Assembly (NCBI RefSeq): GCF_000023025.1
Contig: NC_012997.1
Coordinates: forward strand, 3,779,125-3,843,124
Direction of reading: 5' to 3'
DNA from: Teredinibacter turnerae T7901
GTDB taxonomy: Bacteria; Pseudomonadota; Gammaproteobacteria; Pseudomonadales; Cellvibrionaceae
DNA length: 64,000 nucleotides
Part shown: positions 1 through 64,000 of the stretch, piece after piece
Numbering within the stretch: position 1 is the stretch's first letter
Layout: the number at the start of each line of letters is the position of its first letter
Notes under the pieces: model-generated
Told to the model about the DNA's origin: nothing
Database searches by the model: none
The model's input: only the letters and a program-made list of their open reading frames with translations
Position numbers and translations under genes: made by a program

Positions 1-369
1 CTGGTGGCGGTCGACGACGAAAAGGATTCGCTGACGATTGTCGACAATGTGCAAAGCGCCTACCCCAACTTAAAAATTATTGTCCGTGCCCATAACCGCG
101 CCCATGCTTACCAGCTGTTCGCGCGCAAAGTGGACGTAGTCGTGCGGGAAACCTTTGAGAGCGGGCTTATCGCTGCCCGTCACACCCTGGAGTTACTCGG
201 CTACACCGAGAGCCAGGCGCTGAATAAAATTGAAATTTTCCGTCAGCACGATGAACAGATGATGATGAACGCCGTCGCTCACAAGGAGGATCTGACCAAA
301 CTGCAACAAATCGCAATGGAGGGGCGCAGGGAGCTGGAGGAGTTGTTTAAACAGGATACCCATCACTGA
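1..369 (+). CDS. KefB/KefC-type K+/H+ antiporter, C-terminal fragment (5' end outside window)
   Basis: The frame is open from base 1, so only about the last 122 residues are present. They look like the cytosolic end of KefB/KefC glutathione-gated potassium efflux antiporters: a Rossmann-type RCK/TrkA-N half containing IIVRAHNRAHAYQLF, then the family-typical stretch RETFESGLIAARHTLELLG, then a charged helical tail ending in THH. In this family the RCK domain senses nucleotide and glutathione adducts and gates K+ efflux through a membrane domain, which would lie to the left of the window. No ancillary KefF/KefG gene is visible on this side. The match is from remembered family features, so KefB and KefC cannot be told apart. 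Confidence 0.8.
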   Translation: MVAVDDEKDSLTIVDNVQSAYPNLKIIVRAHNRAHAYQLFARKVDVVVRETFESGLIAARHTLELLGYTESQALNKIEIFRQHDEQMMMNAVAHKEDLTKLQQIAMEGRRELEELFKQDTHH

Positions 370-559
370 TGCATTGGCGATCTGACCAAGACCATTCGAT
401 AGAGGTTGAACTTTCACCTGACACCAGAATCATTTTATAAGGTCACCCCTCCTCTTCGGCGAAGGTCTTATATTTCAAATCCGCGGGGGTTTTCGTATGA
501 TGAGTCACGGCCCTGGAGGGCGTAATCCTAACAACAGATGTACAAGGTAGGTTTTTAAT
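370..559. other. Intergenic region before pgm
   Basis: 190 bases between the antiporter stop and pgm. It holds a short CTTC-GGC-GAAG inverted repeat near 453-463 without a convincing T-run, and the pgm ribosome-binding site AAGGTAGG at about 544-551. No small gene is supported. Confidence 0.4.
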
Positions 560-2203
560 ATGGCGTTACATGAGCGTGCAGGACTCCCGGTGGAGGAGCA
601 GGATCTCACAAACATTCCGCGTTTAATCAGTGAATATTACACGCGAATTCCCACAACGGCAGAACAACCCGTGGCATTTGGTACTTCCGGGCACCGAGGC
701 ACGTCATTGACCGGCACCTTCACCGAAACCCATATCGCGGCCGTTTGTCAGGCGCTGGCGGAGTACCGTCAGCAGCAGGGTATTGATGGGCCTATGTATG
801 TCGGTATCGATACCCATGCCCTATCAGAAAGCGCTTTCATCACCTCGGTGGAAGTGCTTACCGCGAATGGCGTACAGCTTATTGTGCAGGCCGGCCGCGG
901 CTACACCCCGACGCCAGTTATCTCTCACGCCATACTGGCATACAACGGCGGGCGTAGCGAACATCTGGCAGACGGTATTGTTATCACGCCATCTCACAAT
1001 CCCCCGCAGGATGGCGGCTTTAAGTACAACCCACCCAACGGTGGCCCGGCGGATACCGATGTCACACAAATTATTCAGGATCGCGCCAACCAGATTATCG
1101 ACGATAACAACCGCGAGGTTAAACGCCAGAACTTCAGCACCGCCTGGGCGAGTGATGCAGTCACCGAGTACGATTTTATAAAACCCTATGTGGACGACTT
1201 GGGCAAAGTACTGGATATGACAGCTATTGCCAACGCAGGGGTACGCATCGGTGTCGACCCACTCGGTGGCAGCGGCATTGCTTACTGGGATGTAATAGCC
1301 GACACCTGGGGCGTAAATATCGAAATGGTGAGCCGCAGAGTCGATCCCAACTTCTCGTTTATGACGCTCGATAAAGATGGAAAAATCCGCATGGATTGTT
1401 CCTCACCTTACGCGATGGCGGGCCTGATCGGCATGAAAGACAAGTTCGATATCGCCATCGGCAACGACCCGGATTACGACCGCCACGGCATCGTAACCCC
1501 GACCGGTCTGATGAACCCGAACCACTACCTGGCCGTCGCCATTCAATATCTCTTCTCTCACCGCACCCAGTGGAGCAGCGACCTCGCCATTGGCAAAACG
1601 CTGGTATCCTCCAGTATGATCGACCGCGTCGCCAGTTCGCTCGGCCGCCAGTTGGCCGAAGTACCTGTCGGCTTTAAATGGTTCGTGGATGGATTGTACG
1701 AAGGCCGCTATGGCTTCGGTGGCGAAGAAAGCGCGGGCGCTTCCTTCCTGCGCCGCGACGGGAACGTCTGGTCGACCGATAAAGACGGTATTATTCTCGG
1801 CCTTCTTGCTGCAGAAATTTGCGCGGTTACCGAAAAAGACCCGTCGCAACATTACGCCGCCTTAACCGAAGAATTCGGTGCACCGGTGTACACACGTATA
1901 GACGCACCCGCAAACTCCGCACAGAAAAACTGCTTGAAAAAACTCAGCGCCGACAGCGTAGCCGCAACGGAACTTGCCGGCGAAGCCATCACCCAAAAAC
2001 TCACACACGCGCCTGGCAACAACGCCGCAATCGGCGGATTGAAAGTGTGTACAGAAAACGGCTGGTTTGCCGCACGGCCTTCAGGTACAGAGGAGATTTA
2101 CAAGATTTACGCGGAGAGTTTTAAAGGCAAAGATCACCTGGACTCAATTCTCAGCGAAGCGCAAGAGATTGTAGGGAACACGTTTAAAGCGGCAGGCGTT
2201 TAA
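560..2203 (+). CDS. pgm: Phosphoglucomutase (alpha-D-glucose phosphate-specific)
   Basis: Interconverts glucose-1-phosphate and glucose-6-phosphate in the cytosol, linking glycogen and nucleotide-sugar supply to glycolysis. The 547 residues match the usual length of the E. coli-type Pgm. All four signature sites are visible: the phosphoserine loop TPSHNP with S145, the Mg2+ loop [10 protein letters not shown] (G301-G310; D303, D305, D307), the sugar-binding loop GGEESAG at about 387-393, and the C-terminal phosphate loop ARPSGTEE at 505-512. The ATG is preceded by AAGGTAGG at good spacing. It stands alone, followed by a strong inverted repeat. Nothing is odd about it. Confidence 0.97.
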
Positions 2204-2229
2204 CACTGGAAAACCAAGGTAATTTCTTT

Positions 2230-2256
2230 GGAAAGGCGAGTACGACTCGCCTTTCC
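2230..2256. terminator. Bidirectional hairpin between pgm and the convergent OMP gene
   Basis: A perfect 12-bp inverted repeat (GGAAAGGCGAGT, loop ACG, ACTCGCCTTTCC) sits between two convergent genes, where a shared terminator is expected. The T-run after the stem is weak on both strands. Confidence 0.6.
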
Positions 2257-2275
2257 TTCAAGCTACCGCATTCGC

Positions 2276-2887
2276 TCAAATTCTCACATTTACGATAAAC
2301 GACGTACTACCCAACTTAAAGTAATCCGTATTCATATAATCGTAACCCAACACGAATTCCACGCGGCGGCGAATATCAAAGCCGACCGCAATACCGACCA
2401 CCGGGTCCACGCTTTCTTTGGTGTAATTCGCTTTATAGGTGGTGTGTTTTTCTATATCCCACTTAGCTGAATCAAAATCCATATACTCAAATCCTGTCAC
2501 CTGAGTCTCTCGCACATTACCTTTGGAACGCCAGGCGCTCAGACCGAGCTGTGCCCGGATGAAACCACGACCAAAATAGTGGGTGTAATTGGCGAGAAGG
2601 TCGTTTCGCACCAGTTTGAGATCTGGATCGAAATCAAAAATATCTAAAAAATCGGACTCATCCTGGGAGCTCCATCGGTAAGACACCGCGAGGTTTCGCG
2701 TGAAGCTGTAGCCCAGGTTCGCGGTCAAACCAACTATTTCATCCTCCTGTTCGAACGGTAAGCCCTCCAGGGTGATGTCTGCGGTACCTATGCCACCCCC
2801 CACTAAAAAGGGGTGAAATGCCTCTGCTGCACAGACGGAGGAAAGTAAACTTAAAACAACTGAGCAAGATAATTCTTTAATATTCAT
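2276..2887 (-). CDS. Small outer-membrane beta-barrel protein
   Basis: 203 residues with an N-terminal signal peptide (hydrophobic core LSCSVVLSLLSSVCAAEA, cut near A20-A22), followed by alternating polar/hydrophobic strands of the kind seen in eight-stranded OmpA/OmpW-like barrels: FLVGGGIGTADI, VGLTANLGYSF, LAVSYRWS, LANYTHYFGRGFIRAQLGLSAW, EFVLGYDYM, and a final strand FIVNVRI. Long acidic loops lie between strands, for example around DESDFLDIFDFDPD. The function is unknown; such barrels can be porins, adhesins or scaffolds. It is convergent with pgm and divergent from the spondin-domain gene, so it is probably monocistronic. Confidence 0.7.
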   Translation of the reverse strand: MNIKELSCSVVLSLLSSVCAAEAFHPFLVGGGIGTADITLEGLPFEQEDEIVGLTANLGYSFTRNLAVSYRWSSQDESDFLDIFDFDPDLKLVRNDLLANYTHYFGRGFIRAQLGLSAWRSKGNVRETQVTGFEYMDFDSAKWDIEKHTTYKANYTKESVDPVVGIAVGFDIRRRVEFVLGYDYMNTDYFKLGSTSFIVNVRI

Positions 2888-3214
2888 CGCGATTGCATCC
2901 TGACTATTTCCGGCCCTATATCTCTGATTATTGCGAGAAAATTACATTGGTCCCTAAATCATGCACTGGTAATACCCAACTGCCATAACCTGGACCGGTT
3001 TAAAGCGTTTCGAAGTTGAAATAAATCATAGTGCTCGCCCCCCTCAAAAAACATTACGTAAATGTAAATCAGACAAAGTTTTACAAGCTGAACCACTCGG
3101 CAGGCAAGCCCGTGATAATTTGGTGATGAATTGGTAATGCTTTCGTTAAGCCTATGACTCGCTCTTTATTTATCGTGTTGCCGTGACAAACAAAAAACAC
3201 AAGGAGACGAGAAA
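2888..3214. promoter_or_regulatory. Divergent intergenic region between the OMP gene and the spondin-domain gene
   Basis: 327 AT-leaning bases that must carry the promoters of two divergent genes. A purine-rich ribosome-binding site (AAGGAGACGAG) precedes the plus-strand gene at about 3200-3210. No clear operator or RNA structure was recognised. Confidence 0.4.
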
Positions 3215-3886
3215 ATGTATGCATCATTAAAGAAAGCCGTTGGGATTACACTGGCCAGCCTGTTAATTACCACCGCGGTGAATGCAGAGCCAGAGCGTGA
3301 TCGACCGCAACACCAGTATAAAATCACCATCACCAACATTACCAAACACCAAAGCTTTACACCTTTTATAGTCGCCAGCCATAAACCCGCTGTGCATTTT
3401 TTCAGCTTGGGCGAACCTGCGAGCGAGGCGATCGCCAATATCGCGGAAGGGGGAGATACCAGCCTCTTGGCGGAACAGCTGTCCAACAGTCGTGGCGTGA
3501 GTGATATCGCCAAAAGCGAAGGCTTGCTGGCGGCAGGATCTTCTGTTGAGATAACCATTGCAGCGGCTGCAGGAGTACGCACCCTGTCGCTGGCGGCCAT
3601 GTTGCTGCCTACCAACGATACCTTTGTAGCGTTGGATGCCGTAGCCCTGCCAACACAGCGTGCGCTGACCTACCTGGCCTACGCTTACGATGCTGGCTCT
3701 GAGACAAACAGTGAAACTTGCGCCACAATACCTGGCCCCTTGTGTGGAGGCGTCCCGTTTTCACCAGAAGATTCGGGAGAGGGCTTTGTTCATCTTGCCG
3801 CAGGTATCAGCGGCAGTGGGGACATTGACGCGGCAGAATACGATTGGCGCGGCCCCGTCGCAAAAGTGGTGATTGAGCGGCTCTAA
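3215..3886 (+). CDS. Secreted spondin-domain protein
   Basis: 223 residues with a clear signal peptide (MYASLKKAVGITLASLLITT, cut after AVNA). The mature part resembles bacterial spondin_N domain proteins: the opening YKITITNITKHQSFTPF, the HFFSLGEPASEAIANIAEGG stretch, then TLSLAAMLLPTNDTFVALDAV and a C-terminal acidic segment around EYDWRGPVAKVVIERL. Bacterial members are periplasmic or extracellular with no established function that I know of. Two cysteines, in the ETCATIPGPLCGG region, may form a disulfide. A strong AAGGAG site precedes the ATG. It is followed by a convergent gene (rimI) and looks monocistronic. Confidence 0.75.
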   Translation: MYASLKKAVGITLASLLITTAVNAEPERDRPQHQYKITITNITKHQSFTPFIVASHKPAVHFFSLGEPASEAIANIAEGGDTSLLAEQLSNSRGVSDIAKSEGLLAAGSSVEITIAAAAGVRTLSLAAMLLPTNDTFVALDAVALPTQRALTYLAYAYDAGSETNSETCATIPGPLCGGVPFSPEDSGEGFVHLAAGISGSGDIDAAEYDWRGPVAKVVIERL

Positions 3887-3928
3887 GTCGAGATGGAGTT
3901 TGGTATATGCCTGTGCAGCTTTGCGGCA

Positions 3929-4432
3929 TCAGCCGATGCGCAGGCTTTTACCGTAAATATGGGCGTCTTCCCGCCCTTTTTTTCGCGGGTAGTAATTTGG
4001 GCGAATGCCCAGACAATTGAACCCGCATTTTTCGTACAACCGAATTGCCGCTTCGTTCGACTCACGCACTTCAAGAAAAATCTCTGCTGCGTAATCTTCC
4101 AGTATTTCGCACATAGTATCGAGCAACTGGCTTGCGACACCCTGCCCCTGCCACTTTGGATCGACGGAAATAATCAGTATCTCTGCGTCACCGGATGCGA
4201 TTGAAAACACCGCCTGGGCAATCCACTGGTCACCAATTTTCACACCTGTACAAATATGGCTGCTGGCAATGGAGTCAACGAAGTTGCGTTTGCTCCAGGG
4301 AAAAGGGTTTGCTTCGCATTCCAGCGCGTATATATCGTCAAGGTGGGATTGCTGAAAATTGACTAACTCACACGCAGTTCCATTACTGAGCTGGAGCCGG
4401 CGTTGAAGGCCATTGTGGATATCGTCGATCAT
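3929..4432 (-). CDS. rimI: Ribosomal-protein-alanine N-acetyltransferase
   Basis: A GNAT-fold enzyme that acetylates the N-terminal alanine of ribosomal protein S18. Family marks are the N-terminal NPFPWSKRNF motif, the acetyl-CoA loop region (SVDPKWQGQGVASQLL), EVRESNEAAIRLYEKCGF, and the C-terminal NYYP...EDAHIY. At 167 residues it is somewhat longer than E. coli RimI (about 148), owing to an N-terminal extension of about 20 residues. It starts four bases after the stop of the upstream holD-like gene, so the two are an operon, as in E. coli (holD-rimI). Confidence 0.92.
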   Translation of the reverse strand: MIDDIHNGLQRRLQLSNGTACELVNFQQSHLDDIYALECEANPFPWSKRNFVDSIASSHICTGVKIGDQWIAQAVFSIASGDAEILIISVDPKWQGQGVASQLLDTMCEILEDYAAEIFLEVRESNEAAIRLYEKCGFNCLGIRPNYYPRKKGREDAHIYGKSLRIG

Positions 4433-4436
4433 GCAT

Positions 4437-5255
4437 CTACGTCTGCGGTGTGAGCAACTGAAGCGCCTGCCAAACCCCCTTCTTCCACTGAGGTTCGTGC
4501 AAAAGCGCTGACAAGCTTGGCAAAACCAGTGCTCGCTTACCGTCGTCTATTGTTATTGTGGTGTAACAGGCCTCGGTAAACCCGCGAGCCAGATCAGCAT
4601 CGCTGGCAATTACCCGAAAAACATCCTCGCCAAAGAGAAGTAATTGCTTCGATTGGTTGAGCTTTGCTTCCAGCAAAGGTCCCATCATATCTCTGGCGGC
4701 GGATAGGTGTTTAGGCTTGTTAGGTAAATCAACCATAGGCCAGTGAATAAGCTCTGACTCTGGTAATACCGATAAAGTATAGACAAGATGACGAAGAAGG
4801 TTGTGAAGAAGTGCAGCGGTGGGCAAACCGCTGCCGGCGACATGGCTATCCAACACCAGATATTCCGGAAGTTGCCAGATTTCGAGGGAAAATCTCTCAG
4901 CAGGCGCATCCACTGCAGAGGTACTCGCACTGCTGTCTACCCGCGGCTTGGTATCGGGTACCAGGCTCAAGCTGGCGGATTTGCCGAGAATACGCTCGAC
5001 AGAGACCTCTGTAACGGCAGTCTGAGGCGCCGGAGTTACAGCTGCCTCCGGTGTTTCCAACAGCGCCTCCCCGCCTGCCGCCACGCCGATAAGTCCGGCC
5101 ACAGAGGCTTGTGCTGGCGAGGGAACCAGCTCGTCTACAGCGGCAAACGAGAGCGGGCGGGACGCTAAAGCGTGAGGCAAGTGCACGCGGGGAACGAACA
5201 TGTCGATCCCCATGGCCTCCATATAATGCATACGTTGATGTTCATTCATGGCCAC
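4437..5255 (-). CDS. holD: Diverged DNA polymerase III psi subunit (HolD-like)
   Basis: 272 residues with no obvious enzyme motif. The N-terminal YMEAMGIDMFVPR resembles the psi N-terminus that binds the chi subunit. A low-complexity Ala/Pro/Val-rich middle (about residues 40-110) follows, then a compact C-terminal domain (LLLFGEDVFRVI, VLPSLSALLHEPQWKKGVW) that resembles the psi body. The position directly before rimI matches the E. coli holD-rimI pair, and pseudomonad psi is known to be strongly diverged and long. In the replisome, psi bridges the clamp loader to chi and SSB. The GTG start at 5255 has AAGG five to six bases upstream; ATG at 5249 is an alternative. The assignment rests on synteny plus short motifs. 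Confidence 0.6.
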   Translation of the reverse strand: MAMNEHQRMHYMEAMGIDMFVPRVHLPHALASRPLSFAAVDELVPSPAQASVAGLIGVAAGGEALLETPEAAVTPAPQTAVTEVSVERILGKSASLSLVPDTKPRVDSSASTSAVDAPAERFSLEIWQLPEYLVLDSHVAGSGLPTAALLHNLLRHLVYTLSVLPESELIHWPMVDLPNKPKHLSAARDMMGPLLEAKLNQSKQLLLFGEDVFRVIASDADLARGFTEACYTTITIDDGKRALVLPSLSALLHEPQWKKGVWQALQLLTPQT

Positions 5256-5291
5256 AGTTTACCTTGAGCCTGACCACGTCACCAGCGGGCG

Positions 5292-6839
5292 TTACACCCC
5301 GTCTCGCTGCGGGTGGGAGCGTGCAGTACCAGAGTCCAGCAGGTTGAGCGCGTGCAGATACGCTTTCGCCGATGCCGACACAATATCCGTGTCAGATCCA
5401 ATACCGTTGACGATCACGCCGTCGCGCTCGAGTCTCACTGTCACTTCGCCCTGGGCATCCGCGCCCTGGGTAATGGCGTTAACGGAGTAGAGAAGTTGCT
5501 CTGCGCCACTGCTGACGATGCTTTCAATGGCCTTATACACCGCATCGACCGGGCCACTGCCTTCGGCTTCGGCGTCCAGATCCTGGCCCCGCACCTGCAG
5601 GCGCAGTTGCGCGACCGGCTTCTCACCGGTTTTCGAGCACACATGCATATCCACAAGCAGATAATGCTCTTCGATATTTTCGTTGGCTTTGCCGGAAATC
5701 AGCGTGTGCAGATCCTCATCGAAGATCTCGTGCTTCTTGTCTGCCAGATCCTTAAACCGCGCAAATGCCTGGTTCAATGCATCCTGGCTGTCGAAGGTGA
5801 TACCGAGCTCTTCAAACCGCGCTTTCACTGCAGCGCGACCAGAGTGCTTACCCAGAACAATTTTGTTCGCGTGCCAGCCAACATCTTCTGCGCGCATGAT
5901 TTCATAGGTTTCACGATGCTTTAATACGCCATCCTGGTGGATACCGGATTCGTGGGCAAACGCATTAGCGCCAACAATCGCCTTGTTAGGTTGCACTGGG
6001 AAACCGGTGATGGAAGATACCAGCCTGGAGGTAGGCACGATATGTTCTGTGACTATGCCCGTTTCGACAGGAAAGATGTCTTTGCGTGTGCGCACCGCCA
6101 TCACCACTTCTTCCAGCGAGGCATTACCAGCGCGTTCACCAAGGCCGTTAATTGTGCACTCTATCTGGCGCACACCGTTCATCACCGCGGACAAAGAATT
6201 GGCCACCGCGAGCCCAAGGTCGTTGTGACAATGGGTAGAGAAGATGGCCTTATCGGCATTGGCAACGGACTCAATAAGGTGGCGGAACATTGCCCCGTAT
6301 TCACCCGGCTCGCCATAGCCGACAGTGTCAGGCACGTTAATGGTCCCTGCACCTGCATCAATCACCGCTTCAACGATCTTGCACATAAAGTCGAACTCTG
6401 AGCGGCTGCCATCCTCAAGCGAGAACTCTACGTTATCCGTGTAATTGCGAGCGCGCTTCACTGCGTGTACCGCCTGCGCCAGCACCGCATCGGGCTCCAT
6501 CTTCAGCTTGTACTTCATGTGAATTGGCGAGGTCGCGATAAACGTATGGATTCGCGCAGAGTTGGCGCCTTTAAGCGCCTCTGCAGCTCGGTCAATATCG
6601 GCATCCACTGCGCGCGCCAAACTGCACACAGTCGAATCTTTCACTGCCTTGGCGACCGCCCGCACTGATTCAAAATCACCCTGACTGGCAATCGCAAACC
6701 CGGCTTCGATTACATCAACCTGCATCTTTTCCAGCATTTTGGCAATTCGAATCTTTTCATCGCGGGTCATTGAGGCGCCCGGGCTTTGTTCCCCATCCCT
6801 GAGGGTGGTATCGAAAATCACCAGTTTAGGTTTGCTCAT
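5292..6839 (-). CDS. leuA: 2-isopropylmalate synthase
   Basis: Condenses acetyl-CoA with 2-oxoisovalerate, the first committed step of leucine synthesis. 515 residues in the E. coli-type arrangement: a TIM barrel with [10 protein letters not shown] (R14, D15 near the metal), the metal-binding HCHND motif (H203-D207), [15 protein letters not shown], and a C-terminal LeuA regulatory domain (about 390-500) that binds leucine for feedback control. No other leu genes are adjacent. The upstream region may hold an attenuation-like leader, listed separately. It lies 36 bases before the holD-like gene on the same strand, so read-through into holD-rimI is possible. Confidence 0.96.
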
Positions 6840-7167
6840 TGCGTATCTCCAACAAAATGGCGCCGGCAGTCGTTAGCTCGACACGCGGCGTGCCCATAGC
6901 TCCGACGTTTGATAGTGAAAAGTGTAAAAGCCGGGAGGGCTTGCTGCCTGGATGCAGCAGAAATGAAGCGACTGTGACGACACACCACAACCGCATTACC
7001 CATAATTGCGCCAGTCTAGGCGCCAGCACGAGCAGAATCAATAATCATCCTAATATTGAGACTGCGCAGAAATAAAATAACAAAATTAGTGCGAAGCAGA
7101 GACGACTTGCGCGATTTTTTCCTAAAATCGAACGGATTGAGGGCGGCTTCGCGCCGCCTCTCGCGCA
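6840..7167 (-). promoter_or_regulatory. leuA upstream leader with candidate attenuator hairpins and overlapping uORF
   Basis: 328 bases before leuA, read on the minus strand. Two short hairpins follow each other: TGCTGC-ATCCAG-GCAGCA (around 6953-6970), then AAGCC-CTCCC-GGCTT running into TTTTACACTTTT (around 6915-6945), which resembles an intrinsic terminator ahead of the gene. An open frame starts at 7041 with MILLVLAPRLAQLW, is leucine- and tryptophan-rich at first, and ends at 6826, inside leuA. This could be a translated leader or chance. The yebC-type gene terminates at the far end of the region. Confidence 0.3.
7138..7160 (-). terminator. Possible terminator hairpin after the YebC-family gene
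   Basis: GC-rich inverted repeat GGCGGC-TTCGC-GCCGC(C), extended by GAG/CTC, directly downstream of the minus-strand stop at 7168. A T-run (TTTT) appears only about 13 bases later on that strand, so it is weak as an intrinsic terminator. Confidence 0.4.
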
Positions 7168-7884
7168 TCACATTATCGCGTTGTGATACACCTCTTGCAC
7201 ATCATCGCAATCATTCAGCAAATCGAGAAATTTCTCCATCTGCTCTACGTCTTCCCCTTCAATCTCGGCGTAGGTCTGCGGTACGAAGGTAATTTCCTCC
7301 ACTTCGAAGTTCACATCACCAAAGGCGTTAGTCAGCGCCGTTTTGGTTTTGAAGAATTCGGTTTGAGGCGCAATAACGGTAATAATGCCATCGTCGTTTT
7401 CAATATCCGCCACATCCACGTCTTCTTCCATGAGCGCTTCGAGCACACGCTCTTCGTCGTCGTACGCGAAAGAAAAAATAGCGCGGTGATCAAACATGTG
7501 CGCCACAGCACCCTGTCCACCCAGTTTGGCTTTGCCCTTGTTAAAGCAGGTGCGCACATCACCGAAAGTGCGATTGTTGTTGTCGGTCAGGCAGTCCACA
7601 ATCACCATGCAATTGCCTGGACCAAAACCTTCGAAACGCACTGTAACGAAATCTTCACCGCCACCGCCGCGCGCTTTATCGAGCGCCTTGTCAATAACGT
7701 GGCTTGGCACCTGCTCTTTCTTGGCTTTTTCGATCAGTCGGCGCAGCGATAAGTTGCTGTCCACTTCTGCGCCGCCGTTTTTCGCGCACACATAAATTTC
7801 TTTACCGTAGCGGGAGTAAAGCTTGGTTTTCATGGCGCCAGTTTTGGCCATGGATGCTTTGCGGTTTTCGTAGGTACGTCCCAT
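7168..7884 (-). CDS. YebC/PmpR family protein, YeeN-like subgroup
   Basis: 238 residues with the full YebC architecture: the N-terminal [38 protein letters not shown], then the helical [21 protein letters not shown], the central [28 protein letters not shown], and the acidic third domain ending in [14 protein letters not shown]. The opening [15 protein letters not shown] differs from canonical YebC and resembles E. coli YeeN. The family was long annotated as transcriptional regulators; more recent work links YebC to relief of ribosome stalling. It is not next to ruvC here, unlike canonical yebC in E. coli. Confidence 0.9.
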
Positions 7885-7983
7885 GGGGTGTCTCGCTGTT
7901 ATTCGCTGTTTTTACATAGGAAATAGAAGGCGCGAATTATGCCGCTTTCGCACCGGGTGTGTCACTAGGGCCTTTGCCGCAGG

Positions 7984-9042
7984 CTAGCGCTTCGCAGAAA
8001 AGTCCAGCATGCGCTGGAGAGGCTTCATCGCTTGTTCGGCCAAGCCTAGCTCCACATGGATCTCACAGGTGGCGCTATATGCCTCGAGGTTATCCAGAAG
8101 CTGCGCCAGGTTTTCCAATTCATTCATGGCCATCCAGGGGCAATTGGCACAACTGCGGCAGGTGGCACCATTTCCGCCTGTTGGCGCAATATGCAGAACT
8201 TTGTCCGGGCTGGCCTGCTGCATTTTGTAGAAAATGCCTTGGTCAGTCGCCACGATAAATTCTTTGTTCGGCAGCCGCTGCGTCGCGGCGATCAATTGAC
8301 TGGTGGAACCAACAGCGTCCGCGAGCTCGACCACGGATTCAGGTGACTCCGGGTGGACCAGCACGGCAGCGTCCGGGTGCACCTTCTTCAGGTCCAGAAT
8401 GCCACGCGCTTTGAACTCCTCATGCACAATACAGGAACCATCCCACAGCAATACATCCGCACCAGTCTGCTTTTGCACATAGCTGCCAAGGTATTTGTCC
8501 GGCGCCCAGAGTATTTTCTCGCCCTGGCTGTCCAGGTAGTCGACGACATCCAGGGCAATGGCTGAAGTCACCACCCAATCTGCACGCGCTTTTACCGCAG
8601 CGGACGTATTAGCGTAAACAACAACTGTGCGGTCCGGGTGCTGATCGCAAAACGCGGAAAACTCATCCGCAGGACAACCCAGATCCAGAGAACAGGTGGC
8701 CTCGAGCGTCGGCATAAATACGCGCTTTTCTGGAGACAGAATCTTTGCTGTTTCGCCCATAAACTTCACCCCGGCAACAATCAACGTTTGCGCCGAGTGA
8801 TCCCTGCCAAAGCGGGCCATTTCCAAAGAATCTGCCACCATTCCCCCGGTCGCCTCAGCCAGCGCCTGAATTTCCGGTGCGGTGTAATAGTGGGCTACTA
8901 GCGCCGCGCCATGCTGCTGTAAACGCTCTTTAATGCGTTGAATAAGCTCATCGCTATTCGCAGGCGTGTTATGCGGCTTAGCCAGAGCGGTGTCCAGGTA
9001 GGAGTTAACGACTTGTTTTGCAGTGAGGATGTGATCAGACAT
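7984..9042 (-). CDS. nadA: Quinolinate synthase
   Basis: An iron-sulfur enzyme that condenses iminoaspartate (from NadB) with dihydroxyacetone phosphate to quinolinate in de novo NAD synthesis. The 352 residues match the usual length. Candidate [4Fe-4S] ligands are C117 (ATCSLDLGC), C204 ([11 protein letters not shown]) and C301 in the [13 protein letters not shown] motif, spaced as in E. coli NadA. Substrate motifs [10 protein letters not shown] and [14 protein letters not shown] are intact. No nadB or nadC is in the window. The gene is transcribed away from the tRNA-Lys terminator and should have its own promoter between 9043 and 9117. Confidence 0.96.
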
Positions 9043-9117
9043 AGTATTCAGCGCGCTGCCCTATGCTTGAAAGCCTACGCCCTTGGGTAGAATACTTCCA
9101 GGCGGGAACGAGAAATG

Positions 9118-9144
9118 AAAAAGGGGACTAAGCGTCCCCTTTTT
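9118..9144 (-). terminator. Rho-independent terminator after tRNA-Lys
   Basis: Perfect 11-bp stem (AAAAAGGGGAC / GTCCCCTTTTT) with a five-base loop, seven bases beyond the encoded CCA of the tRNA. The A/T ends of the stem give a T-run on both strands, so it can act in either direction. In context it ends the minus-strand tRNA transcript. Confidence 0.9.
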
Positions 9145-9150
9145 CGGTGT

Positions 9151-9226
9151 TGGTGGGTCGTACTGGATTCGAACCAGTGACCAATTGGTTAAAAGCCAAC
9201 TGCTCTACCAGCTGAGCTAACGACCC
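9151..9226 (-). tRNA. tRNA-Lys (anticodon TTT)
   Basis: Read on the minus strand, the 76 bases fold as a cloverleaf: acceptor stem GGGTCGT/ACGACCC, D-loop with AGCTCAGCTGGTAGAGC, anticodon stem GTTGG/CCAAT around the loop CTTTTAA, giving anticodon TTT (lysine). The T-arm contains GGTTCGAATCC, the discriminator base is A, and CCA is encoded. It lies between queC and nadA on the same strand as both. Confidence 0.97.
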
Positions 9227-9386
9227 TTAGCATAGTGCTAATCTCTTTCAGGTTGCCCCCGAAAGAGGCGCACATAATAATGATTTAAATTTAAAACACA
9301 AGACTTTTTTACAGTTTTCTTGCTGATTTTTTTGTCGTGCATAAAAACCAATCTTGTCGCGTAAATAAACATCAAAGCAATACCGA

Positions 9387-10061
9387 TCAACCCGCGTAAC
9401 GGGTGGAATCCTCAACACCTGCATCCAAAAATCCGCGACGGCGCAACCGGCAGCTATCGCATTTCCCGCACGCCCGGCCATCGTCGTCCGCCTGATAGCA
9501 GCTAACCGTGAGCGCGTAATCAACGTGCAACGCATGGCCGTGGCAGATGATGTCCGCCTTGGAAAGTTCTATTAACGGCGTTTTTATAGCGACGCCTCTG
9601 CCTTCCACCCCGGCTTTGGTAGCTAAGTCCGCCATCGCCTGGTAGGCCTTTATGTACTCTGGACGACAGTCCGGGTAACCGGAATAGTCCACCGCATTAA
9701 CGCCAATAAAAATGGCCTGCGCACCCACCACTTCGGCCCACCCCAGGGCAATAGACAGAAACACTGTATTGCGCGCGGGCACATATGTGACAGGGATTCC
9801 ACTGGTCTCGCCTTCGGGCACTGAAATGCTGTCATCGGTGAGTGCAGAGCCGCCTATGGTCCGCAGGTCCAGGCTAACAACTTTGTGCTGAGCCGCTCCC
9901 ATTGCCTGGGCAACTCGCTCCGCAGCCTGAAGCTCCGCGCGATGGCGCTGGCCGTAATCGAAACTCAACGTGAAACACTCGTACCCCTGATCTTTGGCCA
10001 TAGCCAGTACAGTTGCGGAATCCAGCCCACCGGATACCAACACAACGGCTTTTTTAGACAC
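9387..10061 (-). CDS. queC: 7-cyano-7-deazaguanine (preQ0) synthase
   Basis: ATP-dependent conversion of 7-carboxy-7-deazaguanine to preQ0, the queuosine precursor. 224 residues with the PP-loop [13 protein letters not shown] (about 7-19), the [11 protein letters not shown] motif, and a C-terminal zinc site (C in [11 protein letters not shown], then CGKCDSC). Its start overlaps the end of queE by 8 bases, so the two are translated as a pair and catalyse consecutive steps. queD and queF are not in the window. Confidence 0.96.
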
Positions 10062-10698
10062 CTGCCTTGTCCCCCCATAATTGTTTGTGTAATTGCATTT
10101 GGAAACGCACTGGCAGTCGATCGTCCAAAATCCATTGGGCTAACTCTGCTGGCGCTAACTGTGTGTAGCTGGGAGAGAAGAATATATCGCCCACCCGGCC
10201 GACCAGTTGCTGCTCGTCAAGCATGAAGCGCGCCCACTCGTAATCGGAGCGACTGCAAATGACAAATTTGATCTGATCTTTTGCGGCCAGCAACGGAATA
10301 TTCGATAACAGATTTTTGTCTCGCTCTCCGGAGTCTGGCGTTTTCAAATCCAGAACGATGCTCACCCGAGTATCGACAGCAGAAATATCCATGGCCCCAC
10401 TGGTCTCCAACGAAACCGCCAAACCCGCGTCGCACAGGCGCTCCAGAAGAGGGATGCAGTTGGGCTGTGCAAGCGGCTCACCGCCCGTTACACAGACGTG
10501 ACTGCAACGAAACCCGATAACCAGGGCTTCAATTTCGTCGAGCGATTTTTTTTCTCCACCAAAAAAAGCGTACTCAGAATCACAATACTGACAGCGCAAT
10601 GGACACCCGGTAAGTCGCACAAAAACCGTGGGCACGCCAACCGTGCGTGCCTCGCCTTGGAGCGAATGAAAAATTTCAGTGATACGAAGGTCTGTCAT
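10054..10698 (-). CDS. queE: 7-carboxy-7-deazaguanine synthase (radical SAM)
   Basis: A radical SAM enzyme that turns 6-carboxy-5,6,7,8-tetrahydropterin into 7-carboxy-7-deazaguanine. 214 residues with a CX3CX2C cluster motif (C32, C36, C39 in [10 protein letters not shown]), substrate residues in the N-terminal [12 protein letters not shown], the glycine-rich SAM motif VTGGEPLAQ, and [11 protein letters not shown] at the end. It lies just downstream of the tol-pal block but behind a strong terminator, so it probably has its own promoter between 10699 and 10820. Confidence 0.95.
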
Positions 10699-10820
10699 CG
10701 GGCAATACCCGCAGCAGCCCTGGTTTGAGGCTTAATCATCATAGAAAGTAGAAATTCCACGCGAGACGCACTTAATACCGAAGTTGATAGATGGATATGC
10801 AAAACTTAGAGTGCGCGCGA

Positions 10821-10855
10821 ATAAAAAGCAAACAGCCGCTGACAAGCAGCGGCTG
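10821..10855 (-). terminator. Rho-independent terminator after cpoB
   Basis: On the minus strand a perfect 9-bp stem (CAGCCGCTG / CAGCGGCTG, five-base loop) is followed by TTTGCTTTTTATT. It closes the tol-pal-cpoB transcript about 30 bases after the cpoB stop and separates it from queE. Confidence 0.9.
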
Positions 10856-10883
10856 CGATTGAACGAAGCAAGAGTACAGTGTT

Positions 10884-11648
10884 TTAACTGCCGAAATTTT
10901 CTTGCAAATAATCTCGAGCCAAACGCCCCGCGTTACCTTTCGCCCTAGCTGCACGTTCGAGCAGTGTTTTCGCTTGCGCGTCGTCCCCCATTAAGTGGTG
11001 AACTTTGCCTAATTTAAACTGGGCATCGGCAACTTTGGGGTGATCAGGAAACTCGCTCAAGAGCTGAGAAAACCACTGTCGCGATGTTTCCAGCTCACCC
11101 TTCAACAGATAAATCTCTCCGAGCCAATAAAGCGCATTTCCTGCGTAACGGCCTTTGGGATAATTCTGTAAGTGCTCTTTGAGCTTCACCACCGCAGCAT
11201 CATAGTTTTGCTGCTTTAACACTAAATCAATGGCCGCCCGATAGCTTTTGAGCTCGTCGGCAGGAGAGGCCGTACCCGCGTTTTCACTCGCCGAAGGAAC
11301 CGAGGCGGCGGCCGGGCTAGCAACAGAACTGATCGCACCACTGCCAAGCTGACTTAGCCGTCGGTCGAGATCGAGGTAGTCATCGAGCCGTTGCTGCTTT
11401 AAGCGTTTGAGTTCGTGTGTCTGCGTTTCAACCAGGCCCCGCAACTCCAGAACTTCCTGCTGCAACACCTGAAGCTGGTAGTACAACTCGGCGACCTGCT
11501 GGTTGCCAGTAGTAGTTTGTTGGGTAGGCTGACTGGGCGGCGCTTGCGTTGTTCCGCGCGAGGAGGGAGAGCGGTCGACGACTTCGACCTGAGCGTAACT
11601 TAAACAAGCCGCTGTCAGAGAGACAGCGGCGAGTATGGATCTATACAT
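10884..11648 (-). CDS. cpoB: Cell division coordinator CpoB (YbgF), Tol-Pal-associated
   Basis: A periplasmic protein that links Tol-Pal outer-membrane constriction to peptidoglycan synthesis at the division site. 254 residues: signal peptide MYRSILAAVSLTAACLSYA, a Q-rich trimerising coiled coil at about residues 45-90 (heptads in ELYYQLQVLQQEVLELRGLV), a linker rich in Ala/Ser, and C-terminal TPR repeats (YDAAVVKLKEHLQNYPKGRYAGNALYWLGEIY and following). It is the last gene of the tol-pal operon, about 20 bases after pal. Confidence 0.93.
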   Translation of the reverse strand: MYRSILAAVSLTAACLSYAQVEVVDRSPSSRGTTQAPPSQPTQQTTTGNQQVAELYYQLQVLQQEVLELRGLVETQTHELKRLKQQRLDDYLDLDRRLSQLGSGAISSVASPAAASVPSASENAGTASPADELKSYRAAIDLVLKQQNYDAAVVKLKEHLQNYPKGRYAGNALYWLGEIYLLKGELETSRQWFSQLLSEFPDHPKVADAQFKLGKVHHLMGDDAQAKTLLERAARAKGNAGRLARDYLQENFGS

Positions 11649-11669
11649 ATGGCGATTTTAACGTCCGTC

Positions 11670-12170
11670 TTAGAGAACGATTTCTACACGACGGTTCATA
11701 GCCCAGGATGACTCACTGCTGCCCATTTGCGCAGGACGCTCTTCACCGTAGCTGACAGTTTCGATCAGGGAAGAATCAACACCTTGCAGGATCAGGAAGT
11801 CGCGAACCGCATTCGCACGACGCTCACCTAAAGCCATGTTGTACTCGCGAGTACCACGCTCATCGGCGTGACCTTCTAAACGTACTGACTTAGGAGCAGC
11901 TTTCAATACTTCCGCGTAAACCATCAAAGCAGAACGCGCGTCTGCACGCAGAATAGACTGGTCGAAATCGAAGTAGAAAACAGTGGCTACGCCATTCAGC
12001 GCATCGTAAGGATCGACTGTTTCAGTGGTGTCTTCATATGCTGAAGTATCAGTGCTGGCAGAATCGTTTGCAGCTGAATCAGTTTCGTCCTTCTTGGTAC
12101 TGGAAGAACAACCAGCCAACAGGCCAAAAACAGCAACCAAGGTAATCAAGGATTTTAAGATGTTACTCAT
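11670..12170 (-). CDS. pal: Peptidoglycan-associated lipoprotein
   Basis: An outer-membrane lipoprotein that binds peptidoglycan and TolB. Lipobox LLAGC, with lipidated C21 when translation starts at the ATG at 12170. That start is preferred because GGGAGTG lies eight bases upstream; the frame stays open to a TTG at 12185. An acidic Ser/Thr/Asp linker (about 25-55) follows, then an OmpA-type domain with FYFDFDQSILRADA, LEGHADERGTREYN, LGERRANAVRDFL and the final NRRVEIVL. Length is typical of the family. Confidence 0.96.
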   Translation of the reverse strand: MSNILKSLITLVAVFGLLAGCSSSTKKDETDSAANDSASTDTSAYEDTTETVDPYDALNGVATVFYFDFDQSILRADARSALMVYAEVLKAAPKSVRLEGHADERGTREYNMALGERRANAVRDFLILQGVDSSLIETVSYGEERPAQMGSSESSWAMNRRVEIVL

Positions 12171-12224
12171 TTTTATCACTCCCAAGTGTTAATAATAGCG
12201 TTTCAAACCTGTTTGTTAACCCAC

Positions 12225-13520
12225 TCACTTTTTGACGAAAGGAGACCACGCAGGTTCCCTCACATCACCTTGTTTTGAGGGCAATCGGAATTTAACTCCT
12301 GCATCCATAGAAACTGCAGCCAAAACCCCTTTATCGTTGTACTTTGTAGCATACAAAAGCATCGCGCCATTAGGCGCTATACTCGGCGATTCGTCAAGCC
12401 AGGTTTCGGTGAGAATCCGCATGTCGCCAGAGGCTATATCTTGCCATGCTATGTGAAATACGCCTTTATAGCGATGAACCATGACAAGACTTTTACCGTC
12501 CGGTGTCACACGCGGTCTGGCGTTATAATCTCCTTCGAAGGTTAAGCGTTCTACCCGCCCGGTTTCAAGCCCCACTTGATAAATTTGTGGGTTACCACCG
12601 CGATTCGAAGTAAATATTAGTCCCTTCCCGTCTGCCGTCCAGTTGGGTTCGGTATCAATTGCAAAATGATTGGTGACGCGGGTCAACTTTTTACTCGCAA
12701 TATCCAATGTGTACAGTTCCGGGTTGCCATCTTTCGACAACACCATAGCCAGTTTTGAATCGTCCGGTGACCAGGCAGGCGCTCCATTAAGCCCTTTAAA
12801 GTTTGTTAATTGTTCGCGCACACCCGTTAACAGATTTTGTCGAAAAATTGCGGGTCGGCCGGTTTCAAATGAAACATAAGCCACCTGTGTCATATCGTTG
12901 GACCAGGTGGGCGAAAGAAGTGGTTCGCTGGTGGTAAAAAGCACTTTCTCGCGGGCGCCGTCAGCATCCGCTTTCACCAGACGATAACGACCGGCACCTT
13001 CCCGTCGTAAATCTTCAATATAGAGAATTTTAGTGGAGAAGGCCCCGCGAATACCGGTCAAGGTTTGATAAAGAACATCGCTTATTTCGTGAGCAATATC
13101 TCTGAGCTCTGCGACACTCCCTGTAATAGTTTTCTGCATCACATTGCGCTGACCGAGCACATCGTAAAGCTGGAAATCAACAATGTAGTCGTCTGCCGCA
13201 CCAACCGCAGCTTCGCGTACCTGACCGATCACCAGATATTCAACACCGAGTATTCGCCAGTCCCGGTAAAAAATGTCCTGCTGTCGCGATGGAAGTGAGA
13301 GCATATCCGACGGTGCCAGTGGGCGAAAAAACCCGCTGCGCAATAAATCCGATGAAACAATCTGCTGGATATTTTCCGGCAGATCACCACTTCCCGAAAA
13401 TGGAACTATGGCGATAGGGGTTGGGTTATCCATCCCCTGGGTGATCTCAATCATCAACTCGGCGCGAGTCGACAGCGATAACAGTAGAAGGAGTGGTATC
13501 AAAACCATCCGATAAATCAT
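12225..13520 (-). CDS. tolB: Tol-Pal system beta-propeller protein TolB
   Basis: A periplasmic protein of the Tol-Pal envelope complex. 431 residues: signal peptide [20 protein letters not shown], an N-terminal alpha/beta domain (about 21-165), and a six-bladed propeller with repeated PD-x-(S/T)-type turns such as [52 protein letters not shown] and [15 protein letters not shown]. Its ATG overlaps the tolA stop by four bases (ATGA), a sign of coupled translation. Confidence 0.96.
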
Positions 13521-14269
13521 TGGCGTAAATCCTCCGGCTGGAAAGCCAAACTGAATTTGCGAAAGTGCCGCTCAAACACATCGATAGGAATATCTTTTAC
13601 TTCGGGAATCACTTCAACTTTTTTCACCGCCGCAATAGCGGAGCGGTCGAACGCACTGTTGCCGCTGCTTTTTTTCAAATTAACGTCGATAATCCGCCCA
13701 TTGGGTACCATATCAATCGTCAGTTCACACCGCATGCCGTTGCGCGCTGAGGGTGGACGACTCCACTGTTGCTCAATCCGGCGCTGGATAACATCAGCAT
13801 AGCTTTGCGCGACCGTGGCAGATTCATCTGCTGCGAGCAAGCCCTGCTCTTCTTTGAGCGCTTCAGCAAACTCTTGTTGCATTCGCTCCCGCTTTTGCTG
13901 TTCCATTTCGCGCTGTTGCTGAGCGAGCTTTTCGCGCTCTTCTTTCTCACGCTGTTTTTTTTCCGCACGGCGTTTAGCTTCAGCCTCTTTATCTGCCTGA
14001 ATTTTCAGCTGACGTTGCTTCTCCGCTGCGCGCTTTTGGATTTCCTGCGCTTTTCGCTGCGCCGTGAGATCGACCACTTTAGGCTTTTTAGGGGCAGAAG
14101 CCGGTTTCGCTTTTTTCTCCAGTTCGACCAACTTTGCTTCTATATATTGTGGCGCAACGACTTTACGCGGAGGCGGGGTAGAGCCGAAGTTGACAAACAA
14201 TACAGCCACCACCAAGCCGTGCAAAATAACACTGACGGCGATTGGAAAAGCGTAGGATCGAGCGAGCAT
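13517..14269 (-). CDS. tolA: Cell envelope integrity protein TolA (short form)
   Basis: Inner-membrane energy transducer of Tol-Pal. 250 residues: an N-terminal membrane anchor ([20 protein letters not shown], about 10-29), a long Lys/Glu/Ala/Gln-rich helical domain (about 45-145, with runs such as [20 protein letters not shown]), and a C-terminal TonB-like domain (about 155-245, [20 protein letters not shown]...). It is much shorter than E. coli TolA (about 421), because the helical stalk is shorter. It shares one base with the tolR stop. Confidence 0.94.
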
Positions 14270-14688
14270 CAGTTAACCGGCGGCTCCGTCACCAGACCCA
14301 CCGATGGCGCACCCGCAGCCTGTAACTGGGTCATCAGAGCAACCACAATACCGTATTCCACCTTGGCATCACCCCACACCAGAACGGGTGTGGCTGGCTT
14401 TTGGCGCAGCACCTTGCCCACCATGCTGGTTATTTCCGGCAAGGGTTTTGCGGTTTCCGGTTTATCGCCAAGTTTCAGGTAGTAGGTTCCGTCCGGCTTG
14501 ATCGAGACGATCAACGGCTCGTCATCTTTATTGTCGATGGGGGCGGAGGGCGCCTGCGGCAAATCGACTTTGACCCCCTGCATTAAAAGTGGCGCTGTCA
14601 CCATAAACACGACCAACAGTACCAACATGACGTCGATATAAGGTACGACGTTTATTTCCGCCATTGGCTTGCGCTTCTTATTGGACAT
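14269..14688 (-). CDS. tolR: Tol-Pal motor protein TolR (ExbD-like)
   Basis: A 139-residue inner-membrane protein with one transmembrane helix (INVVPYIDVMLVLLVVFMVT, containing the proton-path aspartate in YIDVMLVLL) and a periplasmic domain ending near MTQLQAAGAPSVGLVTEPP. It forms the proton-driven motor with TolQ. It begins two bases after the tolQ stop and ends on the first base of tolA, so the genes are tightly coupled. Confidence 0.95.
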   Translation of the reverse strand: MSNKKRKPMAEINVVPYIDVMLVLLVVFMVTAPLLMQGVKVDLPQAPSAPIDNKDDEPLIVSIKPDGTYYLKLGDKPETAKPLPEITSMVGKVLRQKPATPVLVWGDAKVEYGIVVALMTQLQAAGAPSVGLVTEPPVN

Positions 14689-14690
14689 AA

Positions 14691-15380
14691 TCAGCTCTTG
14701 GCGTGGACCTGGCGATGGAGGATTGAAGAAAATTCTTCTGCGAACGTCTGATACTTGCCAGTGAGTTGCTCCGCATTTGCAGAAAAACGGTTATACGCAA
14801 GCACGGCGGGAATTGCCGCGAACAGTCCCATCGCTGTCGCTACCAGGGCTTCGGAAATGCCGGGCGCGACAGTGGCAAGTGTCGCCTGGTGTACATTCGC
14901 CAACCCACGGAATGAGTTCATAATGCCCCAGACAGTGCCAAACAAGCCAATATAGGGGCTGACAGAGGCGACGCTGGCAAGAAATGGCAGGTTGGCCTCC
15001 AGTTTTTCCTCTTCGCGACTGTGCGCAACCCGCATGGCGCGCTGGGTGCCTTCCATAATGGCATCAGGGTCTGTACTGCCCTGCTGACGCAGGCGGGTAA
15101 ATTCTTTAAAGCCCGCGCGAAAAATATTCTCGATGCCATCGGTACTATGTTTATTCGCTCCACTATTACCCTGGCGATAAAGCTGCGTGAGGTCGATGCC
15201 CGACCAAAATTGCGATTCAAATTCGCGGAAAGCCTGCCGGGCGCGCCCCTGGTACATGCCACGTTGAACAATCATCACCCAGGATACGGCAGACGCCATA
15301 AACAGCAGCAGCATAACCAGCTGAACAAGAAGGCTGGCATTGAGCACGAGATTAAGAATAGAAAGAGGTTCTTGGTTCAT
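14691..15380 (-). CDS. tolQ: Tol-Pal motor protein TolQ (ExbB-like)
   Basis: 229 residues with three membrane helices: one near the N-terminus (LVQLVMLLLFMASAVSWVMI) and two in the C-terminal half (ASVASVSPYIGLFGTVWGIM and EALVATAMGLFAAIPAVLAY), the latter containing the conserved GLFGTVWGIM and ALVATAxGLFAAIPA signatures. It forms the ion channel that energises TolA. Its ATG follows the ybgC stop directly. Confidence 0.95.
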   Translation of the reverse strand: MNQEPLSILNLVLNASLLVQLVMLLLFMASAVSWVMIVQRGMYQGRARQAFREFESQFWSGIDLTQLYRQGNSGANKHSTDGIENIFRAGFKEFTRLRQQGSTDPDAIMEGTQRAMRVAHSREEEKLEANLPFLASVASVSPYIGLFGTVWGIMNSFRGLANVHQATLATVAPGISEALVATAMGLFAAIPAVLAYNRFSANAEQLTGKYQTFAEEFSSILHRQVHAKS

Positions 15381-15794
15381 TTACTGCGGTTCTCCCATTA
15401 ATTCTTTTGCAGTAGCGATTAATTGTTTCGGCAGGGGCGTCGGTTTCATGGTGTCGCGTGTGACACAGGCCACCTTCACACGCCCACGGCACAAACAGGT
15501 GTCTCCGCGCATCACCGTTTGGGAAAAGACAATAAATGTTCGCGCTACCCGCTCAAACACCGCACTGGCCATCAGTTCATCATCGAGCCGGGCAGGTGCA
15601 AGATAATTAACTTCTGCGGAAGCGACGACCATCAGCAGGTCGCCGTTCAGTGTTGCAGCCTTGCCGTAGCCAAGAGATCGCAACAGTTCGGTGCGGGCGC
15701 GCTCCATAAATTTCAAGTAATTCACGTAGTAAACAATTCCGCCAGCGTCCGTGTCTTCTATATAGACACGCATTGGCACAGAAAATTCTTTCAA
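15381..15794 (-). CDS. ybgC: Tol-Pal-associated acyl-CoA thioesterase
   Basis: A hot-dog-fold thioesterase of the 4-hydroxybenzoyl-CoA thioesterase type, 137 residues. The catalytic motif EDTDAGGIVYYVNYLKFMER contains D16, with the usual DxDxxGxVYxxxYxxxxE spacing. As in most gammaproteobacteria it opens the tol-pal operon. Its biological substrate is still debated; roles in phospholipid metabolism have been proposed. It is about 65 bases after ruvB and may be read through from there. Confidence 0.93.
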   Translation of the reverse strand: MKEFSVPMRVYIEDTDAGGIVYYVNYLKFMERARTELLRSLGYGKAATLNGDLLMVVASAEVNYLAPARLDDELMASAVFERVARTFIVFSQTVMRGDTCLCRGRVKVACVTRDTMKPTPLPKQLIATAKELMGEPQ

Positions 15795-15858
15795 AACAGT
15801 CGTCCCTACGCTCTTAAAGGCGGGTTAACAGGCGAATATCGCCCGTTGTATGCGGTTT

Positions 15859-16902
15859 TCAGATTCCAGGAAGCGAATCTTGCTGCTGGCTTTCCAGGTG
15901 TTTTGGCGCCAAAATTCCAAAGTGATTATACGCGTTCTGTGTCGCCATTCGACCTCGAGGCGTTCGCACCAGAAATCCCTGCTGGATCAAATAAGGCTCC
16001 AGCACGTCTTCGATAGTGTCCCGCTCCTCACTGATTGCTGCGGCTAAGCTGTCCACACCCACCGGGCCACCACCAAACTTTTCTATTAATGCCAGCAGTA
16101 ACCGTCGGTCCATATGATCGAACCCGTGGTGATCGACATTCAACATATTGAGCGCACTATCGGCGATTGCGGCGGTGATTACGCCATCGCCTTTGACCTC
16201 CGCATAATCTCTCACCCTGCGCAATAAGCGATTGGCAATCCGCGGTGTACCCCTTGCGCGCCGCGCGATCTCCATGCCGCCAGCCTCTTCCATTGCGACG
16301 CCACTGAGTTGCGCACTGCGTTTCACAATATGTGTAAGATCCTGCACGCTGTAGAATTCCAGCCGCTGCACAATGCCGAAGCGGTCGCGCAGCGGCGAGG
16401 TAAGCAGCCCCGCGCGCGTGGTCGCGCCGACGAGGGTAAATGGTGGTAAGTCCAGCTTAATGGAACGCGCTGCAGGACCGTCGCCAATCATGATGTCGAG
16501 CTGAAAATCCTCCATTGCGGGGTACAGAATTTCTTCGACAACCGGGCTTAAACGGTGGATTTCATCAATAAACAGCACATCGCCCGCTTCTAAGTTGGTC
16601 ATCAGCGCGGCGAGATCGCCCGCTTTGTCCAGCACCGGGCCAGAGGTGGTTTTGAGATCGCCGCCCATTTCGGTAGCGATAATATTGGCGAGCGTTGTTT
16701 TACCCAATCCCGGCGGACCAAATACCAGAGTGTGGTCCAGAGCCTCCTCGCGCAGGCGGGCCGCCCCGATAAAAATTTCCATCTGCTCACGCACTGCGGG
16801 CTGACCAATGTATTCCGCCAGACGTTTGGGGCGAACAGCGCGGTCCAACTGGTCTTCGCGGCCACTGGCATGGCCGTCGACAATACGATCCTGATCAATC
16901 AT
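15859..16902 (-). CDS. ruvB: Holliday junction branch migration ATPase RuvB
   Basis: The AAA+ motor that drives branch migration with RuvA. 347 residues: Walker [11 protein letters not shown] (61-70), Walker B FIDEIHRL (111-118), sensor region [19 protein letters not shown], and a C-terminal winged-helix domain ([20 protein letters not shown]). The order ruvC-ruvA-ruvB is complete with short gaps. Confidence 0.97.
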
Positions 16903-16936
16903 AAATGAGCTTTCACTGGGTATAAAAACGTCGTTA

Positions 16937-17557
16937 TTATGCCGGGATCATATTGCGCAACGCCAGCCGGATAAGATCCTCACTGCGGGTGATCTCGTCG
17001 CTGGTTACCCGGGCAACCGCCTTGCTCGCTTCCACCGGCTTGTAACCCAGAGCCACCAACGCGCTTTCGGCTTCGGCGACAATGGCGTTTTGCGAGGGAG
17101 CCGCGCTATCCAATGCGACCAGGCTTCCGGTCGCATCGACGCTCGGGGTCACCTGCCAGCTCTTAAGCTTGTCCCGCATTTCAATAATTAAGCGCTCAGC
17201 GGTTTTTTTGCCAACCCCCGGCACCTTCACCAGCGCATTCAGGTTGTCCTCGAGAATGCAGCGCACAATATCGTTGGTTTCCATCGACATGATGCCCACT
17301 GCCATTTTTGGCCCCACCCCGTTCACCTTTATTAGCATGCGGAAAAATTCACGGTCTTGCTGATCGATAAACCCAAACAGTTGCTGCGACGTTTCGCTGA
17401 CAGCGAAATGGGTATGTAGAACCACTTTGGCGTCCAGCTCCGGTAACTGGTAAAAGGTGGACATGGGCGCAAGCAAGTCATAGCCCACACCGTTGATATC
17501 CACCATCAGATTAGGCGCCTGTTTTACCACCAGGTTTCCCGTTAGTCTGCCTATCAT
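16937..17557 (-). CDS. ruvA: Holliday junction DNA helicase subunit RuvA
   Basis: 206 residues that bind four-way junctions and load RuvB. N-terminal OB fold ([20 protein letters not shown]), two helix-hairpin-helix motifs ([16 protein letters not shown] and [16 protein letters not shown]), and a C-terminal RuvB-binding domain (about 155-206). The gene lies between ruvC and ruvB with gaps of about 22 and 34 bases. Confidence 0.97.
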
Positions 17558-17579
17558 GTTTTGTCTCTCGCGTGTTTCA

Positions 17580-18113
17580 CTATACGGTTCGGCCGCGACG
17601 GTAACGCCGCGCGCCCGCCATGCGAATCAGGTTTTGTTGACTATTGGCGTGGCAAATAGCCACGGCGAGGGCGTCTGCGGCATCTTCCGCGGGCGCTTTG
17701 CTGAGCTTGAGCAGCGTACAGACCATGTGCTGTACCTGGAGTTTGTCCGCGGCACCTGTACCTACCACCGCCTGTTTGACTTTGCGCGCTTCGTATTCAG
17801 ACACCGGCAGATCCTTATTGACGGCAGCGACGATGGCCGCACCACGCGCCTGCCCCAATTTCAAAGCGGAACCCGCACTCTTTGCCATAAACACATTTTC
17901 TATCGCAAATTCCTGCGGCTGATACTGCTCGATAATTTCACTGAGCGAATCGAAGATCACTTTCAAACGTTCGGCAAGGCAGTCCGCCACTAACAGCGGC
18001 TGGGGGATACGCACTACACCACTGGCAACGTAGCCTAAACGACTCCCTGTGGCGTTGATTATCCCGTAGCCCATTTTGCGTGAACCGGGATCAACCCCAA
18101 GAATTAATGGCAT
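17580..18113 (-). CDS. ruvC: Holliday junction resolvase RuvC
   Basis: A metal-dependent endonuclease that resolves Holliday junctions. 177 residues with the four acidic catalytic positions D8 ([13 protein letters not shown]), E72 (FAIENVF), D144 and D147 ([14 protein letters not shown]). It is the first gene of ruvCAB. No CTGT-N8-ACAG LexA box was seen in the 160 bases upstream, so SOS control is not evident here. Confidence 0.96.
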
Positions 18114-18273
18114 AACCGAAAACCTTACCTTTGCTTGTCAGAGCCGAACTTTAACACACCTTCGACAGGGCCTCCGCTAGACAAGCACTTCAGAGCAAGC
18201 CCAACGGGTGGGAGCCAGTCCGGTTTCGCGTTACACTTGATTGCGAAGGAACAGCCCTAAAAACTACGTGCCT

Positions 18274-18996
18274 ATGAATGCCCTATTGTCATCGTTGCTG
18301 GGAAGTTTGCGAGACCTATTACCCATCGTGCTGGTCATCGCTTTTTTTCAGCTCGCGGTCTTACAGCAACCCCTGCCCGATATCGCCTCCATTTTACTGG
18401 GCCTCGTGTTTGTGGTGCTCGGGCTAACCCTGTTCATCCAAGGCTTGGAATTGGGATTGTTTCCCATCGGCGAAACCATGGCCCATGCTTTTGCGCGTAA
18501 AGGCAGTGTGGTTTGGCTGCTGCTGTTTGCGTTCAGCCTGGGGTTCGGTACCACCGTCGCCGAACCCGCATTGATCGCGGTCGCCGCAGAAGCGGCTGAT
18601 GTTGCAGCCGCAGGGGGGGTAATTGAGGAAACAGACAGCGCCAAGAAAACCTATGCAACCGGGCTGAGGCTTACCGTAGCGCTCTCTGTGGGCTTCGCCA
18701 TCGTGATTGGCGTGTTACGTATATTAAAAGGCTGGCCGATTCATTACCTGATCATTGGCGGTTACGTGGCCGTTATCGTCATCACCGGGTTCGCACCCAA
18801 AGAGATCGTTGGCATCGCCTATGACAGCGGCGGCGTAACGACCTCGACAATTACTGTGCCTCTGGTTACCGCGCTCGGTGTCGGTCTCGCCTCAGCGATC
18901 AAGGGCCGCAACCCGATGCTCGACGGGTTTGGCCTTATCGCTTTCGCCTCACTGACCCCCATGATATTTGTCATGATCTACGGCATTTTATTGTAA
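18274..18996 (+). CDS. DUF1538-type multi-pass membrane protein, copy 1
   Basis: About 241 residues, very hydrophobic, with roughly seven helices; putative inner-membrane transporter of unknown substrate. Two motifs are shared with the next gene: G-x-x-T-T-x-A-E-P ([15 protein letters not shown]97) and [14 protein letters not shown] (Y183-P196). Both place small and polar residues in or near the membrane, as in substrate or ion sites. A charged insert ([13 protein letters not shown]) follows the first motif and is shorter in copy 2. The ATG at 18274 is preferred; the frame opens further up at TTG 18241, and the ribosome-binding site is weak for both. It is the first gene of a four-gene operon with a PII-like and a CBS protein. 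The family name comes from memory. Confidence 0.75.
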
Positions 18997-19007
18997 GGAA
19001 CATCCAT

Positions 19008-19811
19008 ATGGCCTTACTGACAGAATTTATCGGCGTTTTTATCGCCACCTTGCGTGATGTGCTGCCAATCGCCGGCATCCTGTTTGGCTTTCAGCTTTTT
19101 GTAATCCGCAAACCGATTCCTAATCTGGCCAATGTGCTGCTTGGCTTCTTCCTTGTATTGCTCGGCCTTACGTTTTTTCTCCTGGGCTTACAAGAAGCCC
19201 TTTTCCCGATCGGGCGCCTAATGGCAGAGCAGCTTACCGCCATGAGTGATACCGGTGTTGGCTTCTTGTGGGTGTACCTGTTTGCCTTCGCAATCGGCGC
19301 GGCCACAACTATCGCAGAGCCCTCGCTTATCGCCGTTGCAATAAAAGCACAGCAAGTATCTGGTGGTGCGATTGGCGTGTGGGGCCTGCGTATTTCCGTC
19401 GCCTTGGGCGTCGCAGTCGGTATCACCCTCGGCGCCTGGCGAATCGTTACTGGCTACCCTATTCACTGGTTCATCATCGTGGGCTATATCATCGTAGTCA
19501 TCCAGACGTTTCTCGCTCCACGCACCATTGTCCCGCTCGCCTATGACTCCGGCGGTGTCACAACGTCCACAGTGACTGTGCCGCTGGTGGCCGCACTCGG
19601 GCTCGGTCTGGCTGAACATATTCCCGGGCGCAGCCCGCTTATTGACGGCTTTGGGCTCATTGCCTTTGCCAGTCTGTTTCCAATAATGTCGGTGATGGCC
19701 TACGCACAACTCGCCGCCTGGACCGCCGCCCGGCAGGCTCGCCACAATATCGAGGCAGATGAGTTCGAAGGCACCGCAAACCTGACAACTGATTCGGCCA
19801 CTAAGGAGTAA
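19008..19811 (+). CDS. DUF1538-type multi-pass membrane protein, copy 2
   Basis: 267 residues, paralogous to the preceding gene along its length: the same LRDVLPI start region, IPNLANVLLGFFLVLLGLTFF helix, IGAATTIAEPSLIAVA (E104) and [14 protein letters not shown] (from Y179), then [17 protein letters not shown]. It adds a C-terminal hydrophilic tail of about 30 residues (ARQARHNIEADEFEGTANL). The pair probably forms a heteromeric transporter, since such proteins are duplicated or fused elsewhere (inference). TAAGGA lies just before the ATG, 11 bases after copy 1. The next gene, a PII-like protein, begins three bases after its stop. Confidence 0.75.
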   Translation: MALLTEFIGVFIATLRDVLPIAGILFGFQLFVIRKPIPNLANVLLGFFLVLLGLTFFLLGLQEALFPIGRLMAEQLTAMSDTGVGFLWVYLFAFAIGAATTIAEPSLIAVAIKAQQVSGGAIGVWGLRISVALGVAVGITLGAWRIVTGYPIHWFIIVGYIIVVIQTFLAPRTIVPLAYDSGGVTTSTVTVPLVAALGLGLAEHIPGRSPLIDGFGLIAFASLFPIMSVMAYAQLAAWTAARQARHNIEADEFEGTANLTTDSATKE

Positions 19812-19814
19812 TTC

Positions 19815-20165
19815 ATGCGTTTTAAATTGATTTTGGTTTTCGCTGAAGATGCTAAAACCGACAAAATTATGGACGCCGCTCGCGAGGCGGGCGCCACTGG
19901 AGCGACGATTATCAACCACGCGCGCGGCGAAGGCCTCAAAGCAAAAAAAACATTTTTTGGGCTTACGCTCGAGTCACAGCGCGATGTTGTGCTGTTTCTG
20001 GTAGAAGAGCATATGAGTCGCCAGATTCTCGAGCGTATTGCCGAAGTGGGTGAATTTGATACCTCCCCTGGCACCGGCATAGCCGTACAAATTGATGTGG
20101 AAGATGCGGTTGGTATCGCACACCAGGCCAGTAATATTTCGAAGAAAATAGAGGAAGAGCTATGA
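19815..20165 (+). CDS. PII-like signalling protein
   Basis: 116 residues with the ferredoxin-like pattern of PII proteins: MRFKLILVFAEDAKTDKIMD, then GATGATIINHARGEG, matching the position of G-x-TG-x-T-x-x-x-x-GxG in GlnB, a T-loop region of altered sequence (LKAKKTFFGLTLESQRD), and GEFDTSPGTGIAVQIDVEDAVGI, matching the GKIGDGKIFVFDVARVIRI end of GlnB. The uridylylated tyrosine of GlnB is absent, so it is not a standard nitrogen PII. PII proteins bind ATP/ADP and small molecules and often control a neighbouring transporter. AAGGAG lies just upstream, within the end of the previous gene. Its stop overlaps the next ATG. Confidence 0.75.
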   Translation: MRFKLILVFAEDAKTDKIMDAAREAGATGATIINHARGEGLKAKKTFFGLTLESQRDVVLFLVEEHMSRQILERIAEVGEFDTSPGTGIAVQIDVEDAVGIAHQASNISKKIEEEL

Positions 20166-20581
20166 GCCGAAAAGTCATCACCTGTCGCGACGTTATGAAC
20201 CAGCGCTTTGCCATCGTCGACGGGCTCACCACCGTATCCGATGCGCTGCGGATAATGAACAGCAACAACTATAAAAAAGTCATTGTAAAAAAGCGGGACG
20301 AACACGATGAGTGGGGGCAGGTACAACTATCGGATATCGCCAAGCATGTGATAGCCAAAGACCGCTCGCCAGATCGCGTGAACTGCTACGAAATAATGGC
20401 GAAACCGGTTATTTCGGTACGCCCCGGGATGGACATTAAATACTGTGCCCGTCTGTTCAATTCATTTGGTCTGTCTTCCGCCCCGGTGATCGACAATGAG
20501 GAAGTCATCGGCGTGGTCAGCTACAACGATATCGTTCTCAGCTGGCTGGACTATCTGGATAGCAAACATGAAGAGCAATAA
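20162..20581 (+). CDS. Tandem CBS-domain protein
   Basis: 139 residues made almost entirely of two CBS domains: CRDVMNQRFAIVDGLTTVSDALRIM (about 8-65) and YEIMAKPVISVRPGMDIKYCARLF to VIGVVSYNDIVLSWLDYL (about 75-132). CBS pairs bind adenine nucleotides and usually regulate a partner. It overlaps the PII-like gene by four bases (ATGA), so the two sensors are translated together, next to two membrane proteins. This suggests nucleotide-dependent gating of the DUF1538-type pair (inference). Confidence 0.88.
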   Translation: MSRKVITCRDVMNQRFAIVDGLTTVSDALRIMNSNNYKKVIVKKRDEHDEWGQVQLSDIAKHVIAKDRSPDRVNCYEIMAKPVISVRPGMDIKYCARLFNSFGLSSAPVIDNEEVIGVVSYNDIVLSWLDYLDSKHEEQ

Positions 20582-20662
20582 TTGTTTTAACGTCACCTGC
20601 AACTGGTTGATATAGATGTAACCCTAGCTATTTACCGGACAATGAAACTTGCGCAGTTAACA

Positions 20663-20684
20663 GGCGGTAAACGGAACTACCGCC
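20663..20684. terminator. Hairpin after the CBS gene
   Basis: Perfect 7-bp inverted repeat GGCGGTA/TACCGCC with an 8-base loop, about 80 bases after the operon. There is no T-run, so termination here is uncertain. Confidence 0.3.
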
Positions 20685-20770
20685 ATTGCCCGAAAGGCGC
20701 TCTAAGCCGTAGAATCATCAGAAAATGCACACATTTTCGCCAGTATTTCAAAGGCACGCGATTCAATAGA

Positions 20771-20809
20771 TAGACTAAATGGATAGACTAAACAGGTAGA
20801 CTCAATAAA
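20771..20809. repeat. Three imperfect 13-bp tandem repeats
   Basis: Units TAGACTAAATGGA, TAGACTAAACAGG and TAGACTCAATAAA follow each other without gaps, just beyond the stop of the minus-strand glycosyltransferase gene. Probably a small slippage array. Confidence 0.7.
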
Positions 20810-20818
20810 TAGGATCAT

Positions 20819-21754
20819 CTATTTAGCACCCGGAGTAACCGTCAGCAGCCGCCAGATATCATAGGCGTCAAACACCTGGGCAATCTGGCGATCATTTCCC
20901 TCTCGCAAATTCTCAATGGCCAGGCAGTCCACTTGGGTATCGGCAATGCTCGGGGGCACATCCACCCAGGTGTTTTCGCCCGGCACGACCATCGCCGCCC
21001 TTCCCTGTATCATCGTCATCGCTTTTAACCAGATGTCATCGCCACGCGGCGCCAGCTGCATAAATGCCGGTACATTGAGAACCTCAGGATGCAGACTTCC
21101 CGCCGGATACAACACACCACCGGAACCCGTGGGGAACAACAGTGTTCCAGCCGCAGGGTAACGAACACACTTTCGCCACTGCTGATAGGGTAGCAGCGCA
21201 CCCTGCTCGTCAAACATCATTTCGTGAGCGCGATAGCAAAGAATATGTTCCGGGTATCTAGCATGGGAGCGCGCTAAACCCGCGATGAAATCCGGTGGGT
21301 ACATAACATCGTCGTCAACAGTAATCACCGCGTTTCCCGGGAAAGCCTCTAGCGCCGGAATAATTTTTTTATAGGACAACAGGTTTTTACAGAAACGAAT
21401 ATCAACCCCACGGGCCAGGGCATGACACAAATTAGCCGGCAAATTGTCTGGCTGAAATTCTGCTTCATCCAGCCAGAGGAGGATACGTGCTGGCGGCAGC
21501 GTTTGTTCCAGCAATGTTTGCAGCGTGATGTGCACAGTGTCTGCTCGCTTGCCAAATGTCGTCAGGGAAACGAGCAAGCCACCCTCGGAAAATGACGCAG
21601 AATGGGACGCCCAAAAGGCCCGCTCCATTGCTGCCTGTAGCTTCAGGTCAGCGGCTTCCCGAGGTGTCGGTTTTTTTTGATAACCGTACAGCCGCACACC
21701 GCAAAAATAAAACTCTCTGCGGCGACCCCGTTTGATCTTTTTAAAGCCGAGCAT
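20819..21754 (-). CDS. Glycosyltransferase-like protein (GT-A fold)
   Basis: 311 residues when started at the ATG at 21754, four bases after the upstream stop. After a basic N-terminus (MLGFKKIKRGRRREFYF) it has a GT-A-like core: LLVSLTTFGKRADTVHITLQ, then VITVDDDVMYPPDF with D147-D149 as the likely metal-binding DxD, GSGGVLYPAGSLHPEVL, and APRGDDIWLKAM, which resembles acceptor and catalytic regions in lipopolysaccharide glycosyltransferases. No membrane helix is seen. With the next two genes it forms a small surface-glycan block; donor and acceptor are unknown. Confidence 0.7.
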   Translation of the reverse strand: MLGFKKIKRGRRREFYFCGVRLYGYQKKPTPREAADLKLQAAMERAFWASHSASFSEGGLLVSLTTFGKRADTVHITLQTLLEQTLPPARILLWLDEAEFQPDNLPANLCHALARGVDIRFCKNLLSYKKIIPALEAFPGNAVITVDDDVMYPPDFIAGLARSHARYPEHILCYRAHEMMFDEQGALLPYQQWRKCVRYPAAGTLLFPTGSGGVLYPAGSLHPEVLNVPAFMQLAPRGDDIWLKAMTMIQGRAAMVVPGENTWVDVPPSIADTQVDCLAIENLREGNDRQIAQVFDAYDIWRLLTVTPGAK

Positions 21755-21758
21755 GTTA

Positions 21759-22757
21759 TTAGCGCTTGGCGTACATATAGCGCAGAGCGCGATATATCGC
21801 TGCAACACGGCCATAGCGGGCGTGAAGGAAAATCAGCCTCGCCATGGAAATATTTAAATCGGCCAGTAATTGCGCTCGTTGCACGGCAATATAATCGCGC
21901 GTATTAATTCCCGCTTTGCGCATCAGCTTCACCGCATTCACAAAATTGGTTACGCAAAAACTGTAGTAGGCGAAACGACTCCGCTCGTCCAACACCACAC
22001 CCTGGGCAGCCCAATACTCCAACACACCGCGTGGTGCAGCCAGTAGATCTTCGACTTTCTGCCGGCTGGGCGAACGCACGATACTGGTCGCGCGACTGCG
22101 ATACGCCACCAGAGCCTTCGGCAAATAAAAATACTGCTCCACCAGCGCACTCGTGCGCGCGACTGAGTAGAGATCCTCAAAATAACGGCCCTCCGGAAAC
22201 GGTTCACCCGCATTCCATAGTTCACGCTTATAAACACGCCCCCAGGAGTGAAATCTCCGCCTGGCGAACATACCTTCGAACAGCGCGTTTTTATCGTGAC
22301 TCAATCGGTTTGACGTACCGCCGAAAACGGTCACTCTGCGCGCATCAGCAGGTGAATCCACACTTGCATCAACAGATTCCGGAACAATTTGGTAGTCGAA
22401 CAGCACGGCGGCTTCCGGGTGTTCTAGCAGTACCGTTCGCAATTGGCTTAGCGCGCCAGGAAAGAGATAGTCGTCGGCATCGAGAAACCATACATACTCT
22501 CCAGTCGCGTTGGCCAGCAATCTATTGCGGGCCACCGACACACCTCTGTTCTCTCCGCCGTGGATCACTTTCAATCCAGGTATTGCGCGCGCGCCTATGG
22601 CTTGCAATTTTTCGGAAGAACCGTCGGTGGAGGCGTCATCGTAGAACAATATTTCAATGCTGCCATCTGCACTCGCCAACCAGGAGTTAACACAGTCGTC
22701 CAAGTAGGGTTCACAGTTAAACACGGGTATGAGCAGGCTGAGCCAGGGAGTTTGCAT
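21759..22757 (-). CDS. Family 2 glycosyltransferase
   Basis: 332 residues from the ATG at 22757 (MQTPWLSLLIPVFN); the open frame extends 50 codons further, but that part is not glycosyltransferase-like. Classic GT2 features: LSLLIPVFNCEPYLDDCV, ILFYDDASTDGSSEKL, GVSVARNRLLANATGEYVWFL with DADD at 93-96 (the metal site), and DKNALFEGMFARRRFHSWGR. Probably transfers a sugar to a lipopolysaccharide or exopolysaccharide acceptor. It ends four bases before the next glycosyltransferase, so the two are an operon. Confidence 0.88.
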   Translation of the reverse strand: MQTPWLSLLIPVFNCEPYLDDCVNSWLASADGSIEILFYDDASTDGSSEKLQAIGARAIPGLKVIHGGENRGVSVARNRLLANATGEYVWFLDADDYLFPGALSQLRTVLLEHPEAAVLFDYQIVPESVDASVDSPADARRVTVFGGTSNRLSHDKNALFEGMFARRRFHSWGRVYKRELWNAGEPFPEGRYFEDLYSVARTSALVEQYFYLPKALVAYRSRATSIVRSPSRQKVEDLLAAPRGVLEYWAAQGVVLDERSRFAYYSFCVTNFVNAVKLMRKAGINTRDYIAVQRAQLLADLNISMARLIFLHARYGRVAAIYRALRYMYAKR

Positions 22758-23082
22758 GCAAGATTGTCGCACCGGAAAAATGGTCGGAAATGCTAGCACA
22801 GGGGCACAGTGATGACTAACAAGCGAGAGTAAATATGTATAAAAGTGCAAGGTGTCGAGACAAAACCAATACGCTTCACCTATTATGGAAACCCTGGCTG
22901 GCGGCACCTATGGAAACCCTGGCTGGCGGCACCAATGCGCTGGTGAAGTCGCCATACCTGGGCATATTCAGCCCCCAAACGACGCTTGAACGCGGTAAAA
23001 AGCCTGCGCAGGATACAGGGATTACCTGCAGCAAGCTTACCCGAACAACCCCCAACCGACGTAGTGAGAATTGCAGACACAC
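22758..23082. other. Intergenic region with a 25-bp tandem duplication; possible gene remnant
   Basis: 325 bases between divergent glycosyltransferase genes. It contains a perfect 25-bp tandem duplication (listed separately). On the minus strand, a frame ending near 22880 reads like a protein C-terminus (FKRRLGAEYAQVWRLHQRIG), which might be the remnant of a lost gene. No complete gene is supported. Confidence 0.35.
22884..22933. repeat. Perfect 25-bp tandem duplication
   Basis: Bases 22884-22908 and 22909-22933 are identical, beginning TATGGAAACC and ending GGCGGCACC. Because 25 is not a multiple of three, it shifts any frame running through it, which fits non-coding or decayed DNA. Confidence 0.95.
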
Positions 23083-23913
23083 ATGGAGATTAATATTTCG
23101 TCCCCCCGCTCGCCGTATCTAGTATTTACATCTGCGGGACGCTGGGCAAATATCGAACAGTGGATAACAAAAGACCGACAATGGGATTTATTTCTGTGTA
23201 ATTACGGCAAGCAGCGCCACCCTCAAGCTGCCCATGCCGACTACTATTGCGACCGTCAGGGCGGCAAATTTCCCAACCTGTATCACGCGTGGCAGGAGAA
23301 TCCGGAACTGTTCCGTCAATATGATGCTGTTTTGGTACTGGATGACGATGTTATGTTTCCAGACAGAAATATTCATACTCTCTTTAACTATCTTAAGAAG
23401 TACCAGTTGTGGTGTTTACAGCCAGCGTTCTCGCCTGCAGGCAAGATCAGCCATAGACTCACCGGCGTGCGTTCCCTGCGTAAGCTTACCTACACCAATT
23501 TTGTCGAAGTGTGCGCGCCGCTCATACGCACAGATAAACTAGACGCCTTCTTTCAGGTATACGACCCTAAACTGGTAGGCTGGGGTGTCGATCTGTGGCT
23601 GATGCATTTTCTCCAATACCCCAAAAACAAAGTTGCCGTTATCCACGACGTGGTCTGCATTAACCCTGAAGATGAAATCAAAGGCGGCAGCCGTGAAATC
23701 GAGCGTTTGCAATGCCAGCAAAAACGTATTGAGTGTTGGAATACGATAAAACGTGAACACAATATTCCAGATCAGCCACTCATGGAGTACGGCACTGTGT
23801 GGCAACTGCCCACGCCGATGAACATTTGGCGCGCACTCGTAATATTTTTTGAGCGCAAATATTTGCGGCACTGGGGTAAGAACTCCCGCCGTGCGCGCGC
23901 AGGCCTGGCTTAG
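23083..23913 (+). CDS. DUF707 family glycosyltransferase-like protein
   Basis: 276 residues from the ATG at 23083 (MEINISSPRSPYLVFTSAG); a TTG four codons upstream is the alternative. DUF707 features: DRQGGKFPNLYHAW, a DxD-type acidic motif VLDDDVMFPD (D87-D89), and KLVGWGVDLWLMHFL followed by VAVIHDVVCINPED. The family is presumed to act in glycan synthesis, but I know of no defined reaction. It is divergent from the two minus-strand glycosyltransferases and ends with a basic tail (KNSRRARAGLA). Confidence 0.75.
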   Translation: MEINISSPRSPYLVFTSAGRWANIEQWITKDRQWDLFLCNYGKQRHPQAAHADYYCDRQGGKFPNLYHAWQENPELFRQYDAVLVLDDDVMFPDRNIHTLFNYLKKYQLWCLQPAFSPAGKISHRLTGVRSLRKLTYTNFVEVCAPLIRTDKLDAFFQVYDPKLVGWGVDLWLMHFLQYPKNKVAVIHDVVCINPEDEIKGGSREIERLQCQQKRIECWNTIKREHNIPDQPLMEYGTVWQLPTPMNIWRALVIFFERKYLRHWGKNSRRARAGLA

Positions 23914-23928
23914 GTCGCATTAAAACTG

Positions 23929-23958
23929 TGTATCTACCCGCGATGTATCTACCCGCGA
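23929..23958. repeat. Perfect 15-bp tandem duplication
   Basis: TGTATCTACCCGCGA occurs twice in direct succession, just after the DUF707 gene. It is the second short perfect tandem duplication within about 1.1 kb. Confidence 0.95.
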
Positions 23959-23999
23959 CAGCGCAGCTGTAAAAAACCAACAGCGCATTGAACGCGCAC

Positions 24000-24563
24000 T
24001 TAGCGAACGCAGCGAAGTAGCGTCATCGCATTAGCGCAAATCATTCCAATACCACTCAATTCAAAGAGGTGGTTAATGCGCAGCACCCCCAGGTGAACGC
24101 CAATCAATCGATCAAAATGATGAAAAGATGCTGCTCGAATTACAATAAAAGACACTAAAAAACACAAGCCAGCCAGCGCGAGACTGTTGTTTTTGAGCTG
24201 TTTACGAAACAGCACCAAGAGAAATACCAAGACGCAAAAGCCTGCAACTATTACCGCAACGATAAACCCCATTTGAATCGATCGACGGTGCTCATACCAA
24301 CCGTATTCACGCGCATTATATTTAGCCCATGCAGTAAAAAAGCTCTGTAAATCCAGCTGTTTGTTGATTGCCAGAAATAACATCAAGCCAGCCATTGCGG
24401 CCCAAAGCCATACCTGTTTTTGAGTGTCCGAGGTAAAACAACGCTCTGCGCAAGACACCACGCGCACGGATAACAAAAACGCGAAACAATACGCCAGCAC
24501 AGTAAGCCAGCCCAAAAAAGTCGGATCACCAATGGTCGGCTGCCAACCGTATAAATTTATCAC
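24000..24563 (-). CDS. Conserved hypothetical multi-pass membrane protein
   Basis: 187 residues with about five hydrophobic segments: FLGWLTVLAYCFAFLLSVRV, VWLWAAMAGLMLFLAI, MGFIVAVIVAGFCVLVFLLV, LALAGLCFLVSFIVIRA, and a C-terminal one around GIGMICANAM. The NKQLDLQ motif after the second helix and the FHHFD motif before the last are conserved in a family of unnamed bacterial membrane proteins as I recall it. No function is known to me. It is convergent with the DUF707 gene and has no operon partner. Confidence 0.65.
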   Translation of the reverse strand: MINLYGWQPTIGDPTFLGWLTVLAYCFAFLLSVRVVSCAERCFTSDTQKQVWLWAAMAGLMLFLAINKQLDLQSFFTAWAKYNAREYGWYEHRRSIQMGFIVAVIVAGFCVLVFLLVLFRKQLKNNSLALAGLCFLVSFIVIRAASFHHFDRLIGVHLGVLRINHLFELSGIGMICANAMTLLRCVR

Positions 24564-25012
24564 TCACAGACCTCTGAAATACCACTAAAGAAAACGACTT
24601 TAATTCGCTTAATTCCCTGAAAACACTAACGAAAGTACAACACTTAGGTAGCAGAAAGCTGACGGCAACGTCGACATGTATACCAGTCTTTTTTCCAGGA
24701 TAGACTTTGGTCCAATATGCCTTTACTGTGTACTAGCATACAGTCAACTAGACAATAACAATAAAAAAGATGTTCTCTGCCATTAACTGCGGTTATGGCG
24801 CCAATTTAGGTTTCTTTCTTTTTTTCACCCTGGGGGAACGACTGTTTCCTATGTGAGATACCTATCGCGTAGTTCAGGCCCGCGCCTCGATGCGATTTCG
24901 AGATCAGCCAACATGGATATAAAGGATAACAACGGATAAACCCATCCGGCTGAGCATCCCACTGGGACATCAAACCCTGTAATCCTGAACAGAACTTGTG
25001 GAGATTCTAATA
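24564..25012. promoter_or_regulatory. Upstream region of the xylanase/esterase gene
   Basis: 449 bases between divergent genes. A T-rich run lies near 24810-24826 and the ribosome-binding site GGAG at about 25000-25003. No operator, riboswitch or small gene was recognised. Confidence 0.35.
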
Positions 25013-28000
25013 ATGAATTCACATCACTCACCGTGGCGGATAAATCTATCTTCGCCGTCACATGCACGAAAAACCGTGGTACCGCGCCAATTGGACAAGG
25101 TTGCGCGCACGGGAAAACGATTTCTAGCCGCCATTGGTTGTGCCACAGCGCTGCTGTCTGCAGGTACTATGGCACAAACCCTGACATCTAACGCGACCGG
25201 CACACACAACGGTTACTACTACTCCTTTTGGAAAGACAGTGGTGATGCGTCGTTCGAACTCATGTCTGGCGGTCGCTATCGCTCGCAATGGACCAACGCC
25301 ACCAATAACTGGGTTGGCGGTAAAGGTTGGAACCCTGGTGGCCCCCGCACCGTAGCCTATGAAGGTTACTATGGCGTGAGCAACTCACAGAACTCTTACC
25401 TCGCTCTGTACGGTTGGACGCGCAACCCTCTCATTGAGTACTACGTGATCGAGAGTTACGGCTCCTACAACCCATCCAGCTGTAATGGCGGCACTAACTT
25501 CGGCAGCTTCCAGAGCGATGGCGCGACCTACAATGTCCGCCGCTGCCAGCGAGTCAACCAGCCATCCATTGAAGGTACCGCCACTTTTTATCAGTATTTT
25601 AGTGTGCGTACGCCGAAGAAGGGCTTTGGCCAGATTAGCGGCACGATCAACGTAGCCAATCACTTCAACTACTGGGCGAGCCAGGGTTTGAATCTGGGCA
25701 GCCACGATTACATGGTACTGGCGACGGAAGGCTACCAGAGCAGCGGTAACTCCGACATTACCGTCAGCCAAACGACATCGTCAGGATCTTCCTCCAGCAC
25801 GTCATCATCCTCGTCTTCATCGTCAAGTGGTGGCCCCAGCGGATCCGATATTATTGTCCGCGCCCGAGGTACCGATGGCTCAGAACATATCAACTTGAAC
25901 ATTGGCGGCGTCACTGTCGCTGACTGGACCTTAACCACCTCCGACGCAGATTACGTGTACAGCGGCAGCGCCAGCGGTGACATTCAGGTTGAATTCGACA
26001 ACGATGCGAGCGGGCGCGATGTCATTCTGGATTACGTCTACGCCAATGGCGAAGTGCGCGAAGCCGAAGATATGGAGTACAACACCTCCACCTACGACGG
26101 CGGCTGCGGCAACGGCTCCTTCTCCGAAACTATGCACTGTAATGGTGTAATTGGCTTTGGCGCGACGGACGATTGCTTCAGCGGAAACTGCGGCACTGGC
26201 AGCTCCAGCAGCTCCTCGAGCTCCAGCAGTTCATCCAGCTCATCATCGTCAAGCAGCAATTCCTCTTCCAGCAGCTCGTCGAGCTCATCTAGCTCCAGCA
26301 GCTCCAGCAGTTCGGGTGCGACCGGGGGCAGCTGTGCAGGTGTGAATGTGTACCCCAGCTGGACTGCACGTGACTGGTCTGGTGGTGCCTATAACCACGC
26401 CAATGCTGGCGATCAGATGGTGTATCAAAACACCCTGTACCGCGCCAACTGGTACACTAACTCAGTACCCGGCAGCGACGCGTCCTGGACCAATTTGGGT
26501 GCCTGCGGAACTGGCAGCAGTACATCCTCTACCAGTTCATCCAGCAGCTCATCGTCAAGCAGTAGCTCGTCATCAAGCAGCTCTACATCAAGTAGCTCTA
26601 CATCAAGCAGTAACTCGAGCAGTAGCAGCTCCTCCAGCTCATCCTCATCCAGTTCCTCATCCTCCAGCAGCTCTTCTTCGAGCTCTTCAGGTAGCGCACA
26701 GCTGGTGGTTGCCATCAATGCAGGTGGTAATGCGACCACCTACAATGGTGTGCAATACCAAGCGGATGAGTACTACAACGGCGGCAGCGTCAGCTCGACA
26801 ACCGACCCGATTGCTGGCACCACCGAAGACGCCGTGTTCCAGACCGAACGCTACGGTTCCTACACCTACAGCATTCCGGTAACAGCAGGCACCTTCTCTA
26901 TCGACATGCAGTTTGCCGAAATCTATCAAACCGCAGCAGGCGACCGCTCCTTCAACCTTTATATTGAAGACCAACTCGAAATGTCCAACGTCGACCTCTA
27001 CACCCTTGCGGGTCACGATGGCGCTTACGAGTTTAGTGTGGACAATATCTACGTGAACGACGGCAGCCTCGATATTGAACTGGAAACACTGGTCGACAAC
27101 GGCACAATTGCAGGTTTCGCGATCTACTCCCCGGACGGCGAATTGACCGAACCGCCCACACCGCCACCTTCCAACGAAAACCCCAGCGCCAGCTGTAATG
27201 TAGGTCCGCTGCCCGGAGCAGTATCTGGCACCAACAACCTGCCTGATCCGTTCCGCAAACTCGACGGCACGCGCATGACGAGCAAGACCGAATGGCGTTG
27301 TCGCCGTGCGGAAATCCTCGAGCAGGCCTACACCTATATTTACGGTGAAAAACCCGCCAAACCCAGCAGTGTGACGGGTACTGTCAGCAGCTCCTCGGTG
27401 CAGGTCAGCGTGTCGCACAACGGCCGTTCAACCTCGTTCAGCGCGTCTGTCGAACTGCCTTCCACGGGTTCCGCTCCCTACCCCGCAGTCATTGGCTTCG
27501 GTGGTGGATTCTTCGGTATCGCAGGTGGCATGAAAGATGTCCTTAAATCTCAGGGCGTTGCGATTATCAACTTCGATCCATACCAAGTGGGTGCAGAAGG
27601 CAGCGGACAAGGCAACGGACGCTTCTACGACATCTATGGCTCAAGCCAGGCGGGTCTGCTTACCGCGTGGGCATGGGGCGCCAGCCGTATTATCGACGTG
27701 TTGGAAAGCTCTAGCCTGATCGACGCTGACAGCGTGGGTGTTACCGGGTGTTCGCGCTTCGGTAAAGCCGCCTTTATCGCCGGCGCATTCGACGGCCGTG
27801 TCGCTTTGACCATCCCCAACGAGTCTGGTATCGGCGGCGTACCCGCCTTGCGCCTGGTACCCGTGGTCGACAGCGGTGGCGAACAACCTTCGCACGCGAT
27901 CAACTACGAACCCTGGTTCTCGCCAAATGCTTTCCGCACTTTCGCCAGCAGCCCGAACCGCTTGCCGATTGATACCCATGAGGTTATTGGTTTGGTGGCG

Positions 28001-28324
28001 CCACGCGGCCTGCTTATTCTGGATAACCCACACATCGGCAATCTCGACTATCGCTCCTCCTACGCTGCAGCCGCAGCCGGTAAGCGCATTTATGAAGCAC
28101 TGGGTGTGAGCAGCAACATGAGCTTCCACAATAACGTAAGTGACGGCAGCCACTGCGCGTGGAAAAGCGAGTTTGCCCAACCTCTGCGCGATAACGTGTC
28201 GAAGTTCCTGAAAGGCGGCAGCGGCAATACAGGCTCTATCAATGCCCGCTCTGGTAGCACAGTGAACGTGGACTCCTACATCAACTGGACCACACCAAAC
28301 CTGTCCGGCAACCTGGACTTCTAA
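25013..28324 (+). CDS. Secreted multimodular GH11 xylanase / CE15 glucuronoyl esterase
   Basis: 1103 residues. Long-n-region signal peptide (cut near AGTMA-QTL); GH11 xylanase (about 55-255) with nucleophile E142 ([10 protein letters not shown]) and acid/base E239 ([11 protein letters not shown]); serine linker; CBM60/CBM36-like module (about 278-392, [20 protein letters not shown]); serine linker; CBM5/12-like module (about 441-500, [10 protein letters not shown]...LGAC); serine linker; malectin/CBM57-like module (about 561-715); short Pro linker; CE15 glucuronoyl esterase (about 725-1070) with S914 in TGCSRFGK, E937 in PNESG and H1047 in DGSHCAW. The enzyme should cut xylan and also the ester between glucuronoxylan and lignin. 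The ATG at 25013 has GGAG nine bases upstream; a GTG at 24998 is in frame. CE15 enzymes of Teredinibacter are known, so the pairing is not wholly new. Module names come from sequence feel. Confidence 0.9.
26196..26694 (+). repeat. Polyserine linker-coding simple repeats (two long tracts)
   Basis: Two tracts (about 26196-26325 and 26513-26693) are mixtures of AGC, TCC, TCA and TCG codons that encode nearly pure serine linkers of about 43 and 60 residues. A shorter tract lies near 25776-25835. Such linkers are characteristic of Cellvibrionaceae carbohydrate-active enzymes. The mixed codon use means the serine run is selected at the protein level. Confidence 0.9.
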
Positions 28325-28335
28325 AAAACCCGATG

Positions 28336-28365
28336 GTCCGTACTGAGGTGTGTTCCAGTACGGAC
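28336..28365. terminator. Perfect inverted repeat after the xylanase/esterase gene
   Basis: 10-bp stem GTCCGTACTG/CAGTACGGAC with a 10-base loop, flanked by A-runs on both sides, 12 bases after the stop. Read on the minus strand it is followed by GGGTTTTTT, so it looks more like a terminator for antisense transcription or a 3'-end stabiliser. Confidence 0.5.
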
Positions 28366-28425
28366 AAAAAACGGCGTCGCTAACAGGTCATCGTTAAAAC
28401 GCCAAACACATTTTCTCTCCCTCCC

Positions 28426-28452
28426 AAGCGCTGTACCTACAGCGCTTTTTTT
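28426..28452 (+). terminator. Rho-independent terminator of the xylanase/esterase gene
   Basis: AAGCGCTG-TACCTA-CAGCGCTT followed by TTTTTATA, about 100 bases after the stop. Confidence 0.85.
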
Positions 28453-28570
28453 ATATTCCAACGACCTCTCATTCTTCTGCCGTCTTAGCCAACACCACTT
28501 TTTATAAGCTGATCTACACTTAGACGACAAGCCTCATTTCCGGGTTGGAACCCCCAGCGAAACCACACTT

Positions 28571-29701
28571 ATGAGAGCCAATCGTCCCCACATACTCATC
28601 GTCGACGATCAGGAAATGTCACGCGTACTTTTGCAGGATATATTTGCCGAAAAGTACGACGTCACTTGTCTGGAGAGCGGCGAAGCCTGCATCGAGGCAG
28701 TCCAAACAAACAGCTACGACCTGGTACTTCTGGACGCGCACATGCCCGGCATCAGCGGCTACCACGTGTGTAAGCAATTACGCGAAAATCCCGCTACCGC
28801 GAACATCTCCATCGTTTTTGTCTCCGGTCTCGATACCGTAGAAGAGCGCCTGCGGGGATACGAAGCGGGTGCGGACGAATACGTAACCAAACCGCTCGAT
28901 GAAGATACGGTCGTTGCGCGAGTCGAATCGGTTTTAGCCGCTAGAATCGCGGTCAAAAACATCGAAAGTCAGCGCCAGGAAGCGATGCATACGGCATTTC
29001 AGGCGATGGCCAGCAGCGCAGAACTGGGCCTCACCATTCGCTTCCTGCAGGCCAGTTTTCAGTGCCAGAATGAGCAGGAACTGGCAAAACAATTACTTGA
29101 AGCCACCGAGCAGTACGGGGTGGCCTGCTGTATCCGCTTCGCCTTTGGTGGCCAGGAGCACCTCTACAACTGTGCGCCGGAATCCATAGAAGCGAAAGTG
29201 CTGGAAAAAATTACCACCAAGCATCGCATACTGGATTTTGGGGCGCGGACGATCATCACCGACAAACATGTGACCCTGCTAATCAAAAACATGCCCGTAG
29301 AAAACCCTGAGGACTACGGTCGTCTGAAAGACAATTTAACCGTGCTGGTCGACGGCGCAGAGGCGCGCTGTGTGGCATTCGAGATCAATGAGAAAATGGC
29401 GCAGGAACGCCAGGCAGGTATTCGCTCCCTGGCGGGCTTCGCGGATAAAAAGCTGGCAGAGATTCGCGAAATTATCCTCCGCCAGTCAGATCTCACCGAA
29501 GATGTAATCGATGGAATAAAAGAACAGATTGAACAGGCCGTCTACCGGCTAGGTCTGGATGAAGACGAGGAAAAAGCGCTCATTGCCTCGGTTGATCAGG
29601 CAATTTCAGGCGCCAGCCAAATCATCCAGCACAGTTGCGCACTCGAGGCGCGCTTTGAAGAATTCACTGGCGAACTGCACAAGCTGGCGCACTATGAATA
29701 A
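28571..29701 (+). CDS. Response regulator with unassigned C-terminal domain
   Basis: 376 residues. The N-terminal receiver domain (about 6-125) is complete: acidic pair D12/D13 (LIVDDQEM), phospho-acceptor D55 (LVLLDAHMPG), the switch region VFVSGLD and the lysine of VTKPLD. The rest (about 130-376) lacks a DNA-binding, GGDEF, EAL or HD motif. It holds a helical linker, a possible GAF-like fold (YGVACCIRFAFGGQEHLYNC to HVTLLIKNMP), and a long C-terminal helical part (MAQERQAGIRSLAGFADKKL to EEFTGELHKL). Output is unknown; a protein-interaction role is plausible. No histidine kinase is adjacent. Confidence 0.85.
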   Translation: MRANRPHILIVDDQEMSRVLLQDIFAEKYDVTCLESGEACIEAVQTNSYDLVLLDAHMPGISGYHVCKQLRENPATANISIVFVSGLDTVEERLRGYEAGADEYVTKPLDEDTVVARVESVLAARIAVKNIESQRQEAMHTAFQAMASSAELGLTIRFLQASFQCQNEQELAKQLLEATEQYGVACCIRFAFGGQEHLYNCAPESIEAKVLEKITTKHRILDFGARTIITDKHVTLLIKNMPVENPEDYGRLKDNLTVLVDGAEARCVAFEINEKMAQERQAGIRSLAGFADKKLAEIREIILRQSDLTEDVIDGIKEQIEQAVYRLGLDEDEEKALIASVDQAISGASQIIQHSCALEARFEEFTGELHKLAHYE

Positions 29702-29731
29702 ACAAGCGCCTTCCTCCTACGACTACCGGCA

Positions 29732-30148
29732 TCAGGGCAGCTTGCAGAAAAACTCTTCAAATCCCCATGGACCTACCGGCACGGTGTAGCAACCGTCTTT
29801 AAAAGTCAGCTCCCGCTCAACAAACTCTTTGCGATATTCGTGGTAGTAACGCATCCGAATAGTATCGCCCGACACCAGCTGAATCTGCGCCGGAATAAAC
29901 ACCGGGCTCGCCGGCACATCGTTCGCAAAATAGGTCGTGAACGAGTCGGAGCGAATATCGTTAACCAGGCGGCCGAAAAAATCCTTCTCGTAGGCTTTAC
30001 GCTCTTTTTCGGGAATCCCCGGGATGGCGCGCATACTTGCAAGAGTCTTGGCTTCATCCGACTGAAAACGACCAATATAAAATAATTGTTGCTGAGCAAA
30101 GGCCAGATGTGGCAATGCAAGCAAAAGGACTAGCAGATATTTTTGCAT
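29732..30148 (-). CDS. Small secreted hypothetical protein
   Basis: 138 residues with a signal peptide (MQKYLLVLLLALPHLAFA, cut before QQQLFY). The mature part is polar, with IQLVSGDTIRMRYYHEYRKEF and two cysteines near the C-terminus (GCYTVPVG and FFCKLP) that may pair. No family is recognised. It is convergent with the response regulator. Confidence 0.6.
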   Translation of the reverse strand: MQKYLLVLLLALPHLAFAQQQLFYIGRFQSDEAKTLASMRAIPGIPEKERKAYEKDFFGRLVNDIRSDSFTTYFANDVPASPVFIPAQIQLVSGDTIRMRYYHEYRKEFVERELTFKDGCYTVPVGPWGFEEFFCKLP

Positions 30149-30416
30149 GGTGAGATCCCGTCTTTCGCACCTTTCGCGCTGGGGCGTATAAAGGCCAGCA
30201 AACGCGGGTGCTTAATTATTATGTGTGTAAACCAGGGCCGTAGAGTATGCGCTTCTGGGCTGAGGATCAACTGCGCCCGGCCGCCAATCGGTCTGAATTC
30301 TGACTACAGTAGATCGCGTGCTCAAATTACGCCGCGACCGCTGAAAATGGACAAACACCGGCAGATCAAGTTCCTTTTCCATCGAGAACTACTGAAAACT
30401 GCCAGGCTCCGAATGC
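30149..30416. other. Intergenic region
   Basis: About 270 bases between two minus-strand genes. Nothing beyond a likely promoter for the small secreted protein can be supported; the terminator of the giant gene follows at 30417. Confidence 0.3.
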
Positions 30417-30442
30417 AAAAACGGGCAGCCTGAGCTGCCCGT
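30417..30442 (-). terminator. Rho-independent terminator of the giant surface-protein gene
   Basis: On the minus strand a perfect 9-bp stem (ACGGGCAGC / GCTGCCCGT, four-base loop) runs into TTTTTGC, about 28 bases after the stop. Confidence 0.85.
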
Positions 30443-30469
30443 TCGAAATGTAATAATGCGCCGCTCAAC

Positions 30470-33400
30470 CTATTTGAACGTGATCTCGACACGGCGATTT
30501 TGCGCCCGACCTTGAGCCGAGTTATTGTCGGCAACGGGTTTCACTTCGCCGTAACCTCGAGTGTCCCACTTTTCTGCATTCAGTTGCAGACGCTCGCTGA
30601 GGTAGTTCGCAACGGCATTCGCGCGTTTTTCGGAAAGCCCCTGGTTAAAGGCTTCGCTGCCGACCCAGTCCGCATGACCCGCAATTTTTACGCGGAAATC
30701 ATAGTTCGCGGCCGCTACACCTTGTGCCAAGGCATCCAATTGAGCCTGGGTTTCTGCGCTCAAAACGGCGGAGTTAAACGCAAAATGTACAGTAACCGGC
30801 GAAATTTCAGGGCAACCAAAGTGATTCACCGCAACACCTTCCGGTGTTTGTGGGCACTGGTCGTCGGCGTCAATAACACCGTCGTTGTCGGCATCTGCAG
30901 GTGCCGCCGCCACAGGCTCTGCTTTGGCTGGCTTGGGACTGGCCTTGCCAAGATAGCGCGCCACACTCAAAGTCGCCGCCTGGGCATCCTTGTCATATGA
31001 ATCCAGCGATACCCGTGCAAACCATTTTTCGCTGATTAACCATTCGCCACCCACACCCAGAGTGAACTGGGTGCTGTTATTCTGGTGAGAAATATTGGTC
31101 GAGGTTGTATCCAGGGTCTGCAGGCCGACTTTCACGAAAGCGTTCAAACGTGCGCCGTAGTTGCGCAACCAGTAGCCAGCGGAAAGCCCGGTAATGCTGT
31201 AGTCGATTTCCGGCTCCAGTGTAATGCTAGGGTTTACGCTGGATAGGGTTGCCGTTCCCAGATCGTAGTGACTCAGCTCAGCAAACAGGTGATCGCTCAA
31301 GCGCAATCCGGCGAACACACCGACTGCATTGCTGGAACTGTCATTGACCTGCCAGCTGGTAGCGTCAGTAGGTTCTGGCTCAAGCTTACTGACACCTGCG
31401 CCCAAACCCAGGTACCAGCATCCCGCCTGCCGATAGGCGCTGCTGTAGTCGCACTCTGCGGCGCGACCGGCAACGGACGCCAGTAACAGAGCTACCACCA
31501 GCAGCGGACGGGAGGCGCGGCGCTTAACCAGCACCAGCGCACCCATCATCATCAACAACCAGAGACCGAACGAGCCACCACCGTTAACACCGGTTTCAAC
31601 ACCGTTGTCCACTTGCAGACGATCGACAATGCCGTCGTTGTTGAAGTCGCCGTTTTCATCACCGTCCAGTACACCGTCGTTATCGCTGTCGGTGTCACGG
31701 TAATCTGGAAGACCGTCGTTGTCGAAGTCGGTAGTCACCACCAACGCATCGTCAACGCCATCGTTGTTGGCATCTACACCACCGGTATTATCTACGTCGA
31801 CTGCGTCGTCAATACCGTCGCTGTCGCTATCCATACCGGTCAAGGGTACCAGCAGCTGTTCTTCACTATCGGGGATACCGTCGTTGTCGCTGTCCAGATC
31901 GCGGTAATCCGGCAGGCCATCGCCATCAGTATCTACCTCTTGGAAGCGGTCATCGACACCGTCGCCGTCCGCGTCTACACCACCGGTCACATCAACGTCA
32001 TAGGCATCGTCGATACCGTCGAAGTCAGTGTCTACACCGGTAGGTGCCGGGCGATCGGTTTCCAGGCTGTCTGGCAGACCGTCGTTGTCACTATCGAGAT
32101 CCAGTGCATCAGCGAGACCGTCGTTATCCAGGTCACCCATGCCCTCTACCGCGTCGGAGATACCATCGCCATCCTGGTCGCGATCCAAACCAGCAGGTAC
32201 GGAATCGTGATCTTTGTCAGAACCCGAGCCAAACGCGTTCGGCTGTTGATCCAGCAGATCGTGGATACCGTCCTGATCGGAGTCGACCATGTTATCAATG
32301 CGGCCGTCGCCATCTTCATCTAGTACGTGAGCAGCGTTGCCTTCGATGTCGTTAATGCCATCGTTGTTGCTGTCCAGGTCCAGATAGTCCGGAATGCCAT
32401 CGTTGTCAGAGTCCAGCGCAGGTCCAGTGACCAGGCTTTCGTCATCCACCATGCCGTTCTCGTCCAGATCCGGGTAGCCCGCTTCGTCGACATCGAAGAA
32501 GCCGTCGTTGTCGGAATCCAGATCGCGTAGATCAGGGATACCGTCGCCATCGGAATCTCGCAAGGCAGCGTCATCGTCGACACCGTCGCCGTTGAGGTCT
32601 GCACCGCCAGTGAAGTCCGCATCATACTGATCGTCAATGCCATCACCATCGGTGTCGTTGCCGGTGTTACCCGCTTCAACACTGTCTGGAATGCCGTCGT
32701 TGTCACTGTCGGAATCCAGGTAATCCGGAATACCGTCGTGGTCCGCATCCGCCTGCGGCACGGTGGTGTCATCGATACCATCGTTGTCCGCATCCGGGCC
32801 GCCCGTTTGGCCAGCGTCGAAGCGATCATCAATGCCGTTGCCGTCGGTGTCGATACCGCCGGTTTGGTCCACGTCGAAACGGTCGTCGATCAGATCGTTA
32901 TCGGAATCCACTGGTTCACGCACCGCTTCCAGCGCATCGGGAATACCGTCGCCGTCAGAGTCCGGGTCCAGCATATCGGGGATGCCGTCTTCGTCGGTAT
33001 CGCGCAGCACATAGCCGTCGTCGATGCCATCGTTATCCAGGTCCACGCCACCGGTCTCATCGACGTCAAACGAGTCGTCGATACCATCGTTGTCGCTGTC
33101 CTTGCCGGAAATCCCTTCTTCCTGGTTGTCCAGAATACCGTCGTTGTCGGAATCGATGTCCGCGTAGTTCGGAATACCGTCGCCATCGTCGTCGCCAGCA
33201 CCTTCGATAATATCGGGAATGCCGTCACCGTCTTCATCGATGCTGGTATCCAGGTAGTCCGGGGTACCGTCGCCATCGCTGTCGCCAGTGCTTTCGTCTT
33301 TATCGTCGATGCCGTCGTTGTCGGAATCCGTGTCCAGGTAATCGCTCACACCGTCGTTGTCGCTGTCGCGAGCACCTTCCTCGCTATCGCTGATGCCGTC

Positions 33401-36400
33401 GTTATCGCTGTCGGTATCAATAAAGTCAGGGATGTTGTCGCCATCGCTATCGGCCTGGCTCTCGTCCGCATCGGGAATACCGTCGCCATCCGAGTCTTCG
33501 TCGCGATAGTTCGGGGTGCCGTCGTTATCCGAATCAGCGGAACCTTCGTCCTTATCGCTGATACCGTCGTTGTCGGAATCGCTGTCCAGATAGTCCGGCA
33601 GACCGTCGTTATCCGAATCGGCTGAACCTTCGTCCTTATCGCTGATACCGTCGTTGTCGGAATCGCTGTCCAGGTAGTCCGGTGTACCGTCGTTATCGGA
33701 ATCGGCTGAACCTTCGTCCTTATCGCTCATGCCGTCGTTGTCGCTGTCGTCATCCCGATAGTTCGGAATACCGTCGTTATCGATATCGTCAGCACCTTCG
33801 TCTTTATCGCTGATGCCGTCGTTGTCGCTGTCGGTATCCAGATAGTCCGGGGTGCCGTCGTTATCGGAGTCGGTAGCACCTTCGTCCTTATCGCTGATAC
33901 CGTCGTTGTCGCTGTCGGTATCCAGGTAATCCGGGGTGCCGTCTCCGTCAGAATCCGCGGTGCCTTCGTCGGCGTCTTTCATGCCATCGTTATCGGCGTC
34001 GTCGTCCAGATAGTTCGGGATACCGTCGTTATCGATGTCGTCAGCGCCTTCGTCCTTATCGCTGATGCCGTCGTTGTCGGAATCGCTATCCAGGTAGTCT
34101 GGCGTGCCATCTTTGTCGCTGTCTTCCGCACCTTCAATCAGGTCGCTGATCCCATCGTTATCGCTGTCGGTATCCAGGTAGTCCGGGGTGCCGTCTTCGT
34201 CAGAGTCCACGGTGCCTTCCAGCGCGTCCGGCAGATTATCGCCGTCGGAGTCCAGATCCTGATGGTTGGGTATACCGTCTTGATCCTGATCTTCCGCACC
34301 TTCTACGCTATCGGGAATACCGTCGTTATCCGAATCGGTATCGCGCGAGTCGATAATGCCGTCATCGTCGCTATCGCCAGAACCATCTTCCGCGTTGGGA
34401 ATACCGTCGCCGTCAACGTCTGAATCCAGATCATCGATGATTTTGTCACCGTCCAGATCCGCTTCTACATTAAAGCTTGCTGTGGTCAGGTCGGACTGAA
34501 GTTCACCGTCCGATACACGGAAGGTAAACTGGTCGGCGCCCACGTAATCCAGGTTCGGGGTGTAGACAAACTTAGGCCCGGTGCCAGTGAGGGTGCCGTG
34601 TTCAGGCTGATCCACCACAATAAAGGTCAGCGGGTCGTTTTCCCCGTCCTGCGCAGTGATAGTCACTTCATAGGGCTGGTCTTCAACGATGTTTGCGCTG
34701 ATACCACTCGCCACAGGTGCGGTGTTGTCATTGTCGATCTGGATAGCGAACGGCGCCAGCGCATCACTGCCACCTTTGCCATCGTCAACGCTGATCACAA
34801 TACCGCTGTAGGTGCCTTCATCACCGTCTTGCGGTGTACCAGACAGCATACCGGTGGCGGTGTTAAAGCTCGCCCAGGCGGGCTTGTTGGTCACACTGAA
34901 GGTGTGTACATCGTCGGTATCCGGGTCCACAACGCTGGGGGTAAAGCTGTAGGCCAGCTTTTCTGTGCCCTTGGGCGCCGCGGTGCCGGAAATGGTCGGA
35001 GCGCGGTTCAAGTTGTTTACATCAACACTAAATGGCCCGAAAACAGCACTGCCGCCGCGACCATCGGATACGGTAACGGTAATACCCGCATACTGACCCG
35101 CGTCCAGATAGCCAGGCGTACCACTGAGCACACCGGTATTGGAATTGAACTGCGCCCAGGAAGGTTTGTTGCTAACTGCAAAAGTCAGCGGGTCGCTATC
35201 CGGGTCACTCGCCGTTGGCGTGAAGTAGAAGGAGCCCCCTTCGTCAGTCGACCCAGGTGCAGTGCCCGCAATGGTCGGCGCACGGTTGGTGTCGGTTACG
35301 GTGATGGCGAACGGGCCCAGGGTATCCCTGCCGCCCAATTCGTCTTCTACAATAATCGCCACATTGGCGTAAGTACCCGCGTCTTCATAGCCAGGTGTAC
35401 CCGTGACCGTCCCTGTCGTCGGATCAACCGACAACCAGGAAGGCAGGTATTCACCGCGATAGCTCAGTCTTGCACCAGTATCCGGGTCGGTTGCTGATAC
35501 CGTGAAGCTGTACGGCTGCCCTTCTGCAATGGTGGGTAGCGGGGTACCGCTAATGGTAGGCAGGCGGTTGGTATTCTGCACCTGGATACCGAATGGCCCC
35601 ACGGCGGCACGTCCGCCTTTACCATCGAGCGCCTCAATCACGATGCCATCGTAGCGACCGGCATCGTCGTAACCGGGCGTGCCCGTCAATACACCGGTAG
35701 CAGTATTGAAACTCGCCCAGGAGGGTTTGTTAACGATGCTATAGGTCAGGATATCGCTATCTGCATCGGTCGCCGTGGCGGCATAGGTATAGGTTTCCGC
35801 TTCAGCGATTGGCTGGCCGGGTGGGAGTGCACTGATCACTGGCTCGCGGTTGAGATCGGCAACAGTGATGCTAAACGCAGGCAAACTGCTGGTACCGCCC
35901 ACAGTATCCGTTACTGAAATAACGATGCCATTGTAGCTACCCGCGTCCTCATAACCTGGTGTACCAGACAACTCACCCGTCGTAGGATTAAAGCTGGCCC
36001 AAGCAGGTTTGTTGGTAATGCTGAACCCACTGACACTATCGCTGGAATCCAACTCGGTCGCGCTCGGTACAAAGCTGTAGTTGCTGGCTTCGGTTACGCT
36101 GGTGGCAGGCACACCGGTAATAGTCGGTGCGCGGTTAGTATTGGTAACCGTAATGGTGAACGCAGGGAGACTATTGCCTTCGCCAAGGTTGTCCACCACT
36201 GAGATAACAATGCCGCTGTAAGTCCCGGCATCTTCAAAGCCTGGCTTACCGGTCAGCGCACCGGTGGTGGTGTTAAAGCTCGCCCAGCTCGGCTTGTTAG
36301 TAATACTCAAGGTAAGGGTATTGTCGGTATCCGGATCGTTAACCACTGGCGCAAAGCTGTAGCTCGCATCCTCCGCAACACTGACAGCCGGTGTTCCGCT

Positions 36401-39400
36401 CAAGGTCGGCGCCCGGTTAACTTCAGCAACAACGATACTAAATGCAGGCAGGGTATCCACGCCGCTGCGCAAATCATTCACACCAACAATAATGTTGCTG
36501 TAGGTACCTGAGTCGGTGAAGCCCGGGGCGCCACTCACGGTACCGGTAGTATCGTCGAAGCTCGCCCACGGTGGCAGGTTGAGTACGCTAAAAGCCAGGC
36601 GGTCCCCGTCCGGATCGAAACCGGTCGGGACAAAACTGTACGCGACGCCTTCAGACCCGGTAGTTGCTGGAGTACCAGAAATTGTTGGGGCCCGATTGGT
36701 ATCGGTAACGAAAATCTGAAATGCGTCGCTCTGAGTAACGCCACCGTTAGCATCATCAACGGTGATTTGAATGCCGTTATAGGCGCCTGCATCGTCAAAA
36801 CCAGGGGTGCCACTTATTTCACCCGTAGCGGTATTAAAACTGGCCCAGGCCGGCTTGTTAGTGATGGAGTAAGTCAGGACATCGCCACTGTTGCCATCGG
36901 CCACCGTTGGAGTGTAACTGAACGGCGTATTTTCAGCGGTACTCTTGCCCTCAACAATAATTACCGGCGCGTAATTGCGCTCAACAACGTCTATATCGAG
37001 AGTGATATGAGAATTTAAGTTGCCATCTGACGCGATGATGAATATGTAGGTGTAAGAGCCAACGTCAGAGTCCGACGGTGATCCAGACAGCGCGCCAGTA
37101 GACGTATCGAAAGACATCCAGCTTGGTTTATTCGCAATACTCCAGGAAATAGCATCACTTTCCGGGTCGGTCGCAGTCGGCGTAAAGCTGTAGCTTGCTG
37201 GCACGCGAACACTTGCTGCCGGGGTACCGGTAATCACCGGTGCTTCGTTAACATCTCGCACGTCCACCGTAATTTTCTGAACGTGGCCGCTAGACGCAGA
37301 ACCAATCACCTGAACCGCGAGCTTGTACTGGTTTGGTATCCCCGACATCACCGGGTTTTCGTAATCAGGCGCAACCTTGAATGACAAGGCACCCGAATTC
37401 GGATTAACGTTAAACAGGTCGCCCTGGTTGTAGTCAGGGTATGGAATCAAAGAATAGGTTACCGTGCCCGACTCGCCGTGAACAGGCACAAGCCCTACCG
37501 AAGTGGTGTTTTCATCCAGGGTGTATGCGGAGTTGTCATTGCTGGTAAAGCTGATCTCAGAATCGTAGGGGCCAGCGGGTGTTGTGCCATCGGTAGCACT
37601 CAGGTTAACTTCCGGGGGCGCATAAGGCCCGGTGCGGTGATCGTAATAAATCTTGCCATCATTCACTTCCTGCTGAGTGAAGCTGGTGATCGCCACTGTA
37701 GGCGCACCAAGGCGCCAGAATATACCGTTGGGCGTAGAATTTATAACAATCGTTACATTACTTGGATCGGTGTCTGCGTCCGCAAACTGCAAGTCGTTTG
37801 AGGTAATAACGTTATCGGCCACATTGCGCAGGTGCAGGTGGTTGTTCACCACAACCGGGCCACTTGTTGCGGGCTTCTCCGGATGCTCTTGCACATCCAC
37901 ATACAGCGAGTAGTTGCGCGCTAAACCGTCACCGTCCTGCACGTAGAGCGAGAGGTTGCGACGACCGCTGGCACGTAAAACAAAAGTGTCGTTATAAGTA
38001 AGTTTACGCACCAGTGCTTGCACAGTCGCTGTTGAAACAGTGCCGAACTGAATGCGCAATGCATTACCCACACCGTCCTCGTAGGTGTCGATATCAGCGA
38101 TTTTGCTGCCTTCATAATAAATTTCGTAGCCGTCGCGACGGAACTGACCCGGGCCATCCCCCTCAGACGTGAAACCCAACACTTCATATTCACCATCAGC
38201 AAAGGAGACGTTAAAACGCAACAAGCCGTTATTGAGGTGAGTGACCGGGTTACCGCCATTGTCTCTATCGGTGAGAATCGCATCGCTATCGACATCCACC
38301 AATTGCGCATCTGTACTCGCATAAGTGATTGTATCCGACTCCACATTTTGCAGGCGTGGCGCCAGAGGATCGGGCACGATGAAGTTCAGAATCAGATAGC
38401 TCTTTGAGCGGGCGTCTGAGGTGTCATAGATTTCGAACGTAATGGGGTAGGTGCCAGGATCTAGACCGGTGCCAATCGCGCCCGGGGCAAAGGTGAAATC
38501 CCCGTCGACCGTGGACGATTCGGTCAGCGTACCTTGCAGGGTACCCAGGCTGCTAACATCAACCGCAGTCCCGGTAATCTGGAAATTATAAGAGTCGCCC
38601 TTTTCAACAATAACGTTACGACTTTCTGGAATATTGTTGCTCACCTCAAACGGCACGGCCGCTTTGGGTTGCAGATCCAGAATAAAGTCGACGTGGCTCT
38701 TGGAGATAACCGTGCCGTCGGCCCGCACGTCTTCAACTACAATGCCGGCGCTGTACAGACCCGGTGTTAAGGTCCCTGAATCGTTCCAGGTAACAACACC
38801 GGTATTAGTGTTGATTGTAAAACCGGTAGGGTTTACGTAACCCCCGGCAAGACCACCGAGCTCGTCTTCTGTCGCAAGACGAAAGCGCATTTTATCGGCA
38901 TTGGGGTCGGTTGAGGTCACCGGGAAGGTGTAACTCTGCAACGTGCTCACACCATCCGACTGCAGTTGCGGCACTTCGTAAATAATCGGCAGATCGATCT
39001 TGGGCGCAAGGTTGCCATTGCTGGTATTCACCAACGTCTGGATATTCCAATTACCATCCGCATTGTTCCGCAAATCACTAATGCGGGCGCCACCATTCCA
39101 GCGAATCAGAAAGGCTTGCCCTTGCGGTATATCGTTAGCCGTAAACGTGCGTGTGCTTAACGCATAATCGGCTGTTGTGGGGGTAGTATCGCCAGGAGCA
39201 TTGTATTCCCCGTTAACATACACCACTTCATCAGACGTCTGAACAAACGTTAAAGGCTGATCGGTACCACTCACGATAAGGCTGCTATTGCTAGGCGGCG
39301 ACATAGAATTCCAACGCCAGGCGGATTTTACCGTCAACTCGAGGTCGTCCAACTGGGTATCGCCATCGGCATCCACCAGGCGCCAGCTCATGGAACCACC

Positions 39401-40003
39401 ACGGAAGTGACTCAATACCGCCTGATACTGCTGCTGGAAACGGGCTGAAAACAGCGCTTGCGGTTGAACTTCACCGCGCTCATATTCGAGCGTCCAGTTT
39501 CCCCCCAACGCAGAAGCGCCGGTGCGGTCCATAGATGCTGCCACGTCCAGACCAGAGTAATCCGACATCGCCGTCAAAAAGTGCTCGCCATCCCGGCCAG
39601 CTGCCACGTCGCACCCATACACATACCAGTCGGCGCCAGGTGTGAGTTGCTGGCCCATTTCCGCCAGGTCTCGCCCGTAAGAAGGCAAAGATACGCTGTC
39701 AATCAGCTGGCCCCCCAGAAAAAGCTCACCAGCTGCACCGTGCGATACCAGGTGCAAGCGACTCACCGGCGCAGAACGCGCGGCCAGTGCATCGCGAATT
39801 TGCGCGAACGGGTTGGTTCCTTGTTTCAGCATCAAAACTTGTGTGTCATCGCCCAGGTCAGACACCATGGCCTGCCATTCATCTACTTGCGGGTCGATAA
39901 CTACAAGATCATTCTCGTCTGCCAGTGCGTTGCGCATAGGCGTTAAAGCGACAAGAAACAGCGCTGCAGCTTTTAGTTGTTTAAGGTGCCAATTTTTAAA
40001 CAT
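30470..40003 (-). CDS. Giant surface protein: DUF4347, Ig/cadherin-like repeats, thrombospondin-3 repeats, GlyGly-CTERM-like segment, OmpA-type C-terminus
   Basis: 3177 residues in one open frame. Order: signal peptide (about 1-29, ...MRNALA); DUF4347 domain (about 30-185, HLVSHGAAGELFLGGQ); beta-rich region with one cadherin-like unit (DLFNVNPNSGALSF) to about 915; nine He_PIG/Ig-like repeats of about 95 residues (about 917-1759) with the recurring NKPSWASFNTATGVLTGTPG pattern, plus one more Ig-like unit; about 950 residues of Asp-rich calcium-binding thrombospondin-type-3 repeats (about 1847-2796); GGGSFG (2808-2813), a hydrophobic segment and KRR (2827-2829), i.e. a GlyGly-CTERM-like signal; a second signal-peptide-like segment; a beta-barrel (from about E2850); one more TSP3 unit; and a peptidoglycan-binding OmpA domain (about 3070-3177). 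It looks like a surface protein fused to an OmpA porin. Probable role: adhesion or surface layer. Confidence 0.88.
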   Translation of the reverse strand: MFKNWHLKQLKAAALFLVALTPMRNALADENDLVVIDPQVDEWQAMVSDLGDDTQVLMLKQGTNPFAQIRDALAARSAPVSRLHLVSHGAAGELFLGGQLIDSVSLPSYGRDLAEMGQQLTPGADWYVYGCDVAAGRDGEHFLTAMSDYSGLDVAASMDRTGASALGGNWTLEYERGEVQPQALFSARFQQQYQAVLSHFRGGSMSWRLVDADGDTQLDDLELTVKSAWRWNSMSPPSNSSLIVSGTDQPLTFVQTSDEVVYVNGEYNAPGDTTPTTADYALSTRTFTANDIPQGQAFLIRWNGGARISDLRNNADGNWNIQTLVNTSNGNLAPKIDLPIIYEVPQLQSDGVSTLQSYTFPVTSTDPNADKMRFRLATEDELGGLAGGYVNPTGFTINTNTGVVTWNDSGTLTPGLYSAGIVVEDVRADGTVISKSHVDFILDLQPKAAVPFEVSNNIPESRNVIVEKGDSYNFQITGTAVDVSSLGTLQGTLTESSTVDGDFTFAPGAIGTGLDPGTYPITFEIYDTSDARSKSYLILNFIVPDPLAPRLQNVESDTITYASTDAQLVDVDSDAILTDRDNGGNPVTHLNNGLLRFNVSFADGEYEVLGFTSEGDGPGQFRRDGYEIYYEGSKIADIDTYEDGVGNALRIQFGTVSTATVQALVRKLTYNDTFVLRASGRRNLSLYVQDGDGLARNYSLYVDVQEHPEKPATSGPVVVNNHLHLRNVADNVITSNDLQFADADTDPSNVTIVINSTPNGIFWRLGAPTVAITSFTQQEVNDGKIYYDHRTGPYAPPEVNLSATDGTTPAGPYDSEISFTSNDNSAYTLDENTTSVGLVPVHGESGTVTYSLIPYPDYNQGDLFNVNPNSGALSFKVAPDYENPVMSGIPNQYKLAVQVIGSASSGHVQKITVDVRDVNEAPVITGTPAASVRVPASYSFTPTATDPESDAISWSIANKPSWMSFDTSTGALSGSPSDSDVGSYTYIFIIASDGNLNSHITLDIDVVERNYAPVIIVEGKSTAENTPFSYTPTVADGNSGDVLTYSITNKPAWASFNTATGEISGTPGFDDAGAYNGIQITVDDANGGVTQSDAFQIFVTDTNRAPTISGTPATTGSEGVAYSFVPTGFDPDGDRLAFSVLNLPPWASFDDTTGTVSGAPGFTDSGTYSNIIVGVNDLRSGVDTLPAFSIVVAEVNRAPTLSGTPAVSVAEDASYSFAPVVNDPDTDNTLTLSITNKPSWASFNTTTGALTGKPGFEDAGTYSGIVISVVDNLGEGNSLPAFTITVTNTNRAPTITGVPATSVTEASNYSFVPSATELDSSDSVSGFSITNKPAWASFNPTTGELSGTPGYEDAGSYNGIVISVTDTVGGTSSLPAFSITVADLNREPVISALPPGQPIAEAETYTYAATATDADSDILTYSIVNKPSWASFNTATGVLTGTPGYDDAGRYDGIVIEALDGKGGRAAVGPFGIQVQNTNRLPTISGTPLPTIAEGQPYSFTVSATDPDTGARLSYRGEYLPSWLSVDPTTGTVTGTPGYEDAGTYANVAIIVEDELGGRDTLGPFAITVTDTNRAPTIAGTAPGSTDEGGSFYFTPTASDPDSDPLTFAVSNKPSWAQFNSNTGVLSGTPGYLDAGQYAGITVTVSDGRGGSAVFGPFSVDVNNLNRAPTISGTAAPKGTEKLAYSFTPSVVDPDTDDVHTFSVTNKPAWASFNTATGMLSGTPQDGDEGTYSGIVISVDDGKGGSDALAPFAIQIDNDNTAPVASGISANIVEDQPYEVTITAQDGENDPLTFIVVDQPEHGTLTGTGPKFVYTPNLDYVGADQFTFRVSDGELQSDLTTASFNVEADLDGDKIIDDLDSDVDGDGIPNAEDGSGDSDDDGIIDSRDTDSDNDGIPDSVEGAEDQDQDGIPNHQDLDSDGDNLPDALEGTVDSDEDGTPDYLDTDSDNDGISDLIEGAEDSDKDGTPDYLDSDSDNDGISDKDEGADDIDNDGIPNYLDDDADNDGMKDADEGTADSDGDGTPDYLDTDSDNDGISDKDEGATDSDNDGTPDYLDTDSDNDGISDKDEGADDIDNDGIPNYRDDDSDNDGMSDKDEGSADSDNDGTPDYLDSDSDNDGISDKDEGSADSDNDGLPDYLDSDSDNDGISDKDEGSADSDNDGTPNYRDEDSDGDGIPDADESQADSDGDNIPDFIDTDSDNDGISDSEEGARDSDNDGVSDYLDTDSDNDGIDDKDESTGDSDGDGTPDYLDTSIDEDGDGIPDIIEGAGDDDGDGIPNYADIDSDNDGILDNQEEGISGKDSDNDGIDDSFDVDETGGVDLDNDGIDDGYVLRDTDEDGIPDMLDPDSDGDGIPDALEAVREPVDSDNDLIDDRFDVDQTGGIDTDGNGIDDRFDAGQTGGPDADNDGIDDTTVPQADADHDGIPDYLDSDSDNDGIPDSVEAGNTGNDTDGDGIDDQYDADFTGGADLNGDGVDDDAALRDSDGDGIPDLRDLDSDNDGFFDVDEAGYPDLDENGMVDDESLVTGPALDSDNDGIPDYLDLDSNNDGINDIEGNAAHVLDEDGDGRIDNMVDSDQDGIHDLLDQQPNAFGSGSDKDHDSVPAGLDRDQDGDGISDAVEGMGDLDNDGLADALDLDSDNDGLPDSLETDRPAPTGVDTDFDGIDDAYDVDVTGGVDADGDGVDDRFQEVDTDGDGLPDYRDLDSDNDGIPDSEEQLLVPLTGMDSDSDGIDDAVDVDNTGGVDANNDGVDDALVVTTDFDNDGLPDYRDTDSDNDGVLDGDENGDFNNDGIVDRLQVDNGVETGVNGGGSFGLWLLMMMGALVLVKRRASRPLLVVALLLASVAGRAAECDYSSAYRQAGCWYLGLGAGVSKLEPEPTDATSWQVNDSSSNAVGVFAGLRLSDHLFAELSHYDLGTATLSSVNPSITLEPEIDYSITGLSAGYWLRNYGARLNAFVKVGLQTLDTTSTNISHQNNSTQFTLGVGGEWLISEKWFARVSLDSYDKDAQAATLSVARYLGKASPKPAKAEPVAAAPADADNDGVIDADDQCPQTPEGVAVNHFGCPEISPVTVHFAFNSAVLSAETQAQLDALAQGVAAANYDFRVKIAGHADWVGSEAFNQGLSEKRANAVANYLSERLQLNAEKWDTRGYGEVKPVADNNSAQGRAQNRRVEITFK
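31610..34465. repeat. Tandem TSP3-coding repeats
   Basis: About 2.85 kb of near-periodic DNA coding for DSDNDGIxD-type calcium-binding repeats inside the giant gene. Several neighbouring units around 33500-34100 are almost identical at the DNA level, so unit number is likely to vary between strains. Long antisense open frames rich in Val/Ile are artefacts of this composition. Confidence 0.9.
34725..37251. repeat. Nine He_PIG/Ig-like domain repeats (coding)
   Basis: Nine successive units of about 280 bases code for modules that start NxAPxIxGTP and contain KPxWASFN(T)xTGxLxGTPG. They are diverged at the DNA level, so this is an old expansion. Confidence 0.85.
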
Positions 40004-40052
40004 AAGAGTGCCTCTGAGCCAGATCCTCAGGTTGCGTTGGAGTTAAAGGGAA

Positions 40053-40457
40053 TTAGTCGACGCGGTAGCGCAGCGTTGCGGTGCGCTCCTGCTTCACCCG
40101 GGTACCCGGGAAAAAATCAAAACAATAAATACCAACATCACCGATGTCGGCCACGCCCTGGTGCGAATCTGCACCCTTCAGGCGAAGAAAATGCGTTGTG
40201 GCGTATTCACCCCCAGACGGGTGAAAATGAAAATCGAACCTCACTGGCACTTGCGCGGTAAATTCGTAGCGCACACTCGCCTCGGTTTTTTCGTCCAGGC
40301 GGAAACAGACTTCCTGGCTCCAATTGTCGTTGACACGAAATCGAACAATTTCTTCGTGCCACTCGCCCAGCATGGGCGCACTCCCGCCGTGACCAAATGC
40401 TGGAACAGCAGCCACGAGAACCAAACTAAACGCTATAAGAGATGCTTTAAACGACAA
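40053..40457 (-). CDS. Small secreted hypothetical protein upstream of the giant gene
   Basis: 134 residues with a signal peptide (LIAFSLVLVAAVPAFG, cut near HGGSAP). The mature part is beta-rich with HFHPSGGEYATTHFLRL and two cysteines (QEVCFRL, IYCFDFF) about 70 residues apart. No family is recognised with confidence. It must start at TTG (40457), since the next in-frame codons upstream include a stop. It ends 49 bases before the giant surface-protein gene on the same strand, so the two may be co-transcribed. Confidence 0.55.
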   Translation of the reverse strand: MSFKASLIAFSLVLVAAVPAFGHGGSAPMLGEWHEEIVRFRVNDNWSQEVCFRLDEKTEASVRYEFTAQVPVRFDFHFHPSGGEYATTHFLRLKGADSHQGVADIGDVGIYCFDFFPGTRVKQERTATLRYRVD

Positions 40458-40461
40458 CTTT

Positions 40462-40477
40462 TGTGATCCATGTCACT
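40462..40477. promoter_or_regulatory. CRP/Vfr-like operator
   Basis: TGTGA-N6-TCACT, one base from the ideal CRP palindrome, lies five bases upstream of the TTG start at 40457. So close to the start it would block rather than activate that gene, or act on transcription to the right. Confidence 0.4.
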
Positions 40478-40875
40478 TTTTAATGCGATTAGTTCCAAGA
40501 TTAAACGAAAGAAAAAACAAATAAAACTTTTTTCTTATATTTATTTTGGTATATGGACATTGTTACGTTTATATGTATGCCATCAGTAAAACTTTATAAT
40601 TATAAAAACTTGAAAACCTCTGAATTTATACTAGAAGCAAAGTATGTATGTGCTCACTTACAATAGAGGGTGCATAGCACAAAAGTATTAGATATTTCTA
40701 AAAAACTTGCTGATGCAGGTTGGGCGCCGAGTAATGGCGAGGAAGAATAATTGCTTTAGAAATAAGCAAACGAAGAATCAACAGGTTAGATTAATAAATG
40801 ATTTGCGCGCCAGACTGAAAAATAATCGAAAATCCGCCATCTCGGACACTCAGTCATCGCTGTGGTGTTGCGGCA
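40478..40875. other. AT-rich intergenic region
   Basis: About 400 bases, strongly AT-rich between about 40490 and 40680, unlike its surroundings. A 60-codon plus-strand frame at 40707 (MLMQVGRRVMARKNNCF) has no recognised relatives and no convincing ribosome-binding site. An undescribed RNA or promoter region is possible; nothing more can be supported. Confidence 0.35.
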
Positions 40876-41085
40876 TCACCGCTTCGTGAGCATGCGCTGT
40901 ACTATCGCCACAAACTCTTGCTCACTCAGGTCAACATGCTCCAACACGCGACCATAGAGCATGGCCGTAGGGACATTGCGCCCCTTCAGCTCCCGCTGCG
41001 CCTCCTGCAAGCATGTGAGCACAATGCGCTCTTTGCTCGTCAGCCCATCACGCACGTCTGGCAACTCATATTCAAACTCTTTCAT
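40876..41085 (-). CDS. Small conserved-looking hypothetical protein
   Basis: 69 residues (MKEFEYELPDVRDGLTSKER...), charged and mainly helical, with the look of a small helix-turn-helix-type fold (TSKERIVLTCLQEAQRELKG). An AGAGG-type ribosome-binding site lies just before the ATG. It is divergent from the FAN1-like nuclease gene, with about 120 bases between them. No family is recognised. Confidence 0.55.
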   Translation of the reverse strand: MKEFEYELPDVRDGLTSKERIVLTCLQEAQRELKGRNVPTAMLYGRVLEHVDLSEQEFVAIVQRMLTKR

Positions 41086-41207
41086 CCTAGCCTCTCACGC
41101 CCCCTAAACAAAAACCGCCAGCCAGAACGCCCTTACAGAAACCTGAGCGGGCTTGCGGCAATAACTGATCGCATATACAGTAGTACTTATTTTGCCAGCC
41201 GCTTCGA

Positions 41208-42896
41208 ATGCCGCCAATAGCCTCCGCACAATCACAACCCGTTGCGCGCACCGTTCTGCCAGACCCATTGTATTACCTGGCGAACTTCCAGCGCGTAATC
41301 CAGCGAGTGTATGAGCGTTACGACGATTTACTCAGCACCGAGGAGCAGGATTTTTACCGACGCCTGCAGCTGTTGAGTGGTGATGCACAGGCCTTGTACG
41401 TACGCCTGCTCACCCGCAAAGGCCCCCTGTTTCGCACCTCCAAATTACGCTACCAGGAGATATCAGATCAATCACAGGCGGTTGCAGACTTGGTCGCGCA
41501 ACAGCTCGTCATCCAGCCTTCCGAGATCAATCTACTCGATACCTTCCCGCTGTTCACCAAACAGGAGTGGCTAGAGTTACTACCAGGTGCCGCGGCGCAG
41601 CGGCTTGCAAAGGCAGCCCTTGTGCCACTCCTGCAAAGCCTGCCCGAGCCAGTACAAACGATAATAGAACAGCAGGGCGAAACCCTAATCCAGCTCAATA
41701 GCAGCGAGCATTTCGCTACATTTTGCCTGCTCTATTTCAGTAATGGCCGCCAGGATTTGACCGAATTTGTCCTGCGCGACCTCGGCGTGTACCGCTACGA
41801 GAATTACAGCCTGGCCAGAGCAACGCGCGTTTTCACCCATCGCGAGCAAATAGACAAGATGCTCGCCTACTATCGGCTCCGGGATGTACTGGACGATCTC
41901 GCAAGCTTGAGTCGCGAGGAAATTCTCGCCCTGAACACCCAATTGCCAGCAATTGCGTGCTCCCAGCAGCAGGATAAGTGCCGGGGTAACACCCTTGTAC
42001 AAAGGCGCATAGAGCGATTGCGCCTGCGGCTTGCACGCCAGTTGGAAAGGCTAGAAGCCTGGCAGGATGCACTGGCGCTCTACAGACAATGCCAGCAGCA
42101 ACCGAGCTGCGAGCGCCAAGTCCGCATTTTGCACCGCCTGGCGCAACATCAGGCAGCGCTCAAACTGTGCCAGCAGATGTTCGACAGCCCGAGTGAAGCC
42201 GAACAAACTTTCGCCCGGCAATTCCACCCCAAATTGCTGAAAGCACTCGGCCAGGCAGCGACTAAACCGGCGCCGCCAGCCCTAAACGAAGTCCAGTTGT
42301 TCCTGACCGCTGGCGACTCACCAAACGTGGAACTCGCCGCTGCGCAAAGTTTAAGCGTTAGCGGCGACTGTTTTTACGTAGAAAATACGCTGTTTCTGAG
42401 TATGTTTTGCCTCGTATTTTGGGAGGCTATTTTTGCCGATGTGCCCGGTGCGTTTAGCAACGAGTTTCAAACTGGTCCACACGATTTTTACGAAGAGGAT
42501 TTCGCCAGTCAACGCAGCCAACATCTTGAATCAGGCTGGCGCAAGCTTGAGCACTGGCAGCGCGCACCGGACGATCTCATCCAGGTTGCCGAGCAGAAAC
42601 ACGGAATTGCCACACCCTTTCATATGGGGTTTATGCCAGCGCCAGAGCTACTGAAGTTAGCAATAACACGCATCTCTTTGCGCCACTGGCAGATAATATT
42701 CGAGCGCTTGTTGCGTGACCTTAAGGAAAACCGCAACGGCCTACCCGATCTAATTTATTTCCCCAATACTGGCGGCTATGAACTCGTCGAAGTAAAAGGC
42801 CCCGGCGATCGTTTGCAAAAAAATCAGCTGCGGTGGCTACACTATTTTGCCGAACATCAAATTCCCTGCCAGGTGGCCTATGTGCAGTGGCAATAA
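41208..42896 (+). CDS. FAN1-like VRR-NUC structure-specific nuclease
   Basis: 562 residues ending in a VRR-NUC domain with an intact PD-(D/E)xK site: PD at D514 (GLPDLIYF) and the ExK pair in ELVEVKGPGD (E528, K530), then QLRWLHYFAEHQIPCQVAYVQ. The N-terminal and middle parts (LYYLANFQRVIQRVYERYDDLL, and helical TPR-like segments about 250-350) resemble bacterial FAN1, a flap/5' nuclease able to unhook interstrand crosslinks. The next gene, a helicase with its own nuclease motif, overlaps its 3' end, so the two form an operon and probably act together in DNA repair. Confidence 0.85.
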   Translation: MPPIASAQSQPVARTVLPDPLYYLANFQRVIQRVYERYDDLLSTEEQDFYRRLQLLSGDAQALYVRLLTRKGPLFRTSKLRYQEISDQSQAVADLVAQQLVIQPSEINLLDTFPLFTKQEWLELLPGAAAQRLAKAALVPLLQSLPEPVQTIIEQQGETLIQLNSSEHFATFCLLYFSNGRQDLTEFVLRDLGVYRYENYSLARATRVFTHREQIDKMLAYYRLRDVLDDLASLSREEILALNTQLPAIACSQQQDKCRGNTLVQRRIERLRLRLARQLERLEAWQDALALYRQCQQQPSCERQVRILHRLAQHQAALKLCQQMFDSPSEAEQTFARQFHPKLLKALGQAATKPAPPALNEVQLFLTAGDSPNVELAAAQSLSVSGDCFYVENTLFLSMFCLVFWEAIFADVPGAFSNEFQTGPHDFYEEDFASQRSQHLESGWRKLEHWQRAPDDLIQVAEQKHGIATPFHMGFMPAPELLKLAITRISLRHWQIIFERLLRDLKENRNGLPDLIYFPNTGGYELVEVKGPGDRLQKNQLRWLHYFAEHQIPCQVAYVQWQ

Positions 42897-45288
42897 GCCC
42901 CCACCAAACGCCGCTGCCCAAGCCTGCTATCCAGACCTGAATTTAAGTGTCACAGAGTTGGTCAGCTTTGCTGCCAGAAAGGGGGATCTGTTCAATGATG
43001 ATGCCGGGGGACCCGATGCGCAACAAGGCCAACGCGGACATCAGCAAATTCAAAAATCCCGTAAAGCGCCATGGGAAGCCGAAGTTACGCTAAAGGATGA
43101 GTGGCTGGTGGAAAACCAGCGCGTGACACTAGGTGGCCGGGCGGATTTAATTAACCGCAGCACCAAGAATATAATTCTCGAGGAAATAAAAACCTGCCTG
43201 ATTCCCGGTCATCTCATACCCGAAACACGCAAGCTTTTACACTGGGCGCAACTTCGGGTATACGCGGCGCTCTATGCTCACATGACGCCTGAGCGCCAAG
43301 AAAATGCGCCGCTGGCATTGCGCCTCACCTATTTCGATCTCACGACGCAACAAATATCTCAGCAGGACGACGACATTCTCCCGCAAGAAGCAATTGAATA
43401 TTGCGAAAGTTTACTTACTGTTTATTTGCGTTGGTGGCAACAGATTTACGATCGCCGTACCGCAGCGCGCGCTTTTGCCCGCGACCTGTCGTTTCCATTT
43501 GCACACTACCGCCCCCTGCAACGAGAAACCGCCGCCGAGGTGTACCGACACATTCGCGACAAACAGCCTATCTTAATCGAAGCACCCACGGGCTCGGGCA
43601 AAACGTTAACCGCACTGTTTCCTGCAATAAAAGCCTTTGGCGAAAACTTGCATACGCAAACTCTCTACCTTACTTCCAAAGGCTCAACCCAGGTTCAAGC
43701 CGAGTCCACTGTGCGCCAATTGGACCCAGAGGGTTACCTGGACACGCTTATTATTCAAGCGCGCGATAAAGTCTGCCCCTGTCTCTCCAACAACGAAAAC
43801 ACGCGCAGTTCCTGTACTGGCGACAATGGATATTGCACGCGAACAGTGGGTTTTTATGATCGCCTTCCCTCTGCGCGTAACGAAGCGCTAAGAACTACGC
43901 TCACCAAAGTTGCCCTTACGGAAATTGCAGATACTTATCATATTTGCCCATTTGCTTTAAGCCTGCATCTAGCACCATGGCTGTCTTTTGTCATTGCTGA
44001 TGTTAATTATTTTTATGATCCACTGGTACGACTTAGCTGCTTCGATGAACACACTAATTCGCGGGTAATTCTTCTCGATGAAGCGCACAACCTTCCCGGC
44101 CGTGCACGTGACATGTACTCCGCGGAATTGGATTCCGCATTGAGTGAAGGTGTACGCAAGAGCCTGCCGCGTAAGGCTGCAAAGCTGAAAAAAGCCATTT
44201 CCAAACTGGTGCATCTGCTACGACTTCTAGACGAAAATCCGATTAACGAAAAAGATTTAACGCGATTGATGTATTTTCCACTGCAAAATCTCTTGCAGGC
44301 CCTGCAACAGGATGAAGCGGAGGCAGAAATAACGGGAAGCTCAGCTATGCCCAACTCCAGCTTTAGAGAATGGCTAAAGCAGTTGTATCGATTTGCGGTG
44401 ATGTTACAACTGCTTTCAGCCGCCCACATATCTATTTTGACTAAAAATGGCAAAGAGCGGGTGCTAAAAATTCGCTGCCTTGATGCGAGTGGCTATTTAG
44501 AAAAACTACAGTCTCAAGCCCGCTCAACAATCGCCTTTTCGGCTACGCTCGACCCGTTTAATTTCACCAGGCAGCAACTGGGGCTGCCACAACAGACACA
44601 AGGTTACCGCCTGCCACCAGTGTTCCCAGAGGAAAACCAATACGTAATTTGCACCACGTATATACCTACCCACTGGCGTAAGAGGAAAGAGTCCCTGAAC
44701 CCGCTTGTTGAACTCATTCGTGAACTGACACGCGCAAAACCCGGCAATTATCTGGTGTTTTTCCCTTCTTACGCTTATCTGGAAATGGCAGCAACGGCTT
44801 ATCAAGCCGCTTTTCCTGAGACCGAACTATTCCTGCAAACCGCCGCGAGTTCCGACAGTCAACGCCAGGAATTTATCAACCTCTTTTTAAACGGCGGCGA
44901 GCCGAAACTCGGATTTGCGATAGTCGGCGGTATATATGCAGAAGGTATTGATTACGCAGGTACTGCATTATTGGGTGCGATTATTATCGGTACCGGCATG
45001 CCACAACCAGATGATGAACAACAACAGATGAGCCAGTATTTTTCGCGTTGTGGTTTAAACGGTTTTCAGTACGCGTTCCAGTTTCCGGGCCTGATACGTT
45101 TACGACAAACGGCCGGACGAGTGATCCGCACAGAGAGCGACAAAGGTATTATTATTTTCGTAGAACCGCGGCTATTGCGAGCGGATAACTGGAACTACCT
45201 GAGTACACATTTAAAAATGCAAATCAGCGAATCGCCAGCCCAACTGAGCCAGCAGATTCGCGATTTTTGGCAGTTACCCGAACAATAG
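42880..45288 (+). CDS. Nuclease-helicase fusion: PD-(D/E)xK N-terminus plus XPD/DinG-like Fe-S helicase
   Basis: 802 residues from the ATG at 42880, which overlaps the nuclease gene by 17 bases; the frame is open further up to 42847. The N-terminal part has a RecB/Cas4-like site GRADLI (D89) ... LEEIKT (E102, K104). The rest is a superfamily-2 helicase: Walker A APTGSGKT (235-242), a cysteine-rich insert (C299, C301, then SSC, GYC and HICPF) expected to hold a [4Fe-4S] cluster as in XPD/DinG, DEAH box LLDEAH (398-403), FSATLDPF and the QTAGRVIRTESDKG motif VI. It should unwind and possibly degrade DNA in the 5'-3' XPD-type direction (inference). It ends shortly before a convergent gene. Confidence 0.88.
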   Translation: MCSGNKPPPNAAAQACYPDLNLSVTELVSFAARKGDLFNDDAGGPDAQQGQRGHQQIQKSRKAPWEAEVTLKDEWLVENQRVTLGGRADLINRSTKNIILEEIKTCLIPGHLIPETRKLLHWAQLRVYAALYAHMTPERQENAPLALRLTYFDLTTQQISQQDDDILPQEAIEYCESLLTVYLRWWQQIYDRRTAARAFARDLSFPFAHYRPLQRETAAEVYRHIRDKQPILIEAPTGSGKTLTALFPAIKAFGENLHTQTLYLTSKGSTQVQAESTVRQLDPEGYLDTLIIQARDKVCPCLSNNENTRSSCTGDNGYCTRTVGFYDRLPSARNEALRTTLTKVALTEIADTYHICPFALSLHLAPWLSFVIADVNYFYDPLVRLSCFDEHTNSRVILLDEAHNLPGRARDMYSAELDSALSEGVRKSLPRKAAKLKKAISKLVHLLRLLDENPINEKDLTRLMYFPLQNLLQALQQDEAEAEITGSSAMPNSSFREWLKQLYRFAVMLQLLSAAHISILTKNGKERVLKIRCLDASGYLEKLQSQARSTIAFSATLDPFNFTRQQLGLPQQTQGYRLPPVFPEENQYVICTTYIPTHWRKRKESLNPLVELIRELTRAKPGNYLVFFPSYAYLEMAATAYQAAFPETELFLQTAASSDSQRQEFINLFLNGGEPKLGFAIVGGIYAEGIDYAGTALLGAIIIGTGMPQPDDEQQQMSQYFSRCGLNGFQYAFQFPGLIRLRQTAGRVIRTESDKGIIIFVEPRLLRADNWNYLSTHLKMQISESPAQLSQQIRDFWQLPEQ

Positions 45289-45330
45289 TTTCAAATATGC
45301 TTTGAGATGAATAGCCGTAGATACGGCATG

Positions 45331-46395
45331 CTATATTGCAGAGATTGACTGTCCACCTGAGCGGCCTGCGAGAGAAATTTCGCCACCTTTCGAACAGTCG
45401 CCAGACTGGCGTACAACATCCTGGTCAATTTTGGACTCTTTCCCTATACGATAATCACATACACTTGCAGTAGGCACTTTTACGTTGATATGACCGTGGC
45501 TTGTGCGACCAATAACCTGCTTAAACTCGCTGTTTTTCTGAATGAGTTTTACATCGCCATGCGAACTTTTTACGTTTATTTGATCACTCGCTCCCGAGTA
45601 GGAAATATCGCCATGACTATTCGCCAGTTCAACCGCAACAGCATCGCTTTTCGCTGCTTTAATTAAGCCATGTTCATTGTGAATTGATAGTTTTGTACCA
45701 CGGTGCTCAGCTAACACCACGCCACCGTGGGCGTGGTCCAAATCCACTGTTTTTGTACTTACACTCGCAAGCTGAATATCACCATGGCGCCAACGGCCGG
45801 AAAGAGTATCACTCTGTAAAGTCCCTACAGTCATGTCACCGTGGCTACCATCCAGGTTAAAATTTGCTACCTCAACCTTGTCGATTTTTACATTTGTATG
45901 CCTGGTGTTCAGTGAGGTTGTGGTACCAGCAAACGTCCCTGCTTTTACAGCGCCATGCTCTACAGAGAATTGTTGAGTTTTTACTCCCAAACTCGCCACA
46001 TCTAAATGTCCGTGCTCCAGCTTTAGATCGAATCGGCGTATCGCCCGCTCGTCCAGAGCAACTTTTAACGTGCGTTTAACCTTACAGTGATTTTTATCCG
46101 CACCGTATGGCCAGTCGGTAGCAATTTTAAGTTCGCTTTCTCGAACCACTGCACGAATATCAAGAAGACAGGTCTGCGGATCACCAGAAATTACCTTCTG
46201 CTCCAATTCTAGGTAAATCTTATCTTGCTGGGACTGAGAGATTTGCACGTCAGTATGTTCGGCCGAGAGTGTCAATCGTTGATAAGGCGCTAGATCGTAG
46301 CTCCAGTCCTTACTCACGGTGTCGTCAGCAAGCGCTGCCGGCGCCAGATTCATTCCACCTACTGCTGTCAGCAAAGCCCCTATTAATTTTTTCAT
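45331..46395 (-). CDS. Secreted DUF4097-like beta-helix protein with a histidine ladder
   Basis: 354 residues from the ATG at 46395 (MKKLIGALLTAVGG, with AAGGAAC upstream); the frame is open 23 codons further. Signal peptide cut after ALA, before DDTVSKDW. The body is a stack of short beta-turns with a recurring xHGxhxh unit. Its histidines lie at 128, 147, 166, 185, 204, 223, 242 and 261, exactly 19 residues apart, then at 279 and 300. H47 (SAEHTDVQIS) resembles an extra turn. Regular spacing would put the histidines in a line along one face of a right-handed beta-helix. The fold resembles DUF4097/DUF4098 adhesin-like proteins, which usually lack the histidines. Four cysteines occur in the flanks (76, 104 and two near the C-terminus). 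Function is unknown; metal binding is an inference. Confidence 0.7.
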   Translation of the reverse strand: MKKLIGALLTAVGGMNLAPAALADDTVSKDWSYDLAPYQRLTLSAEHTDVQISQSQQDKIYLELEQKVISGDPQTCLLDIRAVVRESELKIATDWPYGADKNHCKVKRTLKVALDERAIRRFDLKLEHGHLDVASLGVKTQQFSVEHGAVKAGTFAGTTTSLNTRHTNVKIDKVEVANFNLDGSHGDMTVGTLQSDTLSGRWRHGDIQLASVSTKTVDLDHAHGGVVLAEHRGTKLSIHNEHGLIKAAKSDAVAVELANSHGDISYSGASDQINVKSSHGDVKLIQKNSEFKQVIGRTSHGHINVKVPTASVCDYRIGKESKIDQDVVRQSGDCSKGGEISLAGRSGGQSISAI

Positions 46396-46694
46396 TGTTG
46401 TTCCTTGATGGTTTGTTATGGTTGGCTCAGTAATAGCAATTACGAGGCCAACTTGGCAAACCATTGTTTTATATAGGTTTTTATAAAAATCTATATAATC
46501 ACCAACAAATAAGCGCGAACAAATTGACTAAAAGTTAGCGATATAAACCAAACTTCAGCGACGTTATTTCGCCCTCAGTGTCCACAAATAAAATCCGTAC
46601 GAAAACTTACTGCATCTAATTCAACATTCCGAGAAGCGAAAAATTGACTGTTCTATAATCGATTTGCTAAAGGTCCAAAGTCAGGATGAGAGTT
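46396..46694. other. AT-rich divergent intergenic region
   Basis: About 300 bases between the DUF4097-like gene and a plus-strand hypothetical gene. Promoters for both should lie here; an AT-rich stretch spans 46470-46640. No operator was recognised. Confidence 0.3.
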
Positions 46695-47117
46695 ATGCGT
46701 ACAAGTTTTAACTGGCCGTTCAGCCAAAACCATTTGCATATCGACGGCCCGGAAACAGAAACCTATGCACGTTGGTGCTTTGAAAATTTCAGCCCAATGG
46801 CGAAAGAAGTGCTCCACGAAACCACGTGGTTTTTTGTGATCAAACGACACTCCTGGCTCAACCCAGCCATCGCAAAGCTTTTTGCATACCACATTCAACA
46901 GATGCAGGCGCGCCTGCACATCGCAATTGAAAACGGTAGCCTTCGTGCCAAGCTACCCCCTAACCTTAAGATCAACGATCACGCTGAAATTATCGGCGCC
47001 GTTATATGTGAACTACTGGAGGTTAGGGATCTGGACCCGAGTGAAGTTTGCAATCTGGATGAAGTTGAGCGACACAAACAGCGCGCCACCGTCGCGGCGC
47101 AGCGCAAAATTGCCTGA
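46695..47117 (+). CDS. Cytosolic hypothetical protein
   Basis: 140 residues (MRTSFNWPFSQNHLHIDGPE...), no signal peptide or membrane segment. Rich in Trp, His and aromatic residues in the first half (WCFENFSPMAKEVLHETTWFF), then helical and charged (AYHIQQMQARLHIAIENGSL). The ribosome-binding site AGGATGAG overlaps an upstream in-frame ATG at 46686, which favours the start at 46695. No family is recognised. Confidence 0.55.
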   Translation: MRTSFNWPFSQNHLHIDGPETETYARWCFENFSPMAKEVLHETTWFFVIKRHSWLNPAIAKLFAYHIQQMQARLHIAIENGSLRAKLPPNLKINDHAEIIGAVICELLEVRDLDPSEVCNLDEVERHKQRATVAAQRKIA

Positions 47118-47281
47118 CGGACGCTACCAGGTACCCCTGCCATCCGAGCAGCCGCTGAGCCGCCGGTGAGACGCGGGCCATAGGTTGAAAAAATATTCTG
47201 TGGTAATCTTCTGCGCCAATAAAAGACGCTACAAGCGCACATAACAGCAAAACCGCAGCTTGACCTATCACGGAGCTCCCT

Positions 47282-47863
47282 ATGAGATCGACGCCTCTCG
47301 CCCTGGCTTTGGCACTTACTATTGGCCTAACGTCCGCATCTGCCTTCGCAGACAATGCACGCGGGTTTTACGTTGGAGCCAATTTCACCGGTATTCTCGC
47401 CGACGACCTGATCGTCAATGAGCCGATGGATGAAGATGACGACTTGAAACTGGCCGCGACCGAGTTGCTGGTGGGCTACAAGTACAACGGTTATCTCGGC
47501 ATCGATCTGCGCTACGGCAACGGCCTGGGGGATAAAACCCTGCAGTTTGCAGAGAATGGTCGCAACGAATACAGCATCGACAACTACACTTCCGCTTACT
47601 TTCGATTCGAAAGCATCAACGACCAGGCGCGTTTCTATGCGCTCCTGGGGTACACAGAGCTGTCGAGCACAGTCGCACTGCAAACCCTGGCTGGCACTAC
47701 CAGTAGCGAACTGGACGAAAGCGAAAGTGGCTTATCCGCCGGGCTTGGAGCTGGCTGGTTTTTCAACAACGGCATAAACCTGAACGTCGAATTACGCAAC
47801 CTGATGTATACAGACGATGTGTCCCTGCCTAGCGTCAGTGTTGGCCTCGACTATCGTATCTAA
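47282..47863 (+). CDS. Outer-membrane beta-barrel protein (OmpA-like barrel, no anchor domain)
   Basis: 193 residues: signal peptide (LALALALTIGLTSASAFA), then eight-stranded-barrel-type strands (GFYVGANFTGIL, ATELLVGYKYNGYLGIDLRY, YTSAYFRFESI, RFYALLGYTEL, GLSAGLGAGWFFNNGINLNV, and a final SVGLDYRI). An acidic loop (NEPMDEDDDLK) follows the first strand. No peptidoglycan-binding domain is present. GGAG lies at good distance from the ATG. Function is unknown. Confidence 0.75.
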   Translation: MRSTPLALALALTIGLTSASAFADNARGFYVGANFTGILADDLIVNEPMDEDDDLKLAATELLVGYKYNGYLGIDLRYGNGLGDKTLQFAENGRNEYSIDNYTSAYFRFESINDQARFYALLGYTELSSTVALQTLAGTTSSELDESESGLSAGLGAGWFFNNGINLNVELRNLMYTDDVSLPSVSVGLDYRI

Positions 47864-48085
47864 ACATCACCGGGAAGTTTGTCGGTTTAGAAGTTGGGTT
47901 GATACGCTGACGCAGTTCAACCCGAATAACGCGCTAAGCCCGAAAAGCTGCTTGTTGGACCAACATGCGTTGTGCGCGTTTTTCTGCCTTAGCGTAAATC
48001 GATAACGTTTCGTTACAAAGGTGTCACGCTTTCGGTGAAATAATGGCGGCTCTTACCTACCCGTTAACTGGCTTCGGAGGCCAAG

Positions 48086-48580
48086 ATGACTCGGCACATC
48101 AGCACTGCCGGTAGTTTCGTGATAACGGCAATACTTTCAGCAGCTTGCAACGTGGACGCAACAGCGCTCTGTAAAACCCACGCTCCACAAAGCCCACAAC
48201 CCAGCGTAACGGCCGCACCTGTACCCAATGCTTGTGAAAGCGAGAGCATTATGGCGGGCATAGCCGAAACCTTAGGCCAGATCGTAGAATTTTCAGGTTT
48301 TTATCTCAAATTTCACCTTAACCCGGAACGGCCTACGGAGCTCAGCTACACCTTTCGCAGCACATTCACCTCCACCCAAGTGATCGACTGCACTACCAGC
48401 CCGAGCTACTCTTCGGCTCATGGCATTCCCGGGAATGGCAACTATCAGGATTACATGCGCAACACCGCAGATTCTGTGACAGCCTCCAGCTTGCTCAGCA
48501 AGGTCAGCCGCTGGGTCTATCACACACTTCTGTCCCGTAGCAGCGGAGCCGAATCGCACTACACTGTCAATGCCCGCTAG
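48086..48580 (+). CDS. Probable secreted hypothetical protein
   Basis: 164 residues with a signal-peptide-like start (GSFVITAILSAACNVDA; the SAAC could be a weak lipobox) and a Ser/Thr-rich body with several cysteines. GGAGG sits five bases before the ATG, which supports translation. No family is recognised, and the composition is not strongly protein-like, so this is tentative. Confidence 0.4.
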   Translation: MTRHISTAGSFVITAILSAACNVDATALCKTHAPQSPQPSVTAAPVPNACESESIMAGIAETLGQIVEFSGFYLKFHLNPERPTELSYTFRSTFTSTQVIDCTTSPSYSSAHGIPGNGNYQDYMRNTADSVTASSLLSKVSRWVYHTLLSRSSGAESHYTVNAR

Positions 48581-48586
48581 GTAGAA

Positions 48587-48793
48587 TCAACACGCCAAGG
48601 TGGAAGTGACGTCCTGCGCGGACTTACCTTTAAAGTGCGCCCAAATCTTCTCGTGAAAAATATAACCGACGCTGTTAATTGCTGGCTCAACCAACGCAAC
48701 TGCACCTCCTACGGCCCAGTCGCCGGTTAACGCCCAGGCAACGGCGAACGCTATAGAGAAATGCATTACGGCAAATGTGAGAGTTTTGATCAT
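48587..48793 (-). CDS. DUF2061 small membrane protein
   Basis: 68 residues with DUF2061 features: TLTFAVMHFSIAFAVAWALTGDW (first membrane helix), GGAVALVEPAINSVGYIFHEKIW (second helix and the conserved EPxxNxxxYxxHExxW motif). Function of the family is unknown. GGAG lies nine bases before the ATG, and a Fur-like box lies 32-50 bases upstream, so iron-dependent expression is likely. Confidence 0.85.
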   Translation of the reverse strand: MIKTLTFAVMHFSIAFAVAWALTGDWAVGGAVALVEPAINSVGYIFHEKIWAHFKGKSAQDVTSTLAC

Positions 48794-48824
48794 GGGTTGG
48801 TGCTCCAGTTGAATATCACTTTAC

Positions 48825-48843
48825 ATTAATGATAATCACTCTC
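48825..48843. promoter_or_regulatory. Fur box upstream of the DUF2061 gene
   Basis: The 19-mer ATTAATGATAATCACTCTC matches the classic Fur consensus GATAATGATAATCATTATC at 15 of 19 positions, including an uninterrupted core of 12. It lies 32-50 bases upstream of the DUF2061 start, where repression by Fe-Fur would act. Confidence 0.7.
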
Positions 48844-49209
48844 AATAAAACATCAAAGCAATAGAGTAGATGATTCTGATATATTTTTTCTATGATGCCT
48901 GCTACACCCTTTTGACTCTTTGACCTCCAAAGGCTTTCGGTATAACTAGACGCGCCAACCACCGGTTTCTGCTGGGGTGCGTTGCCAAAATGAGCCGCCA
49001 ATGAAATATTCTCATAAAAACAAACACTTAAAGAGCAAATTAGTGCGGATTTTAACCAAACCTTCATATTGCTGTTAACAAACCGTCACCCTGCGAATCG
49101 ACACTGTGCGCCAATAGATACGTTTGTCTGGAAATCGCTCGTACGCCTTTTAGGGCTAATGGGACGAATTAATGAGTTTGCCAGACGAACCCTTTGAGGA
49201 GCATTTTTC

Positions 49210-50022
49210 ATGACAGTCTCTCAACACGTAAATGCGCGTACCGTGTGGATTTCTGACGTCCACCTCGGCTTCAAAGACTGCAAAGTCGACTACCTCTATA
49301 AATTCCTGTCGTCTGTGCAATGCGACACCTTGTACCTGGTGGGCGACATCGTCGACCTCTGGTCCCTAAAAAAGCGGATCTACTGGCCGCAGGAGCACTA
49401 CCATATTCTGCTCAAGCTCTACGAACTGGCAGACAAAGGCACCCGGGTCATCTACATTCCAGGCAACCACGACGACCCCATGCGCCGTTTCGCCGGACAG
49501 AAATTCGGGCCGATAGAAATAGCCATCGAACACGAATACACCAGCGTATCCGGCAAGAAATATTGGATACTCCACGGTGACGCCGTTGACGCCTACATGA
49601 AATACGATTGGCTAAAACGTATGACCGGTGATGCAGCCTATAATTTATTACTGTTTATCAACCGCTGGGGTAACCGTTTTCGTCGCCTCGCGGGCATGCC
49701 CTATTTCTCACTCGCAGGGCAAATTAAAGATAATATTCACGGCGCACGTGCCGCCATCGAACGCTACAAGAAGCAGGTCATCCGCGAAGCTAAAAAGCGC
49801 CACTACGATGGCGTTATTTGCGGACACATTCATCGTGCCGACCTGGATACAAGCGATAACTTTGTTTACGCCAACACCGGCGATTGGATAGAAAGCTGCA
49901 CAGCACTCACGGAAGATTACGCCGGGAATTTACATCTGTTGCACTGCGTCGATCGAGTAGAGCTGAAAGCCTCCGACCGTGGCGTTCTGGAGGGCAATGA
50001 TGGGGAGTTGGATGCGGCTTAG
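49210..50022 (+). CDS. LpxH-like metallophosphoesterase (UDP-2,3-diacylglucosamine diphosphatase family)
   Basis: 270 residues of the calcineurin-like fold with all metal motifs: ISDVHLG (D15, H17), GDIVDLW (D48 region), PGNHDD, WILHGDAVD and VICGHIHRAD. The DLWSLKKRIYWPQEHYHILLKL segment between motifs two and three is typical of the LpxH/LpxH2 group, which cleaves UDP-2,3-diacylglucosamine in lipid A synthesis; some members act on other substrates. No other lipid A gene is adjacent. A TTTGAGGAGCA site precedes the ATG. Confidence 0.8.
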   Translation: MTVSQHVNARTVWISDVHLGFKDCKVDYLYKFLSSVQCDTLYLVGDIVDLWSLKKRIYWPQEHYHILLKLYELADKGTRVIYIPGNHDDPMRRFAGQKFGPIEIAIEHEYTSVSGKKYWILHGDAVDAYMKYDWLKRMTGDAAYNLLLFINRWGNRFRRLAGMPYFSLAGQIKDNIHGARAAIERYKKQVIREAKKRHYDGVICGHIHRADLDTSDNFVYANTGDWIESCTALTEDYAGNLHLLHCVDRVELKASDRGVLEGNDGELDAA

Positions 50023-50142
50023 GGCGTTACTTCAAATTCGCTAGCTCTGAAAATAATAAAATTCGCGAAGCTCTAAATGCGGTGACCTTGTCGCTCAGTC
50101 ACCGCTAACTAGCACCACTATCCAGTTTTCAGAACCCAAGTT

Positions 50143-50436
50143 TTACTTCAATATAACTTGACGAATATAGCAGCGTTCAGTGTTTTTGTCCCATGTGTAG
50201 TAGATAGAATCTATTCGGCGAGTCTCGAATTTTGCTCGGATCAAAATATCCAGGATAGGCGTCGAGTTGGCGGCGGTGTAACTAACGTATAAGCGAGTCT
50301 GATCATCGCAACTATTCTTCACGGCCTCCCACTTCGTTGATTCAACAAATGCTAAATCGGCGGCCACAGTCACTTCATTCACATAGACATCGCTAAGAGT
50401 GCCAGCTGAAATATAGCCTGACGCCAACATTGCCAA
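50143..50436 (-). CDS. Small secreted hypothetical protein, start uncertain
   Basis: 97 residues from the first ATG (MAMLASGYISAG...). The frame stays open for about 18 further codons upstream, reading EYIKDYQTKGLAFGLAMLAS, which would complete a signal peptide but has no ATG or GTG, so the true start may be a rare codon or lie behind a frameshift. The mature part has two cysteines (KNSCDDQ, ERCYIRQ). No family is recognised. Confidence 0.45.
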   Translation of the reverse strand: MAMLASGYISAGTLSDVYVNEVTVAADLAFVESTKWEAVKNSCDDQTRLYVSYTAANSTPILDILIRAKFETRRIDSIYYTWDKNTERCYIRQVILK

Positions 50437-50853
50437 GCCAAACGCTAATCCTTTCGTCTGATAATCTTTTATATATTCTCGCTTTGAAATTAAAGCACAG
50501 ACACGATACCGAGAAGCTACGTAATTTAATTCACGAGAAAACGCTCAATAACAAAAACGTCTCACAATATAGATGAAAGTCGGTCCGAAGCTCAACAATC
50601 AGAAACCAACGACATCGACCGCAAAAAAATATTTTAACAATCGACGAATCGAAATTTCAGAAGATGGTTTTAGTTAGCGCATGCTCAAAAACAATAGGTC
50701 GCTGAATCACTCAGACAGCGGTTTGAAATGCTAAATTCAGTATAAAACTTTATTGCTCCATGTCCACTCGACCGATCTACTTAGCTCCCTCCCAAAGTGT
50801 GCATATACAACACCGAAGGCAGTGACGACACAGGCACTAGCTACCCGTAAATA
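50437..50853. other. Intergenic region
   Basis: About 420 bases, AT-rich in the first 250. Apart from the terminator that follows, no gene or motif can be supported. Confidence 0.3.
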
Positions 50854-50887
50854 AAAAAAGCCAGCCTCGAACGAGGCTGGCTTTTTT
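50854..50887 (-). terminator. Strong rho-independent terminator of the beta-helix lipoprotein gene
   Basis: Perfect 16-bp stem (GCCAGCCTCG/CGAGGCTGGC extended by A6/T6), two-base loop, with T-runs on both strands. Confidence 0.9.
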
Positions 50888-50901
50888 GCGGTGTTCCGGC
50901 T

Positions 50902-50929
50902 CCGGGGGTAGCTGCGCAGCTACCCCCGG
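50902..50929. repeat. Perfect 28-bp palindrome next to the terminator
   Basis: CCGGGGGTAGCTGC followed by its exact complement. It lies between the stop of the lipoprotein gene and the terminator, so the transcript 3' end has two stable hairpins in a row. Confidence 0.9.
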
Positions 50930-50953
50930 GAACTTCGTTGACTACTCAGAGGC

Positions 50954-53737
50954 TTAGTTATTTGCCCAATCAATAGTCCAACCTGCCCACCATGCGTCTG
51001 CAGCAGCAGTACCTGGAGCTACCGCGCCGACATAGTCAGTCTGGTCAAACTCAAAGCCTGAACCGTTATCCATCGCAGTGATAGTTGGTGCGGCAGCCAG
51101 TTTAGCTTGTGCTTCGGTGATAGCAAAAGCGTCGTCGAATGTCATTGTCGCAAGCTCAACCACGTTCGAAGATGCAGCCGTTGGAGTGCCACTTTTGTAT
51201 GCGCCATTTTCGCATTCGGTGAGAATGTTTACCAAAGTCGCTGGAGTATCAACTGTTAAGGTATCACTCACTTTGCTCTGGTCGATACGGATACACCCGT
51301 CGTCGAAGCCAGTTACAGCACTGTTGTAGATATCAACAGTGACTGAACCACGCAGGCGCATGCCTGGTTGCTTGTTACCGTCCAGATTAACAATGTCGCT
51401 ACCAATAACGGTGATGTTAGCGAGTACAGCGCTAGTTTGTGGAACATAGTCAGCATCGCTGGAGTTAGCTTCGACACCACGAGGATCGTTGCTACCGGCC
51501 AACGCGGTTGCAGTCTGGTTTTTAATAATCAGAACGTGCTGAATATTACCCATGTAGCCTTCATCGAAATCCAGATCATCGTCGTCGTTGTTAGTTAACA
51601 CAGCGTACTTAACGTTGACCGTACCACCGAACCATTCGATACCATCGTCCAGGTTACCGTGAATCTGTACGTACTCAATTTCGGTGCCGTAACCTACGCC
51701 TTGCAGAGTAAGACCATTAACTTCGTTATTCAAACCTGCAACCTGACCAGCTTCAGCGATACGAACATAACGGAACACACCGCTATCGTCGGCAGGATCG
51801 TTACCACCGTAAACACCGATTTCGGAACCGCCTTCACCAGTTACGTTACAGGTGGTGCCTGTACCATAACATGGGCCAGTGTCGCCCTGGCCATACTGTG
51901 GAGCCAGACCTTGAATAACAACGCCACCCCACTCACCTTCGCCGTCGTAATCTGCATCAAGAGAGCTGAAAGTGATCGGCGCGTATTTGGTACCGTTGGC
52001 CATAATTTTGTTGCCGCGGGTTACGAGTAGCTTGCCCGAACCCAGAGCTTTAACGCTAACACCTGGATCGATAGTCAGAGTTACGCCGCTGGCTTTAAGC
52101 TCTTCAACATCTGATGGAAGCAGAAGCTGAGTGGTATTACCACGACCCACTCGAACAGTGCCACTCAAACGCCAGTCAATACCAGCAATCAGGGTGTAAT
52201 CTTCGTCAATTACGCCAGACAATGTACACACGTTATCAGCACAAGAAACGAAGTCTGCCTCAGCAGGCACACCTACTTCGCTCAAAGAGCCAGGGATAGT
52301 CCAACCAGCCCACCAAGCTTCAGCGGGAGCGGTACCAGGAGCGACTGCGCCAATATAATCTGTGCTATCGAAGGTGAAGTTTGAATTACCAACCGCTGTG
52401 ATAGCGGACATGGAGCCAAGGTCAGCCTGAGCTTCAACAACAGCATACGCATCATCAAAAGTAGCCACTTGAGCCAATACGTTGTCAGACTCGTCAGCTG
52501 GGCGATCTACTTTATAGAAACCGTTTGCACAGTGACCAATAACATTACTGAATACAACGTTGGAGTTAACGTTGGCTTCATCGTTAATTTCAACACAACC
52601 AGCGTCAAAGCCTTCTACGACGGAGTTGTGTACTTCTACGTTGACCGCACCACGCAAACGCATTCCGGGCTGCATGTTGCCTGGCTGGTTGTTAATGCCG
52701 CTGCCGATGATGGTAAAGTTAGCCAGCACAGCATTAGTTTGCGGTACATACTTTTCCGCACCATTGGAGTTGGCTTCAATACCACGAGGATCGTTATCGC
52801 CAGTTACCGCGTTAGTAGACTGATCCTTAACAATTAACACGTGCTGAATGTTACCAACATAACCTTCGTCGAAATCAATATCGTCGTCGTCATTGTTGGT
52901 CAAAACAGCGTACTTCAAGTTTACAGTACCACCGAACCACTCGATACCATCATCCAAATTACCGTGAATTTGAACATACTCAACAGTTGTACCGTAACCA
53001 ACGCCTTGCAGAGTCAAGCCATTAACTTCGTTATTTAAACCGGCAACCTGGCCCGCTTCTGCAATACGTACATAGCGAATAACACCGCTGTTATCGTCTT
53101 CGATGTCGCCACCGTAGTAACCGATATCTGTACCGCCTTCACCTTCAATATTACATGTAGTGCCCGTGCCGTAACACGCACCCGTGTCACCACCGCCGTA
53201 TTGTGGAGCGAAGCCTTGAACGACAACACCGGCCCATTCGCCAGTACCGTCATAACCTTCGTCGAGCGAGCTAAAGGTGATTGGCATATCGCGCTCACCG
53301 TCAGCCATGATTTTCGAGCCGCGAGTTACAATCAACTTCGCTGTGCCGAGCGCATGAATATGCACGCCTGGTTCGATAGTCAGAGTTACGCCAGCAGCTT
53401 GTAGTGCAGCAACTTCCGCATCAGTTGTTACTTCAGTGGTGTTGCCGTTGCCAACACGCACAGTGCCGCTCATGCGCCACTCTTTATCGGAACTCATGTC
53501 AACAGTGAAGTCTTCAGTGATGTCACCACTAATGGTGTACACATCTGGCTCACTACCGGAACCGTCGACGCAGCTAACAAACGGTGGCAGACCGTCACTA
53601 CAACTCAAAGTAGGAGTTGGCGTAGTTGAAGGCACTGCCGTAGGTTCAGGAGTCTTTTTGTCATTGTCGTCGCCGCCGCAAGCGGTCAGCAAAAAGCTGG
53701 CAGCCATCAGCGGTAGAGCTAATTTCAATGTTTTCAT
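50954..53737 (-). CDS. Internally duplicated beta-helix lipoprotein
   Basis: 927 residues. Lipobox LLTAC with lipidated C20, a Thr/Pro linker (to about 48), then two homologous halves (about 49-490 and 505-927). Each half has DWRLSGTVRVGxGNTT-type, LIVTRGSKIMA, PITFSSLD, GEWxGVVxQGxAPQYG, CYGTGTTCN, IRYVRIAEAGQVAGLNN-type and HGNLDDGIEWFGGTVN segments, an acidic NNDDDDxDFDEGY turn, and an end motif DAWWAGWT. The repeating short strands suggest a right-handed parallel beta-helix; the acidic turns suggest calcium sites. It lies 187 bases downstream of a TonB-dependent receptor on the same strand and probably acts with it at the outer membrane. Substrate is unknown; the Pho box upstream of the receptor points to phosphate or phosphorylated compounds. 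Confidence 0.8.
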   Translation of the reverse strand: MKTLKLALPLMAASFLLTACGGDDNDKKTPEPTAVPSTTPTPTLSCSDGLPPFVSCVDGSGSEPDVYTISGDITEDFTVDMSSDKEWRMSGTVRVGNGNTTEVTTDAEVAALQAAGVTLTIEPGVHIHALGTAKLIVTRGSKIMADGERDMPITFSSLDEGYDGTGEWAGVVVQGFAPQYGGGDTGACYGTGTTCNIEGEGGTDIGYYGGDIEDDNSGVIRYVRIAEAGQVAGLNNEVNGLTLQGVGYGTTVEYVQIHGNLDDGIEWFGGTVNLKYAVLTNNDDDDIDFDEGYVGNIQHVLIVKDQSTNAVTGDNDPRGIEANSNGAEKYVPQTNAVLANFTIIGSGINNQPGNMQPGMRLRGAVNVEVHNSVVEGFDAGCVEINDEANVNSNVVFSNVIGHCANGFYKVDRPADESDNVLAQVATFDDAYAVVEAQADLGSMSAITAVGNSNFTFDSTDYIGAVAPGTAPAEAWWAGWTIPGSLSEVGVPAEADFVSCADNVCTLSGVIDEDYTLIAGIDWRLSGTVRVGRGNTTQLLLPSDVEELKASGVTLTIDPGVSVKALGSGKLLVTRGNKIMANGTKYAPITFSSLDADYDGEGEWGGVVIQGLAPQYGQGDTGPCYGTGTTCNVTGEGGSEIGVYGGNDPADDSGVFRYVRIAEAGQVAGLNNEVNGLTLQGVGYGTEIEYVQIHGNLDDGIEWFGGTVNVKYAVLTNNDDDDLDFDEGYMGNIQHVLIIKNQTATALAGSNDPRGVEANSSDADYVPQTSAVLANITVIGSDIVNLDGNKQPGMRLRGSVTVDIYNSAVTGFDDGCIRIDQSKVSDTLTVDTPATLVNILTECENGAYKSGTPTAASSNVVELATMTFDDAFAITEAQAKLAAAPTITAMDNGSGFEFDQTDYVGAVAPGTAAADAWWAGWTIDWANN

Positions 53738-53924
53738 AATGTTGAGTTTCCGCTTGTAAATTTTGTGATTTGATTACCCGAAAAACAGGTTTTCAATATC
53801 CCTCACGATTCGATGTCCCTCTTCCTCTTCTGAAAAAGGGACGGTTTTCGAATTAGTGTGTGTTTTACCAATCAAATATTAAAAATAAATTACACAAATG
53901 ATCTAATTTGTGAAATTTGAACAC

Positions 53925-56462
53925 TTAAAAGGTGTACGAGTAGCTCATAGAGATTTCTGCACCATTTGAATAGCTTTCAATCGCCTTACCCGAGTCCTCA
54001 AATTGGTATTCGGTTTTTTCATCCAGAATATTTTCCAATTTTATTTTGAACTCTGATTCGTTCGAGAAGGTCAAGCGATAATTCATATCAAGGGACATAC
54101 GCCCTTTTTCAATGATGTTTGAATTGGCCCCACGCACGACACGGTGGATTTTGTCGTCAAAGTAATTCAGCAAAATATTGAGCTGCTGTTGCGTCGCGTG
54201 GTGCTCAATACCGAAATGTATGTTAGCCAACAGGGGAGACTGGCCTTGCAAGTCGCGACCATTCGCGCCCTCACCTTCGAGTCGAATACTATCCTCATCC
54301 AATTCAACTTCCGACTCAATGACACTGACGTTACCACCCAGGTCCAACGCAATGGAGCTTGTCTCCAGCAAAACTTTATTGAAGTCCAGTTCCACACCGA
54401 GTAAATCAGCCGACACCGCATTCCGGAAAGTGTAACCATCGGCCGAAGTACCAGAGCCATCGGTAACAGCTTTTTCTACGGGCTTAGCGATTTGTTTAGA
54501 AAAAAGCGCCAGAGACACGCTGCCGCCATCTTCAAAATAATACTCACCACGCAAATCGAAATTATCAATTTCAGATACTTCGAGGTTCGCATTACCAATA
54601 ATCAATTCATCAGTATCGGGATCGAAAAGTGATGCATCAGACTTTTCGATAATACCCGGGTAGGAAACAGTTTGACTTGCTGACACGCGAACTTGCCAAT
54701 TGTCATCAACTGCGTAATTCAAAGAAATTGCTGGAAGTAAGTTCGACTCATCCACGGAAGGTTCGGTCGCACCAGATTTATTGCTCCCGTTAGGGTAGAA
54801 AATATTTTGCTCAAATGTTTCCTGTCGCAAACCTGCAACCAAGGTGATGTTAGAAGCAATCAAGGTTTCCGTATTGAAGTACACCGCGTTAATTTCAGAG
54901 TCGGCCTGGAAAGTGTCCTGGTTGTCGGTGCGCTTAACCAAACGGTATCGTTGATTTTCGAGATTTTCGGCTGACAGCTGGGTTTCTACATCTGTGGCTC
55001 GATCTGCAGGCGCGCCATTGCGGCCAGGAACAAAACTGTAGCGCGACTGGACCCAGTCTCGGTCTTTCGAGCTATACAGGTAACCCAATTTAAATGAGGT
55101 AGAAACGGACGTGGAAAAGTCTACGGGCATCAAGTAGCTCACCCCGATATCCACACCATCTTCATTTAGATCTGAAAAGCGTCGCTCTGTAGCTGAAGGA
55201 GCAAAGTTGCCTCCCAGAATACGCCAGGTTCGACGATCTGGCTCGTACATCCCGGTATTCGAAATGCCGGCTTGCCATTCAAGTTCGTGGCTGGAGAAAA
55301 AATAATGCTTGCCAGACAACTGCTCAGAGAAAAACTCGCGCTCACTCCAACGCAATACCGCTTGATCAAAAACAGTGTCTTCATAAGTCGCGTAGCCAGA
55401 TTCCAATTTGGTGGTATCTTCCGCTTGACGCAACCAGATAGTCTTACTTAACCACTCGCCGTCCGCATTATCTTCTAAACCAAATACGAGATAGCCGTTG
55501 AGCTTCGAAGTTTTTGTGCTTCGCTCATAACTGCTCACAACATCAGGATCATCTTTCGTCGCATCCTGACGTGCACTTGTGCTGTTACTCAACCCAAGCG
55601 CCAGATAGTAACCGAGGCTACCAAAGCTTTGATCAAAGCGATTGCCTTGGCTCAAGCCCACCCCCCAATCGGGACTGGCGGATTCACGATCAACGTTATA
55701 AATAACGGGGAATTGCTGAGCTAAACGCGCGCTTTCCGCATAGGTGATGATACAGGCGGGATCATCAAAATCGCAGGTTTCAATATTTACAGAACCGTCG
55801 GTACCCTGAAAAGTATTTTCCACTTCCGCTGGCACATCGCGCAAACCATCGTCGTAGGTTAACCAGTCAGAACCGCTACCTTCGTAGGTCACTATGTCGT
55901 TGCCCGTGACATCCAGGTTATAACCCAAAGAGCCGGATAGCTTGAAGACCATTTCATCTGGCAAACCCTTGGTTTTCATGCCGACCGAGCCACCGGTTGT
56001 ACTACCGGGCATTGCCGCGGAATAACTCTTTTGAATTTCAATTCCACCGAGAATATTTGCGGGGAACAAATCCATCTGCACATCGCGTCGCAATGGATCG
56101 GTGGTTGGCATTAAAGTGCCATTTAACGTGCTGGAGATATAACGTCCGTCCAAGCCACGTACAACAGCGTACTTACCGTCCTGTACGGAAACGCCGGCAA
56201 CGCGTTTAACCGCACTGGCGACATTGGAATCACCAAACTTCGCCAACTGATCAGCATCCACAGCATCAATAATTTCGGAGTTCTGACGCTCAATATCCGT
56301 CGCGTTCTCCATCGGCGTGTAGCTGGCCAGAACCATCATCTCTTCAACCATTGGGGCGGCTGAATCTGTTGTGGCATCGGCAGTGGCAGAATCGGCGAAT
56401 GCCTGACTTACACCGCAGGCAACAAGAACGGCCACAGTCGGTGACCAGTTAGTGGATTTCAT
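53925..56462 (-). CDS. TonB-dependent outer-membrane receptor
   Basis: 845 residues: signal peptide (PTVAVLVACGVSQAFA), a TonB-box-like EEMMVLASY (about 40-48), a plug domain (about 55-170: VASAVKRVAGVSVQDGKYAV, VRGLDGRYISSTLNG, GGIEIQKSYSAAMPGSTTGG), then a 22-strand barrel ending YSYTF with the terminal aromatic residue needed for assembly. Such receptors import scarce substrates using the proton-motive force. Substrate cannot be read from sequence. A near-consensus Pho box lies about 165-185 bases upstream, implying induction by phosphate starvation. The next gene downstream is the duplicated beta-helix lipoprotein. Confidence 0.92.
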   Translation of the reverse strand: MKSTNWSPTVAVLVACGVSQAFADSATADATTDSAAPMVEEMMVLASYTPMENATDIERQNSEIIDAVDADQLAKFGDSNVASAVKRVAGVSVQDGKYAVVRGLDGRYISSTLNGTLMPTTDPLRRDVQMDLFPANILGGIEIQKSYSAAMPGSTTGGSVGMKTKGLPDEMVFKLSGSLGYNLDVTGNDIVTYEGSGSDWLTYDDGLRDVPAEVENTFQGTDGSVNIETCDFDDPACIITYAESARLAQQFPVIYNVDRESASPDWGVGLSQGNRFDQSFGSLGYYLALGLSNSTSARQDATKDDPDVVSSYERSTKTSKLNGYLVFGLEDNADGEWLSKTIWLRQAEDTTKLESGYATYEDTVFDQAVLRWSEREFFSEQLSGKHYFFSSHELEWQAGISNTGMYEPDRRTWRILGGNFAPSATERRFSDLNEDGVDIGVSYLMPVDFSTSVSTSFKLGYLYSSKDRDWVQSRYSFVPGRNGAPADRATDVETQLSAENLENQRYRLVKRTDNQDTFQADSEINAVYFNTETLIASNITLVAGLRQETFEQNIFYPNGSNKSGATEPSVDESNLLPAISLNYAVDDNWQVRVSASQTVSYPGIIEKSDASLFDPDTDELIIGNANLEVSEIDNFDLRGEYYFEDGGSVSLALFSKQIAKPVEKAVTDGSGTSADGYTFRNAVSADLLGVELDFNKVLLETSSIALDLGGNVSVIESEVELDEDSIRLEGEGANGRDLQGQSPLLANIHFGIEHHATQQQLNILLNYFDDKIHRVVRGANSNIIEKGRMSLDMNYRLTFSNESEFKIKLENILDEKTEYQFEDSGKAIESYSNGAEISMSYSYTF

Positions 56463-56628
56463 CTATTACACCCCAAGTAAAGTTGAGTGGGCCGCTCGGG
56501 CCAGCATATAGGCTAATTAATTAAGGGCGACCCCAATGGAATCGCCCCATTACAAATTCAGGATTGGAACGCGGCTAGTCCAGCGCACTGTTGTCACCTT
56601 GATTTCCCTCGGCATTCTGTCCGCCATC

Positions 56629-56647
56629 TGTTACAGATATATGACAG
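56629..56647 (-). promoter_or_regulatory. Pho box upstream of the TonB-dependent receptor
   Basis: Read on the minus strand, CTGTCATATATCTGTAACA matches the PhoB consensus (CTGTCATAWAWCTGTCAYA) at all but about one to two positions, with the two CTGT half-sites 11 bases apart. A third, weaker half-site (GGCGGAC) follows in register. The receptor start is about 165 bases downstream. Confidence 0.85.
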
Positions 56648-57050
56648 CCGCGTGACTAACAAACAAAGGTTGTCCCGTGTAAGTAATGTGATGAGTTATG
56701 GTCGGCCATCGACACGATTTTGTGCGTTTTTTGTTCAAATAATTTGGCAGTGGCCGCCAAGACAGGATCGAATCCGCAGCCCGTTACGGTAAATGCGGAT
56801 CTTTACGTTCGTACGATTGTTTTATGAAGGTTTTATTGCAGCTGCGTGACAGGCGATCAAAAACCGTTGACGCGTCTCAGAAATCAGGCGGCGGCGTTGC
56901 TCACATTTTGCCGCATAAGTATGCTTCTAGGCGGAATATCGCTTTCTTGTCGACGGCAATTTTTCGTCAAAGACTACAAGATCGCAACAAAGTGTTAATT
57001 TTTCGTTGGTAGAGTAGACAAAGATTTTCCAGTATCTGCACACCTTAGCG

Positions 57051-57069
57051 TAACAATTTTGACACAGCC
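57051..57069 (+). promoter_or_regulatory. Weak Pho-like box before the PstS-OmpA gene
   Basis: GCGTAACAATTTTGACACA matches the Pho consensus at about 12 of 19 positions and lies about 80 bases before the likely ATG (57151). Plausible only because of its neighbours. Confidence 0.35.
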
Positions 57070-57150
57070 ACGTGGTTTCCTATGCCATTCCGGTATAAAA
57101 GCCGCGAACAGACTATCCGATTTACCTATTGTCGAGACTCCCTTACTAAG

Positions 57151-58545
57151 ATGCTGTCCAGAACCTGTTTACTCTGTTTTGCTTTCTTTCTCGTTTTATC
57201 GCCCATTGCCCGCAGCCTCGAACCCGAGCCATTTGCGCCCGCAACTAAAGGTCTGCTGTTTACTATGGAGGGCTCCAACACCATTGGTGCCCATCTGGCG
57301 CCCACCTGGGCTGAACAGTGGATGACCGCTAAGGGCGCTACAGGTGTTTCCATAGAGCCGTCTGAAAAAGACAACGAGTACCGCATACTCGGCCGCAACG
57401 GCCTCAACCCGGTGTACATCGATATTCACGCTCACGGCTCTACTACAGGCTTTGCAGGCTTGCTGGCGAAAACCGCGGATATCGCTATGGCATCACGCGC
57501 TATTAAATCGTCCGAGGTCGAATCTCTTGCGGCCGACAATGGCGACATGCTCGATTTTTCCGCCGAGCATGTTGTAGCTATTGATGGACTTGCAGTCATT
57601 GTTCACCCTGCCAACCGAATAGACAGCTTGACGGTGTCGCAAATACAGCAGATTTTCGCCGGTGAGATCCGTAACTGGATTGATGTGGGCGGCGCAAACA
57701 GACCTATAACAGTATATGCGCGCGATGATAAATCGGGAACCTACGACACCTTCAAAAGTCTGGTGCTTAAAAAGACACATAAGCTGGTTGCAAGCGCAGG
57801 GCGCTACGAATCGAACGACAATCTTTCGGACAGCGTTGCCGCCGACCCGTCGGGTATCGGTTTTGTTGGGCTGGCCTCGGTGCGTTCAGCCAAGCCCGTT
57901 GCGGTGAGCGAAGCGCGAACCCTAGCTCTGCTGCCGGAGAAAATTCACGTCGCCACTGAAGACTATCCGCTGTCACGCCGCCTGTTTATGTACACACCCG
58001 AAAAGGTAACTGACCCGAACATTCTGGAGTTTTTGAAATTTGCGCAGGGTAGCGCAGGCCAGGCCGTCGTTGAGAAAATCGGCTTCGTTTCTCAAAATCC
58101 AGTCAGTATGAAAATACCTGACTTAAACGGCCCCAACGAGTATCAGGCGCTAAAAGATTACGCAGAGCGGTTGTCGGTCAACTTTCGCTTTCAACCGGGA
58201 AAAGCCAATCTGGATAACAAAGCGCTGCACGATATATCGCGCTTGGTAGACTATGTTAAAAGCCTCCCCGGCGAACCACTTCATGTACAACTGGTTGGCT
58301 TCAGCAACCCTGAAGACAGCGACAATCGGGCGGATGTACTATCTAAACTGCGTGCATCCAAAGTAAAGATTGAGTTGTTTCGCAACGGTTTAACAACCGC
58401 GCCAATTATGGGATTCGGTTCCGATGTACTGGTCGCCAACGACAATGGCAACACCAGTGCGAAGAACGAACGAGTGGAAGTCTGGCTGTTTAATCCCAAC
58501 AACAAACGCGCTATGCCTACAAAAACAACGGCATCTAACTACTGA
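57151..58545 (+). CDS. Phosphate-binding-protein-like / OmpA fusion
   Basis: 464 residues from the ATG at 57151; the frame opens 23 codons earlier, but the signal peptide MLSRTCLLCFAFFLVLSPI starts here. The first domain (about 30-310) is PstS-like: EGSNTIGAHLAPTWAEQWM, HGSTTGFAGLL, DIAMASRAIKSSE, HVVAIDGLAVIVHPAN, VSQIQQIFAGEIRNW, YARDDKSGTYDTFKSLVL. The second (about 345-455) is OmpA-like: NFRFQPGKANLDNKAL, VQLVGFSNPEDSDNRADVLS, KNERVEVWLF. It would bind phosphate in the periplasm while held to peptidoglycan. It is divergent from the TonB receptor. Confidence 0.88.
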   Translation: MLSRTCLLCFAFFLVLSPIARSLEPEPFAPATKGLLFTMEGSNTIGAHLAPTWAEQWMTAKGATGVSIEPSEKDNEYRILGRNGLNPVYIDIHAHGSTTGFAGLLAKTADIAMASRAIKSSEVESLAADNGDMLDFSAEHVVAIDGLAVIVHPANRIDSLTVSQIQQIFAGEIRNWIDVGGANRPITVYARDDKSGTYDTFKSLVLKKTHKLVASAGRYESNDNLSDSVAADPSGIGFVGLASVRSAKPVAVSEARTLALLPEKIHVATEDYPLSRRLFMYTPEKVTDPNILEFLKFAQGSAGQAVVEKIGFVSQNPVSMKIPDLNGPNEYQALKDYAERLSVNFRFQPGKANLDNKALHDISRLVDYVKSLPGEPLHVQLVGFSNPEDSDNRADVLSKLRASKVKIELFRNGLTTAPIMGFGSDVLVANDNGNTSAKNERVEVWLFNPNNKRAMPTKTTASNY

Positions 58546-58631
58546 TGTCATTTACCCAGCGGGATCAGCTAACTACTAAATAGCGCGGTAGAAAACGGGT
58601 AAAAAAATCACAACACATTGTTAACTGTGAT

Positions 58632-58663
58632 GGGGCTATTACTAAACTGTTAGTAATAGCCCC
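58632..58663. terminator. Long hairpin between convergent genes
   Basis: Perfect 14-bp stem GGGGCTATTACTAA/TTAGTAATAGCCCC with a four-base loop, midway between the convergent PstS-OmpA gene and the hypothetical gene at 58681. No long T-run follows on either strand, but position and stability suit a shared terminator. Confidence 0.7.
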
Positions 58664-58680
58664 GCGCTCAGAATCTGCCT

Positions 58681-59502
58681 CTAGTATCTAGCTAGAACGG
58701 TAGATTTCCCGCCACCATCTTGAAAGCTAACACTGTCCCGTGCATGGGTTAGCACACAGGCCTCTGAGTCGGCACACTCCATTGCTATTTCCAGAGGCAC
58801 ATATTCAATCCTTACCTGATGATATTCCCCGCTTTCTTGCGCGATATTTGAGCGCCCGCTGAATTGCGCCAATAAGCCATCCACATATTTCAACTTAAGC
58901 GGCTTCATCAACAATGCAAAAAAACCATTGGCAGGCCGTATAGTAAAACAAGTAGCCGCCTCGTCCTTACAGTCGTCCCGCTCTGCTTTTAAACGAAACC
59001 GCTGTTGACGGGTAGGTAATAAATAATCGAACTCAAGCGAACTGCCTTCAAGCAATTTGTCCCAATGCTCGAGCACGTAATTGTTGAAGCCCGCGTCGAT
59101 AACCAGTTCGTCCGCATTTTTTAGGGTTTTCTCTTTTGCCGATTTACCCTCTATCGCGTAACGTACAGATATTGCGCCGTCCGACAGATGCGAAACTTCA
59201 ATAACTTCGTCAAGCCGCATATTGGTTTGAGTGAATCCCGGCGTGCTCTTACCGCTGCTATAGTCGAGCTCCTTGCGCGCAAACACATCCCCGGAGGGCT
59301 CCGCGTAAATAACCTTGTGTCGTGTGTCCGAGGGGAAACGGTGAATCTCGATATAGGCAACTTTATTCGACTCTAAATCGAACGCCGTACCATGAATGAC
59401 CTTTTCCGCATGCGCGGGTTCAGTGAACGCAAACATCATAAATGCGCATACAAACGCGCTTTTCCGTATCCCATAAAAAAAAGCACAGCCTCGCCTACGC
59501 AT
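58681..59502 (-). CDS. Periplasmic hypothetical protein of the lipid-modification cluster
   Basis: 273 residues: basic start (MRRRGCAFFYGIRKS), hydrophobic segment (AFVCAFMMFAFTEPAHA) that suits a signal peptide cut before EKVIHG, then a beta-rich periplasmic part with IEIHRFPSDTRHKVIYAEPSG and FRLKAERDDCKDEAATCFTI (a probable disulfide), plus a second cysteine pair (MECADSEACVL). No named family is recognised. Its start overlaps the DUF2878 gene by eight bases, so it belongs to the same operon as the Cfa-like enzyme. Confidence 0.7.
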   Translation of the reverse strand: MRRRGCAFFYGIRKSAFVCAFMMFAFTEPAHAEKVIHGTAFDLESNKVAYIEIHRFPSDTRHKVIYAEPSGDVFARKELDYSSGKSTPGFTQTNMRLDEVIEVSHLSDGAISVRYAIEGKSAKEKTLKNADELVIDAGFNNYVLEHWDKLLEGSSLEFDYLLPTRQQRFRLKAERDDCKDEAATCFTIRPANGFFALLMKPLKLKYVDGLLAQFSGRSNIAQESGEYHQVRIEYVPLEIAMECADSEACVLTHARDSVSFQDGGGKSTVLARY

Positions 59503-60055
59503 TAGTTTCTTCTCCTACGACTAGACGACTGCTCTTCATCGCTCGTTCCACCTTTGCAGCAACGATGAGATAAGCAGGCAGGACCAGCGCCCAAACAAGC
59601 CCCTCAACCAAGTAATAAATAGATAAAGGAAGGTTTAACGAAGCATTGGCAAACTTGGCTCCGCCGATATAGCTCAGCGGCGCGAGGGTAAAGCCAAGTA
59701 GGGCTGCCAACCACAAATGTGGCATGAGCCATCGCAAGCCAAACAACAGCAGGGGCATAAATGCCAACCAGATACACAACAACCAGACAGGCGCAAGCAG
59801 ATCCTGTACTCCGAAAACGGATATTGCCGTTTGATAGTGGATGATATTGCTATGCGCCAAAACAGAATCCAGCAACCATCCAGCAACACCGCCACAAAAG
59901 CAAAAGCCCCAAAACTTCGTGTTGCGCGGCAAAAAGGATATCTGCAGAAGAAAATACACCGCCAACGCGGCTACCGCCAGGGTATTGTCGCCCTGAACGG
60001 CAACCCACCAAACACCCTGGAATAAAATGCTATTGATCAGAATGCGTTTAACCAT
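59495..60055 (-). CDS. DUF2878 membrane protein
   Basis: 186 residues with about five or six membrane helices (ILFQGVWWVAVQGDNTLAVA, FYLLQISF-type second helix, FCFCGGVAGWLLDSVL, LLAPVWLLCIWLAFMPLLLF, LAALLGFTLAPLSYIG, LSIYYLVEGLVWALVLPAYL). The pattern fits DUF2878, a family often found in Cfa/DUF1365 clusters. Function is unknown. It is 125 bases downstream of the Cfa-like gene, with a hairpin between them. Confidence 0.75.
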   Translation of the reverse strand: MVKRILINSILFQGVWWVAVQGDNTLAVAALAVYFLLQISFLPRNTKFWGFCFCGGVAGWLLDSVLAHSNIIHYQTAISVFGVQDLLAPVWLLCIWLAFMPLLLFGLRWLMPHLWLAALLGFTLAPLSYIGGAKFANASLNLPLSIYYLVEGLVWALVLPAYLIVAAKVERAMKSSRLVVGEETNA

Positions 60056-60092
60056 AGGTATAACACCAACACATCAATAAGCGGAAGTTTTA

Positions 60093-60115
60093 GCAGGCAG
60101 CTTCACGCTGCCTGC
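60093..60115 (-). repeat. Hairpin between the Cfa-like and DUF2878 genes
   Basis: Perfect 9-bp stem GCAGGCAGC/GCTGCCTGC with a five-base loop. No T-run, so it may adjust downstream expression or mRNA stability more than end transcription. Confidence 0.55.
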
Positions 60116-60180
60116 ATTGTAAGAGTTACTTTAGAAGAGACTTTATAAAAAGTTTCAGAAAAAAAACGGTACCATGGCGG

Positions 60181-61485
60181 CTAAAGATTGCGGGCGCCGG
60201 GTTTTGCGAGCAACAGCTGACCGGTACCAATCACTCGCTCCTGAAAGCCACCCTCGCAGTACTTGAGATAAAATTCCCACATGCGACAGAATTTATCGTC
60301 AAAGCCTTGCGCTTTAATATCGTGCAGATTGCGCTCAAAACGGGTGTGCCACTCCGCCAGCGTGCGCGCATAGTGCTCGCCTATTTCATCCATTTGCACC
60401 AGCACCATGTCGGTATAACGGCGGCAGTTATTTGCGATCTCAGCGACAGAGGGCAAGCAACCCCCCGGGAAGATATATTTTTTGATGAAGTCGACCGAAT
60501 CCTTGGCGATATCAAATCGCTGACAAGGAATAGTGATCGCCTGTATCAACATCAAACCATTCACTTTAAGCAAGCTGTTACATTTGGAAAAATATTCTCG
60601 ATAGTATTCGTGACCAACTGCCTCAATCATTTCGATAGAAACCAGTTTGTCATAACGGCCGCTTAAATCCCGATAATCTTCGAGCAGCACAGTAATTTTA
60701 TCGTCCAAGCCGAGGGCCTTCACTTTGCTTCGCGTGAATTCGAATTGTTCACGCGAAATCGTTGTAGTGGTAACCCGACAGCCGTAATGACTTGCGGCAT
60801 GTATCGCCATGCCGCCCCAACCAGTGCCAATTTCAAGCAGGTGATCTGCGGGTTTCAACTGCAGCTTTTTACAAATCGCATCGAGTTTGGCCACCGCCGC
60901 ATCCTCGAGGGTTGTATCCGGCGTGGCAAATATCGCTGCCGAGTACATCATGGTTGGATCGAGAAATACCTTAAAAAAGTCATTTCCCAAATCGTAGTGT
61001 GCCGAAATATTTTCTTTTGCGCGTTTACGACTATTTGCATTGAGCTTGTGCCCCATCTGCATGGCCACGCGCAATAACCACGGGCGGTCGTTATCCATAT
61101 CGTTCAACTGGTCGATGTTCGTTACAAAAAATCGAATGACACTGAGTAAATCTGGGGATGTCCAGGCCCGCCGGATATAGGCTTCGCCTGAACCAGTGGA
61201 GCCATGCAACATTAAATCGACGTATGCGCTGCTATCGAGCACTTCAATATGTGCATTTATATCGCTGTCACCGCGTGCTTGTCCAAATGTATAGCGCTCA
61301 TCTCCATCCTCGAGCACCAAATGGCCTTTTTTCAACGTACCAAGAAAACGCAGTACAAACTTTTTAGCAAGCAACTCCATCCAGTTGCTCTTGGGTAGAC
61401 TAAATAATTTTTGGGTGCTCAGACCAACGGAATCCACTTGACTCACCTTTGCCTTCTTACGATTTAGATGAACTGACTTCGCCAT
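60181..61485 (-). CDS. Cyclopropane-fatty-acyl-phospholipid synthase-like methyltransferase
   Basis: 434 residues. SAM-dependent enzyme acting on unsaturated acyl chains of membrane phospholipids. The SAM-binding motif LLEIGTGWGGMAIHA lies at 217-231, the IEMIEAVGHEYY motif is intact, and the C-terminal part contains FEFYLKYCEGGFQER. The canonical Y-S-C-A motif reads MMYSAAIF (about 179-186), so the cysteine that lines the bicarbonate site in E. coli Cfa is Ala. This suggests a subfamily that may make a methylated or otherwise modified acyl chain. It overlaps the DUF1365 gene by 29 bases. Confidence 0.88.
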   Translation of the reverse strand: MAKSVHLNRKKAKVSQVDSVGLSTQKLFSLPKSNWMELLAKKFVLRFLGTLKKGHLVLEDGDERYTFGQARGDSDINAHIEVLDSSAYVDLMLHGSTGSGEAYIRRAWTSPDLLSVIRFFVTNIDQLNDMDNDRPWLLRVAMQMGHKLNANSRKRAKENISAHYDLGNDFFKVFLDPTMMYSAAIFATPDTTLEDAAVAKLDAICKKLQLKPADHLLEIGTGWGGMAIHAASHYGCRVTTTTISREQFEFTRSKVKALGLDDKITVLLEDYRDLSGRYDKLVSIEMIEAVGHEYYREYFSKCNSLLKVNGLMLIQAITIPCQRFDIAKDSVDFIKKYIFPGGCLPSVAEIANNCRRYTDMVLVQMDEIGEHYARTLAEWHTRFERNLHDIKAQGFDDKFCRMWEFYLKYCEGGFQERVIGTGQLLLAKPGARNL

Positions 61486-62239
61486 ATTTAAATACAGGCG
61501 CCCGCTTTAACCACAACCTCAGCGCTTGCCAGTAAATACCCCAGGCGACCTTCAGCGTCATTACTGGGTACAACAATAAAATCGAATTTAATGTAAACCC
61601 GCTAATTTCCTGCCGTTGCATAGAAAGCGTCGCATCGAATACCCGCGAGGATCTTTCCATTGTCTGGTGATTTTCCAGGTGTACCAGCACAGTTGCTTCC
61701 GGTAGCGTGCTATCGAGCTGGTAACACATGTCTACGGGATTAAATGGCGAAACATGCATTTGCTTTCCAAAAACATTACGCTGATGGGCGCATTCAGGAT
61801 CACAGCGAACCACATATTGGTGCCGTTTTTTCCACGGCGTATTGGTAACTTCCAATACCATGGCCTGCAAATTTTCCTGTGCGTCAAAACAATAATAGAC
61901 GGTCAGCGGGTTAATAATGAACCCAAAGTAACGCACGTTGGTGAGCATCCGGATCGGGCCATCAATATCGATTGCCAAATTCTCTCGCACACAGTTTCGC
62001 ACAGCGCTATCCAAAGGTATCGCTGGGTCACCGAGATAGTCACTGCGGCAAAAACGTGCTGGTGCAACATGGTTCGTAGACCAAAACACGGATTGCCCAA
62101 ATACGTCATCCAACTCGGACAGATCCAAATACATCATAAAAACCTGATAGCGGAATTTGTGCTCAACAGGCGTCAATCGTCGGTGGCGCACCCACCCCCG
62201 ATAGATACCACTTTTCAATGGTTTCGCACTCATGGCCAC
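61457..62239 (-). CDS. DUF1365 family protein
   Basis: 260 residues with the DUF1365 pattern: SGIYRGWVRHRRLTPVEHKF, FRYQVFMMYLDLSELD, RYFGFIINPLTVYYCFDAQ, EVTNTPWKKRHQYV, KQMHVSPFNPVDMCYQ. The family almost always lies next to a flavin oxidoreductase and a Cfa-like gene, as here, and its biochemical role is not established to my knowledge. It overlaps the neighbours on both sides (10 and 29 bases), so translation is coupled. Confidence 0.92.
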   Translation of the reverse strand: MAMSAKPLKSGIYRGWVRHRRLTPVEHKFRYQVFMMYLDLSELDDVFGQSVFWSTNHVAPARFCRSDYLGDPAIPLDSAVRNCVRENLAIDIDGPIRMLTNVRYFGFIINPLTVYYCFDAQENLQAMVLEVTNTPWKKRHQYVVRCDPECAHQRNVFGKQMHVSPFNPVDMCYQLDSTLPEATVLVHLENHQTMERSSRVFDATLSMQRQEISGFTLNSILLLYPVMTLKVAWGIYWQALRLWLKRAPVFKYGEVSSSKS

Positions 62240-63483
62240 GCCACTCCCAGACCTTCAGCAACACGCACAGCACTCGCACAACCGTCTTCATGAAAACCGT
62301 TTTTCCAGTATGCACCACAAAACCAGGTGCGGTTGACACCGTTGATTTCACCCCAACGCTTTTGCGCAGACATCCCCGCCAGCGTAAATACCGGGTGAGC
62401 GTAGCTGTACTCACCCAATATTTTTTTCTCATCAATACGCTCTTTTGAATTTAACGTCACTACGAAGGTATCTTCAGACTGAATACCCTGGAGAATATTC
62501 ATGTCGTAACTCAAGGTCGCAGGCGTATCTGGATTTAGGCCCAGCTGATAATTCCAACTGCTCCACGCCAGTCGTTTACGCGGCAAAATACTCGCATCCG
62601 TGTGCAGTACAACCTGATTTTTGCGGTAAGGAATAGCGCCGAGTAATTCGGCTTCGCGGGTTGATGGGTCTTCGAGCAACGCAAGGGCTTCATCACTGTG
62701 GCATGCAAACACCACCTGATCGAAAACCTGAGTACTGCCGTCCTTAAACAGCAAAACAACCGAATCCTCATTGCGTTTAACTTTTGATATCGTTGCGGAC
62801 GTATGAATACGCTGCTTGAAGTTTACAGTCAGTGGTTCCAGGTATGCGTGTGAACCGCCTTTGAGCACTCGCCATTGCGGCCGGTTTTTCACACTTAGCA
62901 AACCGTGGTTCTTGAAGAATCGCACAAAAAACAGCAGTGGAAAGTCGAGCATTTCCTGTAACGTGGACGACCAAATCGCACTTCCCATTGGAACAAGATA
63001 GTGACTTGCAAACAGTTTTCCATAACCGCGCAGACGTATATAGTCACCCAGCGACATATCTGTCGGCAACGAGTCTGCCTCAAGGTCTGCTATCGCCTCT
63101 TTATTAAATCTCAAGATATCCAACAGCATTCCCAAAAAACTACCGCTAAAAATATTTTTTCGCTGGGCGAACAAGGTATTTAGATTGGTGCCGCTATATT
63201 CAAGGCCGGTTTTTTGGCAGCTGACACTAAAACTCATTTCTGTCGGCTGGCTGGCAATACCTAGCTCATTCATAAGCTTGATAAAGTTGGGATAGGTCCA
63301 GTCATTGTAGACAATAAACCCCGTATCTATGTGGTAGGTCTGGTTCTTGTGTTCAATTGTTTTAGTGGCGGTGTGCCCGCCTATGCGCGCCTGTTTTTCG
63401 AAAACGTGTATCTCGTGCTCTGCGTTTAAAAGATACGCACAAGTTAAGCCGGATATACCTGAACCTATAATGGCGATTTTCAC
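62230..63483 (-). CDS. FAD-dependent amine-oxidase-like oxidoreductase
   Basis: 417 residues. The N-terminal dinucleotide motif IIGSGISGLTCAYLL (5-19) is followed by EKQARIGGHTATK, the FAD-binding pattern of the amine oxidase/desaturase superfamily. DTGFIVYNDWTYPNFI, VFACHSDEALALLEDPS and the C-terminal WFCGAYWKNGFHEDGCASAV are typical of the subgroup beside DUF1365 and Cfa-like genes. A role in oxidising or desaturating acyl chains is an inference from the cluster. Confidence 0.9.
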   Translation of the reverse strand: MKIAIIGSGISGLTCAYLLNAEHEIHVFEKQARIGGHTATKTIEHKNQTYHIDTGFIVYNDWTYPNFIKLMNELGIASQPTEMSFSVSCQKTGLEYSGTNLNTLFAQRKNIFSGSFLGMLLDILRFNKEAIADLEADSLPTDMSLGDYIRLRGYGKLFASHYLVPMGSAIWSSTLQEMLDFPLLFFVRFFKNHGLLSVKNRPQWRVLKGGSHAYLEPLTVNFKQRIHTSATISKVKRNEDSVVLLFKDGSTQVFDQVVFACHSDEALALLEDPSTREAELLGAIPYRKNQVVLHTDASILPRKRLAWSSWNYQLGLNPDTPATLSYDMNILQGIQSEDTFVVTLNSKERIDEKKILGEYSYAHPVFTLAGMSAQKRWGEINGVNRTWFCGAYWKNGFHEDGCASAVRVAEGLGVAWP

Positions 63484-63511
63484 GAACCTGTGATCTCCCG
63501 GAGTAAATTTT

Positions 63512-64000
63512 TTAGTTTTTCTTTTGCGCGCTACGCGCCTGCAACTTAAGCCACAAACGCGGCAACCAAGATGCGATGCGCAACATTAGGTACAACCGCT
63601 TAGGGAAGTAATACTGGAATGGGCGTTTTTCTATCGCGCGCACAATTCTGTCTGCGGCCTGATCGACAGGCTGTAAAAATGGCATCGCAAAATCATTACG
63701 CGCAGTCAGCGGCGTCTTCACAAATCCCGGAAGAATTTCAGTAACATCAATACCCTCTTTGTACACATCCATGCGCAAAGATGAGAGAAAGTAGCTTACC
63801 GCGGCTTTCGATGCGCCGTACCCTTCGGCACGCGGGAAGGGTGCAAATATCGCTTGCGACCCAACACCAATGAGATGTCCCCGTTCACTGTGTCTCAACA
63901 GTGGCAGGCACACCCTCACACTATTTACCATGCCGAGAAAATTCACTTGTACCATCTTTTCAAGACTAGCCCAGTTCTCCGAGCTTAGATCCAGGTACTC
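63512..64000 (-). CDS. Short-chain dehydrogenase/reductase, C-terminal part (5' end outside window)
   Basis: The frame is open to the right edge, so the Rossmann N-terminus is missing. The visible 162 residues hold the NFLGMVNSV segment, the catalytic S (GVGSQAIFAPFPRAEGYGAS) and the YxxxK motif YGASK, then the end of the fold and a basic C-terminal tail (RIASWLPRLWLKLQARSAQK) suggesting membrane association. It starts the visible part of the lipid-modification operon, 28 bases before the FAD oxidoreductase gene. Confidence 0.88.
   Translation of the reverse strand, partial: EYLDLSSENWASLEKMVQVNFLGMVNSVRVCLPLLRHSERGHLIGVGSQAIFAPFPRAEGYGASKAAVSYFLSSLRMDVYKEGIDVTEILPGFVKTPLTARNDFAMPFLQPVDQAADRIVRAIEKRPFQYYFPKRLYLMLRIASWLPRLWLKLQARSAQKKN

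Follow-up and report, generated by a model that had tools for sequence, protein, structure and literature searches.

In Caulobacter crescentus, the surface lipoprotein ElpS is induced at low phosphate and is encoded beside a TonB-dependent receptor, CC0171, with general secretion genes following in the elpS locus; higher extracellular alkaline phosphatase activity accompanies ElpS overproduction, and regulation of cc0171 is separate from that of elpS (PMC2996285, in part). In Bacteroidota, the Flavobacterium lipoproteins FI, FII and FIII, considered here with PUSIII, are also induced at low phosphate, reportedly share 31–36% identity with the Caulobacter lipoprotein and have been modelled on a polygalacturonase, and the gene cluster of FI includes a TonB transporter (PMC8115612, in part). 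The SusCD/PusCD systems, of which PusCD is under low-phosphate control, are alike in outline, joining a TonB transporter to a surface lipoprotein (PMC8115612, in part). Finally, PlcP lipid-remodelling loci carry a phospholipase gene and Pho boxes in the cluster, with a non-phosphorus lipid gene nearby in about two-thirds of strains (PMC4796936, in part).

The window analysed here, a 64,000-nucleotide stretch of Teredinibacter turnerae T7901, contains a TonB-dependent receptor gene, a lipoprotein gene encoding two beta-helix domains, a divergent gene for a PstS–OmpA fusion and a Pho box (Table 1), all of which the first-pass annotation had listed. The receptor and lipoprotein form a pair of the ElpS/CC0171 kind, a family already described though little understood, and this pair, judged from sequence, is probably turned on at phosphate shortage. 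In our reading, to which we give a probability of about 0.65, they would be a PhoB-activated two-gene cassette in a Pho island, importing a phosphorus-bearing ligand and swapped as a unit between lineages. Low-phosphate induction of this kind of pair was already known from Caulobacter and from Flavobacterium FI–FIII (both sources in part); what is new is that receptor and lipoprotein behave as one exchangeable cassette. Unlike ElpS/CC0171, the window cassette has the receptor first, a doubled lipoprotein and a Pho box before the first gene, and it is exchangeable and placed in a Pho island.

Table 1 Features of the cassette and its surroundings, in window coordinates
Feature	Position	Strand	Evidence
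Four Pho-box-like repeats in tandem at 11-bp spacing, preceding the metallophosphoesterase gene	49050..49089	+	
Calcineurin-like metallophosphoesterase, putatively PlcP-like, at one end of the slot	49210..50022	+	PF12850 and PF00149 above cut-off
ElpS-type lipoprotein, two beta-helix domains (residues about 40–442 and 489–864)	50954..53737	-	Lipobox, half–half identity, predicted model, fold comparison, homology
TonB-dependent receptor, encoded first in the cassette	53925..56462	-	Pfam, homology
Pho box, followed after 10 nt by CAGAAT	56630..56647	-	Box scoring
Weaker second Pho-box-like site, oriented as the main box	56835..56852	-	Score 17.95, shuffle p 0.007
Degenerate Pho-box-like site preceding the fusion gene	57048..57065	+	By itself not significant
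Fusion of a PstS-like phosphate-binding domain with an OmpA domain	57082..58545	+	Pfam, PDB matches

The receptor and its beta-helix lipoprotein

Homology of the pair to ElpS/CC0171 runs through a syntenic Phenylobacterium locus, in which a lipoprotein gene, a receptor gene and general secretion genes (among them GspD, as Pfam confirms) follow one another. The protein in the elpS position there, a proxy used as reference in place of ElpS itself, is 32% identical to the window lipoprotein (E 4e-55; 35% and 7e-53 for the second half), and the receptor in the CC0171 position is 28% identical to the window receptor over nearly the full length (E 2e-88). Unlike at the ElpS locus, no type II secretion genes were recognised by eye near the window cassette. 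The receptor has the expected plug (PF07715, 42.5 bits, cut-off 23.9) and barrel (PF00593, 63 bits, cut-off 27).

The lipoprotein carries a lipobox, LTAC, and may be surface exposed. Its description as two homologous beta-helix halves holds: the halves are 64% identical, and the predicted model and fold comparison agree. The best matches of the model are polysaccharide lyases, epimerases, hydrolases, NosD and phage tailspikes. Pfam assigns the window lipoprotein to no family, and Beta_helix matches at E ≤ 1 occur in 7 of the 29 aligned family members (best 3.3e-6). A sequence search of the PDB gave no match for the lipoprotein at E ≤ 10 or for the receptor at E ≤ 0.01. Being a beta-helix, the lipoprotein is unlike that of SusCD/PusCD, and we rejected a SusD-type cap because neither window protein matches a SusD family in Pfam or NCBIfam at E ≤ 1. 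The claimed pairing recurs among relatives: of 80 named loci (the best 80 of 574 confirmed stretches), 70 have a receptor gene as immediate neighbour of the lipoprotein gene.

The fold matches, together with the polygalacturonase template of FI–FIII (PMC8115612, in part), could also point to a carbohydrate-acting or carbohydrate-binding lipoprotein that is under Pho control without serving phosphorus import, its receptor importing either glycans or some nutrient in co-limiting supply, for instance when lipids or the wall have been remodelled. Such a reading would fit the relatives that lack Pho boxes and a Pfam scan of 20 cassette-neighbour proteins, of which 18 are not phosphorus genes by name, the two exceptions being PhoX and PBP_like_2. 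It would also fit the strongly acidic character of both proteins (net charge −87 for the lipoprotein, −66 for the receptor), a property that does not favour the capture of anionic phosphorus polymers simply by charge. A beta-helix fold, however, reveals no function, and the company that the cassette keeps argues the other way: a PlcP-like gene and a PstS–OmpA gene in the window's genus, a PhoX-like gene in locus L042, PBP_like_2 in L053, and PstS-like open reading frames preceding the cassette in L108, L125 and L157. We regard the carbohydrate reading as unlikely. Our literature search found no ligand for ElpS-type pairs.

Pho boxes upstream of the cassette

By itself the window box is weak, since 19 sites in the genome, the box included, are equally good. 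Two further lines were discarded as support: a genome-wide count of Pho boxes, which at 3 mismatches did not clearly outnumber hits to the reversed pattern, and a pattern fitted post hoc to the window site, which matches that site alone without mismatch and carries no evidential weight. The genome does encode PhoB (358.7 bits, cut-off 296.2).

Relatives are more informative, and the conservation of the box, claimed earlier, is upheld by them. Boxes at p ≤ 0.05 precede the first cassette gene in 22 of 28 cassettes, the window included, a set that counts L054 as type B despite the lack of a receptor beside it (21/27 without it, and 12/14 for type B) and leaves aside L044 (whose promoter is the window's), L059, L069 and L070 (other layouts) and L071 (no receptor). 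Forward boxes exceed reverse ones (Wilcoxon p 5e-5), and the cassettes exceed 169 other ORFs (p 4e-11), a background that still included several fusion, metallophosphoesterase and second-cassette genes and the L044 copy of the window promoter. Among the named loci (the best 80 of 574), forward versus reverse boxes number 15/20 versus 1/20 for type A, 16/16 versus 6 for type B and 5/11 versus 3 for the alpha group; for the Bacteroidota-and-other loci, mostly from Bacteroidota as are FI–FIII and PUSIII, the E. coli-type box at p ≤ 0.05 gives 0/17 versus 1. Near-duplicates such as L047 and L091 occur across the sets, so these counts are not fully independent. Four scored gammaproteobacterial loci of another layout fall outside the four groups (L111, p 0.04; L115, 0.27; L142, 0.41; L116, 0.58). 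Scoring left out two loci with too little upstream DNA and the 10 of 80 without an adjacent receptor. Five of those 10 show no receptor at all, some lying at contig ends.

In 13 of 54 cassettes the box is followed at exactly 10 nt by a TANNNT hexamer, which never occurs at 9 or 11 nt, the 54 being those above the score limit among 61 mostly chosen for good boxes; the window's own hexamer is not of this form. Boxes are poorly found by the standard score in the sister genus g4: among 37 further type B loci, of which g4 contributes 32, it gives 9 boxes against 2 in reverse. A relaxed score, devised after viewing the g4 sequences, gives 15/32 in g4 and 4/5 elsewhere, with none in reverse. The weak g4 boxes and the 19 equivalent genomic sites would suit a chance match at the window, with the operon under other control, but the conservation, strand asymmetry and −10 phasing among relatives make this very improbable. 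At the level of predicted promoters, conserved boxes with a phased −10 element link phosphate starvation with many of the gammaproteobacterial members; many members of the family lack a Pho box, so that belonging to it does not in itself imply a phosphorus system.

For the window, we retain PhoB control as a prediction. Low phosphate would bring PhoB to the box and turn on both genes, probably as one transcript; the lipoprotein, anchored at the surface, would bind or process a phosphorus-bearing ligand and pass it to the receptor for import. Of the phosphorus-source uptake proposed in the first-pass annotation, the role in phosphorus starvation is consistent with the relatives ElpS and FI–FIII, and a phosphorus source as the substrate is a prediction.

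Putative phosphorus-related genes on either side

The cassette appears to sit in a Pho island, with the PlcP-like gene on one side and the PstS–OmpA gene on the other. The metallophosphoesterase is present in 7 of 8 genomes of the window's genus and scores 52 bits against the LpxH model, below its cut-off of 134. As in PlcP loci with their Pho boxes (PMC4796936, in part), this putative PlcP-like gene is accompanied by Pho-like elements: the tandem repeats occur in 7 of 10 loci examined (the window, L040, L042, L044, L061, L063 and L067, of which L044 is nearly identical in sequence to the window) and were not seen in L090 or L097, nor by a narrow pattern in L084 (genome G002).

The fusion matches PBP_like_2 (1.1e-29) and OmpA (9.1e-09; PF00691 above cut-off), and its best hit among solved phosphate-binding proteins is 4n13 (E 8.9e-24); against TIGR02136 it scores 188.7 bits, slightly below the cut-off of 206.6. 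Its true start is perhaps near 57151, at the Met of MLSRTC, which by eye precedes a signal-peptide-like stretch. The OmpA domain keeps the Arg of what we take to be the usual Asp and Arg peptidoglycan-binding pair and has Asn at the position aligned with the Asp, so anchoring to peptidoglycan is uncertain.

The fusion had been cast as a dedicated partner of the pair, and this part of the earlier interpretation is not supported, in contrast to the box conservation, the pairing and the duplicated beta-helix. The fusion occurs in 104 of 144 genomes of the family, on which basis we rejected it as an obligate partner. Within the window's genus it adjoins the cassette in 6 of 8 genomes; in the 12 genomes of other genera compared, it is either on a different contig or separated from the cassette by about 130 kb or more. 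In the window, its promoter offers no more than a degenerate Pho-like match. It is thus ordinary in the family and, as far as compared, beside the cassette in the window's genus alone.

Sequence downstream of the degenerate site before the fusion gene resembles, by eye, that after a good box in genome G005. The weaker second site gave p 0.03 in a repeat shuffle run on L169, and genome G004 has a similar site, ATGTCACTTATCTGCAAT, upstream of the fusion gene (score 17.7, p 0.01).

Apparent exchange of the cassette

Compared with the nearest species, the proteins flanking the cassette are 88–99% identical and the receptor–lipoprotein pair 61%, the pair having been replaced as a block between genomes G000 and G004. 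Across 31 genomes of g4, divergence of receptor and lipoprotein is coupled at 0.83; the pair tracks its neighbours weakly (0.08–0.28), and neighbours on opposite sides of the cassette track each other at 0.43–0.74. These values come from single gene families present in 31/31 genomes and chosen after earlier measures, with the contig-end locus L217 dropped. A first flank measure in g4 was abandoned as too noisy, upstream and downstream flanks agreeing at only 0.24. In an earlier comparison of 37 loci, five of them outside g4, median cassette conservation over 466 pairs was no lower than that of the flanks, and the gap exceeded 15 points in 15 pairs only. Related bacteria appear to swap receptor and lipoprotein together at a set place in the chromosome. 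Relatives of the lipoprotein occur in 21 of 72,556 plasmid records, which had no bearing on the matter.

Replacement as one block suggests a joint function for receptor and lipoprotein, and some selective force favouring variety. It bears on a further alternative, in which the lipoprotein would assist secreted phosphatase activity in the manner of ElpS, the receptor being a separate or signalling protein, with no capture–import pair. The phosphatase effect of ElpS overproduction and the separate regulation of cc0171 (PMC2996285, in part) speak for it; the 70/80 adjacency (best 80 of 574), the divergence coupling and the joint replacement suggest partnership instead, and we consider the accessory reading distinctly improbable.

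Under the preferred cassette reading, recombination between lineages would exchange the pair as a unit while the Pho promoter, signal peptide and N-terminus are kept. Tentatively, and at somewhat below even odds, the slot could be an exchangeable specificity module, holding alternative co-adapted cassettes, two dissimilar types of opposite gene order among them, at one Pho-controlled position, its diversity perhaps driven by phages or bacteriocins that exploit the starvation receptor, or by differing phosphorus ligands. We liken the proposed swapping to that of siderophore receptors: the fpvA pyoverdine-receptor types of Pseudomonas aeruginosa are allelic TonB receptor types exchanged at one locus. 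Unlike the window cassette, fpvA belongs to a siderophore system, which is not known to have a beta-helix lipoprotein or Pho control. Among the papers listed by a literature search with most subscription journals outside its scope, none, judged by title and abstract opening, treats the exchange of these cassettes or the PstS–OmpA fusion. ElpS-type pairs are widespread, and with their exchange as a block, ligand choice and phage sensitivity become testable questions.

Kinship with ElpS and repeat units

The TonB receptor and the double beta-helix lipoprotein form a cassette that comes in two orders, receptor first (type A) and lipoprotein first (type B), with the two genes directly adjoining in 70 of the 80 named loci (the best 80 of 574 confirmed stretches). 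In a Phenylobacterium locus, L164, the lipoprotein and receptor genes are followed by GspC-, GspD- and GspE-like ORFs, of which GspD was confirmed; elpS, cc0171 and the type II secretion genes are described as following one another in this way (PMC2996285). Both halves of the window lipoprotein match the L164 lipoprotein (32%, E 4e-55; 35%, E 7e-53), and the two receptors match over nearly their full length (28%, E 2e-88). ElpS is described as produced under phosphate starvation, surface-located, released and associated with phosphatase activity (PMC2996285), and FI to FIII of Flavobacterium have been reported as relatives (PMC8115612). Given this homology and these published proteins, the ElpS/CC0171 kind is already known, so that the novelty attached to the receptor-lipoprotein system in the first-pass annotation falls away for the kind and holds for the window's variant.

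Members of the lipoprotein family have one, two or three units. For 108 units of selected multi-unit proteins, the tree-nearest unit lies within the same protein in 60 cases, and in 47 it comes from another protein, where it holds the same position: units have been duplicated or homogenised on many occasions. In the tree, both units of the window lipoprotein group with those of its congener G005, and the two units of G004, another genome of the genus, pair with each other. A second ElpS-like protein of the window's genome (locus L069) has no directly adjoining receptor gene; about 4 kb off, on the opposite strand, is a receptor-like ORF. Loci L070 and L059 show a third layout, with a receptor, very large lipoprotein-like proteins (about 1500 aa) and single-unit relatives in tandem.

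Features of the window and, where named, of other loci
Feature	Position	Strand	Remarks
Secreted-looking protein	24998-28324	+	1108 aa; long poly-serine linkers, carbohydrate-active look (by eye)
Very large repetitive protein	30470-40003	-	3177 aa; cadherin-like and Asp-rich repeats, sorting-like hydrophobic stretch, OmpA-like C-terminus (by eye)
Metallophosphoesterase	49210-50022	+	PF12850 match
Double beta-helix lipoprotein	50954-53737	-
TonB receptor	53925-56462	-
Near-identical tract, G000/G004	56301-56700		about 400 bases
Pho box of cassette	56630-56647		2 mismatches out of 14
Degenerate Pho-box-like site	57048-57065		before fusion
PstS-OmpA fusion	57082-58545	+
DUF2878 gene and 273-aa protein gene	58681-60055	-	conserved pair; 273-aa protein without Pfam match
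Second ElpS-like protein (L069)	G000 C1:3233220-3234137		single-unit, about 403 aa
Unknown 573-aa protein and PhoX-like protein (PF05787), L042	9449-12798		3' of type A cassette; Pho-like site upstream of 573-aa protein
General porin (PF13609), L058	12908-13945		near type B cassette; good Pho-box-like site upstream

Pho boxes before the cassette

The contig to which the window belongs is 5,193,164 bases long. Across the whole genome, 19 sites, the window's own included, are equally good Pho boxes, and the case for Pho control therefore rests on relatives. As an own-genome control, the PhoB gene was found and the pstS box scores 21.2 against 20.7 for the window box; the region upstream of phoB has no clear box (score 14.95).

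A first set combined the window's cassette with 27 from the same genus, family and order. At shuffle p<=0.05, 22 of these 28 have a box in front (9/13 of type A; 13/15 of type B, counting L054, which has no adjoining receptor). Scores are higher on the forward than on the reverse strand (p 5e-5), and higher than before 169 other ORFs (p 4e-11); that background still contained a number of fusion, metallophosphoesterase and second-cassette genes, as well as L044's copy of the window promoter. Among the named loci (best 80 of 574), the box occurs in 15 of 20 receptor-first cassettes (reverse strand 1), in all 16 of type B (reverse 6), in 5 of 11 alphaproteobacterial loci (reverse 3) and in none of a fourth group of 17, made up of 14 Bacteroidota and 3 others (reverse 1). 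The 20 are 18 gammaproteobacteria by name, an unplaced proteobacterium and a single Desulfobacterales locus, which has the box; the 16 are 15 Alteromonadales-like genera and an unnamed gammaproteobacterium. The hexamer TANNNT stands exactly 10 nt past 13 of 54 boxes, never at offsets 9 or 11 and in 0 to 4 cases at each other offset; the window's hexamer at 10 nt is CAGAAT.

Counting against Pho control, the standard score is reached by only 9 loci (reverse 2) in an additional type B set of 37, of which 32 belong to a second genus of the family (g4). A relaxed, post hoc score, devised only after inspection of those 37 sequences, passes 15/32 in g4 and 4/5 elsewhere, with no reverse hits.

Replacement and coupling of the pair

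The metallophosphoesterase flanking the cassette is present in seven of eight genomes of the window's genus, and in all seven the cassette adjoins it or lies within about 7 kb. Type A occurs in G000 (the window's own genome), G002, G004 and G005, and type B in G001, G003 and G007, with receptors 27-33% alike between the types. G000 and G004 share 88 to 99% identity in the flanking proteins against 61% in the receptor and lipoprotein. G005 is the more distant genome, yet its pair resembles that of G000 more closely (71 and 79%). In DNA, 49-50 of 50 bases agree in each bin from 56700 to 56301; inside the receptor gene agreement drops first to 40 of 50 and further on to 29-39 of 50 per bin, identity is about 49-74% down to about 50100, and it regains 90% or more in the metallophosphoesterase. 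Because fourfold-degenerate sites agree at 42-43% in the pair against 71-82% in the flanks, the difference is due to replacement and not to fast protein change alone. Promoter, Pho box, signal peptide and the first 54 or so codons were retained across it. The near-identical tract exceeds the surrounding flank in similarity and is possibly a recent exchange tract.

Coupling was measured in 31 g4 genomes (465 genome pairs) in which the slot is shared and the neighbours are the same. The correlation is 0.83 between the identities of lipoprotein and receptor and 0.43 to 0.74 between opposite-side neighbours (four families in 31/31 genomes), and cassette genes correlate with those four families at 0.08 to 0.28 and with sparser ones at -0.01 to 0.26. 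Permutation gives p 0.001 both for the lipoprotein-receptor correlation and for those opposite-side pairs that were tested; the cassette-neighbour correlations are weak yet above chance (p 0.003 to 0.035), and exchange is thus not unconstrained. With five genomes dropped randomly in 300 rounds, the gap between the -0.9/+4.7 kb pair and the cassette stays at least 0.39. With earlier, cruder flank measures this pattern did not stand out cleanly.

The Pho island and a proposed mechanism

The metallophosphoesterase has tandem 11-bp-spaced Pho-like repeats, an element found in 7 of 10 loci inspected, and its Pfam family is that given for Flavobacterium PlcP (PMC8115612); together these suggest a PlcP. 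By score it is not an LpxH. Of 144 family genomes, 104 match the greater part of the fusion (one match beginning at residue 128), and any match occurs in 126. A Pho box precedes it in 19 of 29 relatives (reverse 4), G004 being one of the 10 without; the reverse-strand sites of these 29, taken together, are likewise above chance (p 0.0016). The window's own fusion gene, outside the 29, has no passing box. G000 to G005 have the fusion beside the cassette; G006 and G007 do not. Comparison of positions in 12 genomes of other genera (G010, G012, G013, G014, G017, G019, G020, G025, G027, G035, G095 and G156) places it on a separate contig or no nearer than about 130 kb. The DUF2878 gene pair marks the opposite edge of the island in several genus members.

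Under the control of PhoB, which would bind at the box, the pair would capture and then import a phosphorus-bearing ligand. Since both proteins are strongly acidic and the fold is of a carbohydrate type, that ligand could be glycan-like or calcium-bridged. Receptor and lipoprotein would be co-adapted partners, exchanged as one module.
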